From: Haloferax marisrubri | GTDB taxonomy: Archaea > Halobacteriota > Halobacteria > Halobacteriales > Haloferacaceae | NCBI RefSeq assembly: GCF_001469875.2 | Contig: NZ_LOPW02000022.1 | Span: 197,829 to 261,828 of the forward strand | Direction: 5' to 3' | Length of the DNA: 64,000 nucleotides | In this document: positions 1 to 64,000 of the stretch, piece after piece | Layout of the letters: every line of letters begins with the position of its first letter | Numbering within the stretch: position 1 is the stretch's first letter | Position numbers and translations under genes: made by a program | Notes under the pieces: generated by a model | The model's database searches: none | Told to the model about the DNA's origin: nothing | What the model saw: only the letters and a program-made list of their open reading frames with translations

Positions 1-379
1 TGAGCACCGTCACGCGGGATTTGATGACCTCGAATCGCTCCTGGTCGCGGGCGGTGGCCGTGTAGCGCTCCTCCAGCGCGGGGCGCATGGACTCGACGCT
101 CTCGGAGAGCGACTCGATGACCTCCATCGGCGGCAGGGGCCGAATCGTGGTCGGCACGACGTGGTCGTTGACCTCCACGAAGCCGCGCGATTCCAGTTCC
201 TTGCTCACGCTGTAGACGTAGCGCTTGGAGACGCCCGCCGCGTCGGCGATTTGGCTCGCCTTCGCCTCCCCGAGTTCGAGAAGCGTCAGATACGTGTCGA
301 CGACCTTCTCTGAGAGCCCGAACTGCTCCAGGAGGTCGGCGAGTTCCCGGTCGTCCATGGTCGGACTGTCATCGACCAT
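1..379 (-). CDS. TrmB-family sugar-responsive transcriptional regulator (partial)
   Basis: Only the N-terminal 126 or so codons are inside the window; the 3' part lies left of base 1. The visible part is a winged HTH: LLEQFGLSEKVVDTYLTLLE, then ASQIADAAGVSKRYVYSVSK, then a wing ending RGFVEVNDHVVPT, the usual haloarchaeal TrmB N-terminus. Archaeal TrmB proteins bind sugars through a C-terminal domain and repress or activate sugar uptake and catabolism genes. The ATG at 379 lies 5 bases after the stop of the upstream amylase gene, so the two are probably co-transcribed. An in-frame ATG at 358 is an alternative start. The setting next to amylase, glucoamylase and a maltodextrin-type ABC transporter suggests it regulates these genes (inference). 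Confidence 0.8.
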   Translation of the reverse strand, partial: MVDDSPTMDDRELADLLEQFGLSEKVVDTYLTLLELGEAKASQIADAAGVSKRYVYSVSKELESRGFVEVNDHVVPTTIRPLPPMEVIESLSESVESMRPALEERYTATARDQERFEVIKSRVTVL

Positions 380-384
380 GATAC

Positions 385-2568
385 TTAATGGCTCGAATCG
401 CCGACGGCGCGGAGCACGACCGCGTCGGCGACGGTGACGCGGACGCCCCCATCGCCCGCGGCCGCGCCGCTCGCGCCGACTCGCTCGCCCGTCAGCAGGT
501 CGGTCTCCGCCGTCTCCGCGCCGAGTTCGACGGTCGTCGGCGCTCCAGCGAAGTTCAGGACGACGACGAGCCGGTCGGTGCCGTCGTCGCGGGCGAACGC
601 GACCACGCGGTCGGACTCGACGCCGTCGTCTCCGGCGGGGGCAACGCTGGCAGAGACGGGTTCGACATTGCCGACGCGGAGCGCCTCGTGCGCGTCGCGG
701 AGGCGGGAGAGCCGCCGGTGGAAATCCACGAGGTCGGCGTCGGCGTCGTGCCAGCGCATCGTCCCGCGCTGGGCTTCGACGCCGGTCTCCTGCCCGTAGT
801 ATATCATCGGCGCGCCGGGGAGCGTGAACGTCGCGGCCGCGGCCGCCCGAAGCGCGTCGTCGCCGACTGCGCTCCGGTAGCGCTCCTCGTCGTGGTTCTC
901 GATGTAGCGAAGTTGCACGGCGTCGTCGGGGAAGCCGTGCCAGCGGGCGTCGGCGACGGCGTCGAGGACGGCGGTCGCCGGCTTCTCGCCAGCGCCGACC
1001 TCGCGGAGCGCCCCGTACAGCGTCGTGTCGTAGTGGGCGTCGAACTCGGTTTCGTGGTACGCGGGGTCCCGCGGGATGGTCTCGTCGAGGAGCAGGAACT
1101 CGGGGTCGTCGGCCTTCACCCGCTCGCGGACCTCCTTCCAGAAGCCGTGGGGGACGCCCCACGCCACGTCGCACCGGAAGCCATCGACGACTGTTGCCCA
1201 CTCGGTGACCACGTCGAGCATCCACGACCGGACCGCCGGCGAGTCGTAGTTGAGGTTCGGGATGCGCGTCCAGTTGAAGTAGTGTTCCGCCGCGCCGGGG
1301 CCGCCCCAGTCCACGTCGGATGGGTCCTCGCGCTCTGGAACGCGGGCGTAGTGGTTCTCGTAGCCGGGGACGCCGGTCGAGTGGAACTGGAAGGCCGGGT
1401 GGTCCCGCGACGTGTGGTTGATGACGAGGTCGAAGACGACGCGGATGCCGGCGTCGTGACAGCGGTCGACGAGCGCCTCGAAGTCCTCGCGCGAACCGAG
1501 GTCCGACGCGGTCTCGAAGTAGTCGGTGACGTGGTAGCCGTGGGTCGTGTGGCTCTCCAGTATCGGCGTGAGCCACAGGCAGTCGACGCCGAGGGATTCG
1601 AGGTAGGGGACGCGACGGGCGAGTTCGTCGAACGTCGGGTCGGGCGTCTCGCCGACGAACGACCGGACGAACACCTCGTAGACGGTCGCGTGGTGCGCCC
1701 ACTCGGGCGCGTCGCCGGGTCGCGAGACGGCGAGCCCAGACCCGGGTTCGTCGCCGACGACATCGGGGTCCACGACCAACGTGTCGAGAACCGAGTGCCG
1801 GACGGACGACTCGCCCGACTCACTCGACTCGGTCGTCGTCTGGACCGCGACGGCGTGGACCCGAACCGGCTCCGACGAGTCGAACCCGCGGAGCGTTTCG
1901 ACCGGGACGCGCAGGCTGTCGCCGCCGACCTCGCAGTCGCCCGGTTCGAGCGCGTCGCGGCCGTCGAACAGGAATTCGACGGCGAGCGTCGCCTCCCCGG
2001 CGTCGGGCGCGGGCTCCGCGTCCGCGACGACGACGAGTTCGTCGCTGTTCTCCTGCCCGACTCGCCCGTCGAGTCGAACCCGCGGGCGGCCCGGTCCGGG
2101 GACTTCGACGTCGCCGCGGACTTGCTCCGCGAGGTCGTCGTGCGGGGCGAACCCGAACGGGTGCGTGCCCGGCGGGAGGTCCACGTTGAGGACGTAGTCG
2201 TCGCCGACGCGGCGCGGTCGGTCGCGGCCGACGAGGCGGTCGTTAAACGGGCCGATGACGGACACCTCGTCCGGCGACGCGGGTTCGAGGGCGGCCGCGG
2301 GGACCGCCATCGTCGCCGGGCGGCGGTCGTCGGGGAAGGCGCGAACGGTCTGTTCGTGGCGGCCGTCGGGCGCGTCGAGTTCGAGGCGGTACGTGCCGGG
2401 AACGTCGGGGGAGAGGTGGACGACCGGGCCCGAGCCGACCGTCGCGGCGCTCTCCGCGGGGGCGTCGAGAACGCGCCAGCGGTACGTTGCGTCCCGTTCG
2501 GGGGCTCTCGGAGCGAGTTCGACGGGGCGGCCGACCGTCGTGACTCGCGGCGGACCGGGGTGGTGCAT
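385..2568 (-). CDS. GH13 alpha-amylase family enzyme, cytoplasmic
   Basis: The 727-residue protein carries the GH13 conserved regions: DLVINHTSRDH (region I), DGFRCDVAW (region II, nucleophile Asp), LLDETIPRD (region III, acid/base Glu) and IENHDEERY (region IV), plus MIYYGQETG. About 300 residues precede the barrel and look like an N-terminal beta/carbohydrate-binding region. There is no signal peptide, so it likely acts inside the cell on imported maltodextrins. I chose the ATG at 2568 (MHHPGPP) because upstream in-frame codons overlap the divergent promoter region. It is followed 5 bases later by the TrmB-like gene and is divergent from the glucoamylase gene. Exact specificity (amylase, neopullulanase, cyclomaltodextrinase) cannot be read from motifs. 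Confidence 0.9.
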   Translation of the reverse strand: MHHPGPPRVTTVGRPVELAPRAPERDATYRWRVLDAPAESAATVGSGPVVHLSPDVPGTYRLELDAPDGRHEQTVRAFPDDRRPATMAVPAAALEPASPDEVSVIGPFNDRLVGRDRPRRVGDDYVLNVDLPPGTHPFGFAPHDDLAEQVRGDVEVPGPGRPRVRLDGRVGQENSDELVVVADAEPAPDAGEATLAVEFLFDGRDALEPGDCEVGGDSLRVPVETLRGFDSSEPVRVHAVAVQTTTESSESGESSVRHSVLDTLVVDPDVVGDEPGSGLAVSRPGDAPEWAHHATVYEVFVRSFVGETPDPTFDELARRVPYLESLGVDCLWLTPILESHTTHGYHVTDYFETASDLGSREDFEALVDRCHDAGIRVVFDLVINHTSRDHPAFQFHSTGVPGYENHYARVPEREDPSDVDWGGPGAAEHYFNWTRIPNLNYDSPAVRSWMLDVVTEWATVVDGFRCDVAWGVPHGFWKEVRERVKADDPEFLLLDETIPRDPAYHETEFDAHYDTTLYGALREVGAGEKPATAVLDAVADARWHGFPDDAVQLRYIENHDEERYRSAVGDDALRAAAAATFTLPGAPMIYYGQETGVEAQRGTMRWHDADADLVDFHRRLSRLRDAHEALRVGNVEPVSASVAPAGDDGVESDRVVAFARDDGTDRLVVVLNFAGAPTTVELGAETAETDLLTGERVGASGAAAGDGGVRVTVADAVVLRAVGDSSH

Positions 2569-2672
2569 ACCCCACCTCGGGTGAGCGGGGTCCTTACCGT
2601 TTCGAAACCGCATGAAAGTTTGAAGGAACATTACACCAAGATTATTATCTGCGGGGGTCCCACGACTCAGCA
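2569..2672. promoter_or_regulatory. Divergent promoter region between amylase and glucoamylase genes
   Basis: This is a 104-base AT-richer gap in GC-rich surroundings. On the plus strand ATTATTA at about 2641-2647 sits 26-32 bases before the glucoamylase ATG at 2673, the spacing of a TATA box for a leaderless haloarchaeal transcript. I see no equally clear TATA element for the amylase direction, and no unambiguous TrmB operator. Confidence 0.5.
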
Positions 2673-4682
2673 ATGCAACTACGCGACGCGCTGGCCGACT
2701 ACAAGCGGCACGCAGACCACCCGACGCGGTTCCCGGGCGAGCGACGGACGACGAGCGGCCTGTTTTCGGGGCTCGGTGACCGACTGGTCCACGTCGAGAC
2801 CGACGGCTCGCTCCGCGACTTCGGCTACCCGCTGTCCGGGCTCTGGGGCGTCGAGCGCTCCCGGTTCGGCGTCCGCCCCGTCAACGACGAGGCCGGCGTC
2901 CACTGGTTCGACGAGGGCGCGAGCCAGTCGTACGCGGACGACGGCGCGCTCGTCGTCACCGACCACGAGACGCCCCACGGCGACGTGACGCAGTACGACC
3001 TCGCGGTCGGCGACGGCCACGTCAGCCGGTTCGAGACCGACGCCGACGTGGAACTCGTCGCCTTCGTCCACTTCCAGCCGGACGGCCGCGACACGCTCGT
3101 CGGGCAACTGACCCACGGCGACGCGGTGGAAGCGTACCACGCCGAGGAACACGACTTCCTCGCGTCGTCGCCGGCGTTCGAGCACGTCGAGGGGCGCGTG
3201 CCCGAGGGGTTCGACGAACTGCTCTCCGAGGGCGAGGTCGAACTGCCGCGACCCCGCACCGACGACTGCTACGAGGAGGGCCAACTGAGCGGCGCGGTCG
3301 TCGGGACCGTCCCGTTCGAGTCGGGCGCGGCCGCGGTCGGCAACCTACTCACCGACGACACCGAGACGGGCCGTGAGGACGCGCTCGAACGCGTCCGTGG
3401 CCTCGTCGCCCGCGACCTCGGCGACCTCCGCGAGCGCGCCGCGGGGCAGGTCGAAGGCACGGTGCCCGACCACCGCGAATCGGCCGCGATGCGCGCAGAT
3501 ATCCGCGTGCTCTCGCTGCTTTCGGGGGCGCTCGGCCTCCGCATCGCCGGTCCCGACTTCGACCCTTACTACGCCTACTCCGGCGGCTACGGCTACACGT
3601 GGTTCCGCGACGACGCCGAAATCTCGAAATTCCTCTTCGAGTCCGACGAGCGACTCGACCTCGGCCTCGACGCGTGGCACGAGCGGAGCGCCCGCGCCTA
3701 CTGCCGCACCCAGCGCGAGGACGGCTCGTGGCCCCACCGCGTCTGGCCCTTCGACGGCTCGCTCGCCCCCGGCTGGGCGAACGCCCGCCTCGAATCGGGT
3801 GACGACGCGGACTATCAGGCCGACCAGACGGGGAGCGTCATCGCCTTCCTCGCGGCCTACCACGACCGCTGTGCCGACGACGACCTCCGCGCCGACATCG
3901 AGGAGACGCTCGCGCGCGCCCTCGACAGCCTCGACGACACCCTCGGCGACGACGGCCTCCCCGTGGACTGCCAGAACGCGTGGGAGAACATGACCGGCCG
4001 GTTCAGCCACACCGCGGCGACGTTCCTCGAAGCCTACGCCGCGCTCGCGCTGTCCGACCTCGATTCGGCGCTGACCGACCGGGCCGCGGAGCGCGCCCGC
4101 GAGGTGTACGAAGGTATCGACCACCTCTGGAGCGAGGGCCGCGGCTGTTACGCGCTCCGCGTCGCCGACGGCGAACTCGACGACCGCTACGACTCCGCCG
4201 CGCTCGCGCTCGCGTCGGCCCACCGGACCTACGACCGCCTCGAACCCGTCGACGACGACCGACTGGACCGGCTCGTCCGCCACGTCGAGTCCGTCTTCGA
4301 CGGCCTCTGGCACGACCCCGACGACAGCGAGGTGAAGGGACTCGTCCGCTTCGAGGGCGACGACTGGCGGATGCGCGAGCAGTCCTCGGAGAAGATTTGG
4401 ACCGTCTCGACCGCGTGGGGCGCGAACGCCGGCGTCGAACTCGCCGCCCTGCTGGCCGCCCACGACGACGACGACCGTGCGGGAGCGTTCGCCGACGAGG
4501 GTCGGGAACTCCTCGACCTCGTCCTCCCCGACGGCCCGCTGTGCACCGACGAAGGCTACCTCGCGGAGCAGTTCTTCGACGACGGCACGCCCGACAGCGC
4601 GACGCCGCTCGGCTGGCCGCACGCGCTCCGGCTGGCGACGCTGGCGACGCTCGACGCCGACGACGCCTTCGACGGGGAGTAA
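2673..4682 (+). CDS. GH15 glucoamylase (glucan 1,4-alpha-glucosidase)
   Basis: This 669-residue protein has the architecture of archaeal/bacterial GH15 enzymes. An N-terminal beta-sandwich (FGYPLSGLWGVERSRFGV, QYDLAVGDGHVSRF) is followed by an alpha/alpha barrel with GGYGYTWFRDDAEISKF, QREDGSWPHRVW and NAWENMTGRFSHTAATF. GH15 enzymes release glucose from non-reducing ends of malto-oligosaccharides using two Glu residues; the first is probably the Glu of NAWENM. No signal peptide is visible, so it is probably cytoplasmic and finishes degradation of oligosaccharides cut by the divergent amylase. Starts at ATG 2673. Confidence 0.9.
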   Translation: MQLRDALADYKRHADHPTRFPGERRTTSGLFSGLGDRLVHVETDGSLRDFGYPLSGLWGVERSRFGVRPVNDEAGVHWFDEGASQSYADDGALVVTDHETPHGDVTQYDLAVGDGHVSRFETDADVELVAFVHFQPDGRDTLVGQLTHGDAVEAYHAEEHDFLASSPAFEHVEGRVPEGFDELLSEGEVELPRPRTDDCYEEGQLSGAVVGTVPFESGAAAVGNLLTDDTETGREDALERVRGLVARDLGDLRERAAGQVEGTVPDHRESAAMRADIRVLSLLSGALGLRIAGPDFDPYYAYSGGYGYTWFRDDAEISKFLFESDERLDLGLDAWHERSARAYCRTQREDGSWPHRVWPFDGSLAPGWANARLESGDDADYQADQTGSVIAFLAAYHDRCADDDLRADIEETLARALDSLDDTLGDDGLPVDCQNAWENMTGRFSHTAATFLEAYAALALSDLDSALTDRAAERAREVYEGIDHLWSEGRGCYALRVADGELDDRYDSAALALASAHRTYDRLEPVDDDRLDRLVRHVESVFDGLWHDPDDSEVKGLVRFEGDDWRMREQSSEKIWTVSTAWGANAGVELAALLAAHDDDDRAGAFADEGRELLDLVLPDGPLCTDEGYLAEQFFDDGTPDSATPLGWPHALRLATLATLDADDAFDGE

Positions 4683-4748
4683 GTCGGCGGCGACGCGGCT
4701 GTCGAACAACGAGGGACCGCGAGAAAACAGCGAACTACTTCTTCACGG

Positions 4749-5882
4749 TTACTGCGTCGGGGCCGCCCGCCGCTTGGACTCGCGGTAGAGAAGCGATTCG
4801 CCGGTCCGCGGGTGGAAGACGTGGAGGTCCGACTCGTCGAAGGTGACGCCGACCGTCTCGCCCGTCTCGGGTTCGATGTCCGAGTCGACGCGGGCGATGA
4901 AGTCGGGGCCGATGTCGAGGTGGAGGTAGTTGTCCGAGCCGATGGGTTCGACGACGCCGACGGTCGAATCGACGACGTTCTCGCCTGACGAGGCCGTCAC
5001 CACGTCTTCCGGGCGGACGCCGACGCGGAGGTCGGTCGCGTCGGTGGCCTCACGGAGCGTCGCCGAGAACGACTCCGACAAGCGGTAGGAGAACGCCCCG
5101 TCGCCGACGAGGACGAGGCGGTCGCCCTCGCGTTCGACCGACACGTCGAGGAAGTTCATCGACGGCGAGCCGACGAAGCCGCCGACGAACTCGTTGGCGG
5201 GGTTCTCGTACACGTCCTTCGGGCGGCCGACCTGCTGGAGTTTCCCGTCGTTGAGGATGACGATTTTGTCGCCCATCGTCATCGCCTCCTCCTGGTCGTG
5301 CGTGACGTACAGCGAGGTGATGCCGAGTTCGTTCTGGAGGCGCTGAATCTCGGTCCGCATCGTGGTGCGGAGCTTCGCGTCGAGGTTCGAAAGCGGCTCG
5401 TCGAACAGGAACACGTCGGGTTCGCGGACGATGGCGCGGCCGAGCGCGACGCGCTGTTTCTGCCCGCCGGAAAGCTCGTCGGGCTTGTCGTCGAGGAGGT
5501 CCTCGATGCCCATCATCGCCGCCGTCTCGCGGACGCGCTCGCGGCGCTCGTCCTTCGAGAGGTCGGTGCTCATCCGCAGGCCGAACGCCATGTTCTGCAT
5601 GACGGTCTTGTGCGGGTACAGCGCGTAGTTCTGGAACACCATCGCCACGTCGCGCTTGCGGGCGTGCTGGTCCGTGACGTCCTCGCCGCCGATTCGAATC
5701 GTGCCGCCGGAGGGCGATTCGAGCCCCGCGACCATGCGGAGCGTCGTCGATTTCCCGCACCCCGAGGGACCGACGACGGTGATGAACTCGCCGTCCTCGA
5801 CGTCGAGTGCGAGGTCCTCGACGGCGACGACGCGACCCCGGTCGTACTCCTTGCGAAGCGCTTCGAGCGTGAGACGTGCCAT
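4749..5882 (-). CDS. ABC transporter ATP-binding protein, MalK/UgpC type
   Basis: The 377-residue ATPase has Walker A GPSGCGKSTTLRM, the signature LSGGQKQRVALGRAI, Walker B DVFLFDEPLSNLD and the H-loop YVTHDQEEAMTM. A C-terminal TOBE region (residues about 240-377, with RVGVRPEDV) is typical of the MalK/UgpC/MsmK group that powers CUT1 sugar importers. The ATG at 5882 (MARLTLEAL) is preferred; an ATG at 5909 adds 9 residues. It is divergent from the binding-protein/permease operon at 6107-9419, which lacks its own ATPase, so they surely form one transporter. Confidence 0.92.
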   Translation of the reverse strand: MARLTLEALRKEYDRGRVVAVEDLALDVEDGEFITVVGPSGCGKSTTLRMVAGLESPSGGTIRIGGEDVTDQHARKRDVAMVFQNYALYPHKTVMQNMAFGLRMSTDLSKDERRERVRETAAMMGIEDLLDDKPDELSGGQKQRVALGRAIVREPDVFLFDEPLSNLDAKLRTTMRTEIQRLQNELGITSLYVTHDQEEAMTMGDKIVILNDGKLQQVGRPKDVYENPANEFVGGFVGSPSMNFLDVSVEREGDRLVLVGDGAFSYRLSESFSATLREATDATDLRVGVRPEDVVTASSGENVVDSTVGVVEPIGSDNYLHLDIGPDFIARVDSDIEPETGETVGVTFDESDLHVFHPRTGESLLYRESKRRAAPTQ

Positions 5883-6106
5883 TACGTCCCGTCTGTTCCC
5901 ATCGTCCATAATCGTTTTCCTATTTTCTGAATTTGTGATGCAATAGTTCGTATTGGATTTCAGAATCCTGATTTTGGCATCTACAGCCAATATTTCGGGT
6001 GATTAGGGAATCGTACTGGGGCACCGAATTGGCAATTTTCTCCGCGAATGCGGGCGTCATTCCGAACTATTAAATATATGAACACATAGTTCATCATAGA
6101 TTCGTT
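5883..6106. promoter_or_regulatory. Divergent promoter of the sugar ABC transporter with repeated ATAGTTC elements
   Basis: This AT-rich gap lies between the ATPase and binding-protein genes. TAAATATA at 6071-6078 is a clear TATA box for the plus-strand operon. It is flanked by GAACTAT at 6064-6070 and ATAGTTC at 6086-6092, an inverted pair. The right copy is also part of the dyad TGAACACATAGTTCA (6079-6093), which lies between the TATA box and the start codon, where a repressor would block transcription. A third ATAGTTC occurs at 5943-5949 on the ATPase side. A sugar-responsive regulator such as the nearby TrmB-like protein is the obvious candidate binder (inference). Confidence 0.55.
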
Positions 6107-7405
6107 ATGCCAATGAACCGCCGCACAATCCTGAAGCAACTGGCAGGCACGACGGCCGTCGGCGCACTCGCAGGGTGCGTGGGCGTGTCGGAGACCGATT
6201 CGACGCAGACGCCCGAACAGAGCGGTGCGGAGGGCGACGACGGTGGCGAGGAGACCACCGCGGGAGCGGAGACCGAGTCCGCGGGCCCGAGCGGGACGTT
6301 CACGCTCTGGCACCAGCGCGCGGAAGCCGAGAAGAAGGCGCTCGAAGCCAACGCCGAGACGTTCACCTCGGAGACGGCCCACACGGCGAAGCCCGCCGAA
6401 ATCGCCGACCTCCGGAAGAAGACGACCTCCGCCATCCCGGCCGGACAGGGCGCGGGCATGTTCGACTGGGCCCACGACTGGACCGGCGAGTACTACCAGA
6501 ACGGCTTCCTCTCGGACCAGAGCGACCAACTGGACGTTGACCTCTCGGTCTACACCCGCCCCGCACAGGAGGCGGTCCAGTTCGACGGCGCGACCGTCGC
6601 GCTCCCCTACGCGGCCGAGACCGTCGGCCTCATCTACAACAAGGAGATGGTGGACGAAGCGCCCGAGACCATCGCCGACATGACGGCCATCATGGAGGAG
6701 TACCACGACCCCGAAAACGGGATGTACGGCCTCAGCTACCCGCTGAACGCCTACTTCATGAGCGCGTGGGCTCACGCCTTCGGCGGCTACTACTTCGACG
6801 AGTCGAACGTCGAACTCGGCCTGTCGAACGAGGCGACCCTCGAAGGGTTCCAGTTCATCCTCGACAACTTCGCCCCGTACCAGCCGAAGGACACGGGCTA
6901 CGACCCGCAGGCGGCCGTCTTCCTCGAAGGCAACGCGCCCTTCGCCATCAACGGGCCGTGGTTCCTCGGCGACGTTCGCTCCAACGACATCGACGCCGGC
7001 ATCGCCCGGCTCCCCTCGCCCGAGGGCGACGCCGAGCCCAAGCCGTACACGACGGTCAAGCAGCTCTACTTCACCTCGACGCTGGAGGGCGACGAGGCGA
7101 CGGCGGCCGCGTCCCGCGCGTTCGCCGAGTGGTACACCACGAACACCGACGTGCTCTCGGCGAACGCCGAGGAATTCGGCTACATCCCGGTCCACAAGGA
7201 ACTCGCTTCGAGCAGCGACCTCCCCGAGGCCGTCCAGGGCTTCTCGGAGTCCGTCTCGCTCGGCACCCCCATCCCGACCCACCCGAACATGGGCGACGTG
7301 TGGGGGCCGCTCGAAGACGCCTTCAACAGCGTGAAAAACGGCGACGCGGAGCTCGAACCCGCGTTCACGAAGGCCGAAGAGAACATCCGGTCTAACTGGG
7401 AGTAA
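6107..7405 (+). CDS. Sugar ABC transporter substrate-binding lipoprotein (Tat-exported)
   Basis: The 432-residue protein begins MNRRTILKQLAGT, a twin-arginine motif, followed by a lipobox ending LAGC. It is therefore a Tat-exported lipoprotein anchored outside the cell, usual in haloarchaea. A Thr/Glu/Gly-rich linker (residues about 27-60) precedes a family 1 extracellular solute-binding fold (GTFTLWHQRAEAEKKALE, LPYAAETVGLIYNKEM, FAINGPWFLGDV). The start is ATG 6107 or the second ATG at 6113; both keep the RR motif. It is first in the operon with two permeases, and its likely ligand is maltose/maltodextrin given the adjacent glucosidases. Confidence 0.9.
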   Translation: MPMNRRTILKQLAGTTAVGALAGCVGVSETDSTQTPEQSGAEGDDGGEETTAGAETESAGPSGTFTLWHQRAEAEKKALEANAETFTSETAHTAKPAEIADLRKKTTSAIPAGQGAGMFDWAHDWTGEYYQNGFLSDQSDQLDVDLSVYTRPAQEAVQFDGATVALPYAAETVGLIYNKEMVDEAPETIADMTAIMEEYHDPENGMYGLSYPLNAYFMSAWAHAFGGYYFDESNVELGLSNEATLEGFQFILDNFAPYQPKDTGYDPQAAVFLEGNAPFAINGPWFLGDVRSNDIDAGIARLPSPEGDAEPKPYTTVKQLYFTSTLEGDEATAAASRAFAEWYTTNTDVLSANAEEFGYIPVHKELASSSDLPEAVQGFSESVSLGTPIPTHPNMGDVWGPLEDAFNSVKNGDAELEPAFTKAEENIRSNWE

Positions 7406-7410
7406 GGACG

Positions 7411-8346
7411 ATGAGCGTCGTCGACAGCGCCGTCGAGCGCGTCGCGGACAGCCCGGTGGTGAGCAAGGACGACCTGCCCTTGCTGTTGGTACTGCCGGGG
7501 CTGTTCGTCTTCCTCGCGTTCATGCTGTTTCCCGTCCTGTACCTGGTGTATCTCTCGTTCACCAACGCGGAGCCGGCCACGCTGTTCCAGGGCAAAGAGC
7601 AGTGGGTCGGCCTCGCCAACTACGTGACGGTCCTCTCGGACGGCCAGTTCTGGAACTCGATGGGCGTGACGTGGCTGTTCGTCGCCACGTCCGTCGCGCT
7701 CAAGGTGCTCGTCGGCCTCGGCATCGGGCTCGTGGTGACGGGCGAGCGCGTCCGCGGCAAGCGGTTCATGCGCGCGCTCATCATCATCCCGCTCGGTCTG
7801 CCGGGCATCTTCACCATCACCATCTGGCGTGGTATCTTCAGTTCGGCCGAGTTCGGCCTCGCCAACCAGTTCCTCCGGATGGCCGGCCTCGACTCCATCG
7901 CTTGGCTCTCCGAGCGGTGGATGGCCTTCCTCGCCTACAACGTCACCGAGGCGTGGCTGGCGTACCCGTTCATGGTCATCATCACCGTGAGCGCCCTGCA
8001 GGACGTCTCCGAGGAACTCCACGAGGCGGCGATGATAGACGGCGCGGGCTTCTTCGCCCGCTTCCTGCACGTGACGCTTCCCTCTATCAAGCGCCCCGTG
8101 CTGTTCGCCTCGATTCTCACGGCCGCGGCGTCGTTCCAGCAGTTCCTCATCCCGTACGTGTTCAATCAGGGCGGGCCGTCGCGGACGAACGAACTCCTCA
8201 TCGTCTACGGCTACCGCGAGGCGTTCCGCTTCCAGAAGTACGGTGAGGGCGCGGCCATCATGCTGGTCGCCGTGGCCGTCATCGGCGTCTTCATGATGTT
8301 GAACGTCAAGAAAGGACAGCTCGCCGACGGGGTGGACGACGCATGA
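7411..8346 (+). CDS. Sugar ABC transporter permease, MalF type
   Basis: The 311-residue integral membrane protein has about six hydrophobic segments. The first is LPLLLVLPGLFVFLAFMLF. The EAA loop reads ELHEAAMIDGAGFFARFLHV, the cytoplasmic site that docks the ATPase. It starts 5 bases after the binding-protein gene and overlaps the next permease by 4 bases (ATGA), so the three genes form one operon. It belongs to the MalF-like half of CUT1 importers. Confidence 0.92.
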   Translation: MSVVDSAVERVADSPVVSKDDLPLLLVLPGLFVFLAFMLFPVLYLVYLSFTNAEPATLFQGKEQWVGLANYVTVLSDGQFWNSMGVTWLFVATSVALKVLVGLGIGLVVTGERVRGKRFMRALIIIPLGLPGIFTITIWRGIFSSAEFGLANQFLRMAGLDSIAWLSERWMAFLAYNVTEAWLAYPFMVIITVSALQDVSEELHEAAMIDGAGFFARFLHVTLPSIKRPVLFASILTAAASFQQFLIPYVFNQGGPSRTNELLIVYGYREAFRFQKYGEGAAIMLVAVAVIGVFMMLNVKKGQLADGVDDA

Positions 8347-9419
8347 GCGTCATCTCAGATATCGCGTCCGAACTCGCCGACGACGCTCGGGCCGCCGTGA
8401 TGGCACCCGTCGAGTCGGTCAAGGACGCCAAGTACACCCTCGAAGGCATCCGCGAGGGGCGCGTCAGCCCCGCGACGGTGCTGAAGACCGCCGGCATCAC
8501 TCTCGGTGCCGCGGTCGTCGTCGCGCTCCTGTTGTTCCCGCTGTACTGGGTCGCCGTCGGGGCCTTCTCGGGCACCGGCGCGTCGCTGTACTCGTCGAGC
8601 GGGATTCGGCTGTGGCCGGCCGACCCGACCATCGAACCGTTCCTGTGGGTCATCGGCGACCTCATCGTCCCGAGCTACCGCATCAGCCTCGGCCTCGGCG
8701 GCTACGAGGTGTTCCTCCAGACGCCCGAACTGACGTTCCTCGACGTGTCGCAGTACGGCGTCACGGAGACCTCCGAGTTCAAGCGGTTCTTCGCGAACAG
8801 CCTCACCGTAGCGATTCCGACGGTACTGCTCGCGATGTGCCTCATCGTCCCCAGCGCGTACGCGCTGTCGCGCCGGCAGTTCATCGGCCGCTCGAAGGTG
8901 CTGTACGGCTACGTGCTGTTCACCCAAATCGGCGGCGGGCTGGGCGTCGCGCTCCTCATCGCGCTGTACGCCCTGTTCGTCCAGTTCGGCTTCAACGACA
9001 GCAAACTCGCGCTGTCGGCGTACTACGCCGCCACCGCGGTCCCGTTCAACACGTGGCTCCTCAAGACGTACATGGACGGGATTCCCGTCTCCTACGAGGA
9101 GGCCGCGATGATAGACGGCGCGCCGTCGTGGAAAATCGTCACCGAAATCATCCTGCCGCTGTCGAAGGCGGGGCTGGCGACGGTGTTCATCTTCACCTTC
9201 CTCACCGGATGGACCGAGTTCGTCGTCGCCCAGACGCTACTCTCGACGGACAACTACACCCTGCCCGTCGGGCTGTACTCGCTCGTCGGCCGGTACTCCA
9301 TCCCGTGGGCCCGGTTCTCGGCGTTCGCGCTGACGTTCGCCGCGCCGATTATGCTCATCTACCTGTTCGCACAGCGCTACATCGAAGGTGGCCTGTCGTT
9401 CGGTGGGATGGAAGGCTAA
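8343..9419 (+). CDS. Sugar ABC transporter permease, MalG type
   Basis: The 358-residue integral membrane protein has the second EAA loop of the transporter (YEEAAMIDGAPSWKIVTEI) and a long N-terminal soluble stretch (residues 1-50) before the first membrane segment at about 52-72. It is translationally coupled to the MalF-like gene through a 4-base overlap. It ends the importer operon; a T-rich stretch follows at about 9440-9450. Together with the ATPase at 4749-5882 it forms the complete importer. Confidence 0.92.
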   Translation: MSVISDIASELADDARAAVMAPVESVKDAKYTLEGIREGRVSPATVLKTAGITLGAAVVVALLLFPLYWVAVGAFSGTGASLYSSSGIRLWPADPTIEPFLWVIGDLIVPSYRISLGLGGYEVFLQTPELTFLDVSQYGVTETSEFKRFFANSLTVAIPTVLLAMCLIVPSAYALSRRQFIGRSKVLYGYVLFTQIGGGLGVALLIALYALFVQFGFNDSKLALSAYYAATAVPFNTWLLKTYMDGIPVSYEEAAMIDGAPSWKIVTEIILPLSKAGLATVFIFTFLTGWTEFVVAQTLLSTDNYTLPVGLYSLVGRYSIPWARFSAFALTFAAPIMLIYLFAQRYIEGGLSFGGMEG

Positions 9420-9439
9420 ACGCGGCGACTCACTCGGCT

Positions 9440-9450
9440 CCTTTTTTCAC
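9440..9450 (+). terminator. T-rich transcription end after the transporter operon
   Basis: A run of Ts (CCTTTTTTC) lies about 20 bases after the last permease stop. Archaeal intrinsic termination needs only a T tract, and this one sits in an otherwise GC-rich gap before a convergent gene. Confidence 0.4.
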
Positions 9451-9497
9451 CGGTCGTCGACTCGGCTGGTACCAACGCGTCGTGGGAGCGACCGGTC

Positions 9498-10043
9498 TCA
9501 CAGCCCGCCGCGGAGCTTTCCGGCGACGAGCCGCGGTGCCTGTCGAATCACCGTGGGGAACGTCAGTCCGAGTTGTTCCGCCACTTCTCGCATGTCGAAG
9601 TACGCGCGGTGTTCGCTGATGTAGTCCCCGTCGAGACGGAGCACCGAGACGACCCGAATGTCGATCATCCGGCCGGTCGGTGGGAGACCGTCGAGGGGAC
9701 CGTCGTGCGTTCCCGTCAACCGGGCTTCGTACATCACGACGCCGTCGCCGGCGAGCAGTTCGAGGACCGTAATCTCGAAATCGGGATAGCCGGTCGTCAC
9801 TCCCTCGACGAACTGTCGGAGACCGTCGCGCCCGTGGACCTCGCGCTTCGGTCCGGGAATTCCCTCCGCCGGGGCGGCCGGGTCGTACATCACGAACGAC
9901 TCCGAGACCAGCCGCGGAATTGCGGCGTAGTTCCGGGTGTTCCACAGTTCGACGTATGCGTCCGCGAACTCGGCGGCACTCGCGCCGGGAAGCATCGGTC
10001 CCGCGTCTCTCGTCTCCGTCCTCCGCGTATCTGCGTCGGCCAT
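9498..10043 (-). CDS. SnoaL-like (NTF2-fold) ester cyclase / polyketide cyclase family protein
   Basis: The 181-residue protein resembles SnoaL-like proteins: AEFADAYVELWNTRNYAAIP, then HGRDGLRQFVEGVTTGYPDF, then HDGPLDGLPPTGRMIDIRVV, the usual order for this cone-shaped fold. The substrate cannot be inferred. Start ATG 10043 (MADADTRR) is chosen because the longer open frame to 10343 runs through an intergenic region. It is convergent with the transporter operon and stands alone. Confidence 0.75.
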   Translation of the reverse strand: MADADTRRTETRDAGPMLPGASAAEFADAYVELWNTRNYAAIPRLVSESFVMYDPAAPAEGIPGPKREVHGRDGLRQFVEGVTTGYPDFEITVLELLAGDGVVMYEARLTGTHDGPLDGLPPTGRMIDIRVVSVLRLDGDYISEHRAYFDMREVAEQLGLTFPTVIRQAPRLVAGKLRGGL

Positions 10044-10344
10044 GACCCCTCTCCACCGTGAATATTGATGTATGGTAGCATATGTGTTCCTGTGAGGGTC
10101 GCCACGACGCCTCGACGGTATGGAGAGGCAACAGCTGATTCCCCGACAACAGCCACGAGAACCGCGTGTGTCACTACCGCACACCAGTTTCAAATCCGAA
10201 GTCCTTAACCCTCCCCTGCCGGTAGTTCCGCCAACTCGCTGGCAATGCGGGCACGCCAGAGGGCACCCGTCACGCACGGGACGAAATGTGGTCCCAGGGG
10301 GATTCCCCGACGGACTGAATCGCAAGCGCCCGCGGTGATACACA
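10044..10344. promoter_or_regulatory. Intergenic region upstream of SnoaL-like gene and rpl15e
   Basis: This 301-base gap separates two divergent genes. The AT-rich piece at about 10060-10090 should hold the promoter for the minus-strand gene. CTTAAC at about 10203-10208 could serve the ribosomal protein gene, which would then have a leader of more than 100 bases. The GC-rich stretch at 10220-10340 shows no ORF or recognisable RNA element. Confidence 0.3.
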
Positions 10345-10935
10345 ATGGCACGAAGCTTCTATTCCCACATCAAGGAAGCGTGGAAGACCCCGAAGGAAGG
10401 CAAGCTGGCCGAACTCCAGTGGCAGCGAAAACAGGAGTGGCGCAACCAGGGCGCTATCGAGCGCATCGAGCGCCCCACCCGCCTCGACAAGGCCCGTGAG
10501 CTCGGCTACAAGGCCAAGCAGGGCATCGTCGTGGTCCGCGTCTCCGTCCGCAAGGGCGGCGCGCGCAAACAGCGCCACAAGGCCGGCCGCCGCACGAAGC
10601 GTCAGGGCGTCAACCGCATCGGCCGCCGGAAGTCCATCCCGCGCATCGCGGAGGAACGCGCCTCGCGCAAGCACCCCAACCTGCGCGTGCTGAACTCCTA
10701 CGGCGTCGGACAGGACGGCTCCCAGAAGTGGCAGGAAGTCATCCTCATCGACCCCGAGCACCCGGCCATCCGGAACGACGACGACCTCAACTGGATCTGC
10801 GACGACACCCACGACGGCCGCGCCTTCCGCGGTCTCACCAACGCGGGCAAGAAGAACCGCGGTCTCCAGAACCGCGGCAAGGGTACGGAGCACATCCGTC
10901 CCTCCATCCGCTCCGGCAACGGCCGCGGCAAGTAA
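10345..10935 (+). CDS. rpl15e: 50S ribosomal protein L15e
   Basis: The 196-residue basic protein starts MARSFYSHIKEAWKTPKEGK and continues with RVSVRKGGARKQRH, KRQGVNRIGRRKSIPRIAEE and LRVLNSYGVGQDGSQKWQEV, which is archaeal/eukaryotic L15e along its full length. It is a structural protein of the large subunit. It stands alone with a T-rich stretch (about 10963-10968) downstream. Length and start agree with the family. Confidence 0.97.
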   Translation: MARSFYSHIKEAWKTPKEGKLAELQWQRKQEWRNQGAIERIERPTRLDKARELGYKAKQGIVVVRVSVRKGGARKQRHKAGRRTKRQGVNRIGRRKSIPRIAEERASRKHPNLRVLNSYGVGQDGSQKWQEVILIDPEHPAIRNDDDLNWICDDTHDGRAFRGLTNAGKKNRGLQNRGKGTEHIRPSIRSGNGRGK

Positions 10936-11054
10936 CGCCCCGCGCACCGCGCCGATCTTCTCTCTTTATCGACCGGGGAGCGGCGGCTTCGTCCCCGTCG
11001 AAAGCGACGGCCCGTACGCTTATTCCGGCCGGCGCGGACTGCTGACACGACCAC

Positions 11055-11288
11055 ATGGTCAGTATCGAACTCAGCGGCCCGCTACTCATCGCCGCCGCGG
11101 TCCTCGGAGCGGCGTGGATATACCGGGACGCGAAGCGCCGCGCGATGGACACGGCGGACATGTGGGCCGTCGGGTTCTTCGTCGCGTTCGTCCTCCTGCC
11201 GGTGCTCGGCGGCCTCGCGGTCTTCGTCTTCTATCTGCAGAACCGAAACCGGCGGCGCGGGTCGCCCGTCACGGTGCCCGGTGAGTAG
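11055..11288 (+). CDS. Small membrane protein (77 aa), unknown function
   Basis: It has two predicted membrane segments, residues about 7-22 (LLIAAAVLGAAWIY) and 38-60 (AVGFFVAFVLLPVLGGLAVF), joined by a charged loop RDAKRRAMDTAD and ending in a basic tail. CTTATT at about 11018-11024 is a plausible TATA element for a short-leader transcript. Compact two-segment proteins like this are common in haloarchaea and mostly uncharacterised. Confidence 0.6.
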   Translation: MVSIELSGPLLIAAAVLGAAWIYRDAKRRAMDTADMWAVGFFVAFVLLPVLGGLAVFVFYLQNRNRRRGSPVTVPGE

Positions 11289-11342
11289 GTTCGGGCGTCG
11301 CTCGCTGGCTGTCGAAAAGCGGCCGCAAAATATCGGCGTGAC

Positions 11343-11699
11343 TCAGAACGGCGACGTGGGACCGAGGTCCGCTTCGCCCTCGCTCTCGGTGCCGTCTTCG
11401 ACCGCGCCGTCCCACGCGTCGAAGCCGCCGCGGAGACTGGACACGTCCGCGTCGACGTTGCTGTCCAGCACCGAGGCGACCTGTTTCGAACTCTTGCCGA
11501 CGTAACACGAGACGACGACCTCGGCGGGCCACTCGCGGTCGAACACCTCGGGGCCGAGCGTCGCCGCCGGGAGGTTCTCCGACCCGGGGATGTGGCCGGA
11601 CGTGTACGACGAGGGGTCTCGGATATCGACGACGGCGAGGTCATCGTCGTCGTCGGCCAGTTTCTCGCGTAGTTCGTCGGGCGTCGTCTCGGCGACCAT
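11343..11699 (-). CDS. Rhodanese-like sulfurtransferase, single domain
   Basis: The 118-residue single rhodanese domain contains DLAVVDIRDPSSYTSGHIPG and the active-site loop VSCYVGKSSKQVAS, with Cys as the persulfide carrier. The C-terminal half (SLRGGFDAWDG) is also typical. Start ATG 11699 follows the domain boundary. It is divergent from the UbaA-type E1 gene 135 bases away. E1 enzymes of this class work in sulfur transfer and in some lineages carry a fused rhodanese domain, so a functional link is plausible (inference). Confidence 0.9.
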   Translation of the reverse strand: MVAETTPDELREKLADDDDDLAVVDIRDPSSYTSGHIPGSENLPAATLGPEVFDREWPAEVVVSCYVGKSSKQVASVLDSNVDADVSSLRGGFDAWDGAVEDGTESEGEADLGPTSPF

Positions 11700-11834
11700 A
11701 CCCGACGTGACGGGCGGAGCGTCAAAGGCGCGTCGCTTCCGGCGATGTCGTCGCCAGCGGTGACGGTCCGTGGTCCGAGGAGCGGGGCGCACCCGTGCCG
11801 CGGCTTTATTCGGGGGCGACGCCAACCTCGGGAT

Positions 11835-12647
11835 ATGACGCTCTCACTCGACGCCACCCAGTTGGACCGCTACTCGCGGCACATCATCATGGACGAGGTC
11901 GGCCCGGAGGGCCAAGGGCGACTGCTCTCGGCGCGGGTCGTCGTCGTCGGCGCGGGCGGGTTGGGCGCGCCAGCCATCCAGTACCTCGCGGCGGTCGGCG
12001 TCGGCGAACTCGTCGTCGTCGACGACGACGTGGTCGAACGGAGCAACCTCCAGCGGCAGGTCATCCACCGCGACGACGACGTGGGGACGCCGAAAGCCGA
12101 GAGCGCCGCCGCGTTCGTCCGCGGCCTCAACCCCGACGTGTCGGTCGAGCCGGTCGAGGCCCGCGTGGACAAATCAAACGTCCACGAGGTCGTCGCGGGC
12201 GCGGACGTGGTGGTCGACGCCTCGGACAACTTCCCGACGCGCTACCTGCTCAACGACGTCTGTCGCTTCGAGGGAATCCCGCTGGTCCACGGCGCGATAT
12301 ACAAGTTCGAGGGACAGGCGACGACGCTCGTCCCCGACGGCCCGTGCTATCGGTGTCTGTTCCCCGAAGCGCCCGAGCCGGGAACCGTCCCCGACTGCGC
12401 GACGACCGGCGTCCTCGGCGTCCTCCCCGGCACGGTCGGCTGTATTCAGGCGACGGAAGCGATGAAGCTCCTCCTCGACGAGGGCGAGGTGCTCGACGGG
12501 CGGCTCCTGTTTTACGATGCGATGGACATGACGTTCGAGACGGTGCCGTACCGGAAGAACCCGGACTGCCCCGTCTGCGGCGAGGGCGGCGTCGACTCCA
12601 TCGAGGACATCGACTACGTCGAAAGCTGTGCAATCAGCCTCGACTGA
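11835..12647 (+). CDS. ubaA: E1-like ubiquitin-like protein activating enzyme UbaA (MoeB/ThiF family)
   Basis: The 270-residue adenylating enzyme has the nucleotide-binding VVGAGGLGAPAIQYL, DDDVVERSNLQRQVIH, and paired CxxC motifs for zinc (CYRC at about residue 172 and CPVC near 244). The Cys in VPDCATTGVLG (about residue 188) is at the position of the catalytic cysteine. In Haloferax the homolog activates SAMP proteins for protein conjugation and for sulfur transfer to tRNA and molybdopterin. The longer frame upstream is rejected; ATG 11835 follows CTTTATT (11803-11809) at leaderless spacing. No rhodanese domain is fused. Confidence 0.93.
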   Translation: MTLSLDATQLDRYSRHIIMDEVGPEGQGRLLSARVVVVGAGGLGAPAIQYLAAVGVGELVVVDDDVVERSNLQRQVIHRDDDVGTPKAESAAAFVRGLNPDVSVEPVEARVDKSNVHEVVAGADVVVDASDNFPTRYLLNDVCRFEGIPLVHGAIYKFEGQATTLVPDGPCYRCLFPEAPEPGTVPDCATTGVLGVLPGTVGCIQATEAMKLLLDEGEVLDGRLLFYDAMDMTFETVPYRKNPDCPVCGEGGVDSIEDIDYVESCAISLD

Positions 12648-12693
12648 GGAGAGAACTCCAAACGGTATCATCGAACGCTCCGAGTCGGTCGCG

Positions 12694-14352
12694 CTACCGG
12701 TCGAACTGGAACCCGCCGAACTCGTCGTCCGACCCGCCGTCGGTCGCTGCGCGAACCGGGTCGGCGTCCGCGCCGTCGACCACGTCGTCGAAGTCCATCG
12801 CGTCCAGTTCTTCGACCGCCGTCGCGTCGCCGCCGACGAGGGCGTCCACCCGGTCGGCGAGCGCGTCGAGAGCGACCGTCTGGTCGGCCGTCGCGTCGGT
12901 GATGTCGGTCGTCGACGACTCGGCGGCGGTCGCGTGCTCTTGGGCCATCTGAATCGTGCTCGTGACCTCCTCGATGTTCGTCGCCTGCGAGTCGGTCGCG
13001 CGGGCGACCTCGGTGACGCCGTTGGCCGCGGAATCCGCGGCGTCCGCGATTTCGGAGAGCGAGGCGAGCACGTCCTCGATTTCGCCGGAGGCGACCTGAA
13101 TCTGCTCGTGTGACTGCTCGGAGGCCAGCACCGTCTCGTCGGCCTGTTCCTGAATCTCGGCGATGCTGTCCGCGATTTCTTCGGTGTGCTCGTGGGTCTG
13201 GTTCGCGAGCTGTTTGACCTCGTCGGCGACGACCGAGAAGCCCTCGCCGGCCTCGCCGGCGCGGGCGGCCTCGATGTTCGCGTTGAGCGCGAGCAGGTTC
13301 GTCCGGTCTGCGACCTCCGCGATGACCTCGACGACCTCCTCGATGACGACCATGCGCTGTTGGAGTTCGGTCACGCTGTCGAGCAGTTCGTCGGAGATGT
13401 CGATGACCTGGTCGGTCGCGGACCGGATGCTCTGGCCGGCTTCCTGCCCGTTTTCGGCGGCCGCGCGGGCCTGATTCGCCGCCGACGCGACTTCGTCGGA
13501 GGTGGCGGCTATCTCCTCCATGCTGGCCGACAGCTCCTGCATCTCCTCGGAGCCCGTCGAGAGGAGGTCCGCCTGCTCCGTGACCTGCGACTCGATGTCG
13601 GTCGCGGCGGTCGCGGCCCGCTGAATCGCGCCGCCGAGGTCGGCGGTCGTGGCGTCGACCTCGCTGGCGAGGTGGTCGAACCGGGTCGCCATCTCGTTGA
13701 GGTCCGAGACGACCGCCAGCGTCTCGTCGTTGAGGACGCCGCGGTCGTCCGCGAACGACGCGCGGGCCGAGAGGTCGCCGGCGGTGAGGCTCCCGATGGT
13801 GGTCGAGACCTCCTCGACGAGCGCCTCGGACGCCCGCTGTTTCTCCACGGCGTCGGTCCGGTCGTGGACCGCCTCGACCACGCCGACCAGTTTCTCGCCC
13901 TCGAACAGCGGTTGGGCGGTAAAGGCGATGTGGCGCTTCGCGCCGTTTCGGTCCGTCATCGTGCTGGTGTCGCGGTAGAGTCGGCGACCCTCGTCAACCA
14001 CGTCGAGTCCGTGAACCACGTCGGCGCTCCGCGGGTCGTCGAGCACTTTGTCGGCGAGCGTCTTTGCCCGCCGGCCGTCCGGGTAGAACAGTTCGCTCAC
14101 GTGTTCCGACCCGAGCGCCTCCGCCGCGGGGACGCCCGTGAGCTTCGTAATCGGGTCGTTCCACGCGATGACCCGGCCGTCGGCGTCGAGGACGAACACC
14201 GGCATCCCCACGCCGTCGAGCAGGGCACCGGTGTGCAACTGCTTGGCCGCCGCCGCGACCGTCCCTCGTTCGTCAGCCTGTGCGCCACCGTCGGTCCGCG
14301 TCCGAGCCCCGACCCCCGGGACCAGCGCCGCGAGTCGCGAAAGCAGGTCCAT
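12694..14352 (-). CDS. Cytoplasmic methyl-accepting transducer with PAS domain (Htr type)
   Basis: The 552-residue protein has no membrane segment. A PAS domain (residues about 45-155: [30 protein letters not shown]) precedes a long helical MCP signalling domain. The hairpin tip contains [35 protein letters not shown]-type sequence at about residues 345-380. It should relay an internal redox, energy or small-ligand signal to CheA (inference). It lies downstream of the membrane transducer gene on the same strand, with a 205-base gap and probably its own promoter. Confidence 0.92.
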
Positions 14353-14557
14353 ACGTCCGTCCCCACGCGGATTGCCGGTATAACGCTACGCTCTGAACTA
14401 TCATATCTGATATTGTCGTGGTACTGAATCGGTATCTTCGGCGAGCGAATACGGAAAACGAACGGTCGAGCAAAGCGGTCGTCGGGTGGGAGAGCCGAAT
14501 CGGGGGACGGGTTGTTCGGAAGGCCGCGGGGCCGCCCTGCGACGGGTGGGCGCGGCG

Positions 14558-17005
14558 TCAGTCGAGTCTGTCGGAACGGCCGTCGTCGCCATCGAGGCCG
14601 CCGTCGGTCGCCGGCGCGTCGAATTCGGCGACTGAAGCGCCGTCGGAGTCGGCGAACGCGCTGTCGCGGTCCGCAGCGTCGTGGTCGACGGTGAACTCGG
14701 AGACGAGCGACATCAGCCGCTCGGACTGGGTTGCGAGGCGGTCCGCGCCGTCCGAGACCTCGCTGAGCGAGGCGGTCTGTTCTTCGGCCGCGGCGGCGAC
14801 CGACTCGGCGCGCTCGGCGGTCTCGTCGCTGATATCGGAGACGCGGTCCATCATCGACGCGACCTCCTCGGTGGAGGCGGCCTGCTCGTCCGCGGTCCGG
14901 CTGATTTCGTCGACGCCGTCGTTCGTCTCGCGGACGTTCTCGACGATGGTGTCCAGCGAGTCGCGGGCGGTCTGAACCGCGTCGACGCCGGAGTCGACGG
15001 CGTCGCGCGTCTCGCGCATCTCGGAGACGGACGCCGCGGACTTCGCTTGGACCTCCTCGATGGTCGCCTCGATTTCCTCGGCGGAGGCCTTGGTCTCGCC
15101 GGCGAGTTCCTTGACCTCGTTGGCGACGACCGAGAAGCCCTCGCCGGCCTCGCCCGCGCGGGCGGCCTCGATGTTCGCGTTGAGCGCGAGGATGTTCGTC
15201 TGCTCTGCGATGTCGGTGATGAGTTCGACGATGTCGCCGATTTCGGCCATGTCGCCTTCGAGGTCCTCGATGCGGTCGACCGTCCGGCGGGTCTGCGTCT
15301 CGACGGTCTCGATGGTGTCGATGGCGTTGGCGGCCGCCTCGTGACCGTCCTCGCTCGCTTCGAGGGTGTGTTGGGCCGTGCGTTCGAGTTCGCTCGCCGA
15401 GGAGGCGACCTCCTCGATGGTCGCAGAGAGGTTGCTCGTCTCGCTCGTCGTCTGCCGGAGGTTTTCGCGCTGTTCGTGCGCCCCCTCGGCCATGACCTGC
15501 GTGGACTCGCTGACCTGCCGACTCGCGCGCTCTATCTCCTGGGAACTCGCGGTGACTTCCTGGCTGGCCGCGGCGACGGTCTCGGCGAACTCGACGACCT
15601 CCGCGACGGTCGCTTCGAGTTCGTCGGCCATGTCGTTGAACGACCGTGCCATCTCGTTCATCGCGTCGTTGTCGGCGTCCTCCGACATCCGGCCGGTGAG
15701 GTCGCCGTCGGCGGCGTCGGCCATCGTCTCGCTGAACTCGGCGGCCTTCGCTTCGAGTTCGGTGATGAGGGCCTCCAGTTCAGTATGCGTCTGACCCATC
15801 GACTCGCCGAACGACCCCGGAATGTCCTCGTCGAGGACGGGGTCGTCGAAGCGCTTGTCAGCGAGCGCTTCGGCCTGCCCGGCGACGGTCGTCAGGTACG
15901 ACTGCATCGACTCGAAGGAGTCGTACAGCCGGCCCATCTCGTCGATTCGGGCGGTGTTCGGGAGGTCGCCGTCGACCTCGCCGTTGGCGATGTCGTCGGC
16001 GTTGCGGGCGACGACCGAGAGGGACCGCGCGGTGCCGCGTCCGATGGTCGCGCCGACGAGGAACAGCGCGCCGACGGCGAAGGCGACGAGGAGCATCACG
16101 TTCGTCGTCACCTGCGACTGGAGCGCGAACGCCCGCTCGGCCGGGACGTGGTAGGTGAGCACCCAGTCGGTGCCGGTGATGGGCGCGTACGCCATCGCGT
16201 ACTCGCCGGACTCCATGCCCGTGCGGGCGGAGACGACCTCGTAGCCGGTCTGCCCGGACAGCGCGGCGTCGATGGCCTCGATGGACGAGCCGTCGGCGGC
16301 CGCGTACTGGTCGAGGATGGACGCCTTGCGGTTGTCGAACAGGATGGTCCCGGACTCGGTGACGACCTTGGTGTCGCCGGTCGCGTAGGGCGATTCGAAC
16401 TGGTGGGAGCCGGCTTCGAGCGACGCCGTCAGGACGATTGCGCCGTTGGCTCCGGAGACCGGTGCCGCGAACGCGACGACCGGTTCGCCGCCGGACTCGT
16501 AGGGCGCTGAGACGGTTACGGACTGGCCCGACGCCAGCGCCGCGGCGTCGTCGGCCCACGGCGCGGACAGCGAGTCGAGCGACTGGCCGGTTGCGCTGTC
16601 GGTCGTACTGGCGACGACCGCGCCGGTGTCGGCGTCCACGTAGTGGAGCGAGCGAACGTCGCCGGGGAGCTGGATGAGCTTCCCTTCGAGCCACCGCTGG
16701 TGGTCGGCCGCCGGGGTGCCAGCCGGCTGGTCGGCGAGCGACTCGGCGAGGAACGAGACGGTGGACTCCTTCGAGGTCACCCAGTCGGAGACCGACTTCG
16801 CCTCCGTCGCCGCCGCGCCGCGAATCTGTGACTCGGTCTGCGACTCGACGACCGACTTGGTGTCGAAGTGGATGTACGCGCCCGCGCCGCCCATGACGAC
16901 CACGATGAGGAGGAGCACGACGCCGAACTTCGCCGCGTAGCGCCGGCGAATCACGTTCGGAAGCGCCCGTTCGAGGAGGCTCGTCAGCCGCGAAAACGGG
17001 TTCAT
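14558..17005 (-). CDS. Membrane-bound methyl-accepting transducer (Htr) with extracellular Cache-type sensor
   Basis: The 815-residue transducer has TM1 at residues about 25-45 ([20 protein letters not shown]), an extracellular double-Cache-like domain (about 50-310), TM2 at about 315-335 ([18 protein letters not shown]), HAMP regions and an MCP signalling domain whose tip reads [20 protein letters not shown]. The start ATG at 17005 overlaps the stop of the upstream receptor lipoprotein gene by 4 bases, so they are translationally coupled. The pair resembles the BasB-BasT and CosB-CosT partnerships of haloarchaea, in which a binding protein presents a ligand to the transducer. Confidence 0.92.
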
Positions 17006-18246
17006 CGTCCACCTCCGGACTCGAAGAACTGGCGCTGGAGGAGTTCGACCTGCTCGACCGAGCCGTTGTGGACGCGCTCGACGAGGTACGAACTCAGCGG
17101 TTCGAGCGCCTCCGTGAGGTCGACCCCGCTCGACGCGCCCTGATAGTTCAGCTCGCGGCCGGCGTCGACGAGGGTCCGTACCCGGTCGAACTCGCCGACT
17201 GAGACGGTGTGGCCGGTCCCGCCCGAGACGGCCTGCAGGGCGTCTGCGATGGCCGGCCCGGTGGCCTCGCCGGCGTACTCCGCCGCCGTCGCCATGAGGA
17301 ACAGGGCGTCGTAGGCGTTCGCCGCGTAGGGCTGCAGCGGCGCGATGTCGGAGAGCCGCTGAGTGAGATGGAAGTAGCCGTCCGTCCGAACCGACGACAG
17401 CGAGGCGCTGTAGAAGCCCTCGTAGTGGGGCGGAATCTCGCCGTCGAACAGGCCCGCCGAGAAGACCCACGGGGCCTCGTAGTCGGACGCGCCGTAGGCG
17501 TCGAGGACGCCTCCCTCCTGTCCGGGGACGCTGACGAAGCCGACCGCGTCGGGCGAGTCGGCGAACACCTCGTCGACGACGCCGCCGAAACCGTCCGCGC
17601 TCGGGTCGTAGCTGACCTCGGTGACGACCGCCGCGTCGAGTTGGTCGCCGAGTGCGGTGCCGAGGTCGGAGCCGAAGGCCCCCTCGACGGTGAGCACGGC
17701 GACCCGGTCGGCGTCGACGTACTGCGGCGCGTCGAGAATCTTCGCCATCGCGGTCGCCTGCAGGCTGTCGCTCGGGACGGTCCGGCCGAAGAACTTCCGG
17801 CCGTCGGCCCGCCCGGCGTCCGAGAGCCGCGGGTTCGTGCTCGCCGGGGACATCTCCATGACGGCGTCGTCCGCCGCCTTCGGAGCGAGCGCGAGCGACA
17901 CGTCGCTGACGAGGCCGCCGACGAAACCGACGACGCCCGCGTCGGCCAGCGAGGCGTAGCCGTCGGTCGCGACCGACGCGGACCCCTCCGTGTCCACGGT
18001 GGTCAGTTCGACCGGCCGCCCGAGCACGCCGCCCGCCCGGTTGATGTCCTCGACCGCCTGCTCGGCGGCGCGCTTGCCGTGCGTTCCCACCTGTTCCAGC
18101 GACCCGCTGACGGGCAACATCGCCCCGAATCGAACGGGCTCCCCGGACTCCGTTCCGAACGTTCCCACGCACCCGGACAGCGAGCCGAGCCCCACCGCGC
18201 CGGCGGCCGTGCGGAGAAACGTTCGTCTATCGTACCTGACTGTCAC
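17002..18246 (-). CDS. Tat-exported receptor lipoprotein, branched-chain amino-acid-binding fold, coupled to transducer
   Basis: About 414 residues starting at GTG 18246: [18 protein letters not shown] has a twin-arginine motif, followed by a lipobox at LSGC. The mature part is a type I periplasmic-binding fold of the Leu/Ile/Val receptor family ([47 protein letters not shown]). It is coupled by a 4-base overlap to the membrane transducer and no ABC permease is nearby, so it is a chemotaxis receptor rather than a transport protein (inference). An in-frame ATG at 18327 would place the RR motif far inside the protein. Confidence 0.85.
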
Positions 18247-18463
18247 AGATTGCCCGAGACAACTCCCGTATATAATTTTGGGCCGCCGATTATCATACGC
18301 TGTATTTTTGAGACGATTGTCCAACATCGGACACGAAAAATGGATGTGCTACCATTCGACATACAACCGGGTCGTCGCGGCGAGCGGTTTTGGCTCGGGT
18401 CGCGCGCACCCCGTCGGCCGGGGCATCGTAGCGTTTTATCCGCCGGCCCGCCCACGTGCGGAC
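18247..18463. promoter_or_regulatory. Divergent promoter region between receptor operon and mutS
   Basis: The stretch 18260-18340 is AT-rich and should contain the promoter of the receptor/transducer operon. GTTTTATC at about 18433-18440 is a TATA-like element 24-31 bases before the mutS ATG at 18464, consistent with a leaderless mutS transcript. I see no strong operator dyad. Confidence 0.5.
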
Positions 18464-21208
18464 ATGACTACTCAGGGAATCGTCGGACAGTTCCTCTCCT
18501 TGAAAGAGGAGACCGACGCCGACCTGCTCGCCATGCAGTGCGGCGACTTCTACGAGTTCTTCGCCGACGACGCCGAGACGGTCGGCCGCGAACTCGACCT
18601 CAAGGTCTCCCAGAAGTCCTCGCACGGGTCGTCGTATCCGATGGCGGGCGTGCCGCTGAACGACCTGACGCCCTATCTCAAGGCGCTCGTCGAGCGCGGC
18701 TACCGGGTCGCCGTCGCCGACCAGTACGAGACCGAGTCCGGCGACCTCCGCCGCGAAATCAAGCGCGTCGTCACGCCGGGGACGCTCCTCGAAACCTCCC
18801 GCGCCGACGCGCAGTTCCTCGCGGCCGTCGTGACCGACGGCGACGGCGTCGGCCTCGCGTTCGCCGACATCACGACCGGCCAGTTCCTCGTCACCGAGGC
18901 CGCGACCGTCGACGACGCCGCGGCCGAACTCTACCGCTTCGCCCCCGTCGAAGTCCTCCCCGGCCCGAACCTGCGGAGCGACGACGAGACGCTCTCGCGC
19001 CTGCGCGAGGCCACCGACGCCTCCTTCTCGCTTTTCTCAACCGAGGCGTTCGCGCCGGGTCGCGCCCGTCACGCCGTCCGCGAGCAGTTCGGCGCGTCAA
19101 CCGTCGATAGCGTCGGCCTCGACTCCGACCTCGCGACCCGCGCCGCCGGCGGCGTCCTCGCCTACGTCGAGGAGACGGGCGCGGGCGTCCTCCGGTCGAT
19201 GACGCGCCTGCAGGTCTACCACCCCTCGGACCTGCTCGAACTCGACGCGACCACCCAGCGCAACCTCGAACTCATCGAGACGATGCACGGCGACCGCTCG
19301 GGGTCGCTGTTCGACACGATAGACCACACCGTCACCTCGCCCGGCGGCCGCCTCCTCCGCGAGTGGCTGACTCGACCGCGGCGCGACCGCGACGAACTCG
19401 CCCGCCGCCTCGACGCGGTGCAGTCGCTCGCGTCGGCCGCCCTCGCCCGCGAGCGCGTCCGCGAAGTGCTCGACGGGGCGTACGACCTCGAACGACTCGC
19501 CTCCCGGTCGGCGTCCGGGAGCGCCGGCGCGTCCGACCTGCTGTCGGTCCGGGACACGCTCTCGGTGCTCCCCGCGCTCGCCGACGCCATCGAGGGGACC
19601 GAACTCGCGGACTCCCCGCTCGCGGAAGTCGTCTCGCGGCCCGACCGGGACGCCGCGGCCGACCTCCGAGCAGACCTCGCCGACGCGCTCGCCGAGGACC
19701 CGCCGAAGACGGTCACGCAGGGCGGCCTGTTCCAGACGGGCTACGACGACGAACTCGACGACCTCATCGAGCGCCACGAGTCGGCGAAGTCGTGGCTCGA
19801 CACGCTCGCCGACCGCGAGAAGCGGGACCACGGCCTCTCGCACGTCACCGTCGACCGCAACAAGACCGACGGCTACTACATCCAAGTCGGCAAGTCGGTC
19901 GCGGACCAAGTGCCCGGCCACTACCGGCAGATAAAGACGCTCAAGAACTCCAAGCGCTTCGTCACCGAGGAGTTAGAGGAGAAAGAACGCGAGATTCTCC
20001 GGCTCGAAGAGGCCCGCGGCGACCTCGAATACGAACTGTTCGAGGACCTCCGCGAACGGGTGGCCCAGCACGCCGAACTCCTGCAGGACGTGGGTCGGAC
20101 CATCGCCGAGGTGGACGCGCTGGCGTCGCTGGCGACCCACGCCGCCGGAAACGGGTGGACGCGCCCCGAACTCACCGAGGCCGGAGCGCTCGACATCGAG
20201 GCCGGTCGCCACCCGGTCGTGGAGACGACGACCGACTTCGTCCCGAACGACCTCCGCATGGACGACGAGCGCGGCTTCCTCATCGTCACCGGGCCGAACA
20301 TGTCCGGGAAATCGACGTACATGCGACAGGCGGCGCTCATCACGCTCCTCGCGCAGGTGGGGAGTTTCGTCCCCGCTCGCTCGGCGACCGTCGGCGTCGT
20401 CGACGGCATCTACACCCGCGTCGGCGCGCTGGACGAACTCGCGCAGGGTCGCTCGACGTTCATGGTCGAGATGCAGGAACTCTCGAACATCCTCCACTCG
20501 GCCACCGAGGACTCGCTCGTCATCCTCGACGAAGTGGGCCGCGGGACCGCAACCTACGACGGCATCTCCATCGCGTGGGCGGCCACCGAGTACCTCCACA
20601 ACGAGGTGCGCGCGAAGACGCTGTTCGCCACGCACTACCACGAACTGACGAGCCTCGCGGACCACCTCGACCGCGTCGCCAACGTCCACGTCGCCGCCGA
20701 CGAGCGCGACGGCGACGTGACGTTCCTCAGAACCGTCGTCGACGGTCCGACCGACCGGAGCTACGGGATTCACGTCGCCGATTTGGCGGGGGTTCCGCGC
20801 CCGGTGGTCGACCGCGCCGCCGACGTGCTCGACCGGCTCCGCGAGGAGAAGGCAATCGAGGCCAAAGGCTCCGGCACCTCGGAGCCCGTGCAGGCCGTCT
20901 TCGACGTGGGAAGCGGACAGATGAAAGTCGCCGAGCGCGGCGGCACCGCCGGTGATTCGGCGGGCACCGGCGCGCCCGCGAACGGTGCGACTGGCAACGG
21001 GTCGGTGGACGCGGCCGCGGCCGTCGAGTCGAAGGCCGAGGCGGGCGACGCCGAGACCGAGTCCGAGTCCGAGCCCGCGCTGGATTCGGAGACAGAAGCC
21101 GTCCTCGACGAACTCCGGGCGACCGACGTGAACGACACGTCGCCGCTGGACCTGATGGCGAAGGTGCAGGCGTGGCAGTCGAAACTGGACGGCGGTGACG
21201 ACGAATGA
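18464..21208 (+). CDS. mutS: DNA mismatch repair ATPase MutS
   Basis: The 914-residue protein has the N-terminal mismatch-recognition domain, with FYEFF (residues about 28-32), the Phe-x-Glu type motif that probes mispairs. The C-terminal ABC ATPase carries Walker A TGPNMSGKSTYMRQ and Walker B with DEVGRGTATYDG. A low-complexity acidic, Ala/Gly/Glu-rich stretch (residues about 835-885) precedes a short C-terminal helix region. Start ATG 18464 is favoured because MTTQGIVGQFLSLKEE is the conserved beginning; the longer frame overlaps the promoter. It overlaps mutL by 4 bases. Confidence 0.97.
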   Translation: MTTQGIVGQFLSLKEETDADLLAMQCGDFYEFFADDAETVGRELDLKVSQKSSHGSSYPMAGVPLNDLTPYLKALVERGYRVAVADQYETESGDLRREIKRVVTPGTLLETSRADAQFLAAVVTDGDGVGLAFADITTGQFLVTEAATVDDAAAELYRFAPVEVLPGPNLRSDDETLSRLREATDASFSLFSTEAFAPGRARHAVREQFGASTVDSVGLDSDLATRAAGGVLAYVEETGAGVLRSMTRLQVYHPSDLLELDATTQRNLELIETMHGDRSGSLFDTIDHTVTSPGGRLLREWLTRPRRDRDELARRLDAVQSLASAALARERVREVLDGAYDLERLASRSASGSAGASDLLSVRDTLSVLPALADAIEGTELADSPLAEVVSRPDRDAAADLRADLADALAEDPPKTVTQGGLFQTGYDDELDDLIERHESAKSWLDTLADREKRDHGLSHVTVDRNKTDGYYIQVGKSVADQVPGHYRQIKTLKNSKRFVTEELEEKEREILRLEEARGDLEYELFEDLRERVAQHAELLQDVGRTIAEVDALASLATHAAGNGWTRPELTEAGALDIEAGRHPVVETTTDFVPNDLRMDDERGFLIVTGPNMSGKSTYMRQAALITLLAQVGSFVPARSATVGVVDGIYTRVGALDELAQGRSTFMVEMQELSNILHSATEDSLVILDEVGRGTATYDGISIAWAATEYLHNEVRAKTLFATHYHELTSLADHLDRVANVHVAADERDGDVTFLRTVVDGPTDRSYGIHVADLAGVPRPVVDRAADVLDRLREEKAIEAKGSGTSEPVQAVFDVGSGQMKVAERGGTAGDSAGTGAPANGATGNGSVDAAAAVESKAEAGDAETESESEPALDSETEAVLDELRATDVNDTSPLDLMAKVQAWQSKLDGGDDE

Positions 21209-23424
21209 GCGACATCAAACAGCTCGACGAGAAGACCATCCAGCGCATCGCCGCCGGCGAGGTGGTCGAGCGACCGGCCTCGGTCGTCAAGGAGCTGTTC
21301 GAAAACAGCCTCGACGCGGACGCGACGCGCATCTCCGTGGCCGTCGACGCCGGCGGCGTGGAGGGCGTCCGCATCCGCGACGACGGCGTCGGCATGAGCG
21401 AGGAAGACCTCGAACTCGCCGTCCGCGAGCACACGACGAGCAAAATCGGCGACATCGAAGACCTCGAAGCCGGCGTCGGCACCCTCGGCTTCCGCGGCGA
21501 GGCGCTCCACACCATCGGCGCGGTGTCGCGGCTGACCATCCGGTCGAAGCCCCGCGGCGGCGACGTGGGCACCGAGTTGCAGTACGAGGGCGGCGAGGTC
21601 GAGTCGATTCGACCCGCAGGCTGTCCCGAGGGGACCGTCGTCGAGGTCGACGACCTGTTCTACAACACGCCCGCCCGCCGGAAGTTCCTCAAGACGACGG
21701 CGACCGAGTTCGACCACGTCAACGCGGTCGTCACGCACTACGCCCTCGCCAACCCCGACGTGGCCGTCTCGCTCGAACACGACGACCGCGAGGTGTTCGC
21801 CACGGAGGGCCGCGGCGACCTCCAGTCGACCGTGCTCTCGGTGTACGGCCGCGAGGTCGCGGAGTCGATGGTCCCGGTCGACCACGACGCCCCCGGCGTC
21901 TCCGTCTCGGGTCTCGTGAGCCACCCCGAGACGACCCGGAGCACCCGCGACTACCTCTCGACGTTCGTCAACGACCGCTACGTCACGGACCGCGTGCTCC
22001 GCGAGGCCGTCCTCGACGCCTACGGCGGCCAACTCGACGCCGACCGCTACCCCTTCGCGGTGCTGTTCGTCGAAGTCGCGCCCGACGCCGTGGACGTGAA
22101 CGTCCACCCGCGGAAGATGGAGGTCCGCTGGGACGACGAAACCGGCGTCAAGCGCGAGGTGACCGACGCGGTCGAAGACGCCCTCTTGAGCGACGGCCTC
22201 GTCCGGTCGTCGGCCCCGCGAGGCCGGTCGAAAGCCGACGAGGCGGCCATCGAACCCGAGTCACCAGACGGTGACGACGCGACGCAACTGGACCCCCACG
22301 AAATCCGGGAAACGAAGCCGGACGGCGAATCTGGTGACACCAACTCCCCGTCCGTACGGGACGTGCAGTCGGCGCGGGAGGCCCGCGAATCAGATGCTCA
22401 GGCGAACCCGGACGCCGCCACCGCCGACGACGACGCCGACCCGGACACCACGCCTGCAACTGAACGCGAGACGGGCCTCGACACCGAGAATCCGACTGGT
22501 GACGACGACTCGCCCGGTTCGACCACCGAGACGCCCGTGGACTCGTCCGGCCCGACCGAGACGCCGGCATCGACACCGCCGACGCCGCCCCGCGAGTACG
22601 ACCTCGCGCCGGGGCCGGAGACGACAGAGCAGTCGTCGCTGGCGACCGACGACGGGGGAGAACCGGAGTCTGCCCGGGCCGAGGCGTCGTCGGCCGAGTC
22701 GGGTGACGACAACGGGCCCCGAAGTCGGCCCTCGCGCATCGCCGCGCCGACGACCCAGCGCGACCTCTCGGGCGAGGAGGCTGACCTCTCGCCCGAGTTC
22801 GACTCGCTCCCGTCGATGCGAATCATCGGCCAACTCGCGGACACCTACATCGTCGCCGAGACCGACGAGGGGCTGGTCCTCGTCGACCAGCACGCCGCCG
22901 ACGAGCGCGTGAACTACGAGCGCCTGAAGGGCGAAGTCGAAGGCGACACGCCGACGCAGGCGCTGGCCGAACCGGTCGAACTCGAACTCACCGCGCGGGA
23001 AGCGGCGCTGTTCGAGGAGTACCGCGAGGCGCTGGCGCAGGTGGGCTTCCACGCCGGGCGGACCGGCGAGCGGACCGTCTCGGTGCGGACCGTGCCGGCG
23101 GTGTTCGACGCCGCGCTCGACCCCGGACTGCTCCGCGACGCGCTGACGGCGTTCGTCCGCGAGGAGGCCGACGGCGGCCGGAAGACCGTCGACGCCGTCG
23201 CCGACGAACTGCTGTCGGACCTCGCGTGTTACCCCTCGATTACGGGCAACACGTCGCTCCGAGAGGGGTCCGTGCTCGACCTGCTCGCGGCGCTCGACGA
23301 CTGTGAGAACCCCTACGCCTGCCCCCACGGCCGCCCGGTCATCGTCGAGTTCGACCGCGACGAAATCGCCTCGCGCTTCGAGCGCGACTACCCCGGCCAC
23401 GGCGGGCGGCGACGCGAGGAGTAG
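21205..23424 (+). CDS. mutL: DNA mismatch repair protein MutL with endonuclease motif
   Basis: The 739-residue protein has the GHKL ATPase domain (EKTIQRIAAGEVVERPASVV, FENSLDADATRI, TLGFRGEAL). A long acidic disordered linker covers residues about 335-530. The C-terminal dimerisation domain contains DQHAADERVNYE, which fits the MutL endonuclease motif DQHA-x2-E-x4-E, together with CPHGRP near the end. It is therefore expected to nick DNA, unlike E. coli MutL. ATGA overlap with mutS shows one operon. Confidence 0.96.
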   Translation: MSDIKQLDEKTIQRIAAGEVVERPASVVKELFENSLDADATRISVAVDAGGVEGVRIRDDGVGMSEEDLELAVREHTTSKIGDIEDLEAGVGTLGFRGEALHTIGAVSRLTIRSKPRGGDVGTELQYEGGEVESIRPAGCPEGTVVEVDDLFYNTPARRKFLKTTATEFDHVNAVVTHYALANPDVAVSLEHDDREVFATEGRGDLQSTVLSVYGREVAESMVPVDHDAPGVSVSGLVSHPETTRSTRDYLSTFVNDRYVTDRVLREAVLDAYGGQLDADRYPFAVLFVEVAPDAVDVNVHPRKMEVRWDDETGVKREVTDAVEDALLSDGLVRSSAPRGRSKADEAAIEPESPDGDDATQLDPHEIRETKPDGESGDTNSPSVRDVQSAREARESDAQANPDAATADDDADPDTTPATERETGLDTENPTGDDDSPGSTTETPVDSSGPTETPASTPPTPPREYDLAPGPETTEQSSLATDDGGEPESARAEASSAESGDDNGPRSRPSRIAAPTTQRDLSGEEADLSPEFDSLPSMRIIGQLADTYIVAETDEGLVLVDQHAADERVNYERLKGEVEGDTPTQALAEPVELELTAREAALFEEYREALAQVGFHAGRTGERTVSVRTVPAVFDAALDPGLLRDALTAFVREEADGGRKTVDAVADELLSDLACYPSITGNTSLREGSVLDLLAALDDCENPYACPHGRPVIVEFDRDEIASRFERDYPGHGGRRREE

Positions 23425-23524
23425 CCGGCGCGGGTCGGTTGGCTCGGTCGCCCCGCCCGCAAGCCAGTCGCCGATTCTCTGAAGCGATAGCCGCGGCGAG
23501 GATTCAAGTCGGGGCACCGAGACG

Positions 23525-23836
23525 GTGGAGGCGATGAACCCGCTGGTCTTTCTGGGCATCTGCTTCGGGCCGCTGGCGCTCGTCGTCTCGTATCTCTTCA
23601 CCGCGGCGACGGGGCCGAGCGTGCCGCCGTGGGCCGACGCGGCCGGGCAGGCGATTCGGCTCTACGGGACGGCGGCCGCCGTGGTCGTCGGCCCGCTGGC
23701 GCTCCACGCCGACCGACTGGACCTCGCCCGCGAGAGCGACTGGGTTCCCTCGCCCGTGTACTACCTCGTGGCGATTCCGTTCTTGAGCATCCCAATCGCG
23801 TTCATCTACCTCGTCCGGCGGTTGACGGCCGCGTGA
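23525..23836 (+). CDS. Small membrane protein (about 100 aa), DUF-type, unknown
   Basis: Up to 103 residues with three hydrophobic segments: [17 protein letters not shown] (about 9-25), [17 protein letters not shown] (about 43-60) and [18 protein letters not shown] (about 80-97). The start could be ATG 23525 or ATG 23534 (MNPLVF). The gene sits between mutL and the KDG kinase on the same strand. No catalytic motif is visible. Confidence 0.65.
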
Positions 23837-23922
23837 GCAGGCGCGGGGCGACCGAATCGACCGCAGGCGTGTCATTCGACGGCAACGCCGGACGTTTATA
23901 TCGCGCCCGCGAACGGCCGTCC

Positions 23923-24885
23923 ATGACAGCACTCGTGACCTTCGGCGAGACGATGCTTCGGCTGTCGCCGCCGCGTGGCGAGCGACTCGAGACCGCCCGC
24001 GAACTCGAAGTGCAGGCGGGCGGCGCGGAGTCGAACGTCGCCGTCGCCGCCACTCGACTCGGGCGAGACGCCGCGTGGTTCTCGAAGCTCCCGGACTCGC
24101 CGCTCGGCCGGCGAATCGTCGGCGAACTCCGGAGCCACGGCGTCGACACCGACGGCGTCGTCTGGGCCGACGACGCGGACGCCCGACAGGGCGTCTACTA
24201 CCTCGAACACGGGGCGTCGCCGCGCCCGACGAACGTCGTCTACGACCGCGCCGACGCGGCCGTGACGACGCTGGAGACGAGCGAGACCGACCTCGACGCC
24301 GTCCGGGACGCCGAGGTGTGTTTCACGAGCGGCATCACGCCCGCGCTCTCCGAGACGCTCCGCGAGACCACGGCCGACGTGCTCGAAGCGGCGCAGGACG
24401 CCGGGACGACGACCGCGTTCGACCTGAACTACCGGACGAAGCTCTGGTCGCCCGACGAGGCGGCCGAAGTCTACCGCGACCTGCTCGACTCCATCGACCT
24501 GTTGTTCGCCGCCGAGCGCGACGCGGCGACCGTCCTCGGGCGCGACGGCGACGCCGAGTCGGTCGCTCGCGGCCTCGCCGAAGACTACGACATCGAGACG
24601 GTCGTCGTCACCCGCGGTGAGGAAGGGTCGCTCGCGGTGTCCGACGGGGCGGTGTCCGAACAGGGCGTCTACGAGGCGGAGACGTACGACGCCATCGGCA
24701 CCGGCGACGCCTTCGTCGGCGGCTATCTCGCCAAGCACCTCGACGGCGGGAGCGTGGCCGAGTCGCTGCAGTGGGCGTCGGCGACGGCGTCGTTCAAGCG
24801 GACCGTCGAGGGCGACATCGCCGTCGTCAACCCCGGGGACATCGAGCGCGTCGTCGCCGACGAGGGCGACGGCATCTCGCGGTAG
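23923..24885 (+). CDS. kdgK: 2-keto-3-deoxygluconate kinase (PfkB/ribokinase family)
   Basis: The 320-residue PfkB-fold sugar kinase begins [19 protein letters not shown], contains the sugar-binding [16 protein letters not shown] and ends with the anion-hole/catalytic-base motif [13 protein letters not shown]. The start [11 protein letters not shown] and the residue pattern match haloarchaeal KDG kinases of the semi-phosphorylated Entner-Doudoroff pathway. TTTATA at 23894-23899 is 24-29 bases upstream of ATG 23923, indicating a leaderless transcript. Other PfkB sugars cannot be strictly excluded. Confidence 0.87.
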
Positions 24886-24991
24886 CGCGCCGACTCGTCA
24901 GCGAAATCGGACGACTGACCGACGATAACGATTTTCCGTCGCAGTCGAAGAGTCAGATTCAAACCCGCCACGAAGATAACCGCTTTCGGTA

Positions 24992-26473
24992 ATGGCAACA
25001 CTCTCGTTCGAACCGCTGACGTACGACGATATCCCGGACCCCGAGCGTCCGTCGCTCTCGCAGGCGCTCGTGCCCGTCGTCGGGATGCTCGTCTTTCTGA
25101 GCGTCGGCGTCATCTGGCTCGGTCTCGACCCGCAGTTGCCGCTCCTGTGGGGAATCATCCTCACCGGGGCGGTGGGTCGCTACTGGCTGGGCCTGCCGTG
25201 GACCCGGCTCTCGGCGGGAATCCGCGACGGCATCAACATGGGGCTGTCGGCGCTCCTCATCCTGCTCGTCGTCTACATGCTCATCTCGACGTGGACCGCC
25301 GCGGGGACGATTCCCGCGCTCATCTACTACGGCCTCGACTTCCTGTCGCCGGCGGTGTTCCTCCCCGTGGCGACCCTGCTTTCGGCCGTGGTCACCTTCG
25401 CAATCGGCTCGTCGTGGACGACCGCCGCGACGCTGGGCGTCGCCTTCATCGGCATCGGCTCGGGGTTGGGTATGCCCGACGCGATGACCGCCGGCGCGGT
25501 CCTGACGGGCGCGTACACCGGCGACAAGGTGTCGCCCTTCTCCGATACGACGAACCTCGCGGCCGCCGTCACGAACACCGAACTCCTGACCCACGTCCGG
25601 ACGATGCGCGTCGGGACGACCATCGCGCTGGCAATCTCGCTCGTGGCCTACGCCGCCCTCGGCCTCACGGCGAGCGGGAGCATCCCAGCCGGGCGCGTCG
25701 CCGAGATGCAGGCGGCCATCGCCGGGTCGTACGCCGTGACCCCGCTGGTGTTCGCGCCGCTCGTCGTGACGTTCGTCCTCGCGCTCCGAGGCTATCCCGC
25801 CCTGCCGTCTATCGTCGCGGGCGTGGTCGCCGGGACGCTCACCCAACTGTTCGTCCAAGGCCCCGTCGCGGTCGACACCTTCGTCGGCGCGTGGAACGTC
25901 GCCTTCGCGGGCACCGCGCCCTCGACGGGCGTCGAGACGGTCGACTCCCTTCTCGCCTCCGACGGTCTGCTCGGGTCTGCGTGGACGATGACCGTCATCC
26001 TCGCGTCGCTGTCGCTCGGCGGGATTCTCGAACGGACCGGCTGTATCGCCGTCCTCGCACACCACCTCCGTCGGGTGCTCACCTCGGTCGCCTCGCTGAC
26101 GGTCGGGACGGCCGCCTCGTCGCTGGCGATGAACGCCATCGCGGCCGACCAGTACATGAGCATCGTCGTCCCCGGCATGAGTTTCCGCGGCCTCTACGAC
26201 GACTTCGACCTCGAAAGCCGGAACCTCTCGCGGGCCATCGAGTCCGCGGGGACGACCACGAGCGCGCTCATCCCGTGGGGGACCGGAGGCGCGTACATGG
26301 CCGACGTGCTCGGCGTTCCGACGCTCCAGTACGCGCCCTACTACTTCCTCGGCTTCCTCTCGCCGCTCATCCTCGTGGCGATGGGACTGTCGGGCTGGCG
26401 GGTCACGAAACAGGGCTCCGACACCGACGCTGGTCTCCGCAGCGCGGTCGCGTCCTTCGGCGACGACGACTGA
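24992..26473 (+). CDS. nhaC: Na+/H+ antiporter NhaC family
   Basis: The 493-residue integral membrane protein has more than ten hydrophobic segments. It has the NhaC-family core: WTAAGTIPALIYYGLDFLSP, FAIGSSWTTAATLGVAFIGI and GAYTGDKVSPFSDTTNLAAA in the first repeat, then SLGGILERTGCIAVL and AADQYMSIVVPG in the second. It likely exchanges Na+ for H+ across the cell membrane, central to salt homeostasis in a haloarchaeon. Confidence 0.9.
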   Translation: MATLSFEPLTYDDIPDPERPSLSQALVPVVGMLVFLSVGVIWLGLDPQLPLLWGIILTGAVGRYWLGLPWTRLSAGIRDGINMGLSALLILLVVYMLISTWTAAGTIPALIYYGLDFLSPAVFLPVATLLSAVVTFAIGSSWTTAATLGVAFIGIGSGLGMPDAMTAGAVLTGAYTGDKVSPFSDTTNLAAAVTNTELLTHVRTMRVGTTIALAISLVAYAALGLTASGSIPAGRVAEMQAAIAGSYAVTPLVFAPLVVTFVLALRGYPALPSIVAGVVAGTLTQLFVQGPVAVDTFVGAWNVAFAGTAPSTGVETVDSLLASDGLLGSAWTMTVILASLSLGGILERTGCIAVLAHHLRRVLTSVASLTVGTAASSLAMNAIAADQYMSIVVPGMSFRGLYDDFDLESRNLSRAIESAGTTTSALIPWGTGGAYMADVLGVPTLQYAPYYFLGFLSPLILVAMGLSGWRVTKQGSDTDAGLRSAVASFGDDD

Positions 26474-26603
26474 GCGAGCGTCGGGACGCGCCGGCGACGG
26501 TCTGTTCGTCGCCGACCCGCGGACGACGGCCCGCCGCCGACGACCCTCATGCGGTCGCCGGGCGACCGGCAGGCGTATTTCCGTTCGTCCAGTAGCCGCG
26601 AAC

Positions 26604-27248
26604 ATGGAGGTCACGACGGCCGGCCGATTCCGGGTCTACCGCAGTCCGCGCGACGGAGACGAACTCCTCTTGCTCGAACTCCCCGACGAGCGCGTCGACT
26701 GGACCGACCCGGCCGTCGAGACCGACGCCGACGACGTCTACTCGCCGACCTACGTCCCGGAGACGGGCTACGACTCCGACCTCGCAGAGCGCGTCTCGGC
26801 GCTCGAACCCGGCAACGAAATCGAGGCCACGCTGACGTGGGACGACGGCGACCCGCGCTTTGCGGACGTGTCGGTCCGCGACCGGACCCGCTTTCGATTC
26901 GTCGGGGCCGCGACGGGCCTGTTCGAGGCCGCCCGCGAGACCTGGCGGGCGACCGGCGACGGCGAGGCCATCGGCTCGTGCGTCACCTACGGCACCGACG
27001 GCGACCCGAACGCCGTGCTCTACGTCTTTGCGAAACAGCCGGGCGCGCGCGACCTGTTCGACGAGTTCGGCGACGGCGTCATCCCGCTGGACCCGCTTTT
27101 GGACCGCCTCGACGACGAGACTGACGCGCCGGACGCGCCCCGCGAGGTGTTCGTCCTGCGCCCCCTCGACGAGGAGTTCGTCCTCGTCGCCATCGCGCTC
27201 GACCGCGAGGGACTGTTCGCGCGGACGATGCGCGACACCTACTGCTGA
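26604..27248 (+). CDS. Conserved haloarchaeal protein, unknown function (DUF6663-like)
   Basis: The 214-residue acidic soluble protein has no signal peptide and no membrane segment. It begins with a beta-rich stretch (TTAGRFRVYRSPRDGDELLL), has an ALEPGNEIEATLTWDDGDP segment like an S1/OB-type strand pattern, and ends VFVLRPLDEEFVLVAIALDR. I recall similar haloarchaeal proteins labelled DUF6663, but cannot verify this. It stands alone on the plus strand. Confidence 0.6.
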   Translation: MEVTTAGRFRVYRSPRDGDELLLLELPDERVDWTDPAVETDADDVYSPTYVPETGYDSDLAERVSALEPGNEIEATLTWDDGDPRFADVSVRDRTRFRFVGAATGLFEAARETWRATGDGEAIGSCVTYGTDGDPNAVLYVFAKQPGARDLFDEFGDGVIPLDPLLDRLDDETDAPDAPREVFVLRPLDEEFVLVAIALDREGLFARTMRDTYC

Positions 27249-27299
27249 CGCGTCTCAGCGGGCCGTTCGCGCCGGCGGTGGCGGCGGCTCCGCCGCAAC

Positions 27300-27464
27300 T
27301 CACTGGTCGCTGTCGCCGTCGCTCGACGGACGAGAACCGCACTCGGAACACCGGTAGACGGTTCGCCAGCCGCCGCCGGTGACGTACCGCCGCCGAAACG
27401 AGTGTCTCGCGCCGCACTCGCCGCAGACCGTCGGCGGCCCGTCGGGGTCGGCCGGGTCGTGCAT
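27300..27464 (-). CDS. Small zinc-ribbon protein (54 aa)
   Basis: The open frame from ATG 27464 to TGA at 27300 encodes 54 residues with two knuckles, TVCGECGARHSF and YRCSECGSR, about 25 residues apart. This four-cysteine arrangement should bind one zinc. Such mini zinc-ribbon proteins are abundant in haloarchaea and probably have regulatory or protein-contact roles. The Cys spacing is the main reason to believe this small frame. Confidence 0.65.
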   Translation of the reverse strand: MHDPADPDGPPTVCGECGARHSFRRRYVTGGGWRTVYRCSECGSRPSSDGDSDQ

Positions 27465-27577
27465 ACGTCGTGTCGTGGCGGCGGCGACCTAAATGTCACC
27501 GCCGACACTCGTCGCCGGCGGGAGAGCGTCCGGTCGAGTGCGGAGGACTCGGCAGAAAAGCGGGAGGATGAAGCGCG

Positions 27578-28075
27578 TCAGTTCTCTTGGGTCCAGCGCT
27601 GGTAGACCGCGGAGCCGCCGAGAGCGGCGAAGACGAGCGAGGCGAGGCCGGGCGCGCCGACGCCCGAGATGACGGGGACGCCGACGACGACGGCTATCAT
27701 GAGGACGATGCCGAGCGCGGCGAGGGCGGCGTAGTACTCGCTCCACGAGAGTTCGCCCTCGGGGACGACTTCCATGTAGACCGTCACGTCGCCCGCCTCG
27801 GCCAGCGAGACGACCTTCGACTCCTCGTCGTAGTTCACGATGTCCAGTTCGGCGAGTTTGGGGATGTGGGTCTGTTGCAGCGAGACGTAGGCGCTCTGTC
27901 GGATGTTCCGCGGCGGCGGCGACTCCCCGGTCTCCGCTTCCGCGATACGCTCCGAGAGCTCGCGGAGGGTCAGGTCGCCGTCTTGGAGGAACTCGATGGC
28001 CATCCGACGGCGGTCGTTACTCAGTACCTCGTGGATTCGCGTCTCGGAGAGTCCGGGTTCGGATGTTGTCGCCAT
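27578..28075 (-). CDS. Winged-helix protein with two C-terminal membrane segments (DUF7344-like)
   Basis: In this 165-residue protein the N-terminal half is a winged helix (ETRIHEVLSNDRRRMAIEFL, then LTLRELSERIAEAETG, then YVSLQQTHIPKLAELDIVNY). The C-terminal half has two hydrophobic segments (ALAALGIVLMIAVVVGVPVI and LASLVFAALGGSAVY). This membrane-tethered regulator layout is widespread in haloarchaea. Signal and targets are unknown. It is divergent from the NikR-like gene. Confidence 0.75.
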   Translation of the reverse strand: MATTSEPGLSETRIHEVLSNDRRRMAIEFLQDGDLTLRELSERIAEAETGESPPPRNIRQSAYVSLQQTHIPKLAELDIVNYDEESKVVSLAEAGDVTVYMEVVPEGELSWSEYYAALAALGIVLMIAVVVGVPVISGVGAPGLASLVFAALGGSAVYQRWTQEN

Positions 28076-28267
28076 ACGAGGATTCGATCGATTTGTGACT
28101 GGTCGCTTCTCCTATATCAACAGTTCGCCTCGGGTATCGCTGTCAAAAACCACGCCGGGCGGCAGAAACCGCTCGGTACCGGCGCTCTCGAAGGCGAATC
28201 GCCCGTCAGTTACGACTGATACGCGGCCAGAAGATACTTCTGTGACACGTTCGGCGCTGCGGGGGAA

Positions 28268-28280
28268 GTCACCGGGTGAC
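28268..28280. promoter_or_regulatory. Palindrome GTCACC-G-GGTGAC upstream of NikR-like gene
   Basis: A perfect 6+1+6 dyad lies about 60 bases upstream of the ATG at 28340. TTTAATA at 28309-28315 is a TATA box 25-31 bases before the ATG, so the dyad sits where an upstream regulator would bind. It is a candidate operator for the NikR-like protein itself; no binding evidence exists. Confidence 0.4.
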
Positions 28281-28339
28281 CGGGGTGAGACCGGGGCGTG
28301 ATACGAATGTTTAATAGGAAAACCGGCCGGAGTTAATAT

Positions 28340-28765
28340 ATGACCGTCGTCAGCGTCTCCATGCCGGAGGAGCTTCTGGAACGCATCGACTCGTTCGCCG
28401 GCGAACACGGCTACACCGGGCGGAGCGAGGTCGTCAGAGAGGCCGCCCGGAACCTCCTCGGCGAGTTCGAGGACAAGAAGCTCGAAGACCGCGAGCTGAT
28501 GGCCGTCGTCACCGTCATCTTCGACTACGAGACGACCGCCGTCGAAGAGCGGATGATGGGCCTGCGCCACGAGTACGAGGGCCTCGTGAAGTCGAACTTC
28601 CACAACCACGTCGGCAACCACTACTGCATGGAACTGTTCGTCCTCGAAGGCCAGCTTTCGGACATCTCGACGTTCGTCGGGAAGATTCGCGCGACCCGCG
28701 ACACGCTGAGCGTCGACTACTCGGTGATGCCGGTCGACGAGTTCACGGGCATCGTCGAGGAGTGA
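28340..28765 (+). CDS. NikR-like ribbon-helix-helix metalloregulator
   Basis: In this 141-residue protein the N-terminal RHH ([37 protein letters not shown]) binds DNA. The C-terminal ACT-like domain keeps the NikR metal ligands in [18 protein letters not shown], where His, His and Cys of the H-x-H-x5-C type cluster can hold nickel. Length equals NikR. It stands alone with no nickel transporter nearby, so it may act on distant genes. Leaderless promoter as noted upstream. Confidence 0.85.
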
Positions 28766-28781
28766 CGTTTCGGGAGAAACG
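28766..28781 (+). terminator. Hairpin CGTTTC-GGGA-GAAACG after the NikR-like gene
   Basis: A perfect 6-base stem with a 4-base loop starts right after the stop codon TGA of the NikR-like gene. It lacks a T tract, so it may be an RNA 3'-end structure rather than a terminator. Confidence 0.3.
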
Positions 28782-28838
28782 CCGCCACCGACGCCGCCGA
28801 CGAGAAGACTCAACAGGCCGCGGCGACGACATCGGGCG

Positions 28839-29099
28839 ATGAGCGACGCCGTCCCCATCGTCATCTACACGCGCACGGAGTGCCATCTCTGCGACGAGGC
28901 CGAAGCGACCGTCCGCGAGGTCGCAGACGAGACGGACGTCCCGGTCGATATCGACCTCGTGAACGTCGATACCGACGACGAACTCCGCGAGCAGTACGGG
29001 GAGCGCGTGCCCTACGTCTACGTCGACGACCGACCGGCGTTCAAGTTCCGGGTCGACGCCGACCGACTCAGAGAGAAACTGACCGCGGCGCGGGAGTGA
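28839..29099 (+). CDS. Glutaredoxin-like thioredoxin-fold protein
   Basis: The 86-residue thioredoxin-fold protein has VIYTRTECHLCDEAEATV; the CxxC (CHLC) is the redox pair. It also has the cis-Pro loop ERVPYVYVDD and a C-terminal helix. It belongs to the short glutaredoxin/DUF836-like group and probably reduces disulfides in the cytoplasm. Confidence 0.82.
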   Translation: MSDAVPIVIYTRTECHLCDEAEATVREVADETDVPVDIDLVNVDTDDELREQYGERVPYVYVDDRPAFKFRVDADRLREKLTAARE

Positions 29100-29219
29100 G
29101 CGCCGTCACTCGGGGTCGTCGGTCTCGGCGCGGACGACGCGGACGACACGGACGACGCCGGCGTCGCGCGCTTCGAGGGCGGGCGTACGCCTATCACCTC
29201 GGCGCGCCTTTTGATACGC

Positions 29220-29639
29220 ATGGAAGCTGACAGACGACTCCTCCGACAGGCGCGGGAGCGACTCGACGGGTGGACCTACACGGCCCGCGACCGGGCCTAC
29301 CGCGAGCTGTTCGCCGGCGACGACGCCGCCGTCACGGCCGAGGAGCGGCAGCTTCTCGACGAGGTGGATGCAGAACTCGCGGGCGACGGCGACGATGGCC
29401 TCTGGGGGACGGACGAGTACGCCGTCGTCATGGGGCACCCGAAGAACCACCCGATTTCGGTCGTCTGCACCCGCCACTCGGAGATTCCGGCGTCGTGGTC
29501 GCGGGGCGGCGAGAGCCTGACCGAACCCGAGCGCGAACAGTTCAACGACCTCCTGTGGGACTACTGCGAGCGCGTCCGCCGGTACGTCCAAGACGAGGTC
29601 AACGAGTTCGTCGGGGTCGCGGGCGTCCCCGAGGAGTAG
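29220..29639 (+). CDS. Conserved haloarchaeal protein, unknown function (139 aa)
   Basis: The acidic soluble protein starts at ATG 29220 (MEADRRLLRQARERLDGWTY). A helical N-terminal half is followed by DEYAVVMGHPKNHPISVVCT and a helical C-terminus (FNDLLWDYCERVRRYVQDEV). No catalytic motif is recognised. It lies 10 bases upstream of a small zinc-binding ORF on the same strand, so they may be an operon. Confidence 0.6.
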   Translation: MEADRRLLRQARERLDGWTYTARDRAYRELFAGDDAAVTAEERQLLDEVDAELAGDGDDGLWGTDEYAVVMGHPKNHPISVVCTRHSEIPASWSRGGESLTEPEREQFNDLLWDYCERVRRYVQDEVNEFVGVAGVPEE

Positions 29640-29649
29640 TCCGCGGCCG

Positions 29650-29832
29650 ATGCGCGTCATCCACCCGGCGGACCATCGGCCCTGTTACCGATGCGGCGAG
29701 CGCGCCGACGTGGTCGTCGCCCGCGGTCACGACCTGCGGTACTGTTGCTGGGACTGTTCGTACTCGCTTCTCGAACACGGCGGCGTCATCGTCGCGGGCG
29801 AACTGGGGACGTCCCACCCGCGGTCTCGGTGA
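29650..29832 (+). CDS. Small treble-clef-like zinc protein (60 aa)
   Basis: Sixty residues with CYRCGERADVVVARGHDLRY followed by CCWDCSYSLLEH. The CxxC and C-x2-C knuckles, about 20 residues apart, fit a four-Cys zinc site. It follows the 139-residue unknown gene by 10 bases. Function unknown; size and motif are usual for haloarchaeal zinc-finger micro-proteins. Confidence 0.6.
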   Translation: MRVIHPADHRPCYRCGERADVVVARGHDLRYCCWDCSYSLLEHGGVIVAGELGTSHPRSR

Positions 29833-29952
29833 GCCCCGGCGGTAGCGCCCCCAAGCGTCCAGATATCGCCGCCCCGGCCCACGTTCGACCCGATTCCGAT
29901 GGCGTGAGAACGAGTCCCGTATTCAAGCCCGCGGAGACCCTAACGGTCGATT

Positions 29953-32766
<2,814 letters not shown>

Positions 32767-32921
32767 ATCAGGGGCAGAGAGACAGCGTCGGGAAACCGAC
32801 TCGGGGAACCTCGCTGAGTCGGGACGACCCGACCATTTTCGACTCACGCGTCGGACTCGCTGAGAGTCACGAACCGCCGAAGACGCGTAGATTCATCAAT
32901 CGTGGCGTGCTATAGCACACC

Positions 32922-33371
32922 ATGGCAACCGTGACACCCGCGGTCCGCCCGACGTGGACGGACCTCATGCGTCGCGGAGCGGCGACCGCGGCGGTCGCAA
33001 CCGTCGCGAACGCGCTCCTGTTGACGCTCGTCCTCGAAACGGGGCTCGTCGAACCGTTCGCGCCGCTTTCGTACCCGCCGGTCGTGTTTCTCTCGGCCGC
33101 CGGAGCGGTGGCGGCGACGTTCGTCTACGGCCTGCTCGCGGGCCGCGTCGCGGACGCGGACCGGACGTTCTTCAGGGTCGCCGTCGCGGTGCTCGTGGCG
33201 TCGTTCATCCCCGACATCGGTCTCCTGTACGTCGACCCCGGTGCGACGGTTCCAGGCGTCCTCGTGTTGATGGTGATGCACGTCGTCGTCGCGGCCGTCT
33301 GCGTGGCGTCGCTCACCGAACTCGGCTGGGGCGTCCCGAAAGGGAACCGCCCGGACGCGTCCGAGGAGTGA
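32922..33371 (+). CDS. Four-helix membrane protein (DUF6069-like)
   Basis: The 149-residue protein has four hydrophobic segments at about residues 19-40, 50-72, 84-103 and 112-133 (VLVLMVMHVVVAAVCVASL). The DRTFFRVAVAVLVASFIPDI stretch resembles DUF6069 membrane proteins. Function unknown. It ends 100 bases before two iron-box-like palindromes. Confidence 0.65.
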   Translation: MATVTPAVRPTWTDLMRRGAATAAVATVANALLLTLVLETGLVEPFAPLSYPPVVFLSAAGAVAATFVYGLLAGRVADADRTFFRVAVAVLVASFIPDIGLLYVDPGATVPGVLVLMVMHVVVAAVCVASLTELGWGVPKGNRPDASEE

Positions 33372-33470
33372 ACGCCCGACGCCGGTGGGCGACGGTGGAC
33401 GACGGATGACGCCGTCCGAACCGCTATCGACGCCGCGGAAGTCCACCCGCCGGCCACCGTGCAACTACTG

Positions 33471-33486
33471 TTTAGGAGGGCCTAAA
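33471..33486. promoter_or_regulatory. Iron-box-like palindrome 1 (TTTAGG-AGGG-CCTAAA)
   Basis: A perfect 6+4+6 inverted repeat in the promoter region of the DUF7260/DtxR operon. It matches the general TTAGG-N-CCTAA form of DtxR/IdeR-family operators. Together with the copies at 33507 and 34922 it defines a local regulon. Confidence 0.7.
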
Positions 33487-33506
33487 AACCGAAGACACTA
33501 TGTTGT

Positions 33507-33522
33507 TTTAGGTTGGCCTAAA
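33507..33522. promoter_or_regulatory. Iron-box-like palindrome 2 (TTTAGG-TTGG-CCTAAA)
   Basis: A second perfect copy, 36 bases right of the first, ending 4 bases before a short ATG reading frame at 33527. Tandem copies at this spacing would allow two DtxR-type dimers to occupy the promoter, giving metal-dependent autoregulation of the operon (inference). Confidence 0.7.
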
Positions 33523-33526
33523 CAGT

Positions 33527-33583
33527 ATGGCCAGAGCGGATTCGAACGGAACCACGGCGACGACATCCTCGCAGGGAGACTGA
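33527..33583 (+). CDS. Possible 18-residue leader peptide before the DtxR operon
   Basis: An ATG frame of 18 codons (MARADSNGTTATTSSQGD) begins 4 bases after iron box 2 and ends with TGA one base before the ATG of the next gene (TGAGATG). If transcription starts next to box 2, this would be a leaderless ORF with re-initiation at 33585. It could also be chance. Confidence 0.25.
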   Translation: MARADSNGTTATTSSQGD

Positions 33584-33584
33584 G

Positions 33585-34397
33585 ATGGACGCCGAGCGCA
33601 CCGCGGGCGTCCGGGCCGCGCTGGACCGCGTCGAGCGCGAGCGCGAACAGGTGGTGGCGAAGCGTCGGGCGGTCCAGCGGTTCGAGCGGCGCGTTCGAAA
33701 GCTCGCCGCACAGTCGGAGCGCCCGCCGGCAGGGACGGCCCGAGCGACCGCGTGCGGGGCCGCGTCAGTTCCGGCGGCGACCCGGCGAGACGACGCCGCG
33801 GGGGCGGAACGGCGGCGGGTCCGCGAGCTGTTCGCGGAGACGATACGGCCGCACAGCGTCTCCGACGTGAACGAGTCCGAGCCGCTCGCGGTGACGATTC
33901 GCGAGGAGTTCGGCCCGGAAGTCGCGACGGCGCTCTCCCCGGAGGCCGGGAGCCGCTTCACACCGGCGGTCAAGGAGGCGGTCGTCTCGGCGGCGACGAG
34001 CCGACAGCGGGGACTCGACGGGATGCGCCGGGCGCTCGACGCCGAAGAGCGGTCGCTCCGGGCGGCGCTCGCCTCGCTGGACGAGTGCGAAGACTGGCTG
34101 CTACGGGCGGACGAGACGCCGCTTTCGGGACTCGGGTTCGACGCCCTCCGACAGCGCCACGAGACGCTCGCCGACCACCGCGAGGCGTGCGACCGGGTGG
34201 TCCGCGAGCGACAGCGGCATCTCAACGGGGCGACCCACCACACCGCGGCGGTCGAAGTCGACCACCGATTCCTCGCGACGTATCTCTACGAGGACCGCGC
34301 GACCGACTATCCGGTCTTGACGGCCGCGACCCGCATGGACGGCCTCTGCGCGGACTGTCAGCGGGCCGTTCGCGACCATCTCGTCCGCCGGGTATGA
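33585..34397 (+). CDS. Coiled-coil protein with C-terminal CxxC, DUF7260-like
   Basis: The 270-residue protein has an N-terminal coiled coil (ALDRVEREREQVVAKRRAVQ), a second helical region at about 130-200 (RQRGLDGMRRALDAEERSLR) and a conserved C-terminus VEVDHRFLATYLYEDRATDY then GLCADCQRAVRDHL, with a CxxC. The C-terminal part is what I recall as DUF7260 in haloarchaea. It overlaps the DtxR-type regulator by 4 bases, so both are controlled from the iron-box promoter. Function unknown; a metal or regulatory partner role is possible (inference). Confidence 0.65.
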   Translation: MDAERTAGVRAALDRVEREREQVVAKRRAVQRFERRVRKLAAQSERPPAGTARATACGAASVPAATRRDDAAGAERRRVRELFAETIRPHSVSDVNESEPLAVTIREEFGPEVATALSPEAGSRFTPAVKEAVVSAATSRQRGLDGMRRALDAEERSLRAALASLDECEDWLLRADETPLSGLGFDALRQRHETLADHREACDRVVRERQRHLNGATHHTAAVEVDHRFLATYLYEDRATDYPVLTAATRMDGLCADCQRAVRDHLVRRV

Positions 34398-34837
34398 TCG
34401 GCGCGCCGCAGTACCTCCTCACGCTGTACATCGCCGAGCGGGAGGACGACGAGGAGACGCCGATTTCGCCGGGCTACGTCGCCGACGCGCTCGACCGCTC
34501 GCCGCCCGCGGCGACGGAGCGCCTCCAGAACCTCGACGCGAGGGGCCTCGTGAGCTACGAACCCTACGAGGGTGCGACGCTCACCGACGAGGGCCGCGAC
34601 ACCGCCGGAGAGCTCTACGACACCTACCGAATCCTCTCGCGGTTCTGCCGGGACGTGCTCGCCCTCGACGACCACGAGGAGGAGGCGATGCAACTGGTCG
34701 GAAACGTCAGCCCGACGGTCGCCGAGCGACTCGCGGCGACCCTGCTCCGCGGAAGCGACGACCGCGACGAAGCGACCGAGATAGACGAGGCGGCCGAATC
34801 GGCGTCACAACCCTCTCCCGACAACCCCGCGAGCTGA
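34394..34837 (+). CDS. DtxR/SirR-family metal-dependent transcriptional regulator
   Basis: In this 147-residue protein the N-terminal winged helix (QYLLTLYIAE, ISPGYVADALDRSPPAATER, LDARGLVSYEPYEGATLTDE) is followed by a dimerisation region with metal-ligand candidates (YRILSRFCRDVLALDDHEEE, then AMQLVGNVSPTVAERL). This is the two-domain DtxR/MntR/IdeR form without the SH3-like third domain. It is coupled by ATGA overlap to the upstream coiled-coil gene and sits behind two matching palindromes, so autoregulation by Fe or Mn is likely. Confidence 0.85.
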   Translation: MIGAPQYLLTLYIAEREDDEETPISPGYVADALDRSPPAATERLQNLDARGLVSYEPYEGATLTDEGRDTAGELYDTYRILSRFCRDVLALDDHEEEAMQLVGNVSPTVAERLAATLLRGSDDRDEATEIDEAAESASQPSPDNPAS

Positions 34838-34921
34838 ACAGGTCGCGGTAAATCCGCTCGAATACTGTCGTGTGTCAACAAACACCACACAAATACCGCC
34901 ACAGAACCGCACCCTTTTTGT

Positions 34922-34937
34922 TTTAGGTTTCCCTAAA
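34922..34937. promoter_or_regulatory. Iron-box-like palindrome 3 (TTTAGG-TTTC-CCTAAA)
   Basis: A perfect copy of the same 6+4+6 palindrome, ending 8 bases before the ATG of the small protein at 34946. In a leaderless gene this covers the transcription start, so a bound repressor would block initiation. Confidence 0.7.
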
Positions 34938-34945
34938 CTCTCGCA

Positions 34946-35113
34946 ATGGCCGCTGGTACGCAGTCGAATACTGAATCCGCGTCGGAGCCCGACCGACCCG
35001 ACTCCCCCGAGATATCCGTCTGCAAGGGCGGGCCGGGGAAGTCGGTATTCATGGAATCGGGCAACAACGACGGCTGGATTTCGAGCGACGTGACCGTCGA
35101 CGTGACGCGATAG
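34946..35113 (+). CDS. Small acidic haloarchaeal protein, DUF7331-like (55 aa), iron-box controlled
   Basis: The 55-residue frame from ATG 34946 to TAG 35113 ends with SVFMESGNNDGWISSDVTVD, which resembles the short DUF7331-type haloarchaeal proteins (hydrophobic-strand, Asn-x-Asp-x-Trp, ser/asp strand). The preceding palindrome and the GC-rich coding-like composition support it as a real gene. The location between a DtxR regulator and dpsA suggests a role in metal stress (inference). Confidence 0.6.
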   Translation: MAAGTQSNTESASEPDRPDSPEISVCKGGPGKSVFMESGNNDGWISSDVTVDVTR

Positions 35114-35250
35114 CGTTCCGTTCGACCCGGGGTGCGCTCGAACCGCGGGCGCGGCGAGTGCAGTAGCTACGCGTCACGGGGCGTCACCGCGAGAAAAGGC
35201 GTCGAACGTCGGAACGGAAACGGTGTCCTCCGACGCGCCGGCGGCGGTAC

Positions 35251-35781
35251 TTACTGGACGAGCGTGTCGTCTTCGAGGTAGTGGTCGATGACGTGCGCGT
35301 GCTCCTCGATTTCGATGAGTTGCTCGCGGAGCATGTGGGCGGTCGCGTGGTCGCCGAGACCCGCGGCGAGTTCGATGTGCTCGCGGTAGCTCTCGATGAT
35401 GTCGCCGTACATCTCGAGGTCGTTCGACAGCGACGTGCGGATGTCGTAGACGTCCTCGTCTTCGGGTTCGACGGTCGCGGCCTCGCTCAGCGCGGGCATG
35501 CTGGCGTGGGGGACGCCGCCGATGGACTGGAGGCGCTCTGCGATTTCGTCCGCGGCCTCCTCGACTTCCTCGTAGGCCTCTTGGAGGAACTCGTGGATGC
35601 GGAGGTGTTCGGCACCTTCGACGTTCCAGTGGTGCTTGTGGAGCTGGTGGTAGAGGACGTAGGCGTCCGCGAGGTCGGTGTTCAGCGCTTCGATTATCTG
35701 TTCGGCCTTCTCGGTGTCGAGACGGACCGGGTTGTCGCCGACGCTGCCTGCTTCCTTGAGGACTGACTTTTGTGTGCTCAT
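35251..35781 (-). CDS. dpsA: DNA protection during starvation protein DpsA (ferritin-like)
   Basis: The 176-residue Dps-type ferritin has the ferroxidase-site motif LYHQLHKHHWNVEGAEHLRI and EVEEAADEIAERLQSIGGVP, as in Halobacterium/Haloferax DpsA. It forms 12-subunit shells that oxidise and store iron and protect DNA. ATTAAG/AGTATTA near 35808-35816 on the minus strand gives a TATA box about 30 bases upstream of ATG 35781 (leaderless). A CCTAAA half-site lies just upstream of that. Confidence 0.95.
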   Translation of the reverse strand: MSTQKSVLKEAGSVGDNPVRLDTEKAEQIIEALNTDLADAYVLYHQLHKHHWNVEGAEHLRIHEFLQEAYEEVEEAADEIAERLQSIGGVPHASMPALSEAATVEPEDEDVYDIRTSLSNDLEMYGDIIESYREHIELAAGLGDHATAHMLREQLIEIEEHAHVIDHYLEDDTLVQ

Positions 35782-36276
35782 CGCGACTGGTAGTTGGGAC
35801 TGCGAGCACTTAATACTTATCCGAGAACGAACAATTTTTCGTATAGCCTAAAACATCGTTTGTCGAAATGGGCTGATTGCTTCTAAAACGATGAATGATG
35901 CGTGTGAGAAGGACACACGGCGTAACGGGCCGAGGCCATTCGCCGGCGAGCAACGGTCGCGATATATCACATCCGTTATGATATTTCCGAATGGTCGGCG
36001 CGCGTCTCGTGAGGGGGCGAGACGAACGTTCCACCCGTTGGCTCGGTCGCCGACAGACAGGCGGTGCTAGAACGGCTCGACAACGAGATTCGCACGGAGT
36101 CGCCGAGCTACTCCCGTCGGCTCTACAGACCGCGGGACGGCGGCGGGGACCATCAAGAAACGTGTTCGAATCCAATCTGTCGGGGCGGACGGTCGCGTCT
36201 CGGATACCCGAATCAGAGCCGGTATCGTACAGAATCGGCCGATACGCTGTAGGCTCGGGTCCGTATGAAGAACGTA
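35782..36276. other. Intergenic: dpsA promoter, iron-box half-site, then nothing recognised
   Basis: The first 70 bases hold the dpsA promoter. A half-site CCTAAA at 35847-35852, preceded by a poor left arm, resembles half of the iron box found further left. From about 35870 to 36276 I see no credible gene; open frames there are low-complexity readings. The stretch ends at the tRNA fragment, which marks the edge of the native chromosome. Confidence 0.45.
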
Positions 36277-36318
36277 TGGGCCCTATGGGGTTCGAACCCA
36301 TGACCACCCGGTTATGAG
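36277..36318 (-). tRNA. 3' fragment of a tRNA gene with CAU anticodon (attachment-site scar)
   Basis: Read on the minus strand, the 42 bases give an anticodon loop CTCATAA, a 3' anticodon stem CCGGG, variable loop TGGTC, T stem ATGGG/CCCAT with loop TTCGAAC, acceptor 3' strand AGGGCCC and discriminator A. The 5' partner expected before the loop (CCCGG) is replaced by CTCGC, and no D arm or 5' acceptor follows. The gene is therefore cut exactly at the anticodon loop. It is probably tRNA-Ile2(CAU), since haloarchaeal elongator tRNA-Met genes normally carry an intron next to the anticodon. This is the classic mark left by tyrosine-integrase insertion. Confidence 0.82.
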
Positions 36319-36599
36319 GCGAGTCGTCTTCAGCAGCACATGGTGACAACCGAGACGTGCTCTTGGCTACCTGAGAGGGTCATTTCCCGGCAAGTGTTGT
36401 AAAGATTGCTGCGCACGGCATCGTGCCGAGTGGTGCTCAGCCCCTCTATGTCGATGACAATGATAACAGAAGTCTGATGATTCGAACCCAATATAATTTA
36501 CTTCGGGACGCACCCCGTCGTGGGATTATCTAAGAGAGGGCACTCGCAGGGCGGCGGTCTACCTGTCCCCAGCAGAGATAGACTACCGCTCTCGGATTC
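36319..36599. other. Left end of island, non-coding
   Basis: This holds 281 bases without a credible gene. It includes a hairpin CGGCA-TCG-TGCCG at 36416-36428 and a 10-base TTCGAACCCA (36481-36490) that repeats part of the tRNA T arm at 36291-36300. The region lies after the 3' end of the Argonaute gene and next to the attachment scar, so it may hold recombination sites. Confidence 0.4.
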
Positions 36600-38018
36600 T
36601 CACATATAGTGGTAGTAATGGATATCTAGGCGGGTGTTCTGAGCTTCGGCCTCAGCAAGTATGTTCCCCACAGCATCCGAGATCCCAATCGTGACTGGAA
36701 GCTTCGTGCAGAAGTCAGAAGTATTCCAATCCAACTTCGTGAACGCCAACATTTCACGGCACACCTTCTGCGGAGCAGAATCGCTTACCTCTGGGTCTGG
36801 CTTAACTACGATTGGCTCCGGGATATTCGAAGCCGGATACGTCGACAGTGCGGGGATGTATCCCTTCGTATATAGGTAATGCACCTCGTTGTCAGGGGCA
36901 GAGAGCATAGTGCCTCGCAGCGGCGGGTAGATCCCGGAACTCAAGGCCCGAACTGAGTGTCGTTCTCGCACCGTGACGAAGTCCATCAACTCGATGTTCC
37001 CCGCACCTTTGATGAAACCCTCACGCTCGTCTTCCCAGAATTCCGACCGCTTGTGAAGAACCAACCGTCGTGGTTCTGTCTTCTTGTGGCTACGGTAATG
37101 CCTGAGAATTTTTTTGACTAGCTGTTCGGCGTCTTCCTCTGCGAGATGATTGTTTCCTGGGCCGTGTTTTTCTCCTTCGACGGGATCGCCTCGAAGGATG
37201 AAGTTCTCACCAGTCTCAAGGAATACTTGAGCCATCGCAGTCCGAGTTCGTGATTTGTCCCCACCTCGTTCCTTGTAGAAGGAAATTCCAGCAAAGCACG
37301 TCCCATCCTCCAACTCGGTTAGCTTCCAAGGATGGCCTCGTTGCGCCTTGTAGAGTGTCCCGACCGCGATGTTCCATGCTATCTCGGATTTGTCTTGGAC
37401 ATCCTCACCGCGGAGGGTCTTCGGTTGTATCAGCTGCGTCGGCAACCCGACTTCCATCCCTAGTAGCTTGATCCGGTTGTGGAAGTCACTGGTTTCTGAC
37501 TGCATCCGGGCATGGTCTTGGTGGGATGGAGTGCAGGCGTCCCACATCGCTTCAGGAATCGCGATGAACACGACGTCAGGCGGCGTCTCCGTGGCGTACA
37601 GGACTTCGAGGTTGATCTTGATTATCTCGACGGCCTCTTCCAATCGGTCTTCCCGGCTGCGGATCTGTTTCAAGTCCCGTATCTCGCCTCGAGTAATCGT
37701 CTGCCGCCACCGCTTCTGCGTGTTGAACGTGAAGTTCAGCGGTGACCGTTCACCGAGGCCAGGGAACGGAGGTTTCCACCGCTTCGACTGGTCTTCGTCC
37801 GCGGTGATCGCCAGCTCCATGTCGCTAAACAGTTTCTCAAGGCCGCCGAGAGACCGACCGGACCCGATGTACCCGATGTTGATAACCTGGTGCTCGGATT
37901 TGCCGGACGGTGTTCTCGGCCCGTATTTCATCAGCCCAACTCGGGGATCGGTAGCTTCCTCGCTGTCGGCGAACATCAAGCCGGGTTCGTCGAGAACCTC
38001 AGCGGTGAAACCGGTCAT
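36600..38018 (-). CDS. Short prokaryotic Argonaute (MID-PIWI, catalytically inactive type)
   Basis: From ATG 38018 the gene encodes 472 residues, the size of short pAgos. The start contains DPRVGLMKYGP and INIGYIGSG. The MID domain shows DVVFIAIPEAMWD and DFHNRIKLLGMEVGLPTQLI, the usual region for 5'-phosphate binding. The PIWI domain shows GHPWKLTELEDGTCFAGISF, RRLVLHKRSEFWEDEREGF and the conserved C-terminus LDWNTSDFCTKLPVTIGISD. The strand where active Argonautes carry the first catalytic Asp reads GISFY, with no Asp, so slicing is not expected. It overlaps the nuclease-APAZ gene by 4 bases (ATGA). The pair should form a guide-directed sensor with a nuclease effector. Confidence 0.87.
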   Translation of the reverse strand: MTGFTAEVLDEPGLMFADSEEATDPRVGLMKYGPRTPSGKSEHQVINIGYIGSGRSLGGLEKLFSDMELAITADEDQSKRWKPPFPGLGERSPLNFTFNTQKRWRQTITRGEIRDLKQIRSREDRLEEAVEIIKINLEVLYATETPPDVVFIAIPEAMWDACTPSHQDHARMQSETSDFHNRIKLLGMEVGLPTQLIQPKTLRGEDVQDKSEIAWNIAVGTLYKAQRGHPWKLTELEDGTCFAGISFYKERGGDKSRTRTAMAQVFLETGENFILRGDPVEGEKHGPGNNHLAEEDAEQLVKKILRHYRSHKKTEPRRLVLHKRSEFWEDEREGFIKGAGNIELMDFVTVRERHSVRALSSGIYPPLRGTMLSAPDNEVHYLYTKGYIPALSTYPASNIPEPIVVKPDPEVSDSAPQKVCREMLAFTKLDWNTSDFCTKLPVTIGISDAVGNILAEAEAQNTRLDIHYYHYM

Positions 38019-39418
38019 TGGAACTCCCCCAGCCACTTGTTCTGCATACTGCCGTCCCGTTCGTCGGTGTCTTGGGGTGGTCTTTTGTTGACTTCGAGCA
38101 TCACGGGTTCTGTCCCGATGTCCAGATCGTCCTGTTTGGGGTCGCTGTAGTCCAGGATTTTCCACCAGTGGTTGATCCGGCTCCGTGTTTTCCGGTTGTT
38201 CCCGTGTCGGCTAGGGCTGAACCTGTCGTGTAACGGTTTGGCTTGTTCCCCGGTGATCCGGTTTTCTTTCCCGTTGGTGGTGAACAGGATAGCTGGTTTC
38301 AGGGTGAGGAAGTACTGTCCCGAGTATTCGAGGATGCCGATACGGAGTGAGTGGTGGCGGAAGAAGGGTGATTCGGCCTCATCGTAGTGTTTTGTGACCT
38401 GTCGCCCCTCTTCTTTCCGGACCTCCGCTTCGGGGTCTTCGTGTGGGAAGTAGAGGTGGTAGTCGCTACGATAGTTTATCGCGATGCAGCCACGGTCTTC
38501 TCCCTTGGAGAGGACAACGGCCCGGATCAGCCGTTTCCCAATATCGGCGTTCCCTTGGTCGGCTTCTACCCACGACCGGAACCCGGTCTCCTCGACCGTG
38601 TCCGGGTCAATGAACTGTTTGACCGCTCTCGGCATTTCCTCCGGCGGCAACAGGCTATACACCTTGTTCGACCTGAACCACGTCGGTACCGTGAATGGGC
38701 TTAGCTTGAATGCGACCTCTTGTGTCGCGCCCTCCACCTGGTCTCCGATATACAGCGTTTCAGGGTACTCTGTTATCTCGACGAGGTTGGTGGTCAGCTC
38801 TGACCTGTCGGTGATGGGTTCGGCTTCGCGCTGGAAGAAGTCGGGTTTGAACCGGTCGTCTTTCTCGAACTCCTCAATCTTCATCAAGAGCGAGTCGTAG
38901 TCGGCCTGGTAGACGTGGGTGTCACTCAGGAACTCCTCGAAATCGTCCATCGGATAGCTCTTAATCTTCCTTCGATGGTCGTCCGAGAGCTTGTCGTTCT
39001 CGCAGACCCGGTCGTAGAACTCCTGGATTGCCTCGTCGGTCTGCTTGGTGACGTCGAAGATCTTCCGCCACTCTTTGAAGTTCTCGAGATTCCGCCCGAA
39101 GATGGCCACGTCGAACCGTTTCTCAGGGGACCGGTCCATGTAGTGGAGAAAGTACTTCCCCATCTCCTCGAGGAATTTCTTCCCGTGACGGCGCTGGTCT
39201 GTCCACTTGAGCTCGACCCAGACCTCCCGGTCACCCCTGATCTCTGGGAGTTCGTATTTCTGGTCGACAAGCCCGCCATGGGTGGGCGATGTTTCCGTGA
39301 TGTAGTACCCCATCGCCTCCATGTACTCCTGGACCTTGTCACCGTAGATCTCCGAATTTTTCGCGAGGGCTTCGCGTTCTCCTAGGAGGTTGGTGAGTGC
39401 CACTATATTGAACCTCAC
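38015..39418 (-). CDS. PD-(D/E)XK nuclease-APAZ protein, partner of the short Argonaute (SPARDA-like effector)
   Basis: The 467-residue protein (GTG start at 39418; GTG 39403 is an alternative) has an N-terminal RecB/Mrr-like nuclease domain. Key residues are in SEIYGDKVQEYMEAMGYYI, Asp63 and the ELK of WVELKWTD (Glu69, Lys71). Residues about 190-450 fit the APAZ region that mimics Argonaute N/L1/L2 and binds the short pAgo: LEYSGQYFLTLKPAILFTTN and NHWWKILDYSD. In known SPARDA systems the complex is activated by guide/target pairing and the nuclease degrades nucleic acids in the infected cell. It is first gene of the two-gene operon. Confidence 0.82.
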   Translation of the reverse strand: MRFNIVALTNLLGEREALAKNSEIYGDKVQEYMEAMGYYITETSPTHGGLVDQKYELPEIRGDREVWVELKWTDQRRHGKKFLEEMGKYFLHYMDRSPEKRFDVAIFGRNLENFKEWRKIFDVTKQTDEAIQEFYDRVCENDKLSDDHRRKIKSYPMDDFEEFLSDTHVYQADYDSLLMKIEEFEKDDRFKPDFFQREAEPITDRSELTTNLVEITEYPETLYIGDQVEGATQEVAFKLSPFTVPTWFRSNKVYSLLPPEEMPRAVKQFIDPDTVEETGFRSWVEADQGNADIGKRLIRAVVLSKGEDRGCIAINYRSDYHLYFPHEDPEAEVRKEEGRQVTKHYDEAESPFFRHHSLRIGILEYSGQYFLTLKPAILFTTNGKENRITGEQAKPLHDRFSPSRHGNNRKTRSRINHWWKILDYSDPKQDDLDIGTEPVMLEVNKRPPQDTDERDGSMQNKWLGEFQ

Positions 39419-39434
39419 AATACAGTTCCTAAAT

Positions 39435-39449
39435 CATTTCGTCGAAATG
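39435..39449. promoter_or_regulatory. Palindrome CATTTCG-T-CGAAATG at the Argonaute operon promoter
   Basis: A perfect 7+1+7 dyad begins 17 bases upstream of the nuclease-APAZ start at 39418. It overlaps the expected core promoter, so it is a candidate operator that keeps the operon low. No obvious cognate regulator is encoded in the operon itself. Confidence 0.5.
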
Positions 39450-39564
39450 AACAGTCAATACCCGGACAGGGAACAGAATGCCCAGATGTAGTTCTGGAGT
39501 TGTACGATTCAGATTCACCTTTTTCAACACAATAATTAGATGGGCCGTTGATACTTTAGGTAGC

Positions 39565-40434
39565 ATGACCTCTACACTGAGCGTAGGGGAGGTAACTGCC
39601 CTTCTCTTGGACGAGAGATTCTACTCAAACCCTCTACGCCCGAAAACCTTCTACAAACTGCTCTACTTTGCTGACAAGGAGCTTTCTGACGTTGAGTTGG
39701 ATACAGATATCCAACATTTCTGGTACAAGTTCGGAACAATGGTGAAGACTGGAGGCTCTCCAGTCACAATAGACTGGAGTGAGGCCCCCCGAGAAGTCCG
39801 TTGCAGCCTTTCAGCTGCCCAGGTCACTCTTCCCCAAGAAGAAGAAACAAAGGCTCGTCTCGCACTCTCCCGGGCACTCAACAGGCTGTATGAACAAAAC
39901 ACGGAGGGACTGACCGATGAGATGTACGAGGACGCGCCTTACGACGTCCAGCGCCACTACCGGAGACTCGACAAACAACTCAGTGACGCTATCGACGACA
40001 AACCTGATTATCCTGAAGTAGACTCCAGCCAGGAAGCAGTCGTCGATACAGTCTTCGATATTATCGACACCTTCCCAGTCGACGACTACCCTTGGATTGA
40101 GCGGGACCTCGATCTCTGGTACTCGGTTCTAAGCGCTGAGCTCGACGCGGAAGAGTACAGGCCTCAAAAGGCCTTGAAAGTCTCTGACCTGTTCTGGACC
40201 ATCTTTTGCATCGACTTAGCCCAACGCGAAAACACGGGCCTGGCTCCGGAAGAAATTGCTGAGGAACTCGACACTCAAGATCTCGAAGGCCGACAAGACG
40301 ATATCCGGAAAGAACTCCAGCTTATCGAACGAGAACGATCCCGTCTACGCACGGACTTGGAAGAAAACGATGTAGTATCGGAGGCTGCTGATGGAGTTGC
40401 AATCGCCCTTCTCGGACTCTCAACCGCTCCTTAA
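39565..40434 (+). CDS. Panacea (DUF4065)-like protein, putative antitoxin
   Basis: This is a 289-residue protein from ATG 39565 (MTSTLSVGEVTALLL). The N-terminal half has RPKTFYKLLYFADKELSD followed by IQHFWYKFGTMVKTG, which resembles the Panacea pattern of a helix with LLY-x-AD and a later YG-type turn. Panacea proteins neutralise varied toxins in two-gene modules. The C-terminal half is acidic and helical with LAPEEIAEELDTQDLEGRQD. The next gene, a PIN protein, starts 12 bases after the stop codon. Assignment is by pattern and context. Confidence 0.5.
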   Translation: MTSTLSVGEVTALLLDERFYSNPLRPKTFYKLLYFADKELSDVELDTDIQHFWYKFGTMVKTGGSPVTIDWSEAPREVRCSLSAAQVTLPQEEETKARLALSRALNRLYEQNTEGLTDEMYEDAPYDVQRHYRRLDKQLSDAIDDKPDYPEVDSSQEAVVDTVFDIIDTFPVDDYPWIERDLDLWYSVLSAELDAEEYRPQKALKVSDLFWTIFCIDLAQRENTGLAPEEIAEELDTQDLEGRQDDIRKELQLIERERSRLRTDLEENDVVSEAADGVAIALLGLSTAP

Positions 40435-40446
40435 CTACTATTCCCT

Positions 40447-41232
40447 ATGACTCGGTACTTCGTAGACACCAACTGCTTGCTCGGACTCACTTTCCTTAAC
40501 GACCGGTGGTACCCCGACGCCAAACGTCTGTTCGACACCGACAACACAATCTATACCGGAAAGAACGCAGTCTACGAATACTGTTCAAGTACCGAACACA
40601 ACAGTCGACGGAGCGCTGACATCCGACTCGAACGGGACGAAGGGCTATACGGGGAGAAACGCGCAAAGCTCCGATTGAAGCTGCGGCAGTTCGGGAAGAA
40701 GCTACAGACCTACCGTGACGATGAGCTCAATATTGAGACGGTGGTGGACGAGTACGTCGACCGCTTCGATATGAAAGAGTCCGAGGAGAAGGAAGTCCGG
40801 CCACGGCTCCAGAAGTACTTTGAATGGCACTTCGAGAGAGAAGGAGAGATTTCCCGGCGGACTGCTCGTGGGGCCGCTAGAAAGCTGAAAGATGTCTTGA
40901 TGGAGAGGTCCATCAAACATAAAGATCTGATTGAGGCTCGCGTATATCTGGAGCCGATGCGTGACCGGGAGTACCCGGATGTCGAGAGGCGACTGAAGGA
41001 GTGGCCAGTACGAATGAGGAACAATGCCGATATCGCGCTGTTGTGCGATGCAATATTCCTGAAAGAAGAAGTTGGTGTCAGTCACTTCGTAACCGGCGAC
41101 TTCACGGATATCTACTCGAACCAAGATTGGATTCACGAGAACCTCGGATTCAGCGTGCTGTACTTGCTGGAGACTTTCGCAGGAGAAGAATCTCCGACCG
41201 CTTCACTGGATTTGTACGATCAAACAGAGTAG
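40447..41232 (+). CDS. PIN-domain-like ribonuclease, putative toxin
   Basis: The 261-residue protein begins TRYFVDTNCLLGLTFL, the strand with the first PIN Asp. It ends with NADIALLCDAIFLKEEVGVS and HFVTGDFTDIY, which supply the later acidic residues of a PIN active site. Between them lies a long basic helical insertion (residues about 60-165), making it larger than VapC toxins. PIN enzymes cleave RNA using Mg2+. The adjacent Panacea-like gene upstream is the likely control partner. Confidence 0.68.
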   Translation: MTRYFVDTNCLLGLTFLNDRWYPDAKRLFDTDNTIYTGKNAVYEYCSSTEHNSRRSADIRLERDEGLYGEKRAKLRLKLRQFGKKLQTYRDDELNIETVVDEYVDRFDMKESEEKEVRPRLQKYFEWHFEREGEISRRTARGAARKLKDVLMERSIKHKDLIEARVYLEPMRDREYPDVERRLKEWPVRMRNNADIALLCDAIFLKEEVGVSHFVTGDFTDIYSNQDWIHENLGFSVLYLLETFAGEESPTASLDLYDQTE

Positions 41233-41329
41233 CCGGCAAACTGCGTACGGGCTATGTGTGGAATATTTTTGTACAATATGAATCCCCTAAATTGAAACAA
41301 CTAACCCAATAGACGTTAATTGTGGTTGT

Positions 41330-43237
41330 TTATCGACATACGAGTAATATGATAGCTTGAATGATCCCAAGTGAGGATATACCTAAAAGAATTGTGAGCA
41401 CAACAGTGGCGGTACGGCGTGCAAGGGGAACAGTACTTGAGTACTGATGTGAGTCTCGTATGAGGAGTGCACTGGCTGGTATAGCGGAGAGAGCAGCACC
41501 GATGTACGGGGGAGCCGATGGGGAATATGCGACGAGTGACAAGGATGCGACGGCAAGCCAACCGAGTGCGAGGATTACGTAAAGTCGGTGAAGGTACTTG
41601 ATTGACCAAGTGACACGAGCCTGGGCGGCAGTTACGGCTGCATTTTTTTGTTCGATATGAGTGGCGTCTGTTGAGGGAGGATTTTGATGAGTGTCTGTTG
41701 GTGAGCAGAGCCATTGGAGTTCTTTCAATAAGCTTTGCGACCCACAGGCTCCGTCTTGGAGACTGGTACGGATTGTTGCGTGTATGAGCTCCTGTTCATT
41801 ATCTGCTAGTTCATATTCGTCAAGACCCGCGCGGGAGGTGTCGTATATTTTCTTGTACGTTGATCGGAAGTTGGAGATGCTTTGGTTGATATTTTTGTCT
41901 GTGTCTTTTAATTGTGCAGCCGAGATTGGGAAATAAGCAAGTAAGCCGACCGAGATAATGAAGAGAGAGAATGGTAGGGTCTGGCTGATGTTTGCCCACC
42001 GGATGATCAGAAATGTGTTGGTGATGACGGCTGCGACAAGCCCATAAATGATTGTTTTGACCTGGTTTGTAACTGACTGAGTGAGGTCTGTTAGGTCCTC
42101 TCGAAGTGCATCAACCAATTCGTACAGTTTGTCGGCTGTCTTGGTTGCTTCAGCTAATGTGTCTTGCAGTGCACCTTCTTCAAGTATATCGAAATAGGTC
42201 TCAATTTGAGTGCGATTGTTTGGAACTTCATCATACGAGTTACAACTCCGAGAAATGGCTTGCAACCAGTACTTTTGTAGGTTCTTTGTCGGAACGTTAT
42301 GGAATCCACAGATCAATTGATATGTCGCTGATAATTGGTCTGGCTGTGGTGTATACTCAGTATAATCGATAACCGATGTGAGTGGTGGATCCTGGTTTGA
42401 AATCTTGTACGTCCATTTTTGGGGATTGTGTTGCGTGGGTGGTTCATCTGACAGCGCCCTGAATGCCGTGTGTAAAAAGGTGGTGGAGAATAGGTCACGA
42501 ACTAGTTGGCTATTAAATAATAACGGGTGCTGTGACTGATTGAACCCATCGTCTGCCCAGTTATGTACGTAATTTGCCATTTCAATTATTGGATTGTTCG
42601 GTCGGGTATACTCGTCACAAACCGTGTTTACATCTGATAAAGGAGCAAGGGCAATCCAAGACGACTCGGTGAAGTCAATATCTTCGTTACCGATGAACAG
42701 CAAGTGTGGCTGTTCCGAGTCGACGTACTGATCTTCGATGTGCTCCGGGTTCGTAGATTCCAACCAATCAGTCAAGAGCTCTCTGGAGGTCCACACGTGG
42801 GGTTCAGCAGCAAGATCGTGAATAGTCTCAACAGACTCGTGGAGATGTCGCTTTGCTAACACACATTCGATATCGATGGATTCGCCGGTATGCACTGCGT
42901 TGGTGAAGTCATCAATAAGTGATGATACTCTGTCTTGGTCCTCCGAACCGCCGGAGAAAGGCTGGTATTGTACTGAATCGCCCGGAAGTCCATCTGACGA
43001 ACGGATATCAATACCAGCAGTCCCGAGTTCAAGCTCGATATTCGATCGAGTTGCTGTGACGGTACCGCCGGGAGCGAACCAAGATGGGTACACGGCACAG
43101 GTTGTGGCCAAATCTCTAAGAAATTCCTCCACTTCGGGAGTCAATTCGGATTCGGTCTCAATTCGTATGACCGCATTTGTCTCTGAATCCAGATATGATG
43201 GAGCTTCTTCGAGAAGTCTGACCGCAGTAGAATCCAT
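41330..43237 (-). CDS. Membrane protein with large N-terminal soluble domain, unknown
   Basis: The 635-residue protein has a soluble N-terminal part of about 380 residues with many conserved-looking aromatic and acidic stretches. It is followed by membrane segments at about 395-415 (IIYGLVAAVITNTFLIIRW), 422-440 (LPFSLFIISVGLLAYFPI), 545-590 and 605-630 (ATVVLTILLGISSLGIIQAI). A helical coiled region precedes the first segment. Its ATG overlaps the stop of the upstream soluble gene by one base (TAATG). The A/T-rich codon use differs from neighbours, indicating a separate origin. I do not recognise the family. Confidence 0.6.
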   Translation of the reverse strand: MDSTAVRLLEEAPSYLDSETNAVIRIETESELTPEVEEFLRDLATTCAVYPSWFAPGGTVTATRSNIELELGTAGIDIRSSDGLPGDSVQYQPFSGGSEDQDRVSSLIDDFTNAVHTGESIDIECVLAKRHLHESVETIHDLAAEPHVWTSRELLTDWLESTNPEHIEDQYVDSEQPHLLFIGNEDIDFTESSWIALAPLSDVNTVCDEYTRPNNPIIEMANYVHNWADDGFNQSQHPLLFNSQLVRDLFSTTFLHTAFRALSDEPPTQHNPQKWTYKISNQDPPLTSVIDYTEYTPQPDQLSATYQLICGFHNVPTKNLQKYWLQAISRSCNSYDEVPNNRTQIETYFDILEEGALQDTLAEATKTADKLYELVDALREDLTDLTQSVTNQVKTIIYGLVAAVITNTFLIIRWANISQTLPFSLFIISVGLLAYFPISAAQLKDTDKNINQSISNFRSTYKKIYDTSRAGLDEYELADNEQELIHATIRTSLQDGACGSQSLLKELQWLCSPTDTHQNPPSTDATHIEQKNAAVTAAQARVTWSIKYLHRLYVILALGWLAVASLSLVAYSPSAPPYIGAALSAIPASALLIRDSHQYSSTVPLARRTATVVLTILLGISSLGIIQAIILLVCR

Positions 43238-44340
43238 TATTGATTGTTCTCGTCCGCAAGGCCTGGAACATCATCGGGTGAGTCGTACTCGTCAAGATCT
43301 GGGAACAGGTCAATATCCTCGTCATCGGTTTCAAGCGCGTCGCTTTCGTTCACATGGATGATTTTAGGACGACCTTTGGTTATGATGACATGGTGTCGAC
43401 CACCGCTGTCACGGACTAAGTGGATCCCATCTCTATCTGTGATTTCTTCGATCGTGAATCCGATAACAGATTTTTCTCCGCCCGGAGTGACTGTAACTTC
43501 TAAATCAGACAAGTCAGTGTATACGTCTGGAAGTTCGTCTACAGATTGAAGCTCAGATACGTCATCTCGAGCTTGTTTCACCTCGTCTAACCGGCCTGCA
43601 TCATCCGCACTCTCATCATTGCTGTCGCCTTTCCAGAGAATTTCATTTGCCTTCAATTCTGTTTCTAACTGGGCGAATGTACTCCAATAGTTCGCATGGC
43701 TCCGTTGGTAGACTGCCGCACGGTCCTCGTTAAGATAGATCTCTTCCTCAATATCTTCGTCATCCGGTTCCCGGAGCGCCCGTGCTGGATATACCAGGCC
43801 TTTCTCCATTCGCTGCCGGACCACCTGTTCCGCTGGATCTAAGATATCATCTGCGCTCGGCCGATACGCATCCGAAAGGTGGATTTCCTGAATTACGGCG
43901 ATTCGAGTTTCATCAAGACCCTGTGATTCGAAGCGAAAAAAGAACAGTACTGCGTCCAACGCGAAATTGGTCTCAGAATATCGCGTCGCCAATGCTTCGG
44001 CAGCGTCAGCAAATGAATCGCTGGTATATACCTGTTTCAACGGGTGTTTATTGTTTTCTTGTGCATCGTCATCAGAGCCCTCACCGTTTTCAGTCACCGA
44101 TTCAAGGCTGTGAATGCGGGCTCGTGAATTCTCGGCCGTATGAAACTTCTTAGTCCTTAATCTTGACAGTGTTCCCGCTAGCCGTGACAAGATCTCGCTT
44201 TGTTCTATATCGCTCTCGGCATCAGAGACATCGACATCCTTCAATTTCGACTTATCAAGATGCACAATTTCGTCAACTGATTGATTGTCTTCCGACCCGG
44301 TGAGACAATTATATTCGGCAAATTCAGTGACTGTGACCAT
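43237..44340 (-). CDS. Soluble acidic protein paired with membrane gene, unknown
   Basis: The 367-residue acidic protein has no membrane segment. Visible parts are a central FALDAVLFFFRFESQGLDET, AVIQEIHLSDAYRPS and a C-terminal beta-rich section GFTIEEITDRDGIHLVRDSG, GRHHVIITKGRPKIIHV. Low-complexity Asp/Glu stretches lie near residues 85-100 and 340-360. It is the first gene of a two-gene operon with the membrane protein. The layout of sensor protein plus membrane protein recalls membrane-linked phage defence pairs, but I could not match it to one. Confidence 0.6.
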   Translation of the reverse strand: MVTVTEFAEYNCLTGSEDNQSVDEIVHLDKSKLKDVDVSDAESDIEQSEILSRLAGTLSRLRTKKFHTAENSRARIHSLESVTENGEGSDDDAQENNKHPLKQVYTSDSFADAAEALATRYSETNFALDAVLFFFRFESQGLDETRIAVIQEIHLSDAYRPSADDILDPAEQVVRQRMEKGLVYPARALREPDDEDIEEEIYLNEDRAAVYQRSHANYWSTFAQLETELKANEILWKGDSNDESADDAGRLDEVKQARDDVSELQSVDELPDVYTDLSDLEVTVTPGGEKSVIGFTIEEITDRDGIHLVRDSGGRHHVIITKGRPKIIHVNESDALETDDEDIDLFPDLDEYDSPDDVPGLADENNQ

Positions 44341-44509
44341 TCAATAATTGAAATCTCATCTTGTCACTAAAATGTATCCCCCATTCAATTGTCAAATGAG
44401 ATAAAATGAGAACCATGCAACTTCGGTGCGAGACATGCAGCAGTACATTTACCACAGACTCTGGAAATGATATGAATAGAGTAGTTCTGGCAAGTATAGA
44501 TGAACAAGT

Positions 44510-44767
44510 TTACTCCAAGTCCACTTTAGAAAGATCCCCCGCTAGATACCTCTCTCCTAGTTCGGTGATTCGGTACATGGCTTTCGTATCGTGTACCCGT
44601 TCAACTAGCCCATTCTCTGAGAGAATCCTGCACCGCTGGGAGATGTACCGATTGTTGTAGTCGATATTGAATGCAATCGTACTCGGGTTAGCAGCAATTC
44701 CCGCCTCGCTGAGTAACTCGAGTATAGCGTCGTCAGCTCGAGTCATCCAGTCGATTCGGGGTCGCAT
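44510..44767 (-). CDS. PhiH1-repressor-like winged-helix protein
   Basis: Eighty-five residues from ATG 44767: RPRIDWMTRADDAILELLSE, then IAFNIDYNNRYISQRCRILS and ITELGERYLAGDLSKVD. This is the common haloarchaeal proviral repressor form (WMT-x-ADD, then a winged helix). It is divergent from the Cas4-like/integrase operon, so it probably represses that operon and itself through the dyads between them. An upstream ATG at 44812 is less likely. Confidence 0.83.
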   Translation of the reverse strand: MRPRIDWMTRADDAILELLSEAGIAANPSTIAFNIDYNNRYISQRCRILSENGLVERVHDTKAMYRITELGERYLAGDLSKVDLE

Positions 44768-44847
44768 ATCTTGGCGGTTCCCTGACCATACGTAAAGATA
44801 CGCCGTTCTCACATCAGTAAATGCACAATAGTATTCTGGAAATTACG

Positions 44848-44859
44848 AATATGCATATT
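44848..44859. promoter_or_regulatory. Palindrome AATATGCATATT in divergent repressor/integration-operon promoter
   Basis: A perfect 12-base palindrome in an AT-rich core that can also act as the TATA element for the plus-strand operon (36-47 bases before ATG 44895). It is a candidate site for the PhiH1-type repressor. Confidence 0.45.
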
Positions 44860-44870
44860 TTTATTTCTCT

Positions 44871-44886
44871 CCCCGACGTATCGGGG
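44871..44886. promoter_or_regulatory. Inverted repeat CCCCGA-CGTA-TCGGGG before the Cas4-like gene
   Basis: A perfect 6-base-arm dyad 9-24 bases upstream of ATG 44895. It may be a repressor operator over the transcription start, or a hairpin near the 5' end of the mRNA. Confidence 0.45.
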
Positions 44887-44894
44887 TAACAGAT

Positions 44895-45995
44895 ATGAAC
44901 TCGAATTTCAGTCCGGAAGGGAACTCAGTTGTCGAATTTGTCGTCGATACCGTCGGAACAGGCCATTTCGACGACTGGCAAAATGAGCGGGAGTTCAGGG
45001 AAAACATCCGAACTGGGAAACCCTACTTCAATACCCCACCTCCGGTGAAGCCAGCGAAGCAGCACAACCCAAGTCAACTGAATCAGTGCCACCGGAAAAT
45101 CTACTACCGGCAACTCAATGCTCCGGACGAAAGAGAGAGCCCAGATGGCATCTTCTGGACTGGGACCAAGTTCGAGGAGGAGGTTGCAATGCCGTATCTC
45201 GAAGCGGTTGTCCGCGGTCAGGGATACGTGCGGAATTCCATGTGGGTAGACTATACACTGGATACGGAACACGGTGACATCCGTATTCGAGGTGAAACGG
45301 ACCCTGTAATCGTGGATTCAGAGAGTCGGCCACTACTGCTAACGGAAATCAAAACAAAACGTTCAGTCGACCATCTGACAGCGCCCAACGAACACCATGT
45401 AGCACAGCTATTCGCCTATATGGAAGGTCTCTCACGGGAGTGGGAGACTGAAGTCCGCGAAGGGCTTGTCATCTACGGCGACCGGACCAATCTATCGATC
45501 AAACCCTTCTTCATCCGGTTCGACTCGAAACGATGGGATGAGCTCGTCATCAGGTGGGCTGAATCGCACACGGAGTACAGACTCAACGAAGAATTGCCTC
45601 CCGCAGCGCCAGAATTCCCATGGGAGTGCGAATTCTGTTCTTACCGCCACCGGTGTGGACAGAGTGATGAAACCCACCACAAAGATCTCGGCCCAGATGG
45701 AATTCTTCCTGGCATCGATTATCCAGAAGAACGGATCGTCGAGTACCTGCGGGCGAATCCTAACTACAAATTGCTTCCCTCGCTGGCTACCGTGTTCCCT
45801 GACCTGACTGACGAATTTCAAGTACACGACTGGGTATGTGAGGCCTGTCCTTCGACGACCCCCTACGACTCACACCCAACTGGCCAGACAATGCAGCAGT
45901 GTCCTCACTGTCGGGAGAGAGGTGTCTGCGCCTCCCTTCAAGATCCAGAACCAGAGGTCCAGAAGTCGCTCGCGGCGGAGAGAAGTCATGACTAG
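44895..45995 (+). CDS. Cas4-like/RecB-family Fe-S exonuclease of an integrative element
   Basis: The 366-residue protein has the Cas4/RecB nuclease core: IRGETDPVIV (Asp), LLTEIKTKRS (Glu-x-Lys) and HHVAQLFAYME (QxxxY). A cysteine early in QLNQCHRKIYY and three in WECEFCSYRHRCGQ are the pattern of a 4Fe-4S cluster. An extra C-terminal zinc ribbon (CEAC...CPHC) follows. No CRISPR array or other cas gene is nearby, so it is a stand-alone nuclease of the element, perhaps acting on DNA ends during replication, recombination or integration. First gene of a four-gene overlapping operon. Confidence 0.83.
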   Translation: MNSNFSPEGNSVVEFVVDTVGTGHFDDWQNEREFRENIRTGKPYFNTPPPVKPAKQHNPSQLNQCHRKIYYRQLNAPDERESPDGIFWTGTKFEEEVAMPYLEAVVRGQGYVRNSMWVDYTLDTEHGDIRIRGETDPVIVDSESRPLLLTEIKTKRSVDHLTAPNEHHVAQLFAYMEGLSREWETEVREGLVIYGDRTNLSIKPFFIRFDSKRWDELVIRWAESHTEYRLNEELPPAAPEFPWECEFCSYRHRCGQSDETHHKDLGPDGILPGIDYPEERIVEYLRANPNYKLLPSLATVFPDLTDEFQVHDWVCEACPSTTPYDSHPTGQTMQQCPHCRERGVCASLQDPEPEVQKSLAAERSHD

Positions 45996-46494
45996 TGGAT
46001 ACGACCCCAGCCCTGTCCGCGAGTCACAGATTTGTTTGACGCTGAAGCACACTCACCACGAATCGACGAAGCGTGTAGTCGGATGGGAGATGGCGGACGC
46101 AAATACCGAGAAGATTGTTCGAATGCGTCGATTTGAGCACGACGATGACTCAGAAATCGAATCCGCCGCCTTATGCACACTTCACGCCCAGCTCGACGAA
46201 CGGCGCTACAAAAACCGAGTCATCATTTTCCCTTCCGAGTTGACCGTCTCTATGCTTCGCTCCAGATTCATCGAGTCACGAGCGCTATCATACCCGACGC
46301 TACGTGGTTTTCGATGGATCGCAATAGCGAGCCTCGCAAGGATGTACTTCGATGAGAGCTCGTTGTACGGCTGGGAGCAGCGTCTGAGTGAGTTACACAC
46401 CGGGTGTGAAGGGTCAGCGAAGCGTCTCTGGGAACTGTTCGTTGAGATAGGGAGGCTTGTGCCTGCGCGGGAGTTGTTGGGTGCCCCACTATGA
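45988..46494 (+). CDS. Unknown protein in the integration operon (168 aa)
   Basis: The start is ATG 45988, overlapping the Cas4-like gene by 8 bases; the longer frame upstream is not needed. The protein mixes strands and helices (RVVGWEMADANTEKIVRMRR, ALCTLHAQLDERRYKNRVII, FRWIAIASLARMYFDE). I do not recognise the fold or an active site. Its stop overlaps the following RHH gene start by 4 bases, so it is translated as part of the integration operon. Confidence 0.6.
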   Translation: MTSGYDPSPVRESQICLTLKHTHHESTKRVVGWEMADANTEKIVRMRRFEHDDDSEIESAALCTLHAQLDERRYKNRVIIFPSELTVSMLRSRFIESRALSYPTLRGFRWIAIASLARMYFDESSLYGWEQRLSELHTGCEGSAKRLWELFVEIGRLVPARELLGAPL

Positions 46495-47015
46495 GCGAAA
46501 CTGACTCGCCCGAGATAGTCCGACGGAAGTTCACTCTGACCAAGTCATTGGATGAACAACTCGTATCGGCAGCCGCAGAGAGCTACGGCGGAAATGTCAG
46601 TCTGTTCTTGAGACAGGCCATCTCGGATCATCAAAAGACGTTGGATGGTGATGGCCGACTAGCCTTGCAGCGTTTAGAACGGGAAGTGGGAGAGGTCCGG
46701 GAACAGGCGATTCGAATTTCGGCGGAGTCCAAGAGATTGAACGATTCCATCAAGCGGTTATTGTATCAACTGGAACAGCAGGCGAACGGGGTCGAATCGT
46801 TCCCCTCACTGGACGCCCGGATTGTTTTTGATTTGCTCGTTAACAGCGAAGATCCGCTAGGAGTGGAAGATATCATTGAGGAGTTGGGTATGAGGCCGCT
46901 TCGCGTACGGAGAGCACTTGAGGGACTCTGGGAAACCCATGCTATCCAGACGACAGATGGGGTTTCATTTGAGGTATCGTCCGGGAGTCTCGGAGCTACT
47001 GAGGACAGCCAATGA
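46491..47015 (+). CDS. Ribbon-helix-helix protein with coiled coil and C-terminal winged-helix-like region
   Basis: The 174-residue protein starts with an RHH-like segment (IVRRKFTLTKSLDEQLVSAA, GNVSLFLRQAISDHQ). A coiled coil follows (REVGEVREQAIRISAESKRL), then a C-terminal region like a small winged helix (ARIVFDLLVNSEDPLGVEDI). It is likely a DNA-binding accessory of the adjacent integrase, such as an excisionase or recombination directionality or copy-control factor (inference). Overlaps both neighbours by 4 bases. Confidence 0.65.
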   Translation: MSETDSPEIVRRKFTLTKSLDEQLVSAAAESYGGNVSLFLRQAISDHQKTLDGDGRLALQRLEREVGEVREQAIRISAESKRLNDSIKRLLYQLEQQANGVESFPSLDARIVFDLLVNSEDPLGVEDIIEELGMRPLRVRRALEGLWETHAIQTTDGVSFEVSSGSLGATEDSQ

Positions 47016-48007
47016 CCAGTGATTCTCCCACTTCAGACGATGTTGTGAACGAGTACCTCGAGCATCATGTCGGGTTGATTCTCACTGAGCAGACTGGACG
47101 GAAGTATGAGGGAGTACTCCGAGAGTACTGTCGGTTCTTAGAGTCCCACGATACGTCAGTTCTAGACGCAGATTACAGAGACGTCAACAGGTTCATTGAG
47201 GGCTGCGTTCGGAGAGGGAACCGTATCTCAACGCTAGAAAATAAGTTGAGTATTGTCAATGGGTTGTACAAATATATCCATCTCTGGAGCGACTTCGGTG
47301 ATAAGCTAGAACTCAATCCACTGCGCTTACAGCTTATCGACACGAAGCAGTACAATACGCCACCCGAAATCAAGCGAGTGGCTCTGAGCCGGAGGGAGTT
47401 GCGTCTCCTGTTCCGGGAGATCAAAGACTATCGAAATCGGCTGTTGGTGATCACTGGTGTGGAAACGGGGTTACGGAATTCCGACTTACGGACAATCCTA
47501 ATCGACGATGTGGACCTGAATCAGCGTGAGATTCGGGTACCTCATCCGAAATTTTCGAAGCCGTACACGGTCCCGATGAGCGATGAGCTAGCTGATGAGT
47601 TGAAGCTGTGGATAACAGAAGGGAGATCTGGTTACGCTATCTCTGAGTACAGCCCGTACTTGTTTCCAGGCCGTCGGTCAGAAAAGCTGGAGTCAAATAA
47701 TGCAGTAAATCAAATAATTGACCGTGCTGCGAAGAGTGCTGGAATCCAAGGAGTAATCGGTACCACAGCACTCACAGAGGCTCAGAGACGAGTCCTCAAT
47801 ACTGACAAGACAGAACGACAGTGGAAGCGCGTAACCGCCCACACACTACGGCATACATTTCTCACGTTGCTTGACGATGCAGGGGTGCCGCTACCATACC
47901 GCCAGTTGGTTGCTAATCATTCGTCCCCACAGACTACCCAACACTACACCCACTCGGAAGAAAACGCGTTCAAGGAGATCAGACGACGCTTCACTCCACC
48001 GAGGTAG
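47012..48007 (+). CDS. Tyrosine recombinase / integrase 1
   Basis: The 331-residue phage-type integrase has an N-terminal SAM-like core-binding domain (residues about 10-105). The catalytic domain carries TGVETGLRNSDLR (Arg), HTLRHTFLTLL (His-x-x-Arg), LVANHSSPQTTQHYTHSEE with the nucleophile Tyr. The long TALTEAQRRVLNTDKTERQW insert is shared with integrase 2 in this window. It closes the four-gene operon and probably integrates at a tRNA gene. Confidence 0.93.
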   Translation: MTSDSPTSDDVVNEYLEHHVGLILTEQTGRKYEGVLREYCRFLESHDTSVLDADYRDVNRFIEGCVRRGNRISTLENKLSIVNGLYKYIHLWSDFGDKLELNPLRLQLIDTKQYNTPPEIKRVALSRRELRLLFREIKDYRNRLLVITGVETGLRNSDLRTILIDDVDLNQREIRVPHPKFSKPYTVPMSDELADELKLWITEGRSGYAISEYSPYLFPGRRSEKLESNNAVNQIIDRAAKSAGIQGVIGTTALTEAQRRVLNTDKTERQWKRVTAHTLRHTFLTLLDDAGVPLPYRQLVANHSSPQTTQHYTHSEENAFKEIRRRFTPPR

Positions 48008-48188
48008 CCAGTTCTAGAGTTATCTGATCGGGCTATCTGGCTTCTTAGAATCTGTTGAAGCCCTCAGAATTCACACCGACACCGCAAACAGGAGGACACC
48101 TATTAGCCCAGATGGAGGAGAAGTTATCCACGAAAATATCCCAAAGGATACCACTAGCGTGGATATTCCCGGCGACGAGCGGATCTGA

Positions 48189-50516
48189 TTAGAGCGAGCG
48201 AACAGAGAGCCGCCGTTCGAACTCGTCAGCGGTCATGTCCTGAAGCTCTTGCTTCACGCGTTCTCGATCCGAGGCTAGACCGAACTCATCGGGTCTGGAT
48301 TCGAAGTTGAGAGTCTCAAGGATATCCACCAAGATGGACACACGTCGATCTTTCATTGACTCGTAGGTCCAGAACGAGTTGAAGTATTCGCGCAGGTCCT
48401 CTTCAATCGTTACTGTCTCGTCTCCGTCCGGTTCTTCGTGAGATTGTAGAAGTCGCTCAAGCTTCGTGCGATTAATTGGCCCCTCGTCTGCGGTGAAGTA
48501 GCGGTTCGGGTAGATGCTGGCGAAGTCTTTCGACTTCTTGTGATACTTTGGGAGTTTCTCGACGAGGGGATTATTGCTTGCGCCAATATTGTCCTTACCT
48601 CGCAGCAGTAGGAAGTTCCCGATATCGTTGATGAACTGCTGCGTGATGAACTCCGACATATTCTCTTTCAGCCGCGCTTCTTGTTCGTTAAGATTGTCAC
48701 GCTGTTCAAGATCAATGTAGTTCTGGATACTCAACGTGAGTTCGGTGTCGTCTCGGTTGAGTCGGAAGAACTCCCGTAACCATGTCGCGTCCCCCGAGCT
48801 TGAGAAGGGCTTCTGGGGGAGAACATGTTCTAGATGGAGGTTGTCAGCGTTCAGCCGCCGTTCAACATACTCGTCTTCGTTTTTGAAGTGATTGTTTGTA
48901 ATCCGCCTAAAGAGGAGTTTCGCGGTACTCGTACTCCCGAGTTTCGACTGGGCGAGACCCACAAGGAACTGTTCACCGAACAGCTCAGCGTTAGACGATC
49001 GGGTTTCGTTGATGAGATACTCTATTGATGCTGCGTATGGATCACTGACGATATCCTCACTACTTGGCGAGAGACCGAGATTGTGGACTGCCTCAATGAA
49101 GACATTCTGGAAAATGTTCGGGCGTTCGGACATCAGCAGCCGACGGAAATTAAGCTTCTCGACAGTGTCGAGAAATTGGTAAAAACGGTCAGCTTGCGAC
49201 TCCGACGACGCGTCGGTGTAGTAGTAGAGGGCTAATGTGAGTGGCCGCCACTGATCCATTTGCTGGCTGTTCAGTCGGAGGAGAATGTCTTGACACTCTT
49301 CTCGGTGTCCCGCGAGTTTTAGATCGGCGGCTTCAAGATTAGGATCGGTGATGTGTTGGTAATACTCCACAAGTTCATACGCGTCGCCCACAAATTCCTT
49401 GGCTTCGTCAAGATCGTAGAGCCGTGGTCGCACCTTGGAGTCGATTGCACGCGTGGCGAAAGCATTGGTGAGATTATTGCGTGCACCGCCGATTTGTTCG
49501 ATTGCGTCGTCAACGATACTCAAGTAGACAGAGAGGTATTCGATAATCTGGTCTTCATCCGTCGCAAATTCAACGACAATCTGTTCCCACTTCTCGTCAA
49601 CGTACTCCTCTTGATAGTCGGTATCGAAGAATGCGTTTACCACTGCGGCCCTGATACGATCAATCTCGTCGAGATCGACGCCTCTGTTGTTGAGGACCTC
49701 GAAGATCTGCATACGAAAGTCGGAGTCAGAATCTCGAATAACGTACTCACCGATGTAGTATGAGTGCTGGATATAATTGCTTACGTTCAATAGTGCTCGA
49801 ACAGCGGAATCGGCGTCATCCGCGCCGTCCACAAGCTTACTGATTCGTTCTTGGAAGAATTCGTATGTGGTCAGAAGTCTATCATGAGAACTGAATAACT
49901 TGAAGAACGCTGACCGTCTCAGGCCGCTAGTGTCCAGTTCGTTGAGTTCGTTGTCATCGATACCGAACCGATCAAGACAAGTTGAGACTTGGATTGCGTT
50001 GCTATTGTTTCCGTGAATATCGAAGTCAGCAGTGTCAGTCAGGTAGGCCACTTTCTGCTTCGGGTCTCGAATCAACGCTTGGAAGAACGCTTCGTCGTGT
50101 TTGTTCAGCGTGAGCCGAGGGGACGGGGTGGAAATAGATCCGGGATCGTAGAGGATGTGCTCAAGTTGTCGCTCGCCGCGATGTTTGAATTCGATAAGGG
50201 CGTTGTCCGAAATCTCATCGCGGTCAATCGCTTGGAGGTGCTCATTCAGGACTTTAAATAGGATGTGAACAGTCGTGAGCCGCTGTTGTCCATCGATGAC
50301 CTCGTAATCTCGCGTCTTTCCACGGACGGCAAAGTACATTGAACTGAAGAAGACATCGGAGACTTGCTTCTCGTCATTGAGTTCCGCAGTGACGAATTTT
50401 TCCACGTCTGACCAAAACTGTTTGAGTTGCTTCGTCTCCCAAGAATACGTCCGTTGATAGTCTGGTATATTGAAATTCTGATCGGTGAGAACACTCCAAA
50501 GCTTCTGTTTGTTCAT
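48189..50516 (-). CDS. GmrSD-like DUF262/DUF1524 protein (type IV restriction-like nuclease)
   Basis: About 775 residues from ATG 50516. The N-terminal DUF262 has IPDYQRTYSW and VIDGQQRLTTVHILFKVL, where the DGQQR motif is the ParB/NTPase-like catalytic loop. A long helical middle follows. The DUF1524 region has LHLEHVLPQ at about residue 561, the His-containing HNH-type nuclease motif. Fused GmrSD proteins cut modified foreign DNA; SspE/BrxU relatives act with DNA modification systems. It lies beside, and divergent from, a methylase-containing module. The 63 codons upstream of the chosen start overlap promoter DNA. Confidence 0.83.
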   Translation of the reverse strand: MNKQKLWSVLTDQNFNIPDYQRTYSWETKQLKQFWSDVEKFVTAELNDEKQVSDVFFSSMYFAVRGKTRDYEVIDGQQRLTTVHILFKVLNEHLQAIDRDEISDNALIEFKHRGERQLEHILYDPGSISTPSPRLTLNKHDEAFFQALIRDPKQKVAYLTDTADFDIHGNNSNAIQVSTCLDRFGIDDNELNELDTSGLRRSAFFKLFSSHDRLLTTYEFFQERISKLVDGADDADSAVRALLNVSNYIQHSYYIGEYVIRDSDSDFRMQIFEVLNNRGVDLDEIDRIRAAVVNAFFDTDYQEEYVDEKWEQIVVEFATDEDQIIEYLSVYLSIVDDAIEQIGGARNNLTNAFATRAIDSKVRPRLYDLDEAKEFVGDAYELVEYYQHITDPNLEAADLKLAGHREECQDILLRLNSQQMDQWRPLTLALYYYTDASSESQADRFYQFLDTVEKLNFRRLLMSERPNIFQNVFIEAVHNLGLSPSSEDIVSDPYAASIEYLINETRSSNAELFGEQFLVGLAQSKLGSTSTAKLLFRRITNNHFKNEDEYVERRLNADNLHLEHVLPQKPFSSSGDATWLREFFRLNRDDTELTLSIQNYIDLEQRDNLNEQEARLKENMSEFITQQFINDIGNFLLLRGKDNIGASNNPLVEKLPKYHKKSKDFASIYPNRYFTADEGPINRTKLERLLQSHEEPDGDETVTIEEDLREYFNSFWTYESMKDRRVSILVDILETLNFESRPDEFGLASDRERVKQELQDMTADEFERRLSVRSL

Positions 50517-50705
50517 CTCGAAGTCATCCCCCGCAGTTCGACGAATTACGCGGTCGTAAGAGACGTCTTCGTCAATCTCGAGAATATCGTCACCGTAGTT
50601 TATATATCTCGAATATAAGTTTGCGTGATTTTCTGTCACATAACCGTCGTCATCTGCACGACATTTAGTGCTACCGACCACACGAACATGAGACGGTGGT
50701 AGCAT

Positions 50706-51151
50706 CTACTGGAGTGTGGGGACTGTCGAAGTCCGACCAGACAGTTCTTCATGAGCCTAACGCTCAGGGGTGGAGTGAGCCGTGGAGAAAATCTCGCCGG
50801 CTCTGGTGAATCGCCATATGGAGGTTGATTTCACTGTGTTGCGGCACGCTTGATGTTGTGAACGACACATTTTACGACGAGTTCACGAAATTCTCGGCAC
50901 CACGTTCGCGCTCGCACAGCGTCGCCGTGCGTGCGCTTAATCGACGAGAAGACGGTCTCACACATCGACCGTTGACGGTAGCGAGGCTCATCGACTCACT
51001 AGCACTTTCGGGGAGTTTGGTCGGGGTAGCTGTTTAGGTCGGTTTTTAAAACTTATCTGTTGGCTAACCTTTAAGTGTCGCTTGGGTATACCGTCAGTGT
51101 AGAAAGAATGTACCGCGGGGAACACGGGGATGCCCCAAGGAACGCTCACCC
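50706..51151. other. Intergenic region with IS remnant and promoter of the DUF499 operon
   Basis: This region separates two divergent modules. It holds the IS5-family transposase tail at 50831-51003, an AT-rich promoter segment at 51035-51090 with TTTTTAAAA and CCTTTAAG, and a small hairpin GGGG-ATG-CCCC type at about 51127-51137, just before the first gene of the operon. Confidence 0.5.
50831..51003 (-). pseudogene. C-terminal remnant of an IS5-family (ISH-type) transposase
   Basis: Translating the minus strand from about 51000 gives DEPRYRQRSMCETVFSSIKR, then THGDAVRARTW, then a tail ending VHNIKRAATQ and a TGA at 50831. This is the end of the DDE domain of haloarchaeal IS5-family transposases (R-x2-R-x2-ETVFSSIKR). 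An in-frame stop lies directly upstream and nothing of the rest of the transposase is present. It is a decayed copy left between two modules. Confidence 0.75.
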
Positions 51152-51280
51152 ATGCCAACAATCAAAGTCAACGACTGGACGAAAGACCAACTTGAAGACA
51201 TCAAAGACGAGGAAGACCACTCCTCGTTCGACTCGGTCATCAAATCGCTCCTCAAGGAACGCCGGAGCAACGATCAATGA
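51152..51280 (+). CDS. Small RHH-like protein (42 aa), first gene of the DUF499 operon
   Basis: The 42-codon frame from ATG 51152 reads MPTIKVNDWTKDQLEDIKDE and ends LKERRSNDQ. It starts with a beta-strand-like TIKVN and continues with two helices, the layout of minimal haloarchaeal ribbon-helix-helix proteins. Its stop overlaps the ATPase start by 4 bases (ATGA), which supports it as a real gene. It may autoregulate the defence operon (inference). Confidence 0.6.
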   Translation: MPTIKVNDWTKDQLEDIKDEEDHSSFDSVIKSLLKERRSNDQ

Positions 51281-54200
51281 GTAAACAACAGACCTACCCA
51301 ACAGTATTCGACGCCTGCAAGCCTCGAGACGACGTCCTCGAAGGCGAACTCGGAGAAGATCAGTTCGCTGCAAACCTCGCCTCTGTCGCATTCGACGAAG
51401 ATAGCGCTGCTTCAGTCTATCGCGACCCGTCGACCTTCTTTGACAGCACCTATCCCACAGAAGGGCTTGAGGAACTACTCACCACACTCACCAGCCGCTT
51501 CCTCTACACCACCGGACGCGACCCAGAATACAAAGCTAGCATCCTCTGTCTTGACACGACCTTCGGTGGTGGGAAAACTCACGACCTCATCGCGTCCTAC
51601 CATCTCGCAAAACACCCGGCGGGTATCTCCGACCTCCACCGCCATCTTGCAGACCCAGACCTAGCAGATGCCTACGAGCACGCCGTCACCGACGGTCTTT
51701 CTCCCCGAACCGCAGTGTTCGTTGGTGGCTACGTTGACGCGCAGAACGCGAAGTGTAGCAACGACCCTGACGCCCCCGAAACTAACACGATGTGGGGCGA
51801 AATCGCCTACCAGTTGTACGGACACGAAGGGTACGAACAAATCCGTGAAAAGTACGACGAAACAGGAAGCTCTCCCGGTGAGAACACGCTTCAGGACCTG
51901 TTCGCACTCTCCGACGACCCAGTCCTCATCCTAATCGACGAACTGGCACAGTACCTCGAGGACGCATCCAGTGTCAGCGTCACCGATACGACCCTCAGTA
52001 ACCAAACTCTGAGCTTCGTCAAATCGCTGCTGGAGACGGCTTCAAGCACCCCACACGTCAACATCGTCTACAGTATCGCCGACACTGCGTTCACCGATGA
52101 AGCCGAAACCATCCGGCGAGAAATCAAAGAACTGGATTCCATCGAACAACGGCAGCGTCGCACCATCACCCCGACAGGCTCGTCAGAAGTCAGCTCAGTC
52201 CTCCAACACAGGCTTTTCGACGAGATAGACCAGGAGGCATCAAAGAACGTCGCCGACGCCTACTACGAATACTACCGTGACGTAGACCGAGGCCTCCCGC
52301 AAAACGTTCAGGAACCCGCCTACCGTGACCGGTTGGAATCGGACTACCCCCTTCACCCATCGATCGTCGATACTCTCACGCAGAAAATCGACTCCATCCA
52401 AGACTTCCAGAAAACTCGTGACGCGCTTCGCCTCCTCGCACGAGGCATCTACTACCTCTGGGAGAACGGGTCGAAGAACCAAGACCGGCACTTCCTCCGC
52501 CTCTACGATCTCACGCCGGCAGATGACGCTCCGAGTGGGAGTATTCGGACAAAGCTCAGTGACTCACTGTTCGAAGCAGTTGACCTCAGCGCAGCTGTCT
52601 CTGCTGACATCTATTCAAGTGACGGCACCGCGCACGGACAGCGAGAGGACGGACGGTGGCTCGACAAAGACCTCCCGGCTATCGGCTCCCACATCACCAT
52701 CGTAACACTGTGGAATAGCCTCGCAGTCGGTGAACGGGCAATCGGGCTAACCCGCGACGAACTCTACGAAGCGTTAGCCCATCCCGGAATTAGTTTCGAC
52801 CACTACGATTCCGCCCTGAAGAACCTGACCGGGAATGATCCTCAGTCTGGGTGTTACTACCTCTACGACCGCGACCGCCTCAAGTTCAAATCCGAAGCCA
52901 AGCTACTCTACATTATCGACCAGTACACCCGCAACACGCCGCGGAAAGAGGCGAAAGACCGATTCGAAGGGCGGCTCCGCCGAGAAATCGGAACCGGAGG
53001 TCTCCAGACTGTCCCTACAACCAACCCAGACGACTCGTTCCCTGAAGAGCCCGCAGACGTCAGCGACAACGCTGACCAACCAACACTCGTCATCCCTCAC
53101 TTCGATTCAGTCACTGTGTCGGACGGGGGTGAAGAGATACCGAGCAAAATCAACACGCTGTACAACAAGACCGCCAGCAGTCACGGCGCTCCGACGCAGA
53201 CGCGGAAGTACAAGAACTACGTACTCTTCCTCGTCCCGGACGCTGAACTCGTATCCACCGGCATCGAAAAAGCACGGCGGATGGAAGGGATTGAGCGGTT
53301 GCTGAACGATTCCGAAAAGAGCGCCGAACTCACCGACGATCAGTTCGAGGACCTCCGAGAGCGACGTAAAACTCACCGCGGTCTTCTCGGTGAACAGGTG
53401 CGGAACGTCTATCGGCACCTGTTCTACCCCGACCGAGGCGGCCTCGAGCATGTCGCTATCACAGCGGTCGATGCGAATGGCGACTCCTCATTCGTGAAAG
53501 CGGTTGAGGCTACGCTCGACGACCGCATCCTCCGAGACGACAGTGACGCTCGTGGTGAGGTCTGGTTCAAGCAGCGACTCTGGCAGTCAGCGAAGAACCG
53601 GATGTCGACCCAACAGCTGAAAGAACAGTTCGCCAAGAAGCCGGGTCTTCCGTTCCTCTTCAGCACGAAGCCCCTCCGGAAGACGGTCAGCCGGATGGTC
53701 ACTGAAGCCGGCTACGTCTACTGGGACAACACGACCCAGACCGCGTACTGGACGGGGAGTGAGGAACCAGATAACTGGACTCACGACGGCGCCCTCACGG
53801 ACTCGGAAGACGTGAAAACATCCATCAAAACAAACGATGTCCGAATCGGGGACGACTATTACCTGTACAAAGACATCGAGTCCCTCGTCGACCAGGAATC
53901 GATAACCCCGCCCACCACCGGCACCGATGACGAGACCGGTGGGAGCGGTGGGACTGGTAGTACCGGCGGGACAGACGAGACCGGTGGAACGGACGATGGT
54001 ACGGGAGGTACCGACGACGGAGACACAGTAGAAACGTGGTCGCACACGTCGAACACTGCCAGTGCCAAGCGAGCGTTCAGTGAAGTCCGAGAAGAGGCAC
54101 TCGCGAAAGCAGGGAACAACGCCACTCCGACGGTCGAATCCGTATCCATCGAGGTGAGTGGTGACGAGGTGCTGAAACACGCGTTCTTCCTCGCACAGAC

Positions 54201-54519
54201 CACGCTCTCCGACTACACGGACCACACCACAGTCTCGATGATCTACCGTGCTCGTGGCGGTGATGACGAGTTCAAAGCGAATTTCAACGGGTCGCTCGCG
54301 TCGTTCAACACGCTGAATCAGCGTCTCGAAGGGTTCGCCGACAAAAGCGGCCAGCGGAACGTAGACCTCACGTTCACGCTCTCACTCCCGTCACCCGAGG
54401 AGATTAGCACCGAAGACGAGACGGACGTCTTGGCTGTATTGCGTGACAAACTCAGCGGGACAGATGTCACGCTGCAAGTAGAGGGAAGCGGTGACATCGA
54501 CACGGAGGACGACGCATGA
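51277..54519 (+). CDS. DUF499-family AAA+ ATPase of a defence module
   Basis: The 1080-residue protein has the P-loop DTTFGGGKTHDLI (residues about 93-104) and Walker B PVLILIDELAQYLED (about 213-227), then long alpha-helical regions. This matches large DUF499 ATPases found in defence islands, related to BrxC/PglY. A Gly/Thr/Asp low-complexity linker (about 882-915) separates a C-terminal domain. It is probably the energy-dependent sensor or loader for the methylase and helicase encoded downstream. Overlaps both neighbours by 4 bases. Confidence 0.85.
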   Translation: MSKQQTYPTVFDACKPRDDVLEGELGEDQFAANLASVAFDEDSAASVYRDPSTFFDSTYPTEGLEELLTTLTSRFLYTTGRDPEYKASILCLDTTFGGGKTHDLIASYHLAKHPAGISDLHRHLADPDLADAYEHAVTDGLSPRTAVFVGGYVDAQNAKCSNDPDAPETNTMWGEIAYQLYGHEGYEQIREKYDETGSSPGENTLQDLFALSDDPVLILIDELAQYLEDASSVSVTDTTLSNQTLSFVKSLLETASSTPHVNIVYSIADTAFTDEAETIRREIKELDSIEQRQRRTITPTGSSEVSSVLQHRLFDEIDQEASKNVADAYYEYYRDVDRGLPQNVQEPAYRDRLESDYPLHPSIVDTLTQKIDSIQDFQKTRDALRLLARGIYYLWENGSKNQDRHFLRLYDLTPADDAPSGSIRTKLSDSLFEAVDLSAAVSADIYSSDGTAHGQREDGRWLDKDLPAIGSHITIVTLWNSLAVGERAIGLTRDELYEALAHPGISFDHYDSALKNLTGNDPQSGCYYLYDRDRLKFKSEAKLLYIIDQYTRNTPRKEAKDRFEGRLRREIGTGGLQTVPTTNPDDSFPEEPADVSDNADQPTLVIPHFDSVTVSDGGEEIPSKINTLYNKTASSHGAPTQTRKYKNYVLFLVPDAELVSTGIEKARRMEGIERLLNDSEKSAELTDDQFEDLRERRKTHRGLLGEQVRNVYRHLFYPDRGGLEHVAITAVDANGDSSFVKAVEATLDDRILRDDSDARGEVWFKQRLWQSAKNRMSTQQLKEQFAKKPGLPFLFSTKPLRKTVSRMVTEAGYVYWDNTTQTAYWTGSEEPDNWTHDGALTDSEDVKTSIKTNDVRIGDDYYLYKDIESLVDQESITPPTTGTDDETGGSGGTGSTGGTDETGGTDDGTGGTDDGDTVETWSHTSNTASAKRAFSEVREEALAKAGNNATPTVESVSIEVSGDEVLKHAFFLAQTTLSDYTDHTTVSMIYRARGGDDEFKANFNGSLASFNTLNQRLEGFADKSGQRNVDLTFTLSLPSPEEISTEDETDVLAVLRDKLSGTDVTLQVEGSGDIDTEDDA

Positions 54520-55115
54520 GCGTTCCTACTCAGCGTGACCAAGAAGCACAGGCGTTTGCATTCGGGTCCAGCGTGTACGGTGGCCGCCCAACGTTCGGCC
54601 TCACCCGTCGTGTCGAAGACGGTGACCCAGTGATTCGGCTCTACGAACTCCTCCCGAGAGAGCAAGCCGAATCCCGCCGACGTCGGCTGGAACGCGTAGG
54701 ACGACACGTCGTCATCACCCCGATCGAAGAGACGTTCCAGTCCCTCCCGGACGGAGGCACGTACACGTGGGACGACTGGGATGCTATCAAGATCGGCCAG
54801 CTCCGCGGAGCCCGACTCAACGCAGTGCTGTCCGTCGTTCGTGAAGCACTGAACGATGCAGAACAACCCCACGACCCAATCACGTCCACCGGAGAAGGCG
54901 AAGTGTTCATCTCAGAAGTCTCGGGAGTTCGCTTGTCTCTGGCCTTCCTCGGGGTGAAACAGATGCAGCGCGTCGACCGTATCCGAGCACTGGTTCGGGG
55001 TGTCTCACGAATGAGCACCGAGGAATGCTACTACTGGTACGCGAAGTGCCGGTCCCCGAGTAGCCCGAACGGCGTCCAGTCGCTACGCGTGCTTCTCACA
55101 AATCACATCGAATAA
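54516..55115 (+). CDS. Small conserved protein between DUF499 ATPase and DUF1156 methylase (199 aa)
   Basis: The 199-residue soluble protein starts MSVPTQRDQEAQAFAFGSSV, has DDWDAIKIGQLRGARLNAV and VSGVRLSLAFLGVKQMQRVD, and ends ECYYWYAKCRSP. I do not recognise a catalytic motif. The position between ATPase and methylase is where DUF3780 or similar small proteins occur in related modules, so it may be an adaptor (inference). ATGA overlap with the ATPase; the methylase follows after 4 bases. Confidence 0.6.
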   Translation: MSVPTQRDQEAQAFAFGSSVYGGRPTFGLTRRVEDGDPVIRLYELLPREQAESRRRRLERVGRHVVITPIEETFQSLPDGGTYTWDDWDAIKIGQLRGARLNAVLSVVREALNDAEQPHDPITSTGEGEVFISEVSGVRLSLAFLGVKQMQRVDRIRALVRGVSRMSTEECYYWYAKCRSPSSPNGVQSLRVLLTNHIE

Positions 55116-55119
55116 CACT

Positions 55120-58014
55120 ATGTCTGACCACCAACCCCTCCAAGACGACGAATCGGACCTCAAGCGCCTCGCAATCGAAGGGAAGCTCCCACTGAAGACG
55201 GTCGGGATTGAGAACCTGAAAGAGGCGAACCCGCAGCACATGCCGCCGCATCGGTACATCCATCCGTGGTTCGCTCGCCGCCCCACCCCGGCGTCCAGAC
55301 TCGCGATTCTCGCGTCCGTCCTCCCAGAGGGTGTGGACTCTGACACCCTGCTCAAGTGGATGCAGATCGGTCCCGACGATGTTGAATCCGGCATCGCGGA
55401 CTACGTCGAAGAAAAGAAACAGAACGAGGGTGACCGAGACGGGACGCTCGGGGAGCACTACGGATACCCACGCCCGTTCCGGAATTCACCGTCGGACGAG
55501 GAGCGAGAAGACCTCCACGAGCGACTTACGGACTTCTGGGATGGTGACCTCCCGACAGTGCTCGACCCGACTGCCGGCGGCGGCGTCATCCCGTTCGAAT
55601 CACTCCGATATGACCTCCCCACCGTCGCGAACGAACTCAACCCGATTCCATGGCTCATGCTGGAGCTCATGCTGGAACAAGCCCCAGCTGTCGGCTCGCT
55701 CTCCGAAGAACTCAACAAATGGGGAGATCGCATCGATGAAACCGCAGCCGAGAACCTCGAAGAATACTTCCCCTCGGCAGCACCGGGACAGACGCCCTCG
55801 CACTACGCAGGCACGTATTCGGTAACGTGCCCGGATTGCGGAGCGGATATTCCCCTCGTCAAGAAGTGGTGGCTGAAAAAGAAATCCTCGTCGAAGGGCA
55901 TCGCTGCTCGCCCCCACATCTCCGAGGAAGGAGACATCTCGTACTCGTGCGTTAAACTCCCAGACCAAGTCGAAAAATCGGAATTCAACCCGCAAGACGG
56001 CCCCAAATCTCGCAGTGGTGCTGAGTGCATCCGCTGTGGTGTCGTCATGGACGATAGCGCAGTACAGGAATGTCTCGCAGAGGGAGACTTCGAGTACGAA
56101 GTCTACGGCGTGAAATACGTCAAGGAACGCGGTTCCTCCGGGTGGCGTGCCCCCACTAGTGACGACCGGGAAGCACTCAAGAAAGCCGAGGAGCGCGTTT
56201 CGACCGATATCGACCTCCACTCGCTGCTTCAGGTTGATCGGTACATCGGCGATGAAGATCGCGCCGGCCCGTACGGAGTGACGCAGTGGCGAGACGCGTT
56301 CACTCCACGGCAACTCATCACGCTCTACGAATACCAGAACGCGTTCAAAGAGAATGAAGAAGAGATCAGGGACGCATATGAAGACGAGACGAAGGTTGAG
56401 GCGCTGCTTATCCTCCTTTCGCTCACCGCGAGCAAGGCAGTAGACCGGAACAGTCGTTTCTCTCCGTTAGACACTGGGAAGGGGTATCCGGCGAACGCAC
56501 TCGGCGGGAAGCACTTTACCCTCCAGTGGGCATACGTCGACAACAACCTCGCGGCCGGGAATCAAAGTTACAACGACACTCTCAGACGGATTCGAGACTC
56601 CTACGAAGAAATCCAGAGCTATCTTGAAGGAGTGGGTGAAGACAGAGCGACCGTACTCCAGGGAGATGCCGCGAACCTCGACGTTGAGGACGATTCGGTC
56701 CAGGCAGTCGTCATTGACCCGCCATACTACGACAGCATCATCTATTCAGAGCTGTCCGACATGTGTTACGTGTGGCTTCGTGAGTACCTGAGCGAGACGT
56801 ATCCCTTCGCTTTCGCCGGAGAACTCTCGGAGAAGGGAAGTGAAGCAGTCGCGAACGTCGCGAAGTTCAAAGACGTCGCAGGCAACTCAAAGTCGAAAAA
56901 GAGCCTCGCCGAAGAGGACTACGAATCGAAGATGGCGGACATCTTCAGTGAACTCTACCGCGTCCTCGAACCCGGTGGAGTGATGACCGTCATGTTCACT
57001 CACAAAGAGGCAAGCGCCTGGGACACGCTCACGATGGCGCTCATCCGGTCGGGGTTCACCGTCACCAGCACTCACCCGATCACGAGCGAGATGCCACAGC
57101 GCACTGACACACGAGGTGGTGGGTCTGCGGACAGCACGCTCCTCCTCACCGGCCGGAAACCAGTCGACGAGGACGACGAAAACCCCGAACCGACGCTGTG
57201 GAGTGACGTCCAATCTGACACCCGTGAGGTCGCACAGGAAGCAGCCCGCGACTTGCTGGACTCGGGGATGAGTCTCACCAAGACCGACGTCATCATCAGT
57301 GCATTCGGCCCGACTCTCCGCGTCTTCGCTGACAGCTACCCCGTCGTCGATCCACAGGGTAACGAAATCAAGCCGCGAAAAGCACTGGAGGAGGCACGTG
57401 AGGCCGTCGCCCGTGTCCTCATCGACAGATACCTCACTCTCTCCGAAGGGAAAATCGAGTCCCTCGACAGCATCACCGAATGGTATCTGCTCTCCTGGCT
57501 CATCTACGGAGCAGACACGTTCCCCTACGACGAAGGGTACCAGCTCGGTCTCGGGCTAGGTGTCAACATCGACGACATCAAACGCAGCACCAAGGTGTGG
57601 CGGAAGAAGCGAGGAGACATTCAACTGCGTTCCCACGACGGCCGCGTTGCGAACATCAACAGTAGCTCGCCCAGTCGTTCGAAGCCCATCGACCCCGAAG
57701 ACTTCTCGTTCAGCTCCGCGCTTGATAAAGTCCACGCCGCACTCCACGTCTACGACACAAGCGGAGAGAAAGCCGCGTGGGAGTGGCTCAAGGAACGGCG
57801 CTGCGACTCCGATCAGACGTTCAAGTCAACGCTAAGCGGTCTTCTCCAAGTCCTCCCGAAGGACCACGACGATTGGGAGATTGCTCGCGACCTCTCAGTC
57901 GGAGATACAGGAGAATACCTCCAACTCGATCTCTCTAACAACGTGTTCAACGACGAGGACGACGCGGACGATGACGACGACAAGCAGGGAACGTTCGGAG
58001 ACTTCGACAACTAA
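55120..58014 (+). CDS. DUF1156 DNA adenine methylase with zinc ribbon (COG1743 type)
   Basis: The 964-residue protein begins with the DUF1156 motif HPWFARRPTPASRLAILASV. SAM-binding motif I is LDPTAGGGVIPFESLRY (about residue 147). Zinc-ribbon knuckles CPDCG (about 237) and CIRCG (about 303) come next. The amino-methyltransferase motif IV reads VIDPPYYDSIIYSEL (about 533), where DPPY is the base-flipping catalytic motif for adenine N6 or cytosine N4. It probably marks host DNA so that the rest of the module acts on unmodified invaders, or the reverse. Confidence 0.88.
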   Translation: MSDHQPLQDDESDLKRLAIEGKLPLKTVGIENLKEANPQHMPPHRYIHPWFARRPTPASRLAILASVLPEGVDSDTLLKWMQIGPDDVESGIADYVEEKKQNEGDRDGTLGEHYGYPRPFRNSPSDEEREDLHERLTDFWDGDLPTVLDPTAGGGVIPFESLRYDLPTVANELNPIPWLMLELMLEQAPAVGSLSEELNKWGDRIDETAAENLEEYFPSAAPGQTPSHYAGTYSVTCPDCGADIPLVKKWWLKKKSSSKGIAARPHISEEGDISYSCVKLPDQVEKSEFNPQDGPKSRSGAECIRCGVVMDDSAVQECLAEGDFEYEVYGVKYVKERGSSGWRAPTSDDREALKKAEERVSTDIDLHSLLQVDRYIGDEDRAGPYGVTQWRDAFTPRQLITLYEYQNAFKENEEEIRDAYEDETKVEALLILLSLTASKAVDRNSRFSPLDTGKGYPANALGGKHFTLQWAYVDNNLAAGNQSYNDTLRRIRDSYEEIQSYLEGVGEDRATVLQGDAANLDVEDDSVQAVVIDPPYYDSIIYSELSDMCYVWLREYLSETYPFAFAGELSEKGSEAVANVAKFKDVAGNSKSKKSLAEEDYESKMADIFSELYRVLEPGGVMTVMFTHKEASAWDTLTMALIRSGFTVTSTHPITSEMPQRTDTRGGGSADSTLLLTGRKPVDEDDENPEPTLWSDVQSDTREVAQEAARDLLDSGMSLTKTDVIISAFGPTLRVFADSYPVVDPQGNEIKPRKALEEAREAVARVLIDRYLTLSEGKIESLDSITEWYLLSWLIYGADTFPYDEGYQLGLGLGVNIDDIKRSTKVWRKKRGDIQLRSHDGRVANINSSSPSRSKPIDPEDFSFSSALDKVHAALHVYDTSGEKAAWEWLKERRCDSDQTFKSTLSGLLQVLPKDHDDWEIARDLSVGDTGEYLQLDLSNNVFNDEDDADDDDDKQGTFGDFDN

Positions 58015-58035
58015 CCACTCCCCACGATTTTCACC

Positions 58036-61000
58036 ATGCTCTCGCTGAAACACTACGACTGGCGACCTGTCTACGAGAGTCAGCCCGGCGACAGCGTTGA
58101 CTATCTCGTCGAAGAGTTCTACATTCCGGCACTGGAGCGGTGCCGCCGATATGACCGGATTGCCGGGTACTTCAACAGCGGGGCATTCGCGACGGCCGCG
58201 ACTGGCATTGAGTCGTTCATCGAGAACGATGGGAAGATGCGCCTGATTGTCGGGGTCGAACTTCAGGAACATGACCGTCCAGTACTGGAGGTGCTGGAAG
58301 ACGGACTCAAAGACCGCCTCACAGACTTAGACAATGAAATTTTGGACAAACGTCTCCAGTTACTCGCGTGGCTACTCCAAGAAGACCGATTAGAGATTCG
58401 GGTCGCGAAACCTAAACACGGGAATTGGGGTATCTTCCACCCGAAGGTGGGGATCTTCTACGACGAGGACGAGAATTCCCTATCGTTTGAAGGGAGTATC
58501 AACGAAACTGAGAGCGGTTGGTCACACAACTACGAGCGATTCAAAGTCCACCGATCGTGGCGGACTGAAGAAGCGGCTTACGTCAACGCGGACAAAGAAT
58601 CGTTCACACAATTGTGGAACGACGAACACGACTACGTCAAGGTCTACGACCTCAGTGATGCACTGAAAGAAGGAATAATCAAGTGGAAATCGCCGGACTC
58701 GGCGTATGAAGCGGAAGAAATCGCCGAACAGCTCCGGAACGGAACACCGAGTGCTGGGACAGACGACACCGGTCTTGCCGCGTTGTCCGACGAAGCACGG
58801 GTGAACGCATCTGCGAGCATCCTCCGTGACGGAGGGATGATGCCACAGGGCCTTCACGTCGCAAAGGAAGCCAGCACTATCGACCCGTGGCCACATCAGC
58901 GAGTCGTCTCTGATACGGCCGTTAACACGTATCCACAGGGGTTCCTCTTCTGCGATGAGGTTGGCCTCGGGAAGACGATTGAGATTGGCTACACGTTATC
59001 TCGACTCGGCCACACCAACGAGATTCAGAACTCGCTTCTCTTAGTCCCGGCAGGCCTGACTCGCCAGTGGCAAGAGGAACTTTGGGAGAAGTTCAATCTC
59101 TACGCGTATCGGTACGACCGTGAAACGAGTGGAGACTACGTCTTCACCGACCCCTTCGGAGAAACACACGCACCACCGGAAGCGTCAGAACTTGACCTCA
59201 GTGAAACACGCCAAGCAGAGGAATGGGCAGAGAGTCCAATCTGGCGATTCGTCCATCAACAGCAACGCGAGTCGGATCAACCGGTAGTCGTCATTATGTC
59301 GTGGCACACCGCTCGCCTCCCGAGGTACTGGGACGAAGTTGCCCCTGGAGACGAGCACTCGCTCCGAACTCGGAAGACAATTCCTGCTAGCAGTCGCGGC
59401 CGGGAACAGACTGGAAGAGACGGTGTTTGGGATAGTGTCGTCGTCGACGAGGCACACAATGCCCGTCGAACGACCCGTCTCTACCGACTCTTGGAGAATC
59501 TCAGACCCAACACGCAGTGTTACTACCTGCTGAGTGCAACTCCGATGCAGCTCCACCATTCAGAGCTGTACGATCTTCTCACCCTACTCGAGTTGCCGTC
59601 GCAGTGGGACCATCGAAAGCGATTCACCGAATTCTTCCAAACACGGCGCGGCCTCAAGACCGTCTTGAGTGAGGAAGGTCCGTCTCCTCCAACGAAGGAT
59701 ATCGATACCCAGCAGACGTTGGACGGCTCGTATCAGGCCGGGTTGGACACATCAACATCAACCTCGGAGTTAGTATTCCTCAATCTGAGAGAGGAATTGG
59801 ACTTGGAAGACGAAGCCATCGCGCGTCAGCGACTGCTCACGGCGTGCGAACTGGCTCGATCATACGGTGCCGCATACGACGGGTACATTGATACTGTAGA
59901 TGAGGTAATCCAGGAGGCAAACCTCGACGAATTCCTCGGCGAAGATCGTCAAGTGAAGGAACTCTTGTACCACGAAGAGGCTGTGCGGCAGGAGCCGTGG
60001 ATTGTGAACTCAAAAGATCGTCGTCATGCGATTGAAGAACTGTCTCTTGAGGGGTGGGAAGTGCTGCAACAGGTATTCTCCAAGGCCACACCGGTGAATG
60101 CACTCCTTCACCGGAACACGAGAGATACGCTGCGAAAGTACCACCAAGCTGGCCTCTTGGATGAGACGGTTGCCGACCGTGATCCCGAGCGAAAGGACAT
60201 CCCCCTGTCCAATGAAGCGTCTGCGGTGTACGAGCGTATCGACGACTACACCACGAAGTTCTACAAGAAGTCACAGGAAGCTGCTGACCAACAGACGCAG
60301 GCGCTCGGGTTCGTGATGACAACGTATCGTGAGCGCCTCACCAGTAGCGTGGCTGCGATTCAGAAGAGTCTGGAGAGGCGGTTAGAGAAGCTAGAAACTC
60401 AGCGGCAAGTTGTCGAACAACACTCCGGGCTTGGTGAGGGCAAGTCGCGAACAGCCGCAGAGAACCTGTCCGGGTTCTCTGAACAGGAGCAGCTGGAACT
60501 TGCTGAATTGGAAGACGGTGGAGAGAGTGTCCTCGGTGTTGATATTGCCGAAGTAGTGCCCGGAGGGTCTGAAGAAGGCCTTCGATTCCTTAACGAGGAG
60601 ATCGAGGAACTACGCTCGTTCATTGAGGACGTGCGGAAGATTGGTCGTGATCCGAAGATTGAGCAGTTACGGAGCGACCTGCTTGAGCTCGACGAGCAGG
60701 GCCACGACCGAGTTTTAGTGTTTACTCAGTACACGGACACGCTCGACTACGTGCGGAACCACCTCAAGCAGACCCACGGCGAAAACGTCGCGACGTACTC
60801 CGGCCGGGGTGGGGAGATGTACGATGCTGACACTGATGAGTGGTACGGGGTTAGTAAAGAGGAGGTCAAGCGCGCATTTGCAGCCGAAGAGGACGGCGTT
60901 GACGTACTAGTCGGGACAGAAGCGGCTAGTGAAGGACTGAATTTGCAAGAATGCGGTGCCGTCATCAATTACGACCTACCATGGAACCCAATGAAGGTCG

Positions 61001-61959
61001 AACAGCGGATTGGTCGGGTTGACCGAATCGGGCAAGAGCACTCCGAAATTACCATCTACCACTACGTCTATGAGGAGACGATCGAGAACGACATCTACGA
61101 TGCCCTGGACGAGCGCATCGGGATGTTTGAAGACGTAGTCGGTGACTTACAGCCGATTCTCGCAGGGGTTAGTAAGAGCATCAAGTCGGCAACGTTGGAA
61201 GGCGACACGTCCGCGGCTGAATCGCTATCCGCGCAGATGGCAGACGCGGACACTGACGACACCGTGGAAGTCGAGGACGCACTGACTGGTGTTGAGACGA
61301 CTGAAACCGAGGAAGTCCTGAAGAACGCCCGTCTTGAAGCGTGGGAGTCGTTCAGACATCCAGATGTCGACGCTGTCGGGGAAGCCGAACACGAGAACGT
61401 CCCGTTCACCAGTAACGCCGTAGAGGCGTTCTTCACGGGCGCTGTCGCCGAGCATATCGACGAGTGTGAGTTGGTCTCCGTCACTGATCTCGACGACGCC
61501 GACGCGAATTTACGCCGTGGTTTGGCGGACTCTATCTATCGTCTCTCACTCCCTAATGAAGTCGAGGTCAGACATCCACCGGAACCCGGTACGGTTGCTG
61601 CTGGGCTCTGTGATGGTGAGAACTCGGTTGCAGTCACTTTCACGGGTGAATGCGTAGACGAGTACCCGTCACTCCGGTTTTTGCTCCCAGGCGATCCAAT
61701 CTTCTCACAGCTCGTTGAACTGGTGCTGGAGGAGTTGGCCGATACCGGAGTCGACCGAATATACGTTGGGCGAAATATCGATGATTCGGAGGCGTGCTGT
61801 AGTAGGGACGCCTCTCACGAGGTTGTCGTGGGCGTCAGAACCAACGACGGATCGCGGCTCATTCTTGAGGACTCTGGTGAACTCATCGAACTCGATGCGG
61901 GTAGTGACGAACTTGCAGAGTGGTGTGAGCAATTCGTGAGAAATCGAATCAAGTCGTAA
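58036..61959 (+). CDS. PLD-nuclease-like / SNF2-family helicase (DrmD-like)
   Basis: The 1307-residue protein has an N-terminal phospholipase-D-like domain with IFHPKVGIFY and a following EGSINET (residues about 134-162), one HKD-type half site. The SNF2 helicase core follows, with DEVGLGKTIE (motif I, about 310), VVVDEAHNAR (motif II, about 471) and the second RecA domain with VEQRIGRVDRIGQ (motif VI, near 995). Similar helicases occur in DISARM class 1 (DrmD) and other methylase-linked systems. Last gene of the operon, 21 bases after the methylase. Confidence 0.88.
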   Translation: MLSLKHYDWRPVYESQPGDSVDYLVEEFYIPALERCRRYDRIAGYFNSGAFATAATGIESFIENDGKMRLIVGVELQEHDRPVLEVLEDGLKDRLTDLDNEILDKRLQLLAWLLQEDRLEIRVAKPKHGNWGIFHPKVGIFYDEDENSLSFEGSINETESGWSHNYERFKVHRSWRTEEAAYVNADKESFTQLWNDEHDYVKVYDLSDALKEGIIKWKSPDSAYEAEEIAEQLRNGTPSAGTDDTGLAALSDEARVNASASILRDGGMMPQGLHVAKEASTIDPWPHQRVVSDTAVNTYPQGFLFCDEVGLGKTIEIGYTLSRLGHTNEIQNSLLLVPAGLTRQWQEELWEKFNLYAYRYDRETSGDYVFTDPFGETHAPPEASELDLSETRQAEEWAESPIWRFVHQQQRESDQPVVVIMSWHTARLPRYWDEVAPGDEHSLRTRKTIPASSRGREQTGRDGVWDSVVVDEAHNARRTTRLYRLLENLRPNTQCYYLLSATPMQLHHSELYDLLTLLELPSQWDHRKRFTEFFQTRRGLKTVLSEEGPSPPTKDIDTQQTLDGSYQAGLDTSTSTSELVFLNLREELDLEDEAIARQRLLTACELARSYGAAYDGYIDTVDEVIQEANLDEFLGEDRQVKELLYHEEAVRQEPWIVNSKDRRHAIEELSLEGWEVLQQVFSKATPVNALLHRNTRDTLRKYHQAGLLDETVADRDPERKDIPLSNEASAVYERIDDYTTKFYKKSQEAADQQTQALGFVMTTYRERLTSSVAAIQKSLERRLEKLETQRQVVEQHSGLGEGKSRTAAENLSGFSEQEQLELAELEDGGESVLGVDIAEVVPGGSEEGLRFLNEEIEELRSFIEDVRKIGRDPKIEQLRSDLLELDEQGHDRVLVFTQYTDTLDYVRNHLKQTHGENVATYSGRGGEMYDADTDEWYGVSKEEVKRAFAAEEDGVDVLVGTEAASEGLNLQECGAVINYDLPWNPMKVEQRIGRVDRIGQEHSEITIYHYVYEETIENDIYDALDERIGMFEDVVGDLQPILAGVSKSIKSATLEGDTSAAESLSAQMADADTDDTVEVEDALTGVETTETEEVLKNARLEAWESFRHPDVDAVGEAEHENVPFTSNAVEAFFTGAVAEHIDECELVSVTDLDDADANLRRGLADSIYRLSLPNEVEVRHPPEPGTVAAGLCDGENSVAVTFTGECVDEYPSLRFLLPGDPIFSQLVELVLEELADTGVDRIYVGRNIDDSEACCSRDASHEVVVGVRTNDGSRLILEDSGELIELDAGSDELAEWCEQFVRNRIKS

Positions 61960-62034
61960 AACCAATCTCTATACTCCGGGTCTGCTTGAGGATTGGAATT
62001 AGAGAACCTTGTTTACCGGAATGGAATTGTCGGA

Positions 62035-62282
62035 CTACCTCCTACTGTCGATTGTGATGCTGTTCGGCGAGAGTGGTTTCGACCCGCCGGGTTGACGCGT
62101 GTACCATTCTACGTGTGTCACTGATTCGGGAGCGATGCGTATCGTTCTCACACCGGGGTTTCGCTTGCTCTTGTCAATTTCTCGCCACTCGTCGGTCGTG
62201 GGTGCAGTATTGAGGTTCAGCAGACAGCCGCTCTTCGTTCAATCACGGGATCTCCACTAATTTCGTTTGTAGTCACTCTCAT
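62035..62282 (-). pseudogene. Frameshifted small gene of unknown function
   Basis: On the minus strand an ATG at 62282 opens a frame (MRVTTNEISGDPVIERRAAV) that stops after 21 codons. A frame shifted by one base then continues without stop from about 62235 to TAG 62035, reading SGCLLNLNTAPTTDEWREID and VRTIRIAPESVTHVEWYTRQ. Joined, they give about 82 residues with a protein-like composition. I read this as a small gene broken by an indel. Family unknown. Confidence 0.4.
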
Positions 62283-62354
62283 ACACCGAACTTGTGAGTA
62301 GTCAACAAATAGGCTATTCAGTATGTGTTCAACTCAGATGACCACCATACTCAA

Positions 62355-62371
62355 TGGCCACGGAGTGGCCA
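62355..62371. repeat. Palindrome A, TGGCCAC-GGA-GTGGCCA
   Basis: A perfect 7+3+7 inverted repeat. Its reverse complement is exactly palindrome B at 62408-62424, so the two sites form a larger inverted pair, 53 bases centre to centre (about five helical turns). Confidence 0.7.
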
Positions 62372-62397
62372 CTGTGATTCGTAGTTAATATGTTCTA

Positions 62398-62410
62398 CCA
62401 TCTGAGATGG
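62398..62410. repeat. Palindrome CCATCT-G-AGATGG touching palindrome B
   Basis: A perfect 6+1+6 dyad whose last bases overlap the start of palindrome B. The stacked dyads make a compact cis-element, perhaps an operator or recombination accessory site. Confidence 0.5.
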
Positions 62411-62424
62411 CCACTCCGTGGCCA
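62408..62424. repeat. Palindrome B, TGGCCAC-TCC-GTGGCCA
   Basis: A perfect 7+3+7 inverted repeat, the mirrored copy of palindrome A. It lies 265 bases beyond the 3' end of integrase 2 and about 450 bases after the helicase gene. Confidence 0.7.
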
Positions 62425-62688
62425 CCGAGGCAAGATAACCCCTCCAGCGGCTAATTATTGATAGGTATTTGTTATGTCAAAATACTCCTTCACTGACAGC
62501 CAGCAGAGGTGTTCACTAAGACACCCATGATGAATGCAGCAGAAATTAGCCGCTATACGAAACCGCAGGATGGCAAGGGTATTTTAACAGAGCTTAAAGA
62601 ATGGCGTCTGGTATGATATAGGCGGATAAACGACGACTGATGCTGAAAAAGCAGCGGTTCAAATAGTATGCGTCGACGTAGAGGAGCG

Positions 62689-63738
62689 CTACCTACCTAT
62701 GAGATCACGGATGAGGTCGTTGTAATTCTCCTCATCGTGATCATAGTTGTCCTTCGTGACGCTGGGGTGACTGTGGTTCATCGCCTTGCTACGCGTCTCC
62801 AGCGAGAGTCCGCTCTTCTTCATTTTGTGGTTGAACGTGTGCCGGAGAGCGTGAGCAGTGACCTTGTGCATGACCTTGGTGTCGTTGTCGGTGTTCATCA
62901 CTTCCTTTTGTCGCTCGGTCAGGTAGATCTCACCGAGCGTATCCTGAATCCCCGCTTCTTCGGCGGCATCTTTGAGGAATCTACTCAGTCCCTCGTTCGT
63001 TTCGATCTTTCCTCCCCCGTTCTCGCTGATGAAGAGATAGTCGCACTCTTCTGCTCCGGGCCGTGCGCTACGCTCCAGTTCGATCCATTGCCGGATGTTC
63101 ACTGCGAGCGCTTCGCTGATTGCGACCGTGTGCGACTTCCCTCCCTTTCCATCTCTCACGTGGAGTGTCAGTTCGTCAAGGTCGACGTCACTGATTTTTA
63201 ACTCCCGGATTTCTGCGTTTCGCAGGCCGGTTTCTGCTCCGATTGTCACGATCAGCTGGTTCCGGTGCGTTTCTATCGCGTCGTACAGCTTGTTCAGTTC
63301 GTCTTCCGTCAGGGGGACCCGGTTCATTGACTCCCGGGTCTTGTACCGGAACCCTCTAATCGGGATATCCCCGACGAATTCCGGCTTGATCTTGAGCTCA
63401 TCCGCTCGGTCAGAGTGCGCATGAAGGAACTTGTAAAGCGCTTTCACTGCGCTTCTCTTGTTCCGCACCGTCTCCATTCGATTACCTTTGACAGAGCACG
63501 ACGCAAGGTAATCGATAATGTCCTGCTTCTCGGCCCCGATGACGGAGGTTCCCTGCTCGTCGAGGAAGGCTGTAAACAGCCGGAGGGTGCAGGCTCGTCT
63601 CCGAGTGGTCGATGGGGCGAGTTTGATTCCGCTTTCTTTCAGGAGATATTCACGGACCTGGGGGTCCGTCACCCCCCATTCGTTTAGCTGTCGTTCTTCG
63701 ACTTGGTCAGGATGGTCGTAAGGGTCGTATCCCGTCAT
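62689..63738 (-). CDS. Tyrosine recombinase / integrase 2
   Basis: The 349-residue integrase has an N-terminal core-binding domain (STTRRRACTLRLFTAFLDEQ) and the catalytic motifs TIGAETGLRNAEIRELKI (Arg), HALRHTFNHKM (His-x-x-Arg), AMNHSHPSVTKDNYDHDEEN (His and nucleophile Tyr). The inserted LTERQKEVMNTDNDTKVMHK is equivalent to the insert in integrase 1, so the two are distant relatives from one haloarchaeal family. It overlaps the upstream HTH gene by 4 bases. Its 3' side faces the palindrome-bearing gap, the usual place of an attP site. Confidence 0.93.
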   Translation of the reverse strand: MTGYDPYDHPDQVEERQLNEWGVTDPQVREYLLKESGIKLAPSTTRRRACTLRLFTAFLDEQGTSVIGAEKQDIIDYLASCSVKGNRMETVRNKRSAVKALYKFLHAHSDRADELKIKPEFVGDIPIRGFRYKTRESMNRVPLTEDELNKLYDAIETHRNQLIVTIGAETGLRNAEIRELKISDVDLDELTLHVRDGKGGKSHTVAISEALAVNIRQWIELERSARPGAEECDYLFISENGGGKIETNEGLSRFLKDAAEEAGIQDTLGEIYLTERQKEVMNTDNDTKVMHKVTAHALRHTFNHKMKKSGLSLETRSKAMNHSHPSVTKDNYDHDEENYNDLIRDLIGR

Positions 63739-63986
63739 GATTCGTTAGCAGTCTCGATCGCGTACTTCGGTTCCTGTGCAGGTTGGCGAGCGACTACACC
63801 TCTATCCACGAGCTTCTCCGCAGCTAGAAGTGCGCTCTGCCTCGAGATGTCGAGCGTTTCAGCGAGATCAGAAGGACGTGCTTGATCCCGCTCCTCGATC
63901 AGGGCCTGATGGACGTCGTTGATTGGTGCGTGATGCTCCGAGTCACTCTCCTCGTTGGTGTTTTCCTGGATGTTGAGGTCGTCCAA
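63735..63986 (-). CDS. Small winged-helix protein coupled to integrase 2 (83 aa)
   Basis: The 83-residue protein has an acidic N-terminus and a helix-turn-helix ARPSDLAETLDISRQSALLA followed by a short wing ending GVVARQPAQEPKYAIE, a MarR/Rrf2-like minimal winged helix. Its stop overlaps the integrase start (ATGA), so it is expressed together with integrase 2. It could repress the integrase or act as a directionality factor (inference). Confidence 0.75.
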   Translation of the reverse strand: MDDLNIQENTNEESDSEHHAPINDVHQALIEERDQARPSDLAETLDISRQSALLAAEKLVDRGVVARQPAQEPKYAIETANES

Positions 63987-64000
63987 TTGCGAAGAGAGCT

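Follow-up and report, generated by a model that had tools for sequence, protein, structure and literature searches.

In the Rex exclusion system of phage lambda the first protein, RexA, is soluble and contacts DNA, and the second, RexB, is a membrane protein with multiple helices. In Kiwa (KwaA-KwaB) a tetramer of the membrane protein KwaA is reported to carry the DNA-binding protein KwaB, and replication and late transcription are blocked (PMC12904381). Proteins of the YejK/NdpA type have gyrase, topoisomerase IV and ParB among their reported interaction partners (PMC9927451). According to PMC8565334 the P. aeruginosa protein NdpA2 changes the binding of MvaT to DNA, forms no DNA complex when present alone in a gel-shift assay, and has a role in the regulation of conjugative transfer, not in defence. 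A search of the open-licence PMC literature, a scope outside which most subscription papers and preprints lie, found no system that joins an NA37 protein to a membrane protein, and the passages of the archaeal dark-matter paper PMC4158269 that match the search contain nothing on the gene pair described here. This pair, P2 and P1 of Haloferax marisrubri, is a well-conserved and mobile module, probably an undescribed one that serves defence.

The P2-P1 gene pair and its surroundings

Both genes lie on the minus strand of the window (the whole 64,000-nucleotide stretch of DNA that was analysed). The first, at 43237..44340, encodes the 367 aa acidic soluble protein P2, a putative divergent NA37/YejK-like protein, and the second, at 41330..43237, encodes the 635 aa membrane protein P1; both calls rest on the open reading frame, its homologues and profile comparison. 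The genes overlap by one base in the junction sequence TAATG, which contains the P2 stop and the P1 start. P2 has 88 D+E residues vs 35 K+R, the GC content of the pair is 47.6% vs 68.5% in window bases 1-35000 (the island around the pair is ~45-60% GC), and GC3 is 0.47 in both genes. An earlier note, made from the sequence letters, had described a unit of two genes at these coordinates with a one-base overlap, an acidic soluble product and AT-rich codon use, and all of these features are borne out. Among 500 base shuffles of the pair region no stop-free stretch was longer than the maximum of 258 aa, and the conservation of P2 and P1 establishes both as real genes.

An alignment of P1 proteins (A1) comprises 22 sequences, near-identical, truncated and split copies having been dropped. 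On the minus strand of the window P1 consists of a soluble N-terminal domain (residues 1-340, 42218..43237) in which K129, W149, W158, W324 and C332 are invariant in A1, a predicted coiled helix (residues 341-392, 42062..42217), a first membrane hairpin TM1-loop-TM2 (residues 393-440, 41918..42061), a second hairpin TM3-TM4 (residues 546-595, 41453..41602) whose TM4 is weak in the window copy, and a C-terminal membrane helix (residues 604-634, 41336..41428). Hydropathy of the window protein places helices centred at residues 403, 432, 561 and 625, and a Halomarina rubra homologue that is 69% identical has five. The 380-residue soluble part and at least four helices claimed earlier thus resolve into a domain of ~340 aa plus a coil of ~50 aa, followed by four to five helices. 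The first hairpin is the best-conserved segment of P1 at 3.13 bits, and the values for the coil, TM3-TM4 and the N-terminal domain are 2.62, 2.02 and 1.99 bits, respectively. AlphaFold2 run on P1 plus one relative gave a pLDDT of ~36. P1 has no accepted match in Pfam or NCBIfam and none in PADLOC (2023) at E<=1; Pfam matches to MurJ, DUF2207_C, SLATT_1 and similar families were set aside as weak, below cut-offs or within membrane or coil stretches. There were no relatives of P1 or P2 among PDB sequences, and none of the pair in the viral contigs or phage records searched.

P1 is present in 30 of 391 Halobacteria genomes and the P2 profile matches 31; 29 genomes carry both, where ~2.4 would be expected by chance, and the two are adjacent in 28 of these 29. 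A same-strand partner ORF lies directly upstream of 26 of 28 P1 ORFs, with gaps of about -10 to +10 bases. In the sole non-adjacent carrier (G084) P2 and a near-complete, N-terminally shortened P1 are ~99 kb apart on one contig. In the one genome with P1 and without P2 (G064), P1 is broken into two pieces that lie apart, and the two that the P1 search left as P2-only have a P1 fragment directly 3' of P2 (G067) or a contig edge that falls inside P1 (G132). P2 homologues are 320-427 aa long. When the P1 profile was run on a wider sample of the phylum, 4 of 294 genomes matched, all from the taxonomic order to which the window belongs. The P1 search gave no match in the 14 other genomes of the same genus that it listed, yet copies ~70% identical occur both in a different genus of the family and outside the family, in one other family, and this argues for horizontal transfer of the pair. 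On haloarchaeal plasmids P1 relatives are annotated as 'hypothetical protein' in 9 of 10 records, and the tenth carries no annotation. P2 and P1 are an obligate, mobile pair, and the interpretation as a conserved unit of two genes, one of them for a membrane protein, that has spread horizontally is supported.

In six genomes of ~32 carriers (L057, L060, L063, L073, L134 and L067/L135) the pair is split, shortened or separated, which is a high rate; such frequent breakage fits a system that is costly to keep. At L136 (6044-6778) what remains of a P1 C-terminus, with 91% identity to the copy at L049, is fused to an unrelated start. The genes beside this remnant look like a helicase plus DUF1837 pair, which we take to be Hachiman-like.

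The pair had been placed inside a defence island, and this is confirmed: an archaeal Argonaute-associated nuclease (38015-39418), a GmrSD-like gene (48189-50705) and an Hma-like set (51277-61959) in the window all match defence models. Just upstream of the pair (window 44510-48007) are a winged-helix gene, a Cas4-related PD-(D/E)XK nuclease and a tyrosine integrase, which suggests an integrated element. The Argonaute-associated nuclease, a 318 aa protein and a PIN-like protein adjoin the pair in the window (36600-41232) and at two other loci: at L052 the pair is ~20% identical to that of the window though this set is common to both, and at L046 the pair is inverted relative to the set.

Across loci the neighbours of the pair recur, yet they vary from one locus to another. 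Type I restriction genes are near it in 3 loci, helicases of the HmaA/DrmD kind in 6 and BREX-type PglZ relatives in 3; several of the neighbour-gene names rest on motifs and are presumptive. Directly after P1, seven closely related loci (L067-L073) have genes for a UvrD-type helicase of ~953 aa and a protein of 862 aa, and these two are perhaps an accessory pair. On a Natronosalvus caseinilyticus plasmid (L145, 3679-18633) the annotated order is brxL, pglZ, P2, P1, pglX, a hypothetical gene and brxC, where P2-P1 and the BREX genes occupy opposite strands. With a cut-off of E<=1e-20, the 90 neighbours examined at 20 loci matched 207 PADLOC models, and a control of 97 genes taken from regions shifted along the same contigs matched 30; these are counts of overlapping models rather than of proteins, and the control regions are matched by contig and not by mobility. 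The 20 loci come from 29 that were fetched, after near-identical plasmid copies, short contigs and others lacking a control region had been left out. The top 25 models include type I methyltransferases, BREX, DrmD/HmaA and Argonaute nucleases. Homologues found mainly outside defence or mobile contexts had been named as counting against a defence role; the homologues observed lie mainly among defence genes, and the defence context of the pair is shown, as are its pairing and mobility.

Relatives of P1 and probable relatives of P2 in NA37 operons

Direct searches with P2 gave no Pfam family at E<=10, no accepted NCBIfam match and no PADLOC (2023) model at E<=1, and its matches to PHROGs were at chance level. 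In an alignment of 20 P2 proteins (A2; near-identical, truncated and split copies dropped) DUF3900, which matched 3 of the 20 members with a best value of 4e-4, was rejected, and the NA37/YejK family PF04245 matched one member weakly (E 0.047). The search of 145 Halobacteria with PF04245 gave matches in 5 genomes, one of which exceeded the cut-off.

Are these haloarchaeal NA37-like proteins a bridge between P2 and the bacterial family? In profile-profile comparisons, whose E-values are those of single comparisons, an alignment of four of them matched the P2 profile at Prob 95.1 (E 3e-8) and the same alignment matched gammaproteobacterial NA37 at Prob 80.9 (E 1.2e-5), with reversed controls at <=0.3. 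A2 matched five haloarchaeal NA37-like proteins at Prob 96.4 (E 1.1e-9; reversed control 0.9) and a broad set of 15 NA37 sequences at Prob 79.1 (E 1.6e-5). A2 gave non-significant results when the comparison was restricted to gammaproteobacterial YejK (Prob 1.1, E 0.05) or to the NA37 set from bacterial plasmids (Prob 3.5). The NA37-like conserved core would be residues 121-235 of P2 (43636..43980, minus strand), with K180, P185, Q212, W219 and E233 invariant in A2, and a second conserved stretch spans C-terminal residues 273-330 (43351..43524, minus strand). AlphaFold2 on the P2 sequence alone gave a pLDDT of ~36. With moderate confidence, these comparisons indicate that P2 is a distant relative of NA37/YejK proteins, short of a formal family member. 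The statement that neither product matches a known family stands for the direct searches of both and gives way for P2 once profiles are compared.

The haloarchaeal NA37-like proteins form a second clade (clade B). In 3 of 4 of their loci the gene directly after NA37 encodes a 564-565 aa protein whose N-terminus is soluble and whose membrane helices lie at the C-terminal end, and the NA37 copy at the fourth inspected locus is truncated. Two plasmids have the same order by their annotations, 'nucleoid-associated protein' then 'hypothetical protein'. By profile comparison P1 is homologous to this membrane partner: A1 matched the membrane proteins that follow haloarchaeal NA37 at Prob 97.4 (E 1.2e-11 over 511 columns; reversed control 2.5), and the P1 N-terminal domain alone gave an i-E of 6.4e-6 at L139. 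The link of P2 to NA37 is more credible than its own score because both halves of the pair have relatives in one neighbouring operon type. At L140 (1304-5778), near the clade B NA37 pair, an OLD-type ATPase gene lies beside a 922 aa gene, and the two may be Gabija-like.

In Acinetobacter an NA37 gene is followed by one for a 417 aa protein with C-terminal membrane helices. A search with this protein gave 8 plasmid records, in 7 of which an NA37 gene lies directly upstream; the eighth is an orphan 204 aa fragment from Cupriavidus with no NA37 neighbour within the annotated stretch. NA37 loci of Xanthomonas and P. putida have the same gene order, with the membrane protein second, and the genes near bacterial NA37 pairs include an AAA ATPase plus helicase (Methylobacter), a KAP NTPase and a NACHT protein. 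The bacterial membrane partners have a P1-like layout (soluble domain, coil, hairpin, coil, helix), and their comparison with P1 detected no homology (Prob 0.4). PADLOC gave chance-level matches for the haloarchaeal clade B and bacterial pairs, PDB sequences contained no convincing relative of the bacterial membrane partner, and E. coli genomes had no DNA match to the one bacterial pair searched. We tentatively suggest, as something short of an even chance, that NA37/YejK-type proteins repeatedly became immune modules in archaea and bacteria through a membrane partner of one layout; the window pair would then represent the archaeal branch that has diverged most within an undescribed defence family spanning both domains, one that couples the sensing of DNA topology or replication to the membrane.

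Proposed function and alternative explanations

We propose, with a probability of about one half, that P2 and P1 constitute one two-component immune module of haloarchaeal defence islands, made of an NA37-like P2 that would engage DNA or topoisomerases and a membrane-anchored P1. Formation of a complex, engagement of DNA, antiviral function and the choice of output are points that we infer, and our confidence in the mechanism is moderate. P2 would engage DNA or the topoisomerases acting on it, would recognise abnormal invading DNA (replicating or supercoiled) and would couple this recognition to P1, whose soluble domain and coil would be cytoplasmic and joined to the conserved TM hairpin and the further helices. 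As output, either the TM1-TM2 hairpin would be switched and the membrane disturbed, in the manner of RexAB, or the invading DNA would be held at the membrane, where it could be neither replicated nor transcribed, as in Kiwa. The hairpin switch is favoured because conservation in P1 concentrates in TM1-TM2. The reading as a sensor-and-effector defence pair offered in the earlier note is partly supported: it gains from a conserved, mobile, membrane-containing unit in defence islands and loses from the relation of P2 to a family known for a nucleoid protein. A match of either product to a housekeeping family would also have spoken against that reading; P1 has none, and on the P2 side the objection carries some weight because the best-known NA37/YejK member, to which P2 appears remotely related, is a chromosomal nucleoid protein.

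The conservation of TM1-TM2 exceeds the needs of a passive anchor, which makes somewhat doubtful a Kiwa-like tether, in which P1 would be a passive membrane scaffold and P2 would bind incoming DNA at the membrane and block its replication with no membrane damage. The reported KwaA tetramer with DNA-binding KwaB at the membrane (PMC12904381) is a precedent for such a tether, and the large cytoplasmic part and long coils of P1 suit a scaffold; however, A2 has no homology to nine haloarchaeal KwaB proteins (PF16162; Prob 0.3). Island neighbours may be mere passengers, and the pair could be one, an accessory of mobile elements for gene regulation or DNA maintenance. Plasmids often carry NA37 genes (YejK matches in 228 records), and transfer of the integrative element PAPI-1 is described as controlled by NdpA2 and TprA (PMC8565334). 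We nevertheless consider a passenger role unlikely in view of the dedicated membrane partner, the presence of the pair inside a BREX cluster and beside different defence systems in unrelated genomes, and the PADLOC enrichment over matched regions; that the pair has been broken repeatedly also fits an immune gene with a cost.

Tight coupling and a gene order in which the membrane protein comes second are also what a toxin-antitoxin unit would have, with the membrane toxin P1 kept inactive by P2, and broken copies often retain just part of P1. An antitoxin with the 320-427 aa of P2 would however be large, P2 is similar to a nucleoid protein and to no antitoxin family, and a split P1 is kept without P2 in G064 and a near-complete one ~99 kb from P2 in G084, so that this explanation is quite improbable.

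If the immune-module reading is true, the poorly understood NA37/YejK family gains a plausible role, and there is an example of a nucleoid-associated fold wired to the membrane. It would also add a new defence family that is missing from the libraries searched, and bacterial plasmids would supply small two-gene candidates for tests in laboratory strains, outside haloarchaea. P2-P1 is linked to a nucleoid-associated family that has no representation in the PADLOC library searched.

Comparison with known systems

Kiwa is like the pair in having two genes, one for a membrane protein and the other for a soluble protein with a presumed action on DNA. The KwaA-like gene, however, encodes 189-218 aa and comes first at the four readable haloarchaeal loci, whereas P1 has 635 aa and comes second; membership of Kiwa was rejected since neither P2 nor P1 has homology to KwaB and the membrane gene is large and downstream. 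Kiwa-like pairs with a KwaA-like gene before KwaB were seen in Halobacteria at L075, L076, L079 and L083, and the KwaB family occurs in 10 of 145 Halobacteria genomes. The CorA-like effectors of type III CRISPR (PADLOC CorA) resemble P1 in their soluble domain, long helix and TM hairpin, and 3 of 22 P1 members have weak PADLOC CorA matches (best 4.1e-5). The GMN motif, which we take to define the CorA family, is found between TM1 and TM2 in none of the 22, and P1 goes beyond the CorA-like layout in its extra helices TM3-TM5; P1 was not assigned to CorA. RexA-RexB resembles P2-P1 in layout, an analogy only, and RexB, unlike P1, lacks a large soluble domain.

P2 differs from NA37/YejK proteins in having no direct Pfam match, in being acidic and lineage-restricted, and in its obligate pairing with a membrane protein; E. 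coli yejK, unlike P2, has no such membrane-protein gene downstream. Profile comparison, both direct and via haloarchaeal NA37, nonetheless indicates that P2 has the N-terminal motif, the central core and the strand-rich C-terminal part of that family (PF04245; solved structure 9be2), with their order kept.

What the first reader, a model, noticed from the sequence alone, without database searches (positions are those of the whole stretch)
48189..61959. DUF499-DUF1156-helicase operon beside a GmrSD-like nuclease
The module combines a large P-loop ATPase, an unknown 199-residue protein, a zinc-ribbon DNA methylase and a PLD-SNF2 helicase, plus a 42-residue RHH-like first gene. A DUF262/DUF1524 nuclease lies divergently next door. 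This looks like a modification-based defence system distinct from canonical BREX and DISARM: I see no PglZ, BrxL, DrmA or DrmB. The GmrSD-like protein may be its restriction arm.
Basis: partly seen in the sequence, partly recalled or inferred. Interest (0 to 1): 0.7.

Follow-up and report, generated by a model that had tools for sequence, protein, structure and literature searches.

The report
DUF7680-type BREX-related phage defence operon
A salt-loving archaeon carries a phage-defence operon of a recently named kind (ATPase, DNA methylase, nuclease-helicase), but it belongs to a separate, apparently undescribed branch, shared with bacteria, that is marked by a small protein for which no paper was found; the GmrSD-like nuclease beside it is an optional neighbour, not a part of it.

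Summary
The operon is real and intact: RHH leader (42 aa), DUF499 ATPase, a 199-aa protein (Pfam DUF7680), DUF1156 zinc-ribbon methylase and PLD-SNF2 helicase. It is a DUF499-centred "BREX-related" (BR, alias Hma) system, a kind already published, but it fits none of the three published BR subtypes. All 18 DUF7680 loci of relatives and all 46 sufficiently complete named haloarchaeal loci keep the order DUF499-DUF7680-methylase-PLD helicase; seven cyanobacterial and alphaproteobacterial plasmid loci keep it too, sometimes with cargo genes in between. Trees of ATPase, methylase and helicase each put the DUF7680 loci in one group apart from the DUF3780 clade (Type-2 BR). DUF7680 occupies the DUF3780 slot, has the same predicted order of structural elements, and a targeted profile comparison is significant (P about 1e-4; reversed control 0.3-0.7), so it is probably a far-diverged DUF3780. 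Catalytic residues are conserved; the PLD helicase is the likely restriction arm. The divergent GmrSD-like gene is separated from the operon by an IS5-family scar, and its close homologs in relatives occur without the operon. Verdict: new variant of a known kind; GmrSD as the restriction arm is not supported. All function is inferred.

The parts
51152..51280 (+). 42-aa ribbon-helix-helix-like leader protein, probable autoregulator; overlaps the DUF499 start by 4 nt
   Evidence: VAPB_antitox E 2.5e-4, below cut-off; 78% identical leader in 6 of 52 named loci and a 44-aa homolog on H. marismortui pNG600; in L060 and L062 a different ~70-aa leader overlaps DUF499 in the same way
51277..54519 (+). 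DUF499 AAA+ ATPase (HmaC/BrxC-like)
   Evidence: PF04465 3e-25; PADLOC HmaC 280 bits against 149 for the Type-2 DUF499 model; Walker A/B conserved in 24-25 of 25 clade members
54516..55115 (+). DUF7680 protein, probable far-diverged DUF3780 (candidate adaptor/reader)
   Evidence: PF24728 8e-34; AlphaFold2 model pLDDT 85.8, pTM 0.83; same slot and same order of elements as DUF3780; hhalign P 1.7e-4 local, 5e-5 global for bacterial DUF7680 against DUF3780
55120..58014 (+). DUF1156 DNA methylase with DPPY motif and zinc ribbon
   Evidence: motif I, DPPY and the four zinc cysteines 25 of 25
58036..61959 (+). PLD nuclease fused to SNF2 helicase, probable restriction effector
   Evidence: H135, K137, G153, S154, N156, E157 and helicase motifs I, II, VI conserved in 25 of 25
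48189..50705 (-). GmrSD-like (DUF262/DUF1524) nuclease: divergent neighbour, not part of the core system
   Evidence: (PADLOC HEC-06 3e-42)
50799..50995 (.). fragment of an IS5-family (ISH28-like) insertion element between GmrSD and the operon
   Evidence: 93.9% identical to an IS5 transposase region of Haloferax alexandrinus, 86% to ISH28
47012..48007 (+). XerA-like tyrosine recombinase flanking the cassette
62689..63738 (-). XerA-like tyrosine recombinase flanking the cassette on the other side

Best explanation
The four-gene core 51277-61959 is a restriction-modification-like phage defence system of the DUF499-centred BREX-related (BR/Hma) kind, in a fourth lineage defined by DUF7680. Proposed working: the DUF1156 methylase marks host DNA at a specific site; the DUF499 ATPase (BrxC-like) assembles on and surveys DNA; DUF7680, a diverged DUF3780, acts as adaptor or mark reader between ATPase/methylase and effector; the PLD-SNF2 protein translocates on unmarked DNA and cuts it. 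The RHH leader represses the operon. The GmrSD-like gene is an independently acquired auxiliary nuclease. Shown here by sequence: gene content, conserved order, co-occurrence, intact catalytic motifs, separate grouping in trees, DUF7680-DUF3780 similarity. Inferred: methylation specificity, self/non-self logic, DNA cleavage, defence itself, the roles of DUF7680 and RHH.
For: Order DUF499-DUF7680-methylase-PLD helicase in 18/18 loci of relatives, 46/46 sufficiently complete named loci, 7 bacterial plasmid loci. Methylases at or above 38% identity to the window's all sit with DUF7680; the remaining DUF1156-type hits, at 37% or less, do not. DUF499, methylase and helicase each put the DUF7680 loci in one group apart from DUF3780 loci (96* for methylase, 92 for DUF499, 84 for helicase). 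Catalytic motifs 24-25 of 25. PADLOC HmaB/HmaC best hits. DUF3780 absent in 98 relatives where DUF7680 occurs in 11.
Against: No experiment. Only two Type-1 sequences in the trees, long branches, midpoint rooting, fast method; group support for the helicase is only 84. Window proteins fall far below the NCBIfam equivalog cut-offs for the DUF499/DUF1156/PLD anti-phage set. The profile comparison is significant only when bacterial DUF7680 are included (haloarchaeal alone P 0.05-0.16).
Confidence: 0.72

Rival explanations
1. An ordinary Type-2 BR system (HKD helicase plus DUF3780) that has merely diverged in halophiles.
For: Same four-gene architecture, PLD-SNF2 helicase, and slot protein homologous to DUF3780.
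Against: DUF7680 loci also occur in non-halophilic Sinorhizobium, Aminobacter, Nostoc and Leptolyngbya; all three core proteins group apart from the DUF3780 clade with long branches; PADLOC scores ATPase and methylase nearer Hma than Type-2.
Confidence: 0.15
2. GmrSD-like nuclease is the restriction arm of this methylation system.
For: It lies next door and has intact DGQQR and HNH-like motifs; GmrSD genes recur near BR systems (PMC12839542; L161 directly downstream, L069 inside the operon).
Against: Close homologs never with the operon in 97 relatives; 2 of 16 genomes with any GmrSD_N gene within 5 kb; opposite strand, IS scar between; the helicase has its own nuclease.
Confidence: 0.06
3. 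The operon modifies or regulates host DNA (for example plasmid maintenance or epigenetic control) rather than defending against phage.
For: Many copies lie on plasmids with toxin-antitoxin cargo; no infection data.
Against: Conserved PLD nuclease-helicase, kinship with Hma and BREX, and a defence-island setting with a short Argonaute system.
Confidence: 0.07

Closest known systems
Type-2 BR system (DUF499, DUF3780, DUF1156 methylase, HKD-SNF2 helicase; PMC12839542)
   Same: Gene order, PLD/HKD nuclease fused to the N-terminus of a SNF2 helicase, small protein in the second slot with the same predicted order of elements
   Different: DUF7680 instead of DUF3780 (no Pfam cross-hit); all three core proteins outside the DUF3780 clade
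Type-1 BR / Hma system (HmaABC; PMC8565338, PMC12839542)
   Same: DUF499 and methylase score best against HmaC and HmaB; DUF499 groups with the Type-1 sequences
   Different: Helicase has an N-terminal PLD, no C-terminal PD-(D/E)XK nuclease domain found; extra DUF7680 gene; only two Type-1 loci were compared
Type-3 BR and BREX (PglZ systems)
   Same: BrxC-like ATPase, methylase with zinc finger, SNF2 helicase
   Different: No PglZ, iSTAND or BrxL found at the locus
GmrSD type IV restriction enzymes / PADLOC HEC-06
   Same: The neighbouring 838-aa protein has both GmrSD domains
   Different: It is a neighbour; co-occurrence with the operon is sporadic
PbeABCD of archaeal phosphorothioation systems
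   Same: PbeA models match the N-terminal PLD half of the helicase (residues 4-355)
   Different: No Dnd or other Pbe proteins found among the ORFs scanned; a DNA methylase instead

Membership tests
DUF499-centred BR (Hma) systems | DUF499 ATPase, DUF1156 N6-type methylase and SNF2 helicase in one operon | tested here: met
Type-2 BR | HKD nuclease fused to SNF2 helicase | tested here: met
   PLDc_2 plus conserved H-x-K and GSxNE in 25/25
Type-2 BR | standalone DUF3780 gene (98% of taxa in PMC12839542) | tested here: not met
   the slot protein hits only DUF7680, not DUF3780; DUF3780 absent in 98 relatives; distant homology of the two supported
Type-2 BR | core proteins fall in the DUF3780-associated clade | tested here: not met
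Type-1 BR / Hma | TUDOR-SNF2 helicase, usually (79%) with C-terminal PD-(D/E)XK nuclease | tested here: not met
   N-terminus is PLD; no nuclease domain at the C-terminus by Pfam, whereas the Type-1 helicase of L036 has NOV_C; TUDOR itself not searched for by structure
Type-3 BR / BREX | PglZ in the locus | tested here: not met
DISARM | DrmB (DUF1998/MZB) with DrmA in the locus | tested here: not met
GmrSD (neighbour protein) | GmrSD_N and GmrSD_C domains | tested here: met
BR systems | protects against phage and methylates host DNA | not testable with these tools
   needs wet-lab or nanopore data

The most novel reading that the evidence does not exclude
A fourth, undescribed BR subtype found in archaea and bacteria, in which a DUF3780-superfamily protein (DUF7680) is the obligate partner of a PLD-SNF2 effector. 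Because the two BR lineages with a PLD helicase both carry such a protein while the other BR lineages looked at mostly do not, the DUF3780/DUF7680 protein may be the adaptor that couples the PLD nuclease to the methylation readout.
Probability: 0.45. Interest if true: 0.6.

Novelty: new variant of a known kind. Interest (0 to 1): 0.5.

Why it matters
The 2026 classification of BR systems recognises three subtypes. This lineage appears to be a fourth, spread over haloarchaea, cyanobacteria and alphaproteobacteria, and would be counted as incomplete Hma or missed by current models. Linking DUF7680 to DUF3780 gives a family with no paper found a place in a machine and makes its role testable by a single-gene deletion in a genetically tractable genus, Haloferax.

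Tried and rejected
First idea that DUF7680 is halophile-specific: rejected, since my haloarchaeal search patterns had missed the bacterial members found through the helicase. Haloarchaea-only profile comparison of DUF7680 with DUF3780: not significant; adding predicted secondary structure did not help. Fold searches of the DUF7680 and DUF3780 models found no convincing match, and the two models could not be superposed with the tools here, so only the order of elements was compared. The 130-aa slot protein in L036 (a Type-1-like locus) as a bridge: sub-threshold (22.3 bits against cut-off 24), with the session's own profiles only 2.5 bits for DUF7680 and 0.8 for DUF3780; left open. Viral contigs: haloarchaeal DUF7680 found none, the mixed set two. 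Att-like direct repeats of at least 16 nt flanking the cassette: none. Broad bacterial genome searches were not possible ('of' takes only genome handles; genome-contig scan already used), so bacterial distribution rests on plasmids.

Full report
OBSERVATION. The genes are present as described and intact. DUF499 overlaps both the RHH leader (51277-51280) and DUF7680 (54516-54519) by 4 nt, the methylase starts 4 nt after DUF7680 and the helicase 21 nt after the methylase, so this reads as one operon. The window is G000:C22:197829-261828. The genome is placed in the same genus as G002; G002:C47 (458,934 bp) appears to be the same contig as NZ_AOLG01000047.1 of Haloferax prahovense (same length and same position of the hit), so the host is probably a Haloferax species (inference). 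The island is 48-59% G+C against 64-72% in the first 36 kb and also holds a short Argonaute with an archaeal Aga-REase protein at 36600-39418.

WHAT IT IS. PADLOC matches DUF499 to HmaC, the methylase to HmaB, and the helicase to PbeA, PLD_Helicase and HmaA. The kind is published: Hma (PMC8565338) and the DUF499-centred BREX-related systems, three subtypes, of PMC12839542. There Type-1 has a TUDOR-SNF2 helicase, mostly with a C-terminal PD-(D/E)XK nuclease; Type-2 an HKD-SNF2 helicase and DUF3780 (98% of taxa); Type-3 PglZ. DUF7680 occurs in no paper of the library; DUF3780 only in that one.

DUF7680 LINEAGE. DUF7680 is found in 11 of 98 relatives. In 18 of 18 such haloarchaeal loci, counting the ones from the phylum-wide search and leaving out the sub-threshold L036, it lies directly after DUF499 and before the methylase; the PLD helicase follows in all but L033, a 4-kb contig that ends inside the methylase. 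Of 52 named loci, 46 hold all four genes and all 46 keep the order; the other six are cut short by contig ends. Conversely, methylases at or above 38% identity to the window's all sit with DUF7680, and the remaining hits at 37% or less (~800-1060 aa frames) do not. Searching plasmids with the helicase led to bacterial loci whose second gene is DUF7680 (E 1e-44 and 8e-46): Sinorhizobium, Aminobacter, Picosynechococcus, Leptolyngbya, two Nostoc and Euhalothece, all in the order DUF499-DUF7680-methylase-helicase, with toxin-antitoxin and other cargo in the cyanobacterial ones. DUF3780 was not found in any of 98 relatives but is found in two other genomes of the phylum and in bacterial plasmids in the same slot.

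TREES. With haloarchaeal and bacterial DUF7680 loci, DUF3780 loci, other haloarchaeal DUF1156 loci and two Type-1 loci, each of the three core proteins needs only one change of label for the DUF7680 group (support 84 helicase, 96 methylase, 92 DUF499), and the DUF3780 group is separate with 100 in all three (larger methylase tree). DUF499 joins the Type-1 pair (95). Limits: two Type-1 rows, long branches, midpoint rooting, fast method.

DUF7680 AND DUF3780. AlphaFold2 models (pLDDT 85.8 and 89.1, pTM 0.83 both) have the same order of main elements: strand, strand, strand with a long helix directly after it, strand with a helix directly after it, then three more helices; DUF7680 has an insertion after its second strand. 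A targeted hhalign comparison gives P 1.7e-4 (local, 90 columns) and 5e-5 (global) for bacterial DUF7680 against 43 DUF3780, 1.8e-3 and 1.4e-4 for all DUF7680, against 0.3-0.7 for reversed DUF3780. It aligns EECYYW with EERWWL and the C-terminal ALRxLL with ALRxAL. Haloarchaeal DUF7680 alone is not significant. I take homology as likely, not proven; no superposition was possible.

MECHANISM. Catalytic residues are conserved over 25 clade members: PLD H135, K137, G153, S154, N156, E157; helicase motifs I, II, VI; methylase DPPY and four zinc cysteines; DUF499 Walker A and B. The PLD-SNF2 protein is therefore the likely nuclease, the methylase the protecting arm, as proposed for BR systems in PMC12839542. 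DUF7680 as adaptor or reader follows the proposal made there for DUF3780 and is inference. The leader gene is interchangeable: an RHH in the window and in the H. marismortui type, a different ~70-aa protein without Pfam match in L060 and L062, each overlapping DUF499 by 4 nt, which fits an autoregulator.

GmrSD. Close homologs of the window's protein occur in 5 of 97 relatives, none of which has the operon. Any GmrSD_N gene lies within 5 kb of the operon in 2 of 16 genomes, the window's and G002; by a rough estimate of mine about 0.1 would be expected by chance, so there is defence-island clustering but no obligate pairing. An IS5-family fragment (50799-50995) separates the two. PMC12839542 already lists GmrSD as an auxiliary effector of BREX/BR systems; PADLOC's HEC-06, which I recall as a 'Hma-embedded candidate', is the best model.

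VERDICT. New variant of a known kind: a DUF7680-marked BR lineage outside the three published subtypes, with a probable DUF3780 homolog in the second slot. Defence itself is inferred from kinship.

Noticed in passing
window 36600-39418 (-): Short prokaryotic Argonaute next to an archaeal Aga-REase protein (SPARDA-like), PADLOC E 3e-144 and 9e-167: the same defence island.
   Followed up: partly
L130, L135 (viral contigs): DUF3780 homologs with no detectable BR core genes in the 16 kb fetched (L131, L132 and L134 not examined one by one): possibly phage-borne copies, for example decoys.
   Followed up: no
L018, L021, L022, L035, L044, L060, L062, L063, L065-L067, L069, L070, L072: In at least 11 of 46 complete named DUF7680 loci extra genes sit between methylase and helicase: a ~320-aa protein without Pfam match, a 738-aa SF1 helicase (L035), a GmrSD-like gene (L069). 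A cargo slot that may hold further effectors.
   Followed up: partly
window 44895-45995 and 47012-48007, 62689-63738: Cas4-like PD-(D/E)XK protein beside a tyrosine recombinase, and a second recombinase on the far side of the cassette; no flanking direct repeats of 16 nt or more seen.
   Followed up: partly
L020/L080 (Haloferacaceae archaeon XH8 plasmid), L076, L075: Copies of the operon broken into several frames, in XH8 beside an intact copy on the same plasmid: decay or assembly error.
   Followed up: no
L036 (G220:C183), 3969-4361: 130-aa protein between DUF499 and methylase of a Type-1-like locus, sub-threshold DUF7680 match (22.3 bits): the slot protein may be older than the PLD helicase.
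   Followed up: partly
L138, L143 (haloarchaea): Other haloarchaeal DUF499-methylase loci with a ~300-aa gene in between that in L143 matches PglZ weakly (E 0.004): perhaps Type-3 BR.
   Followed up: no
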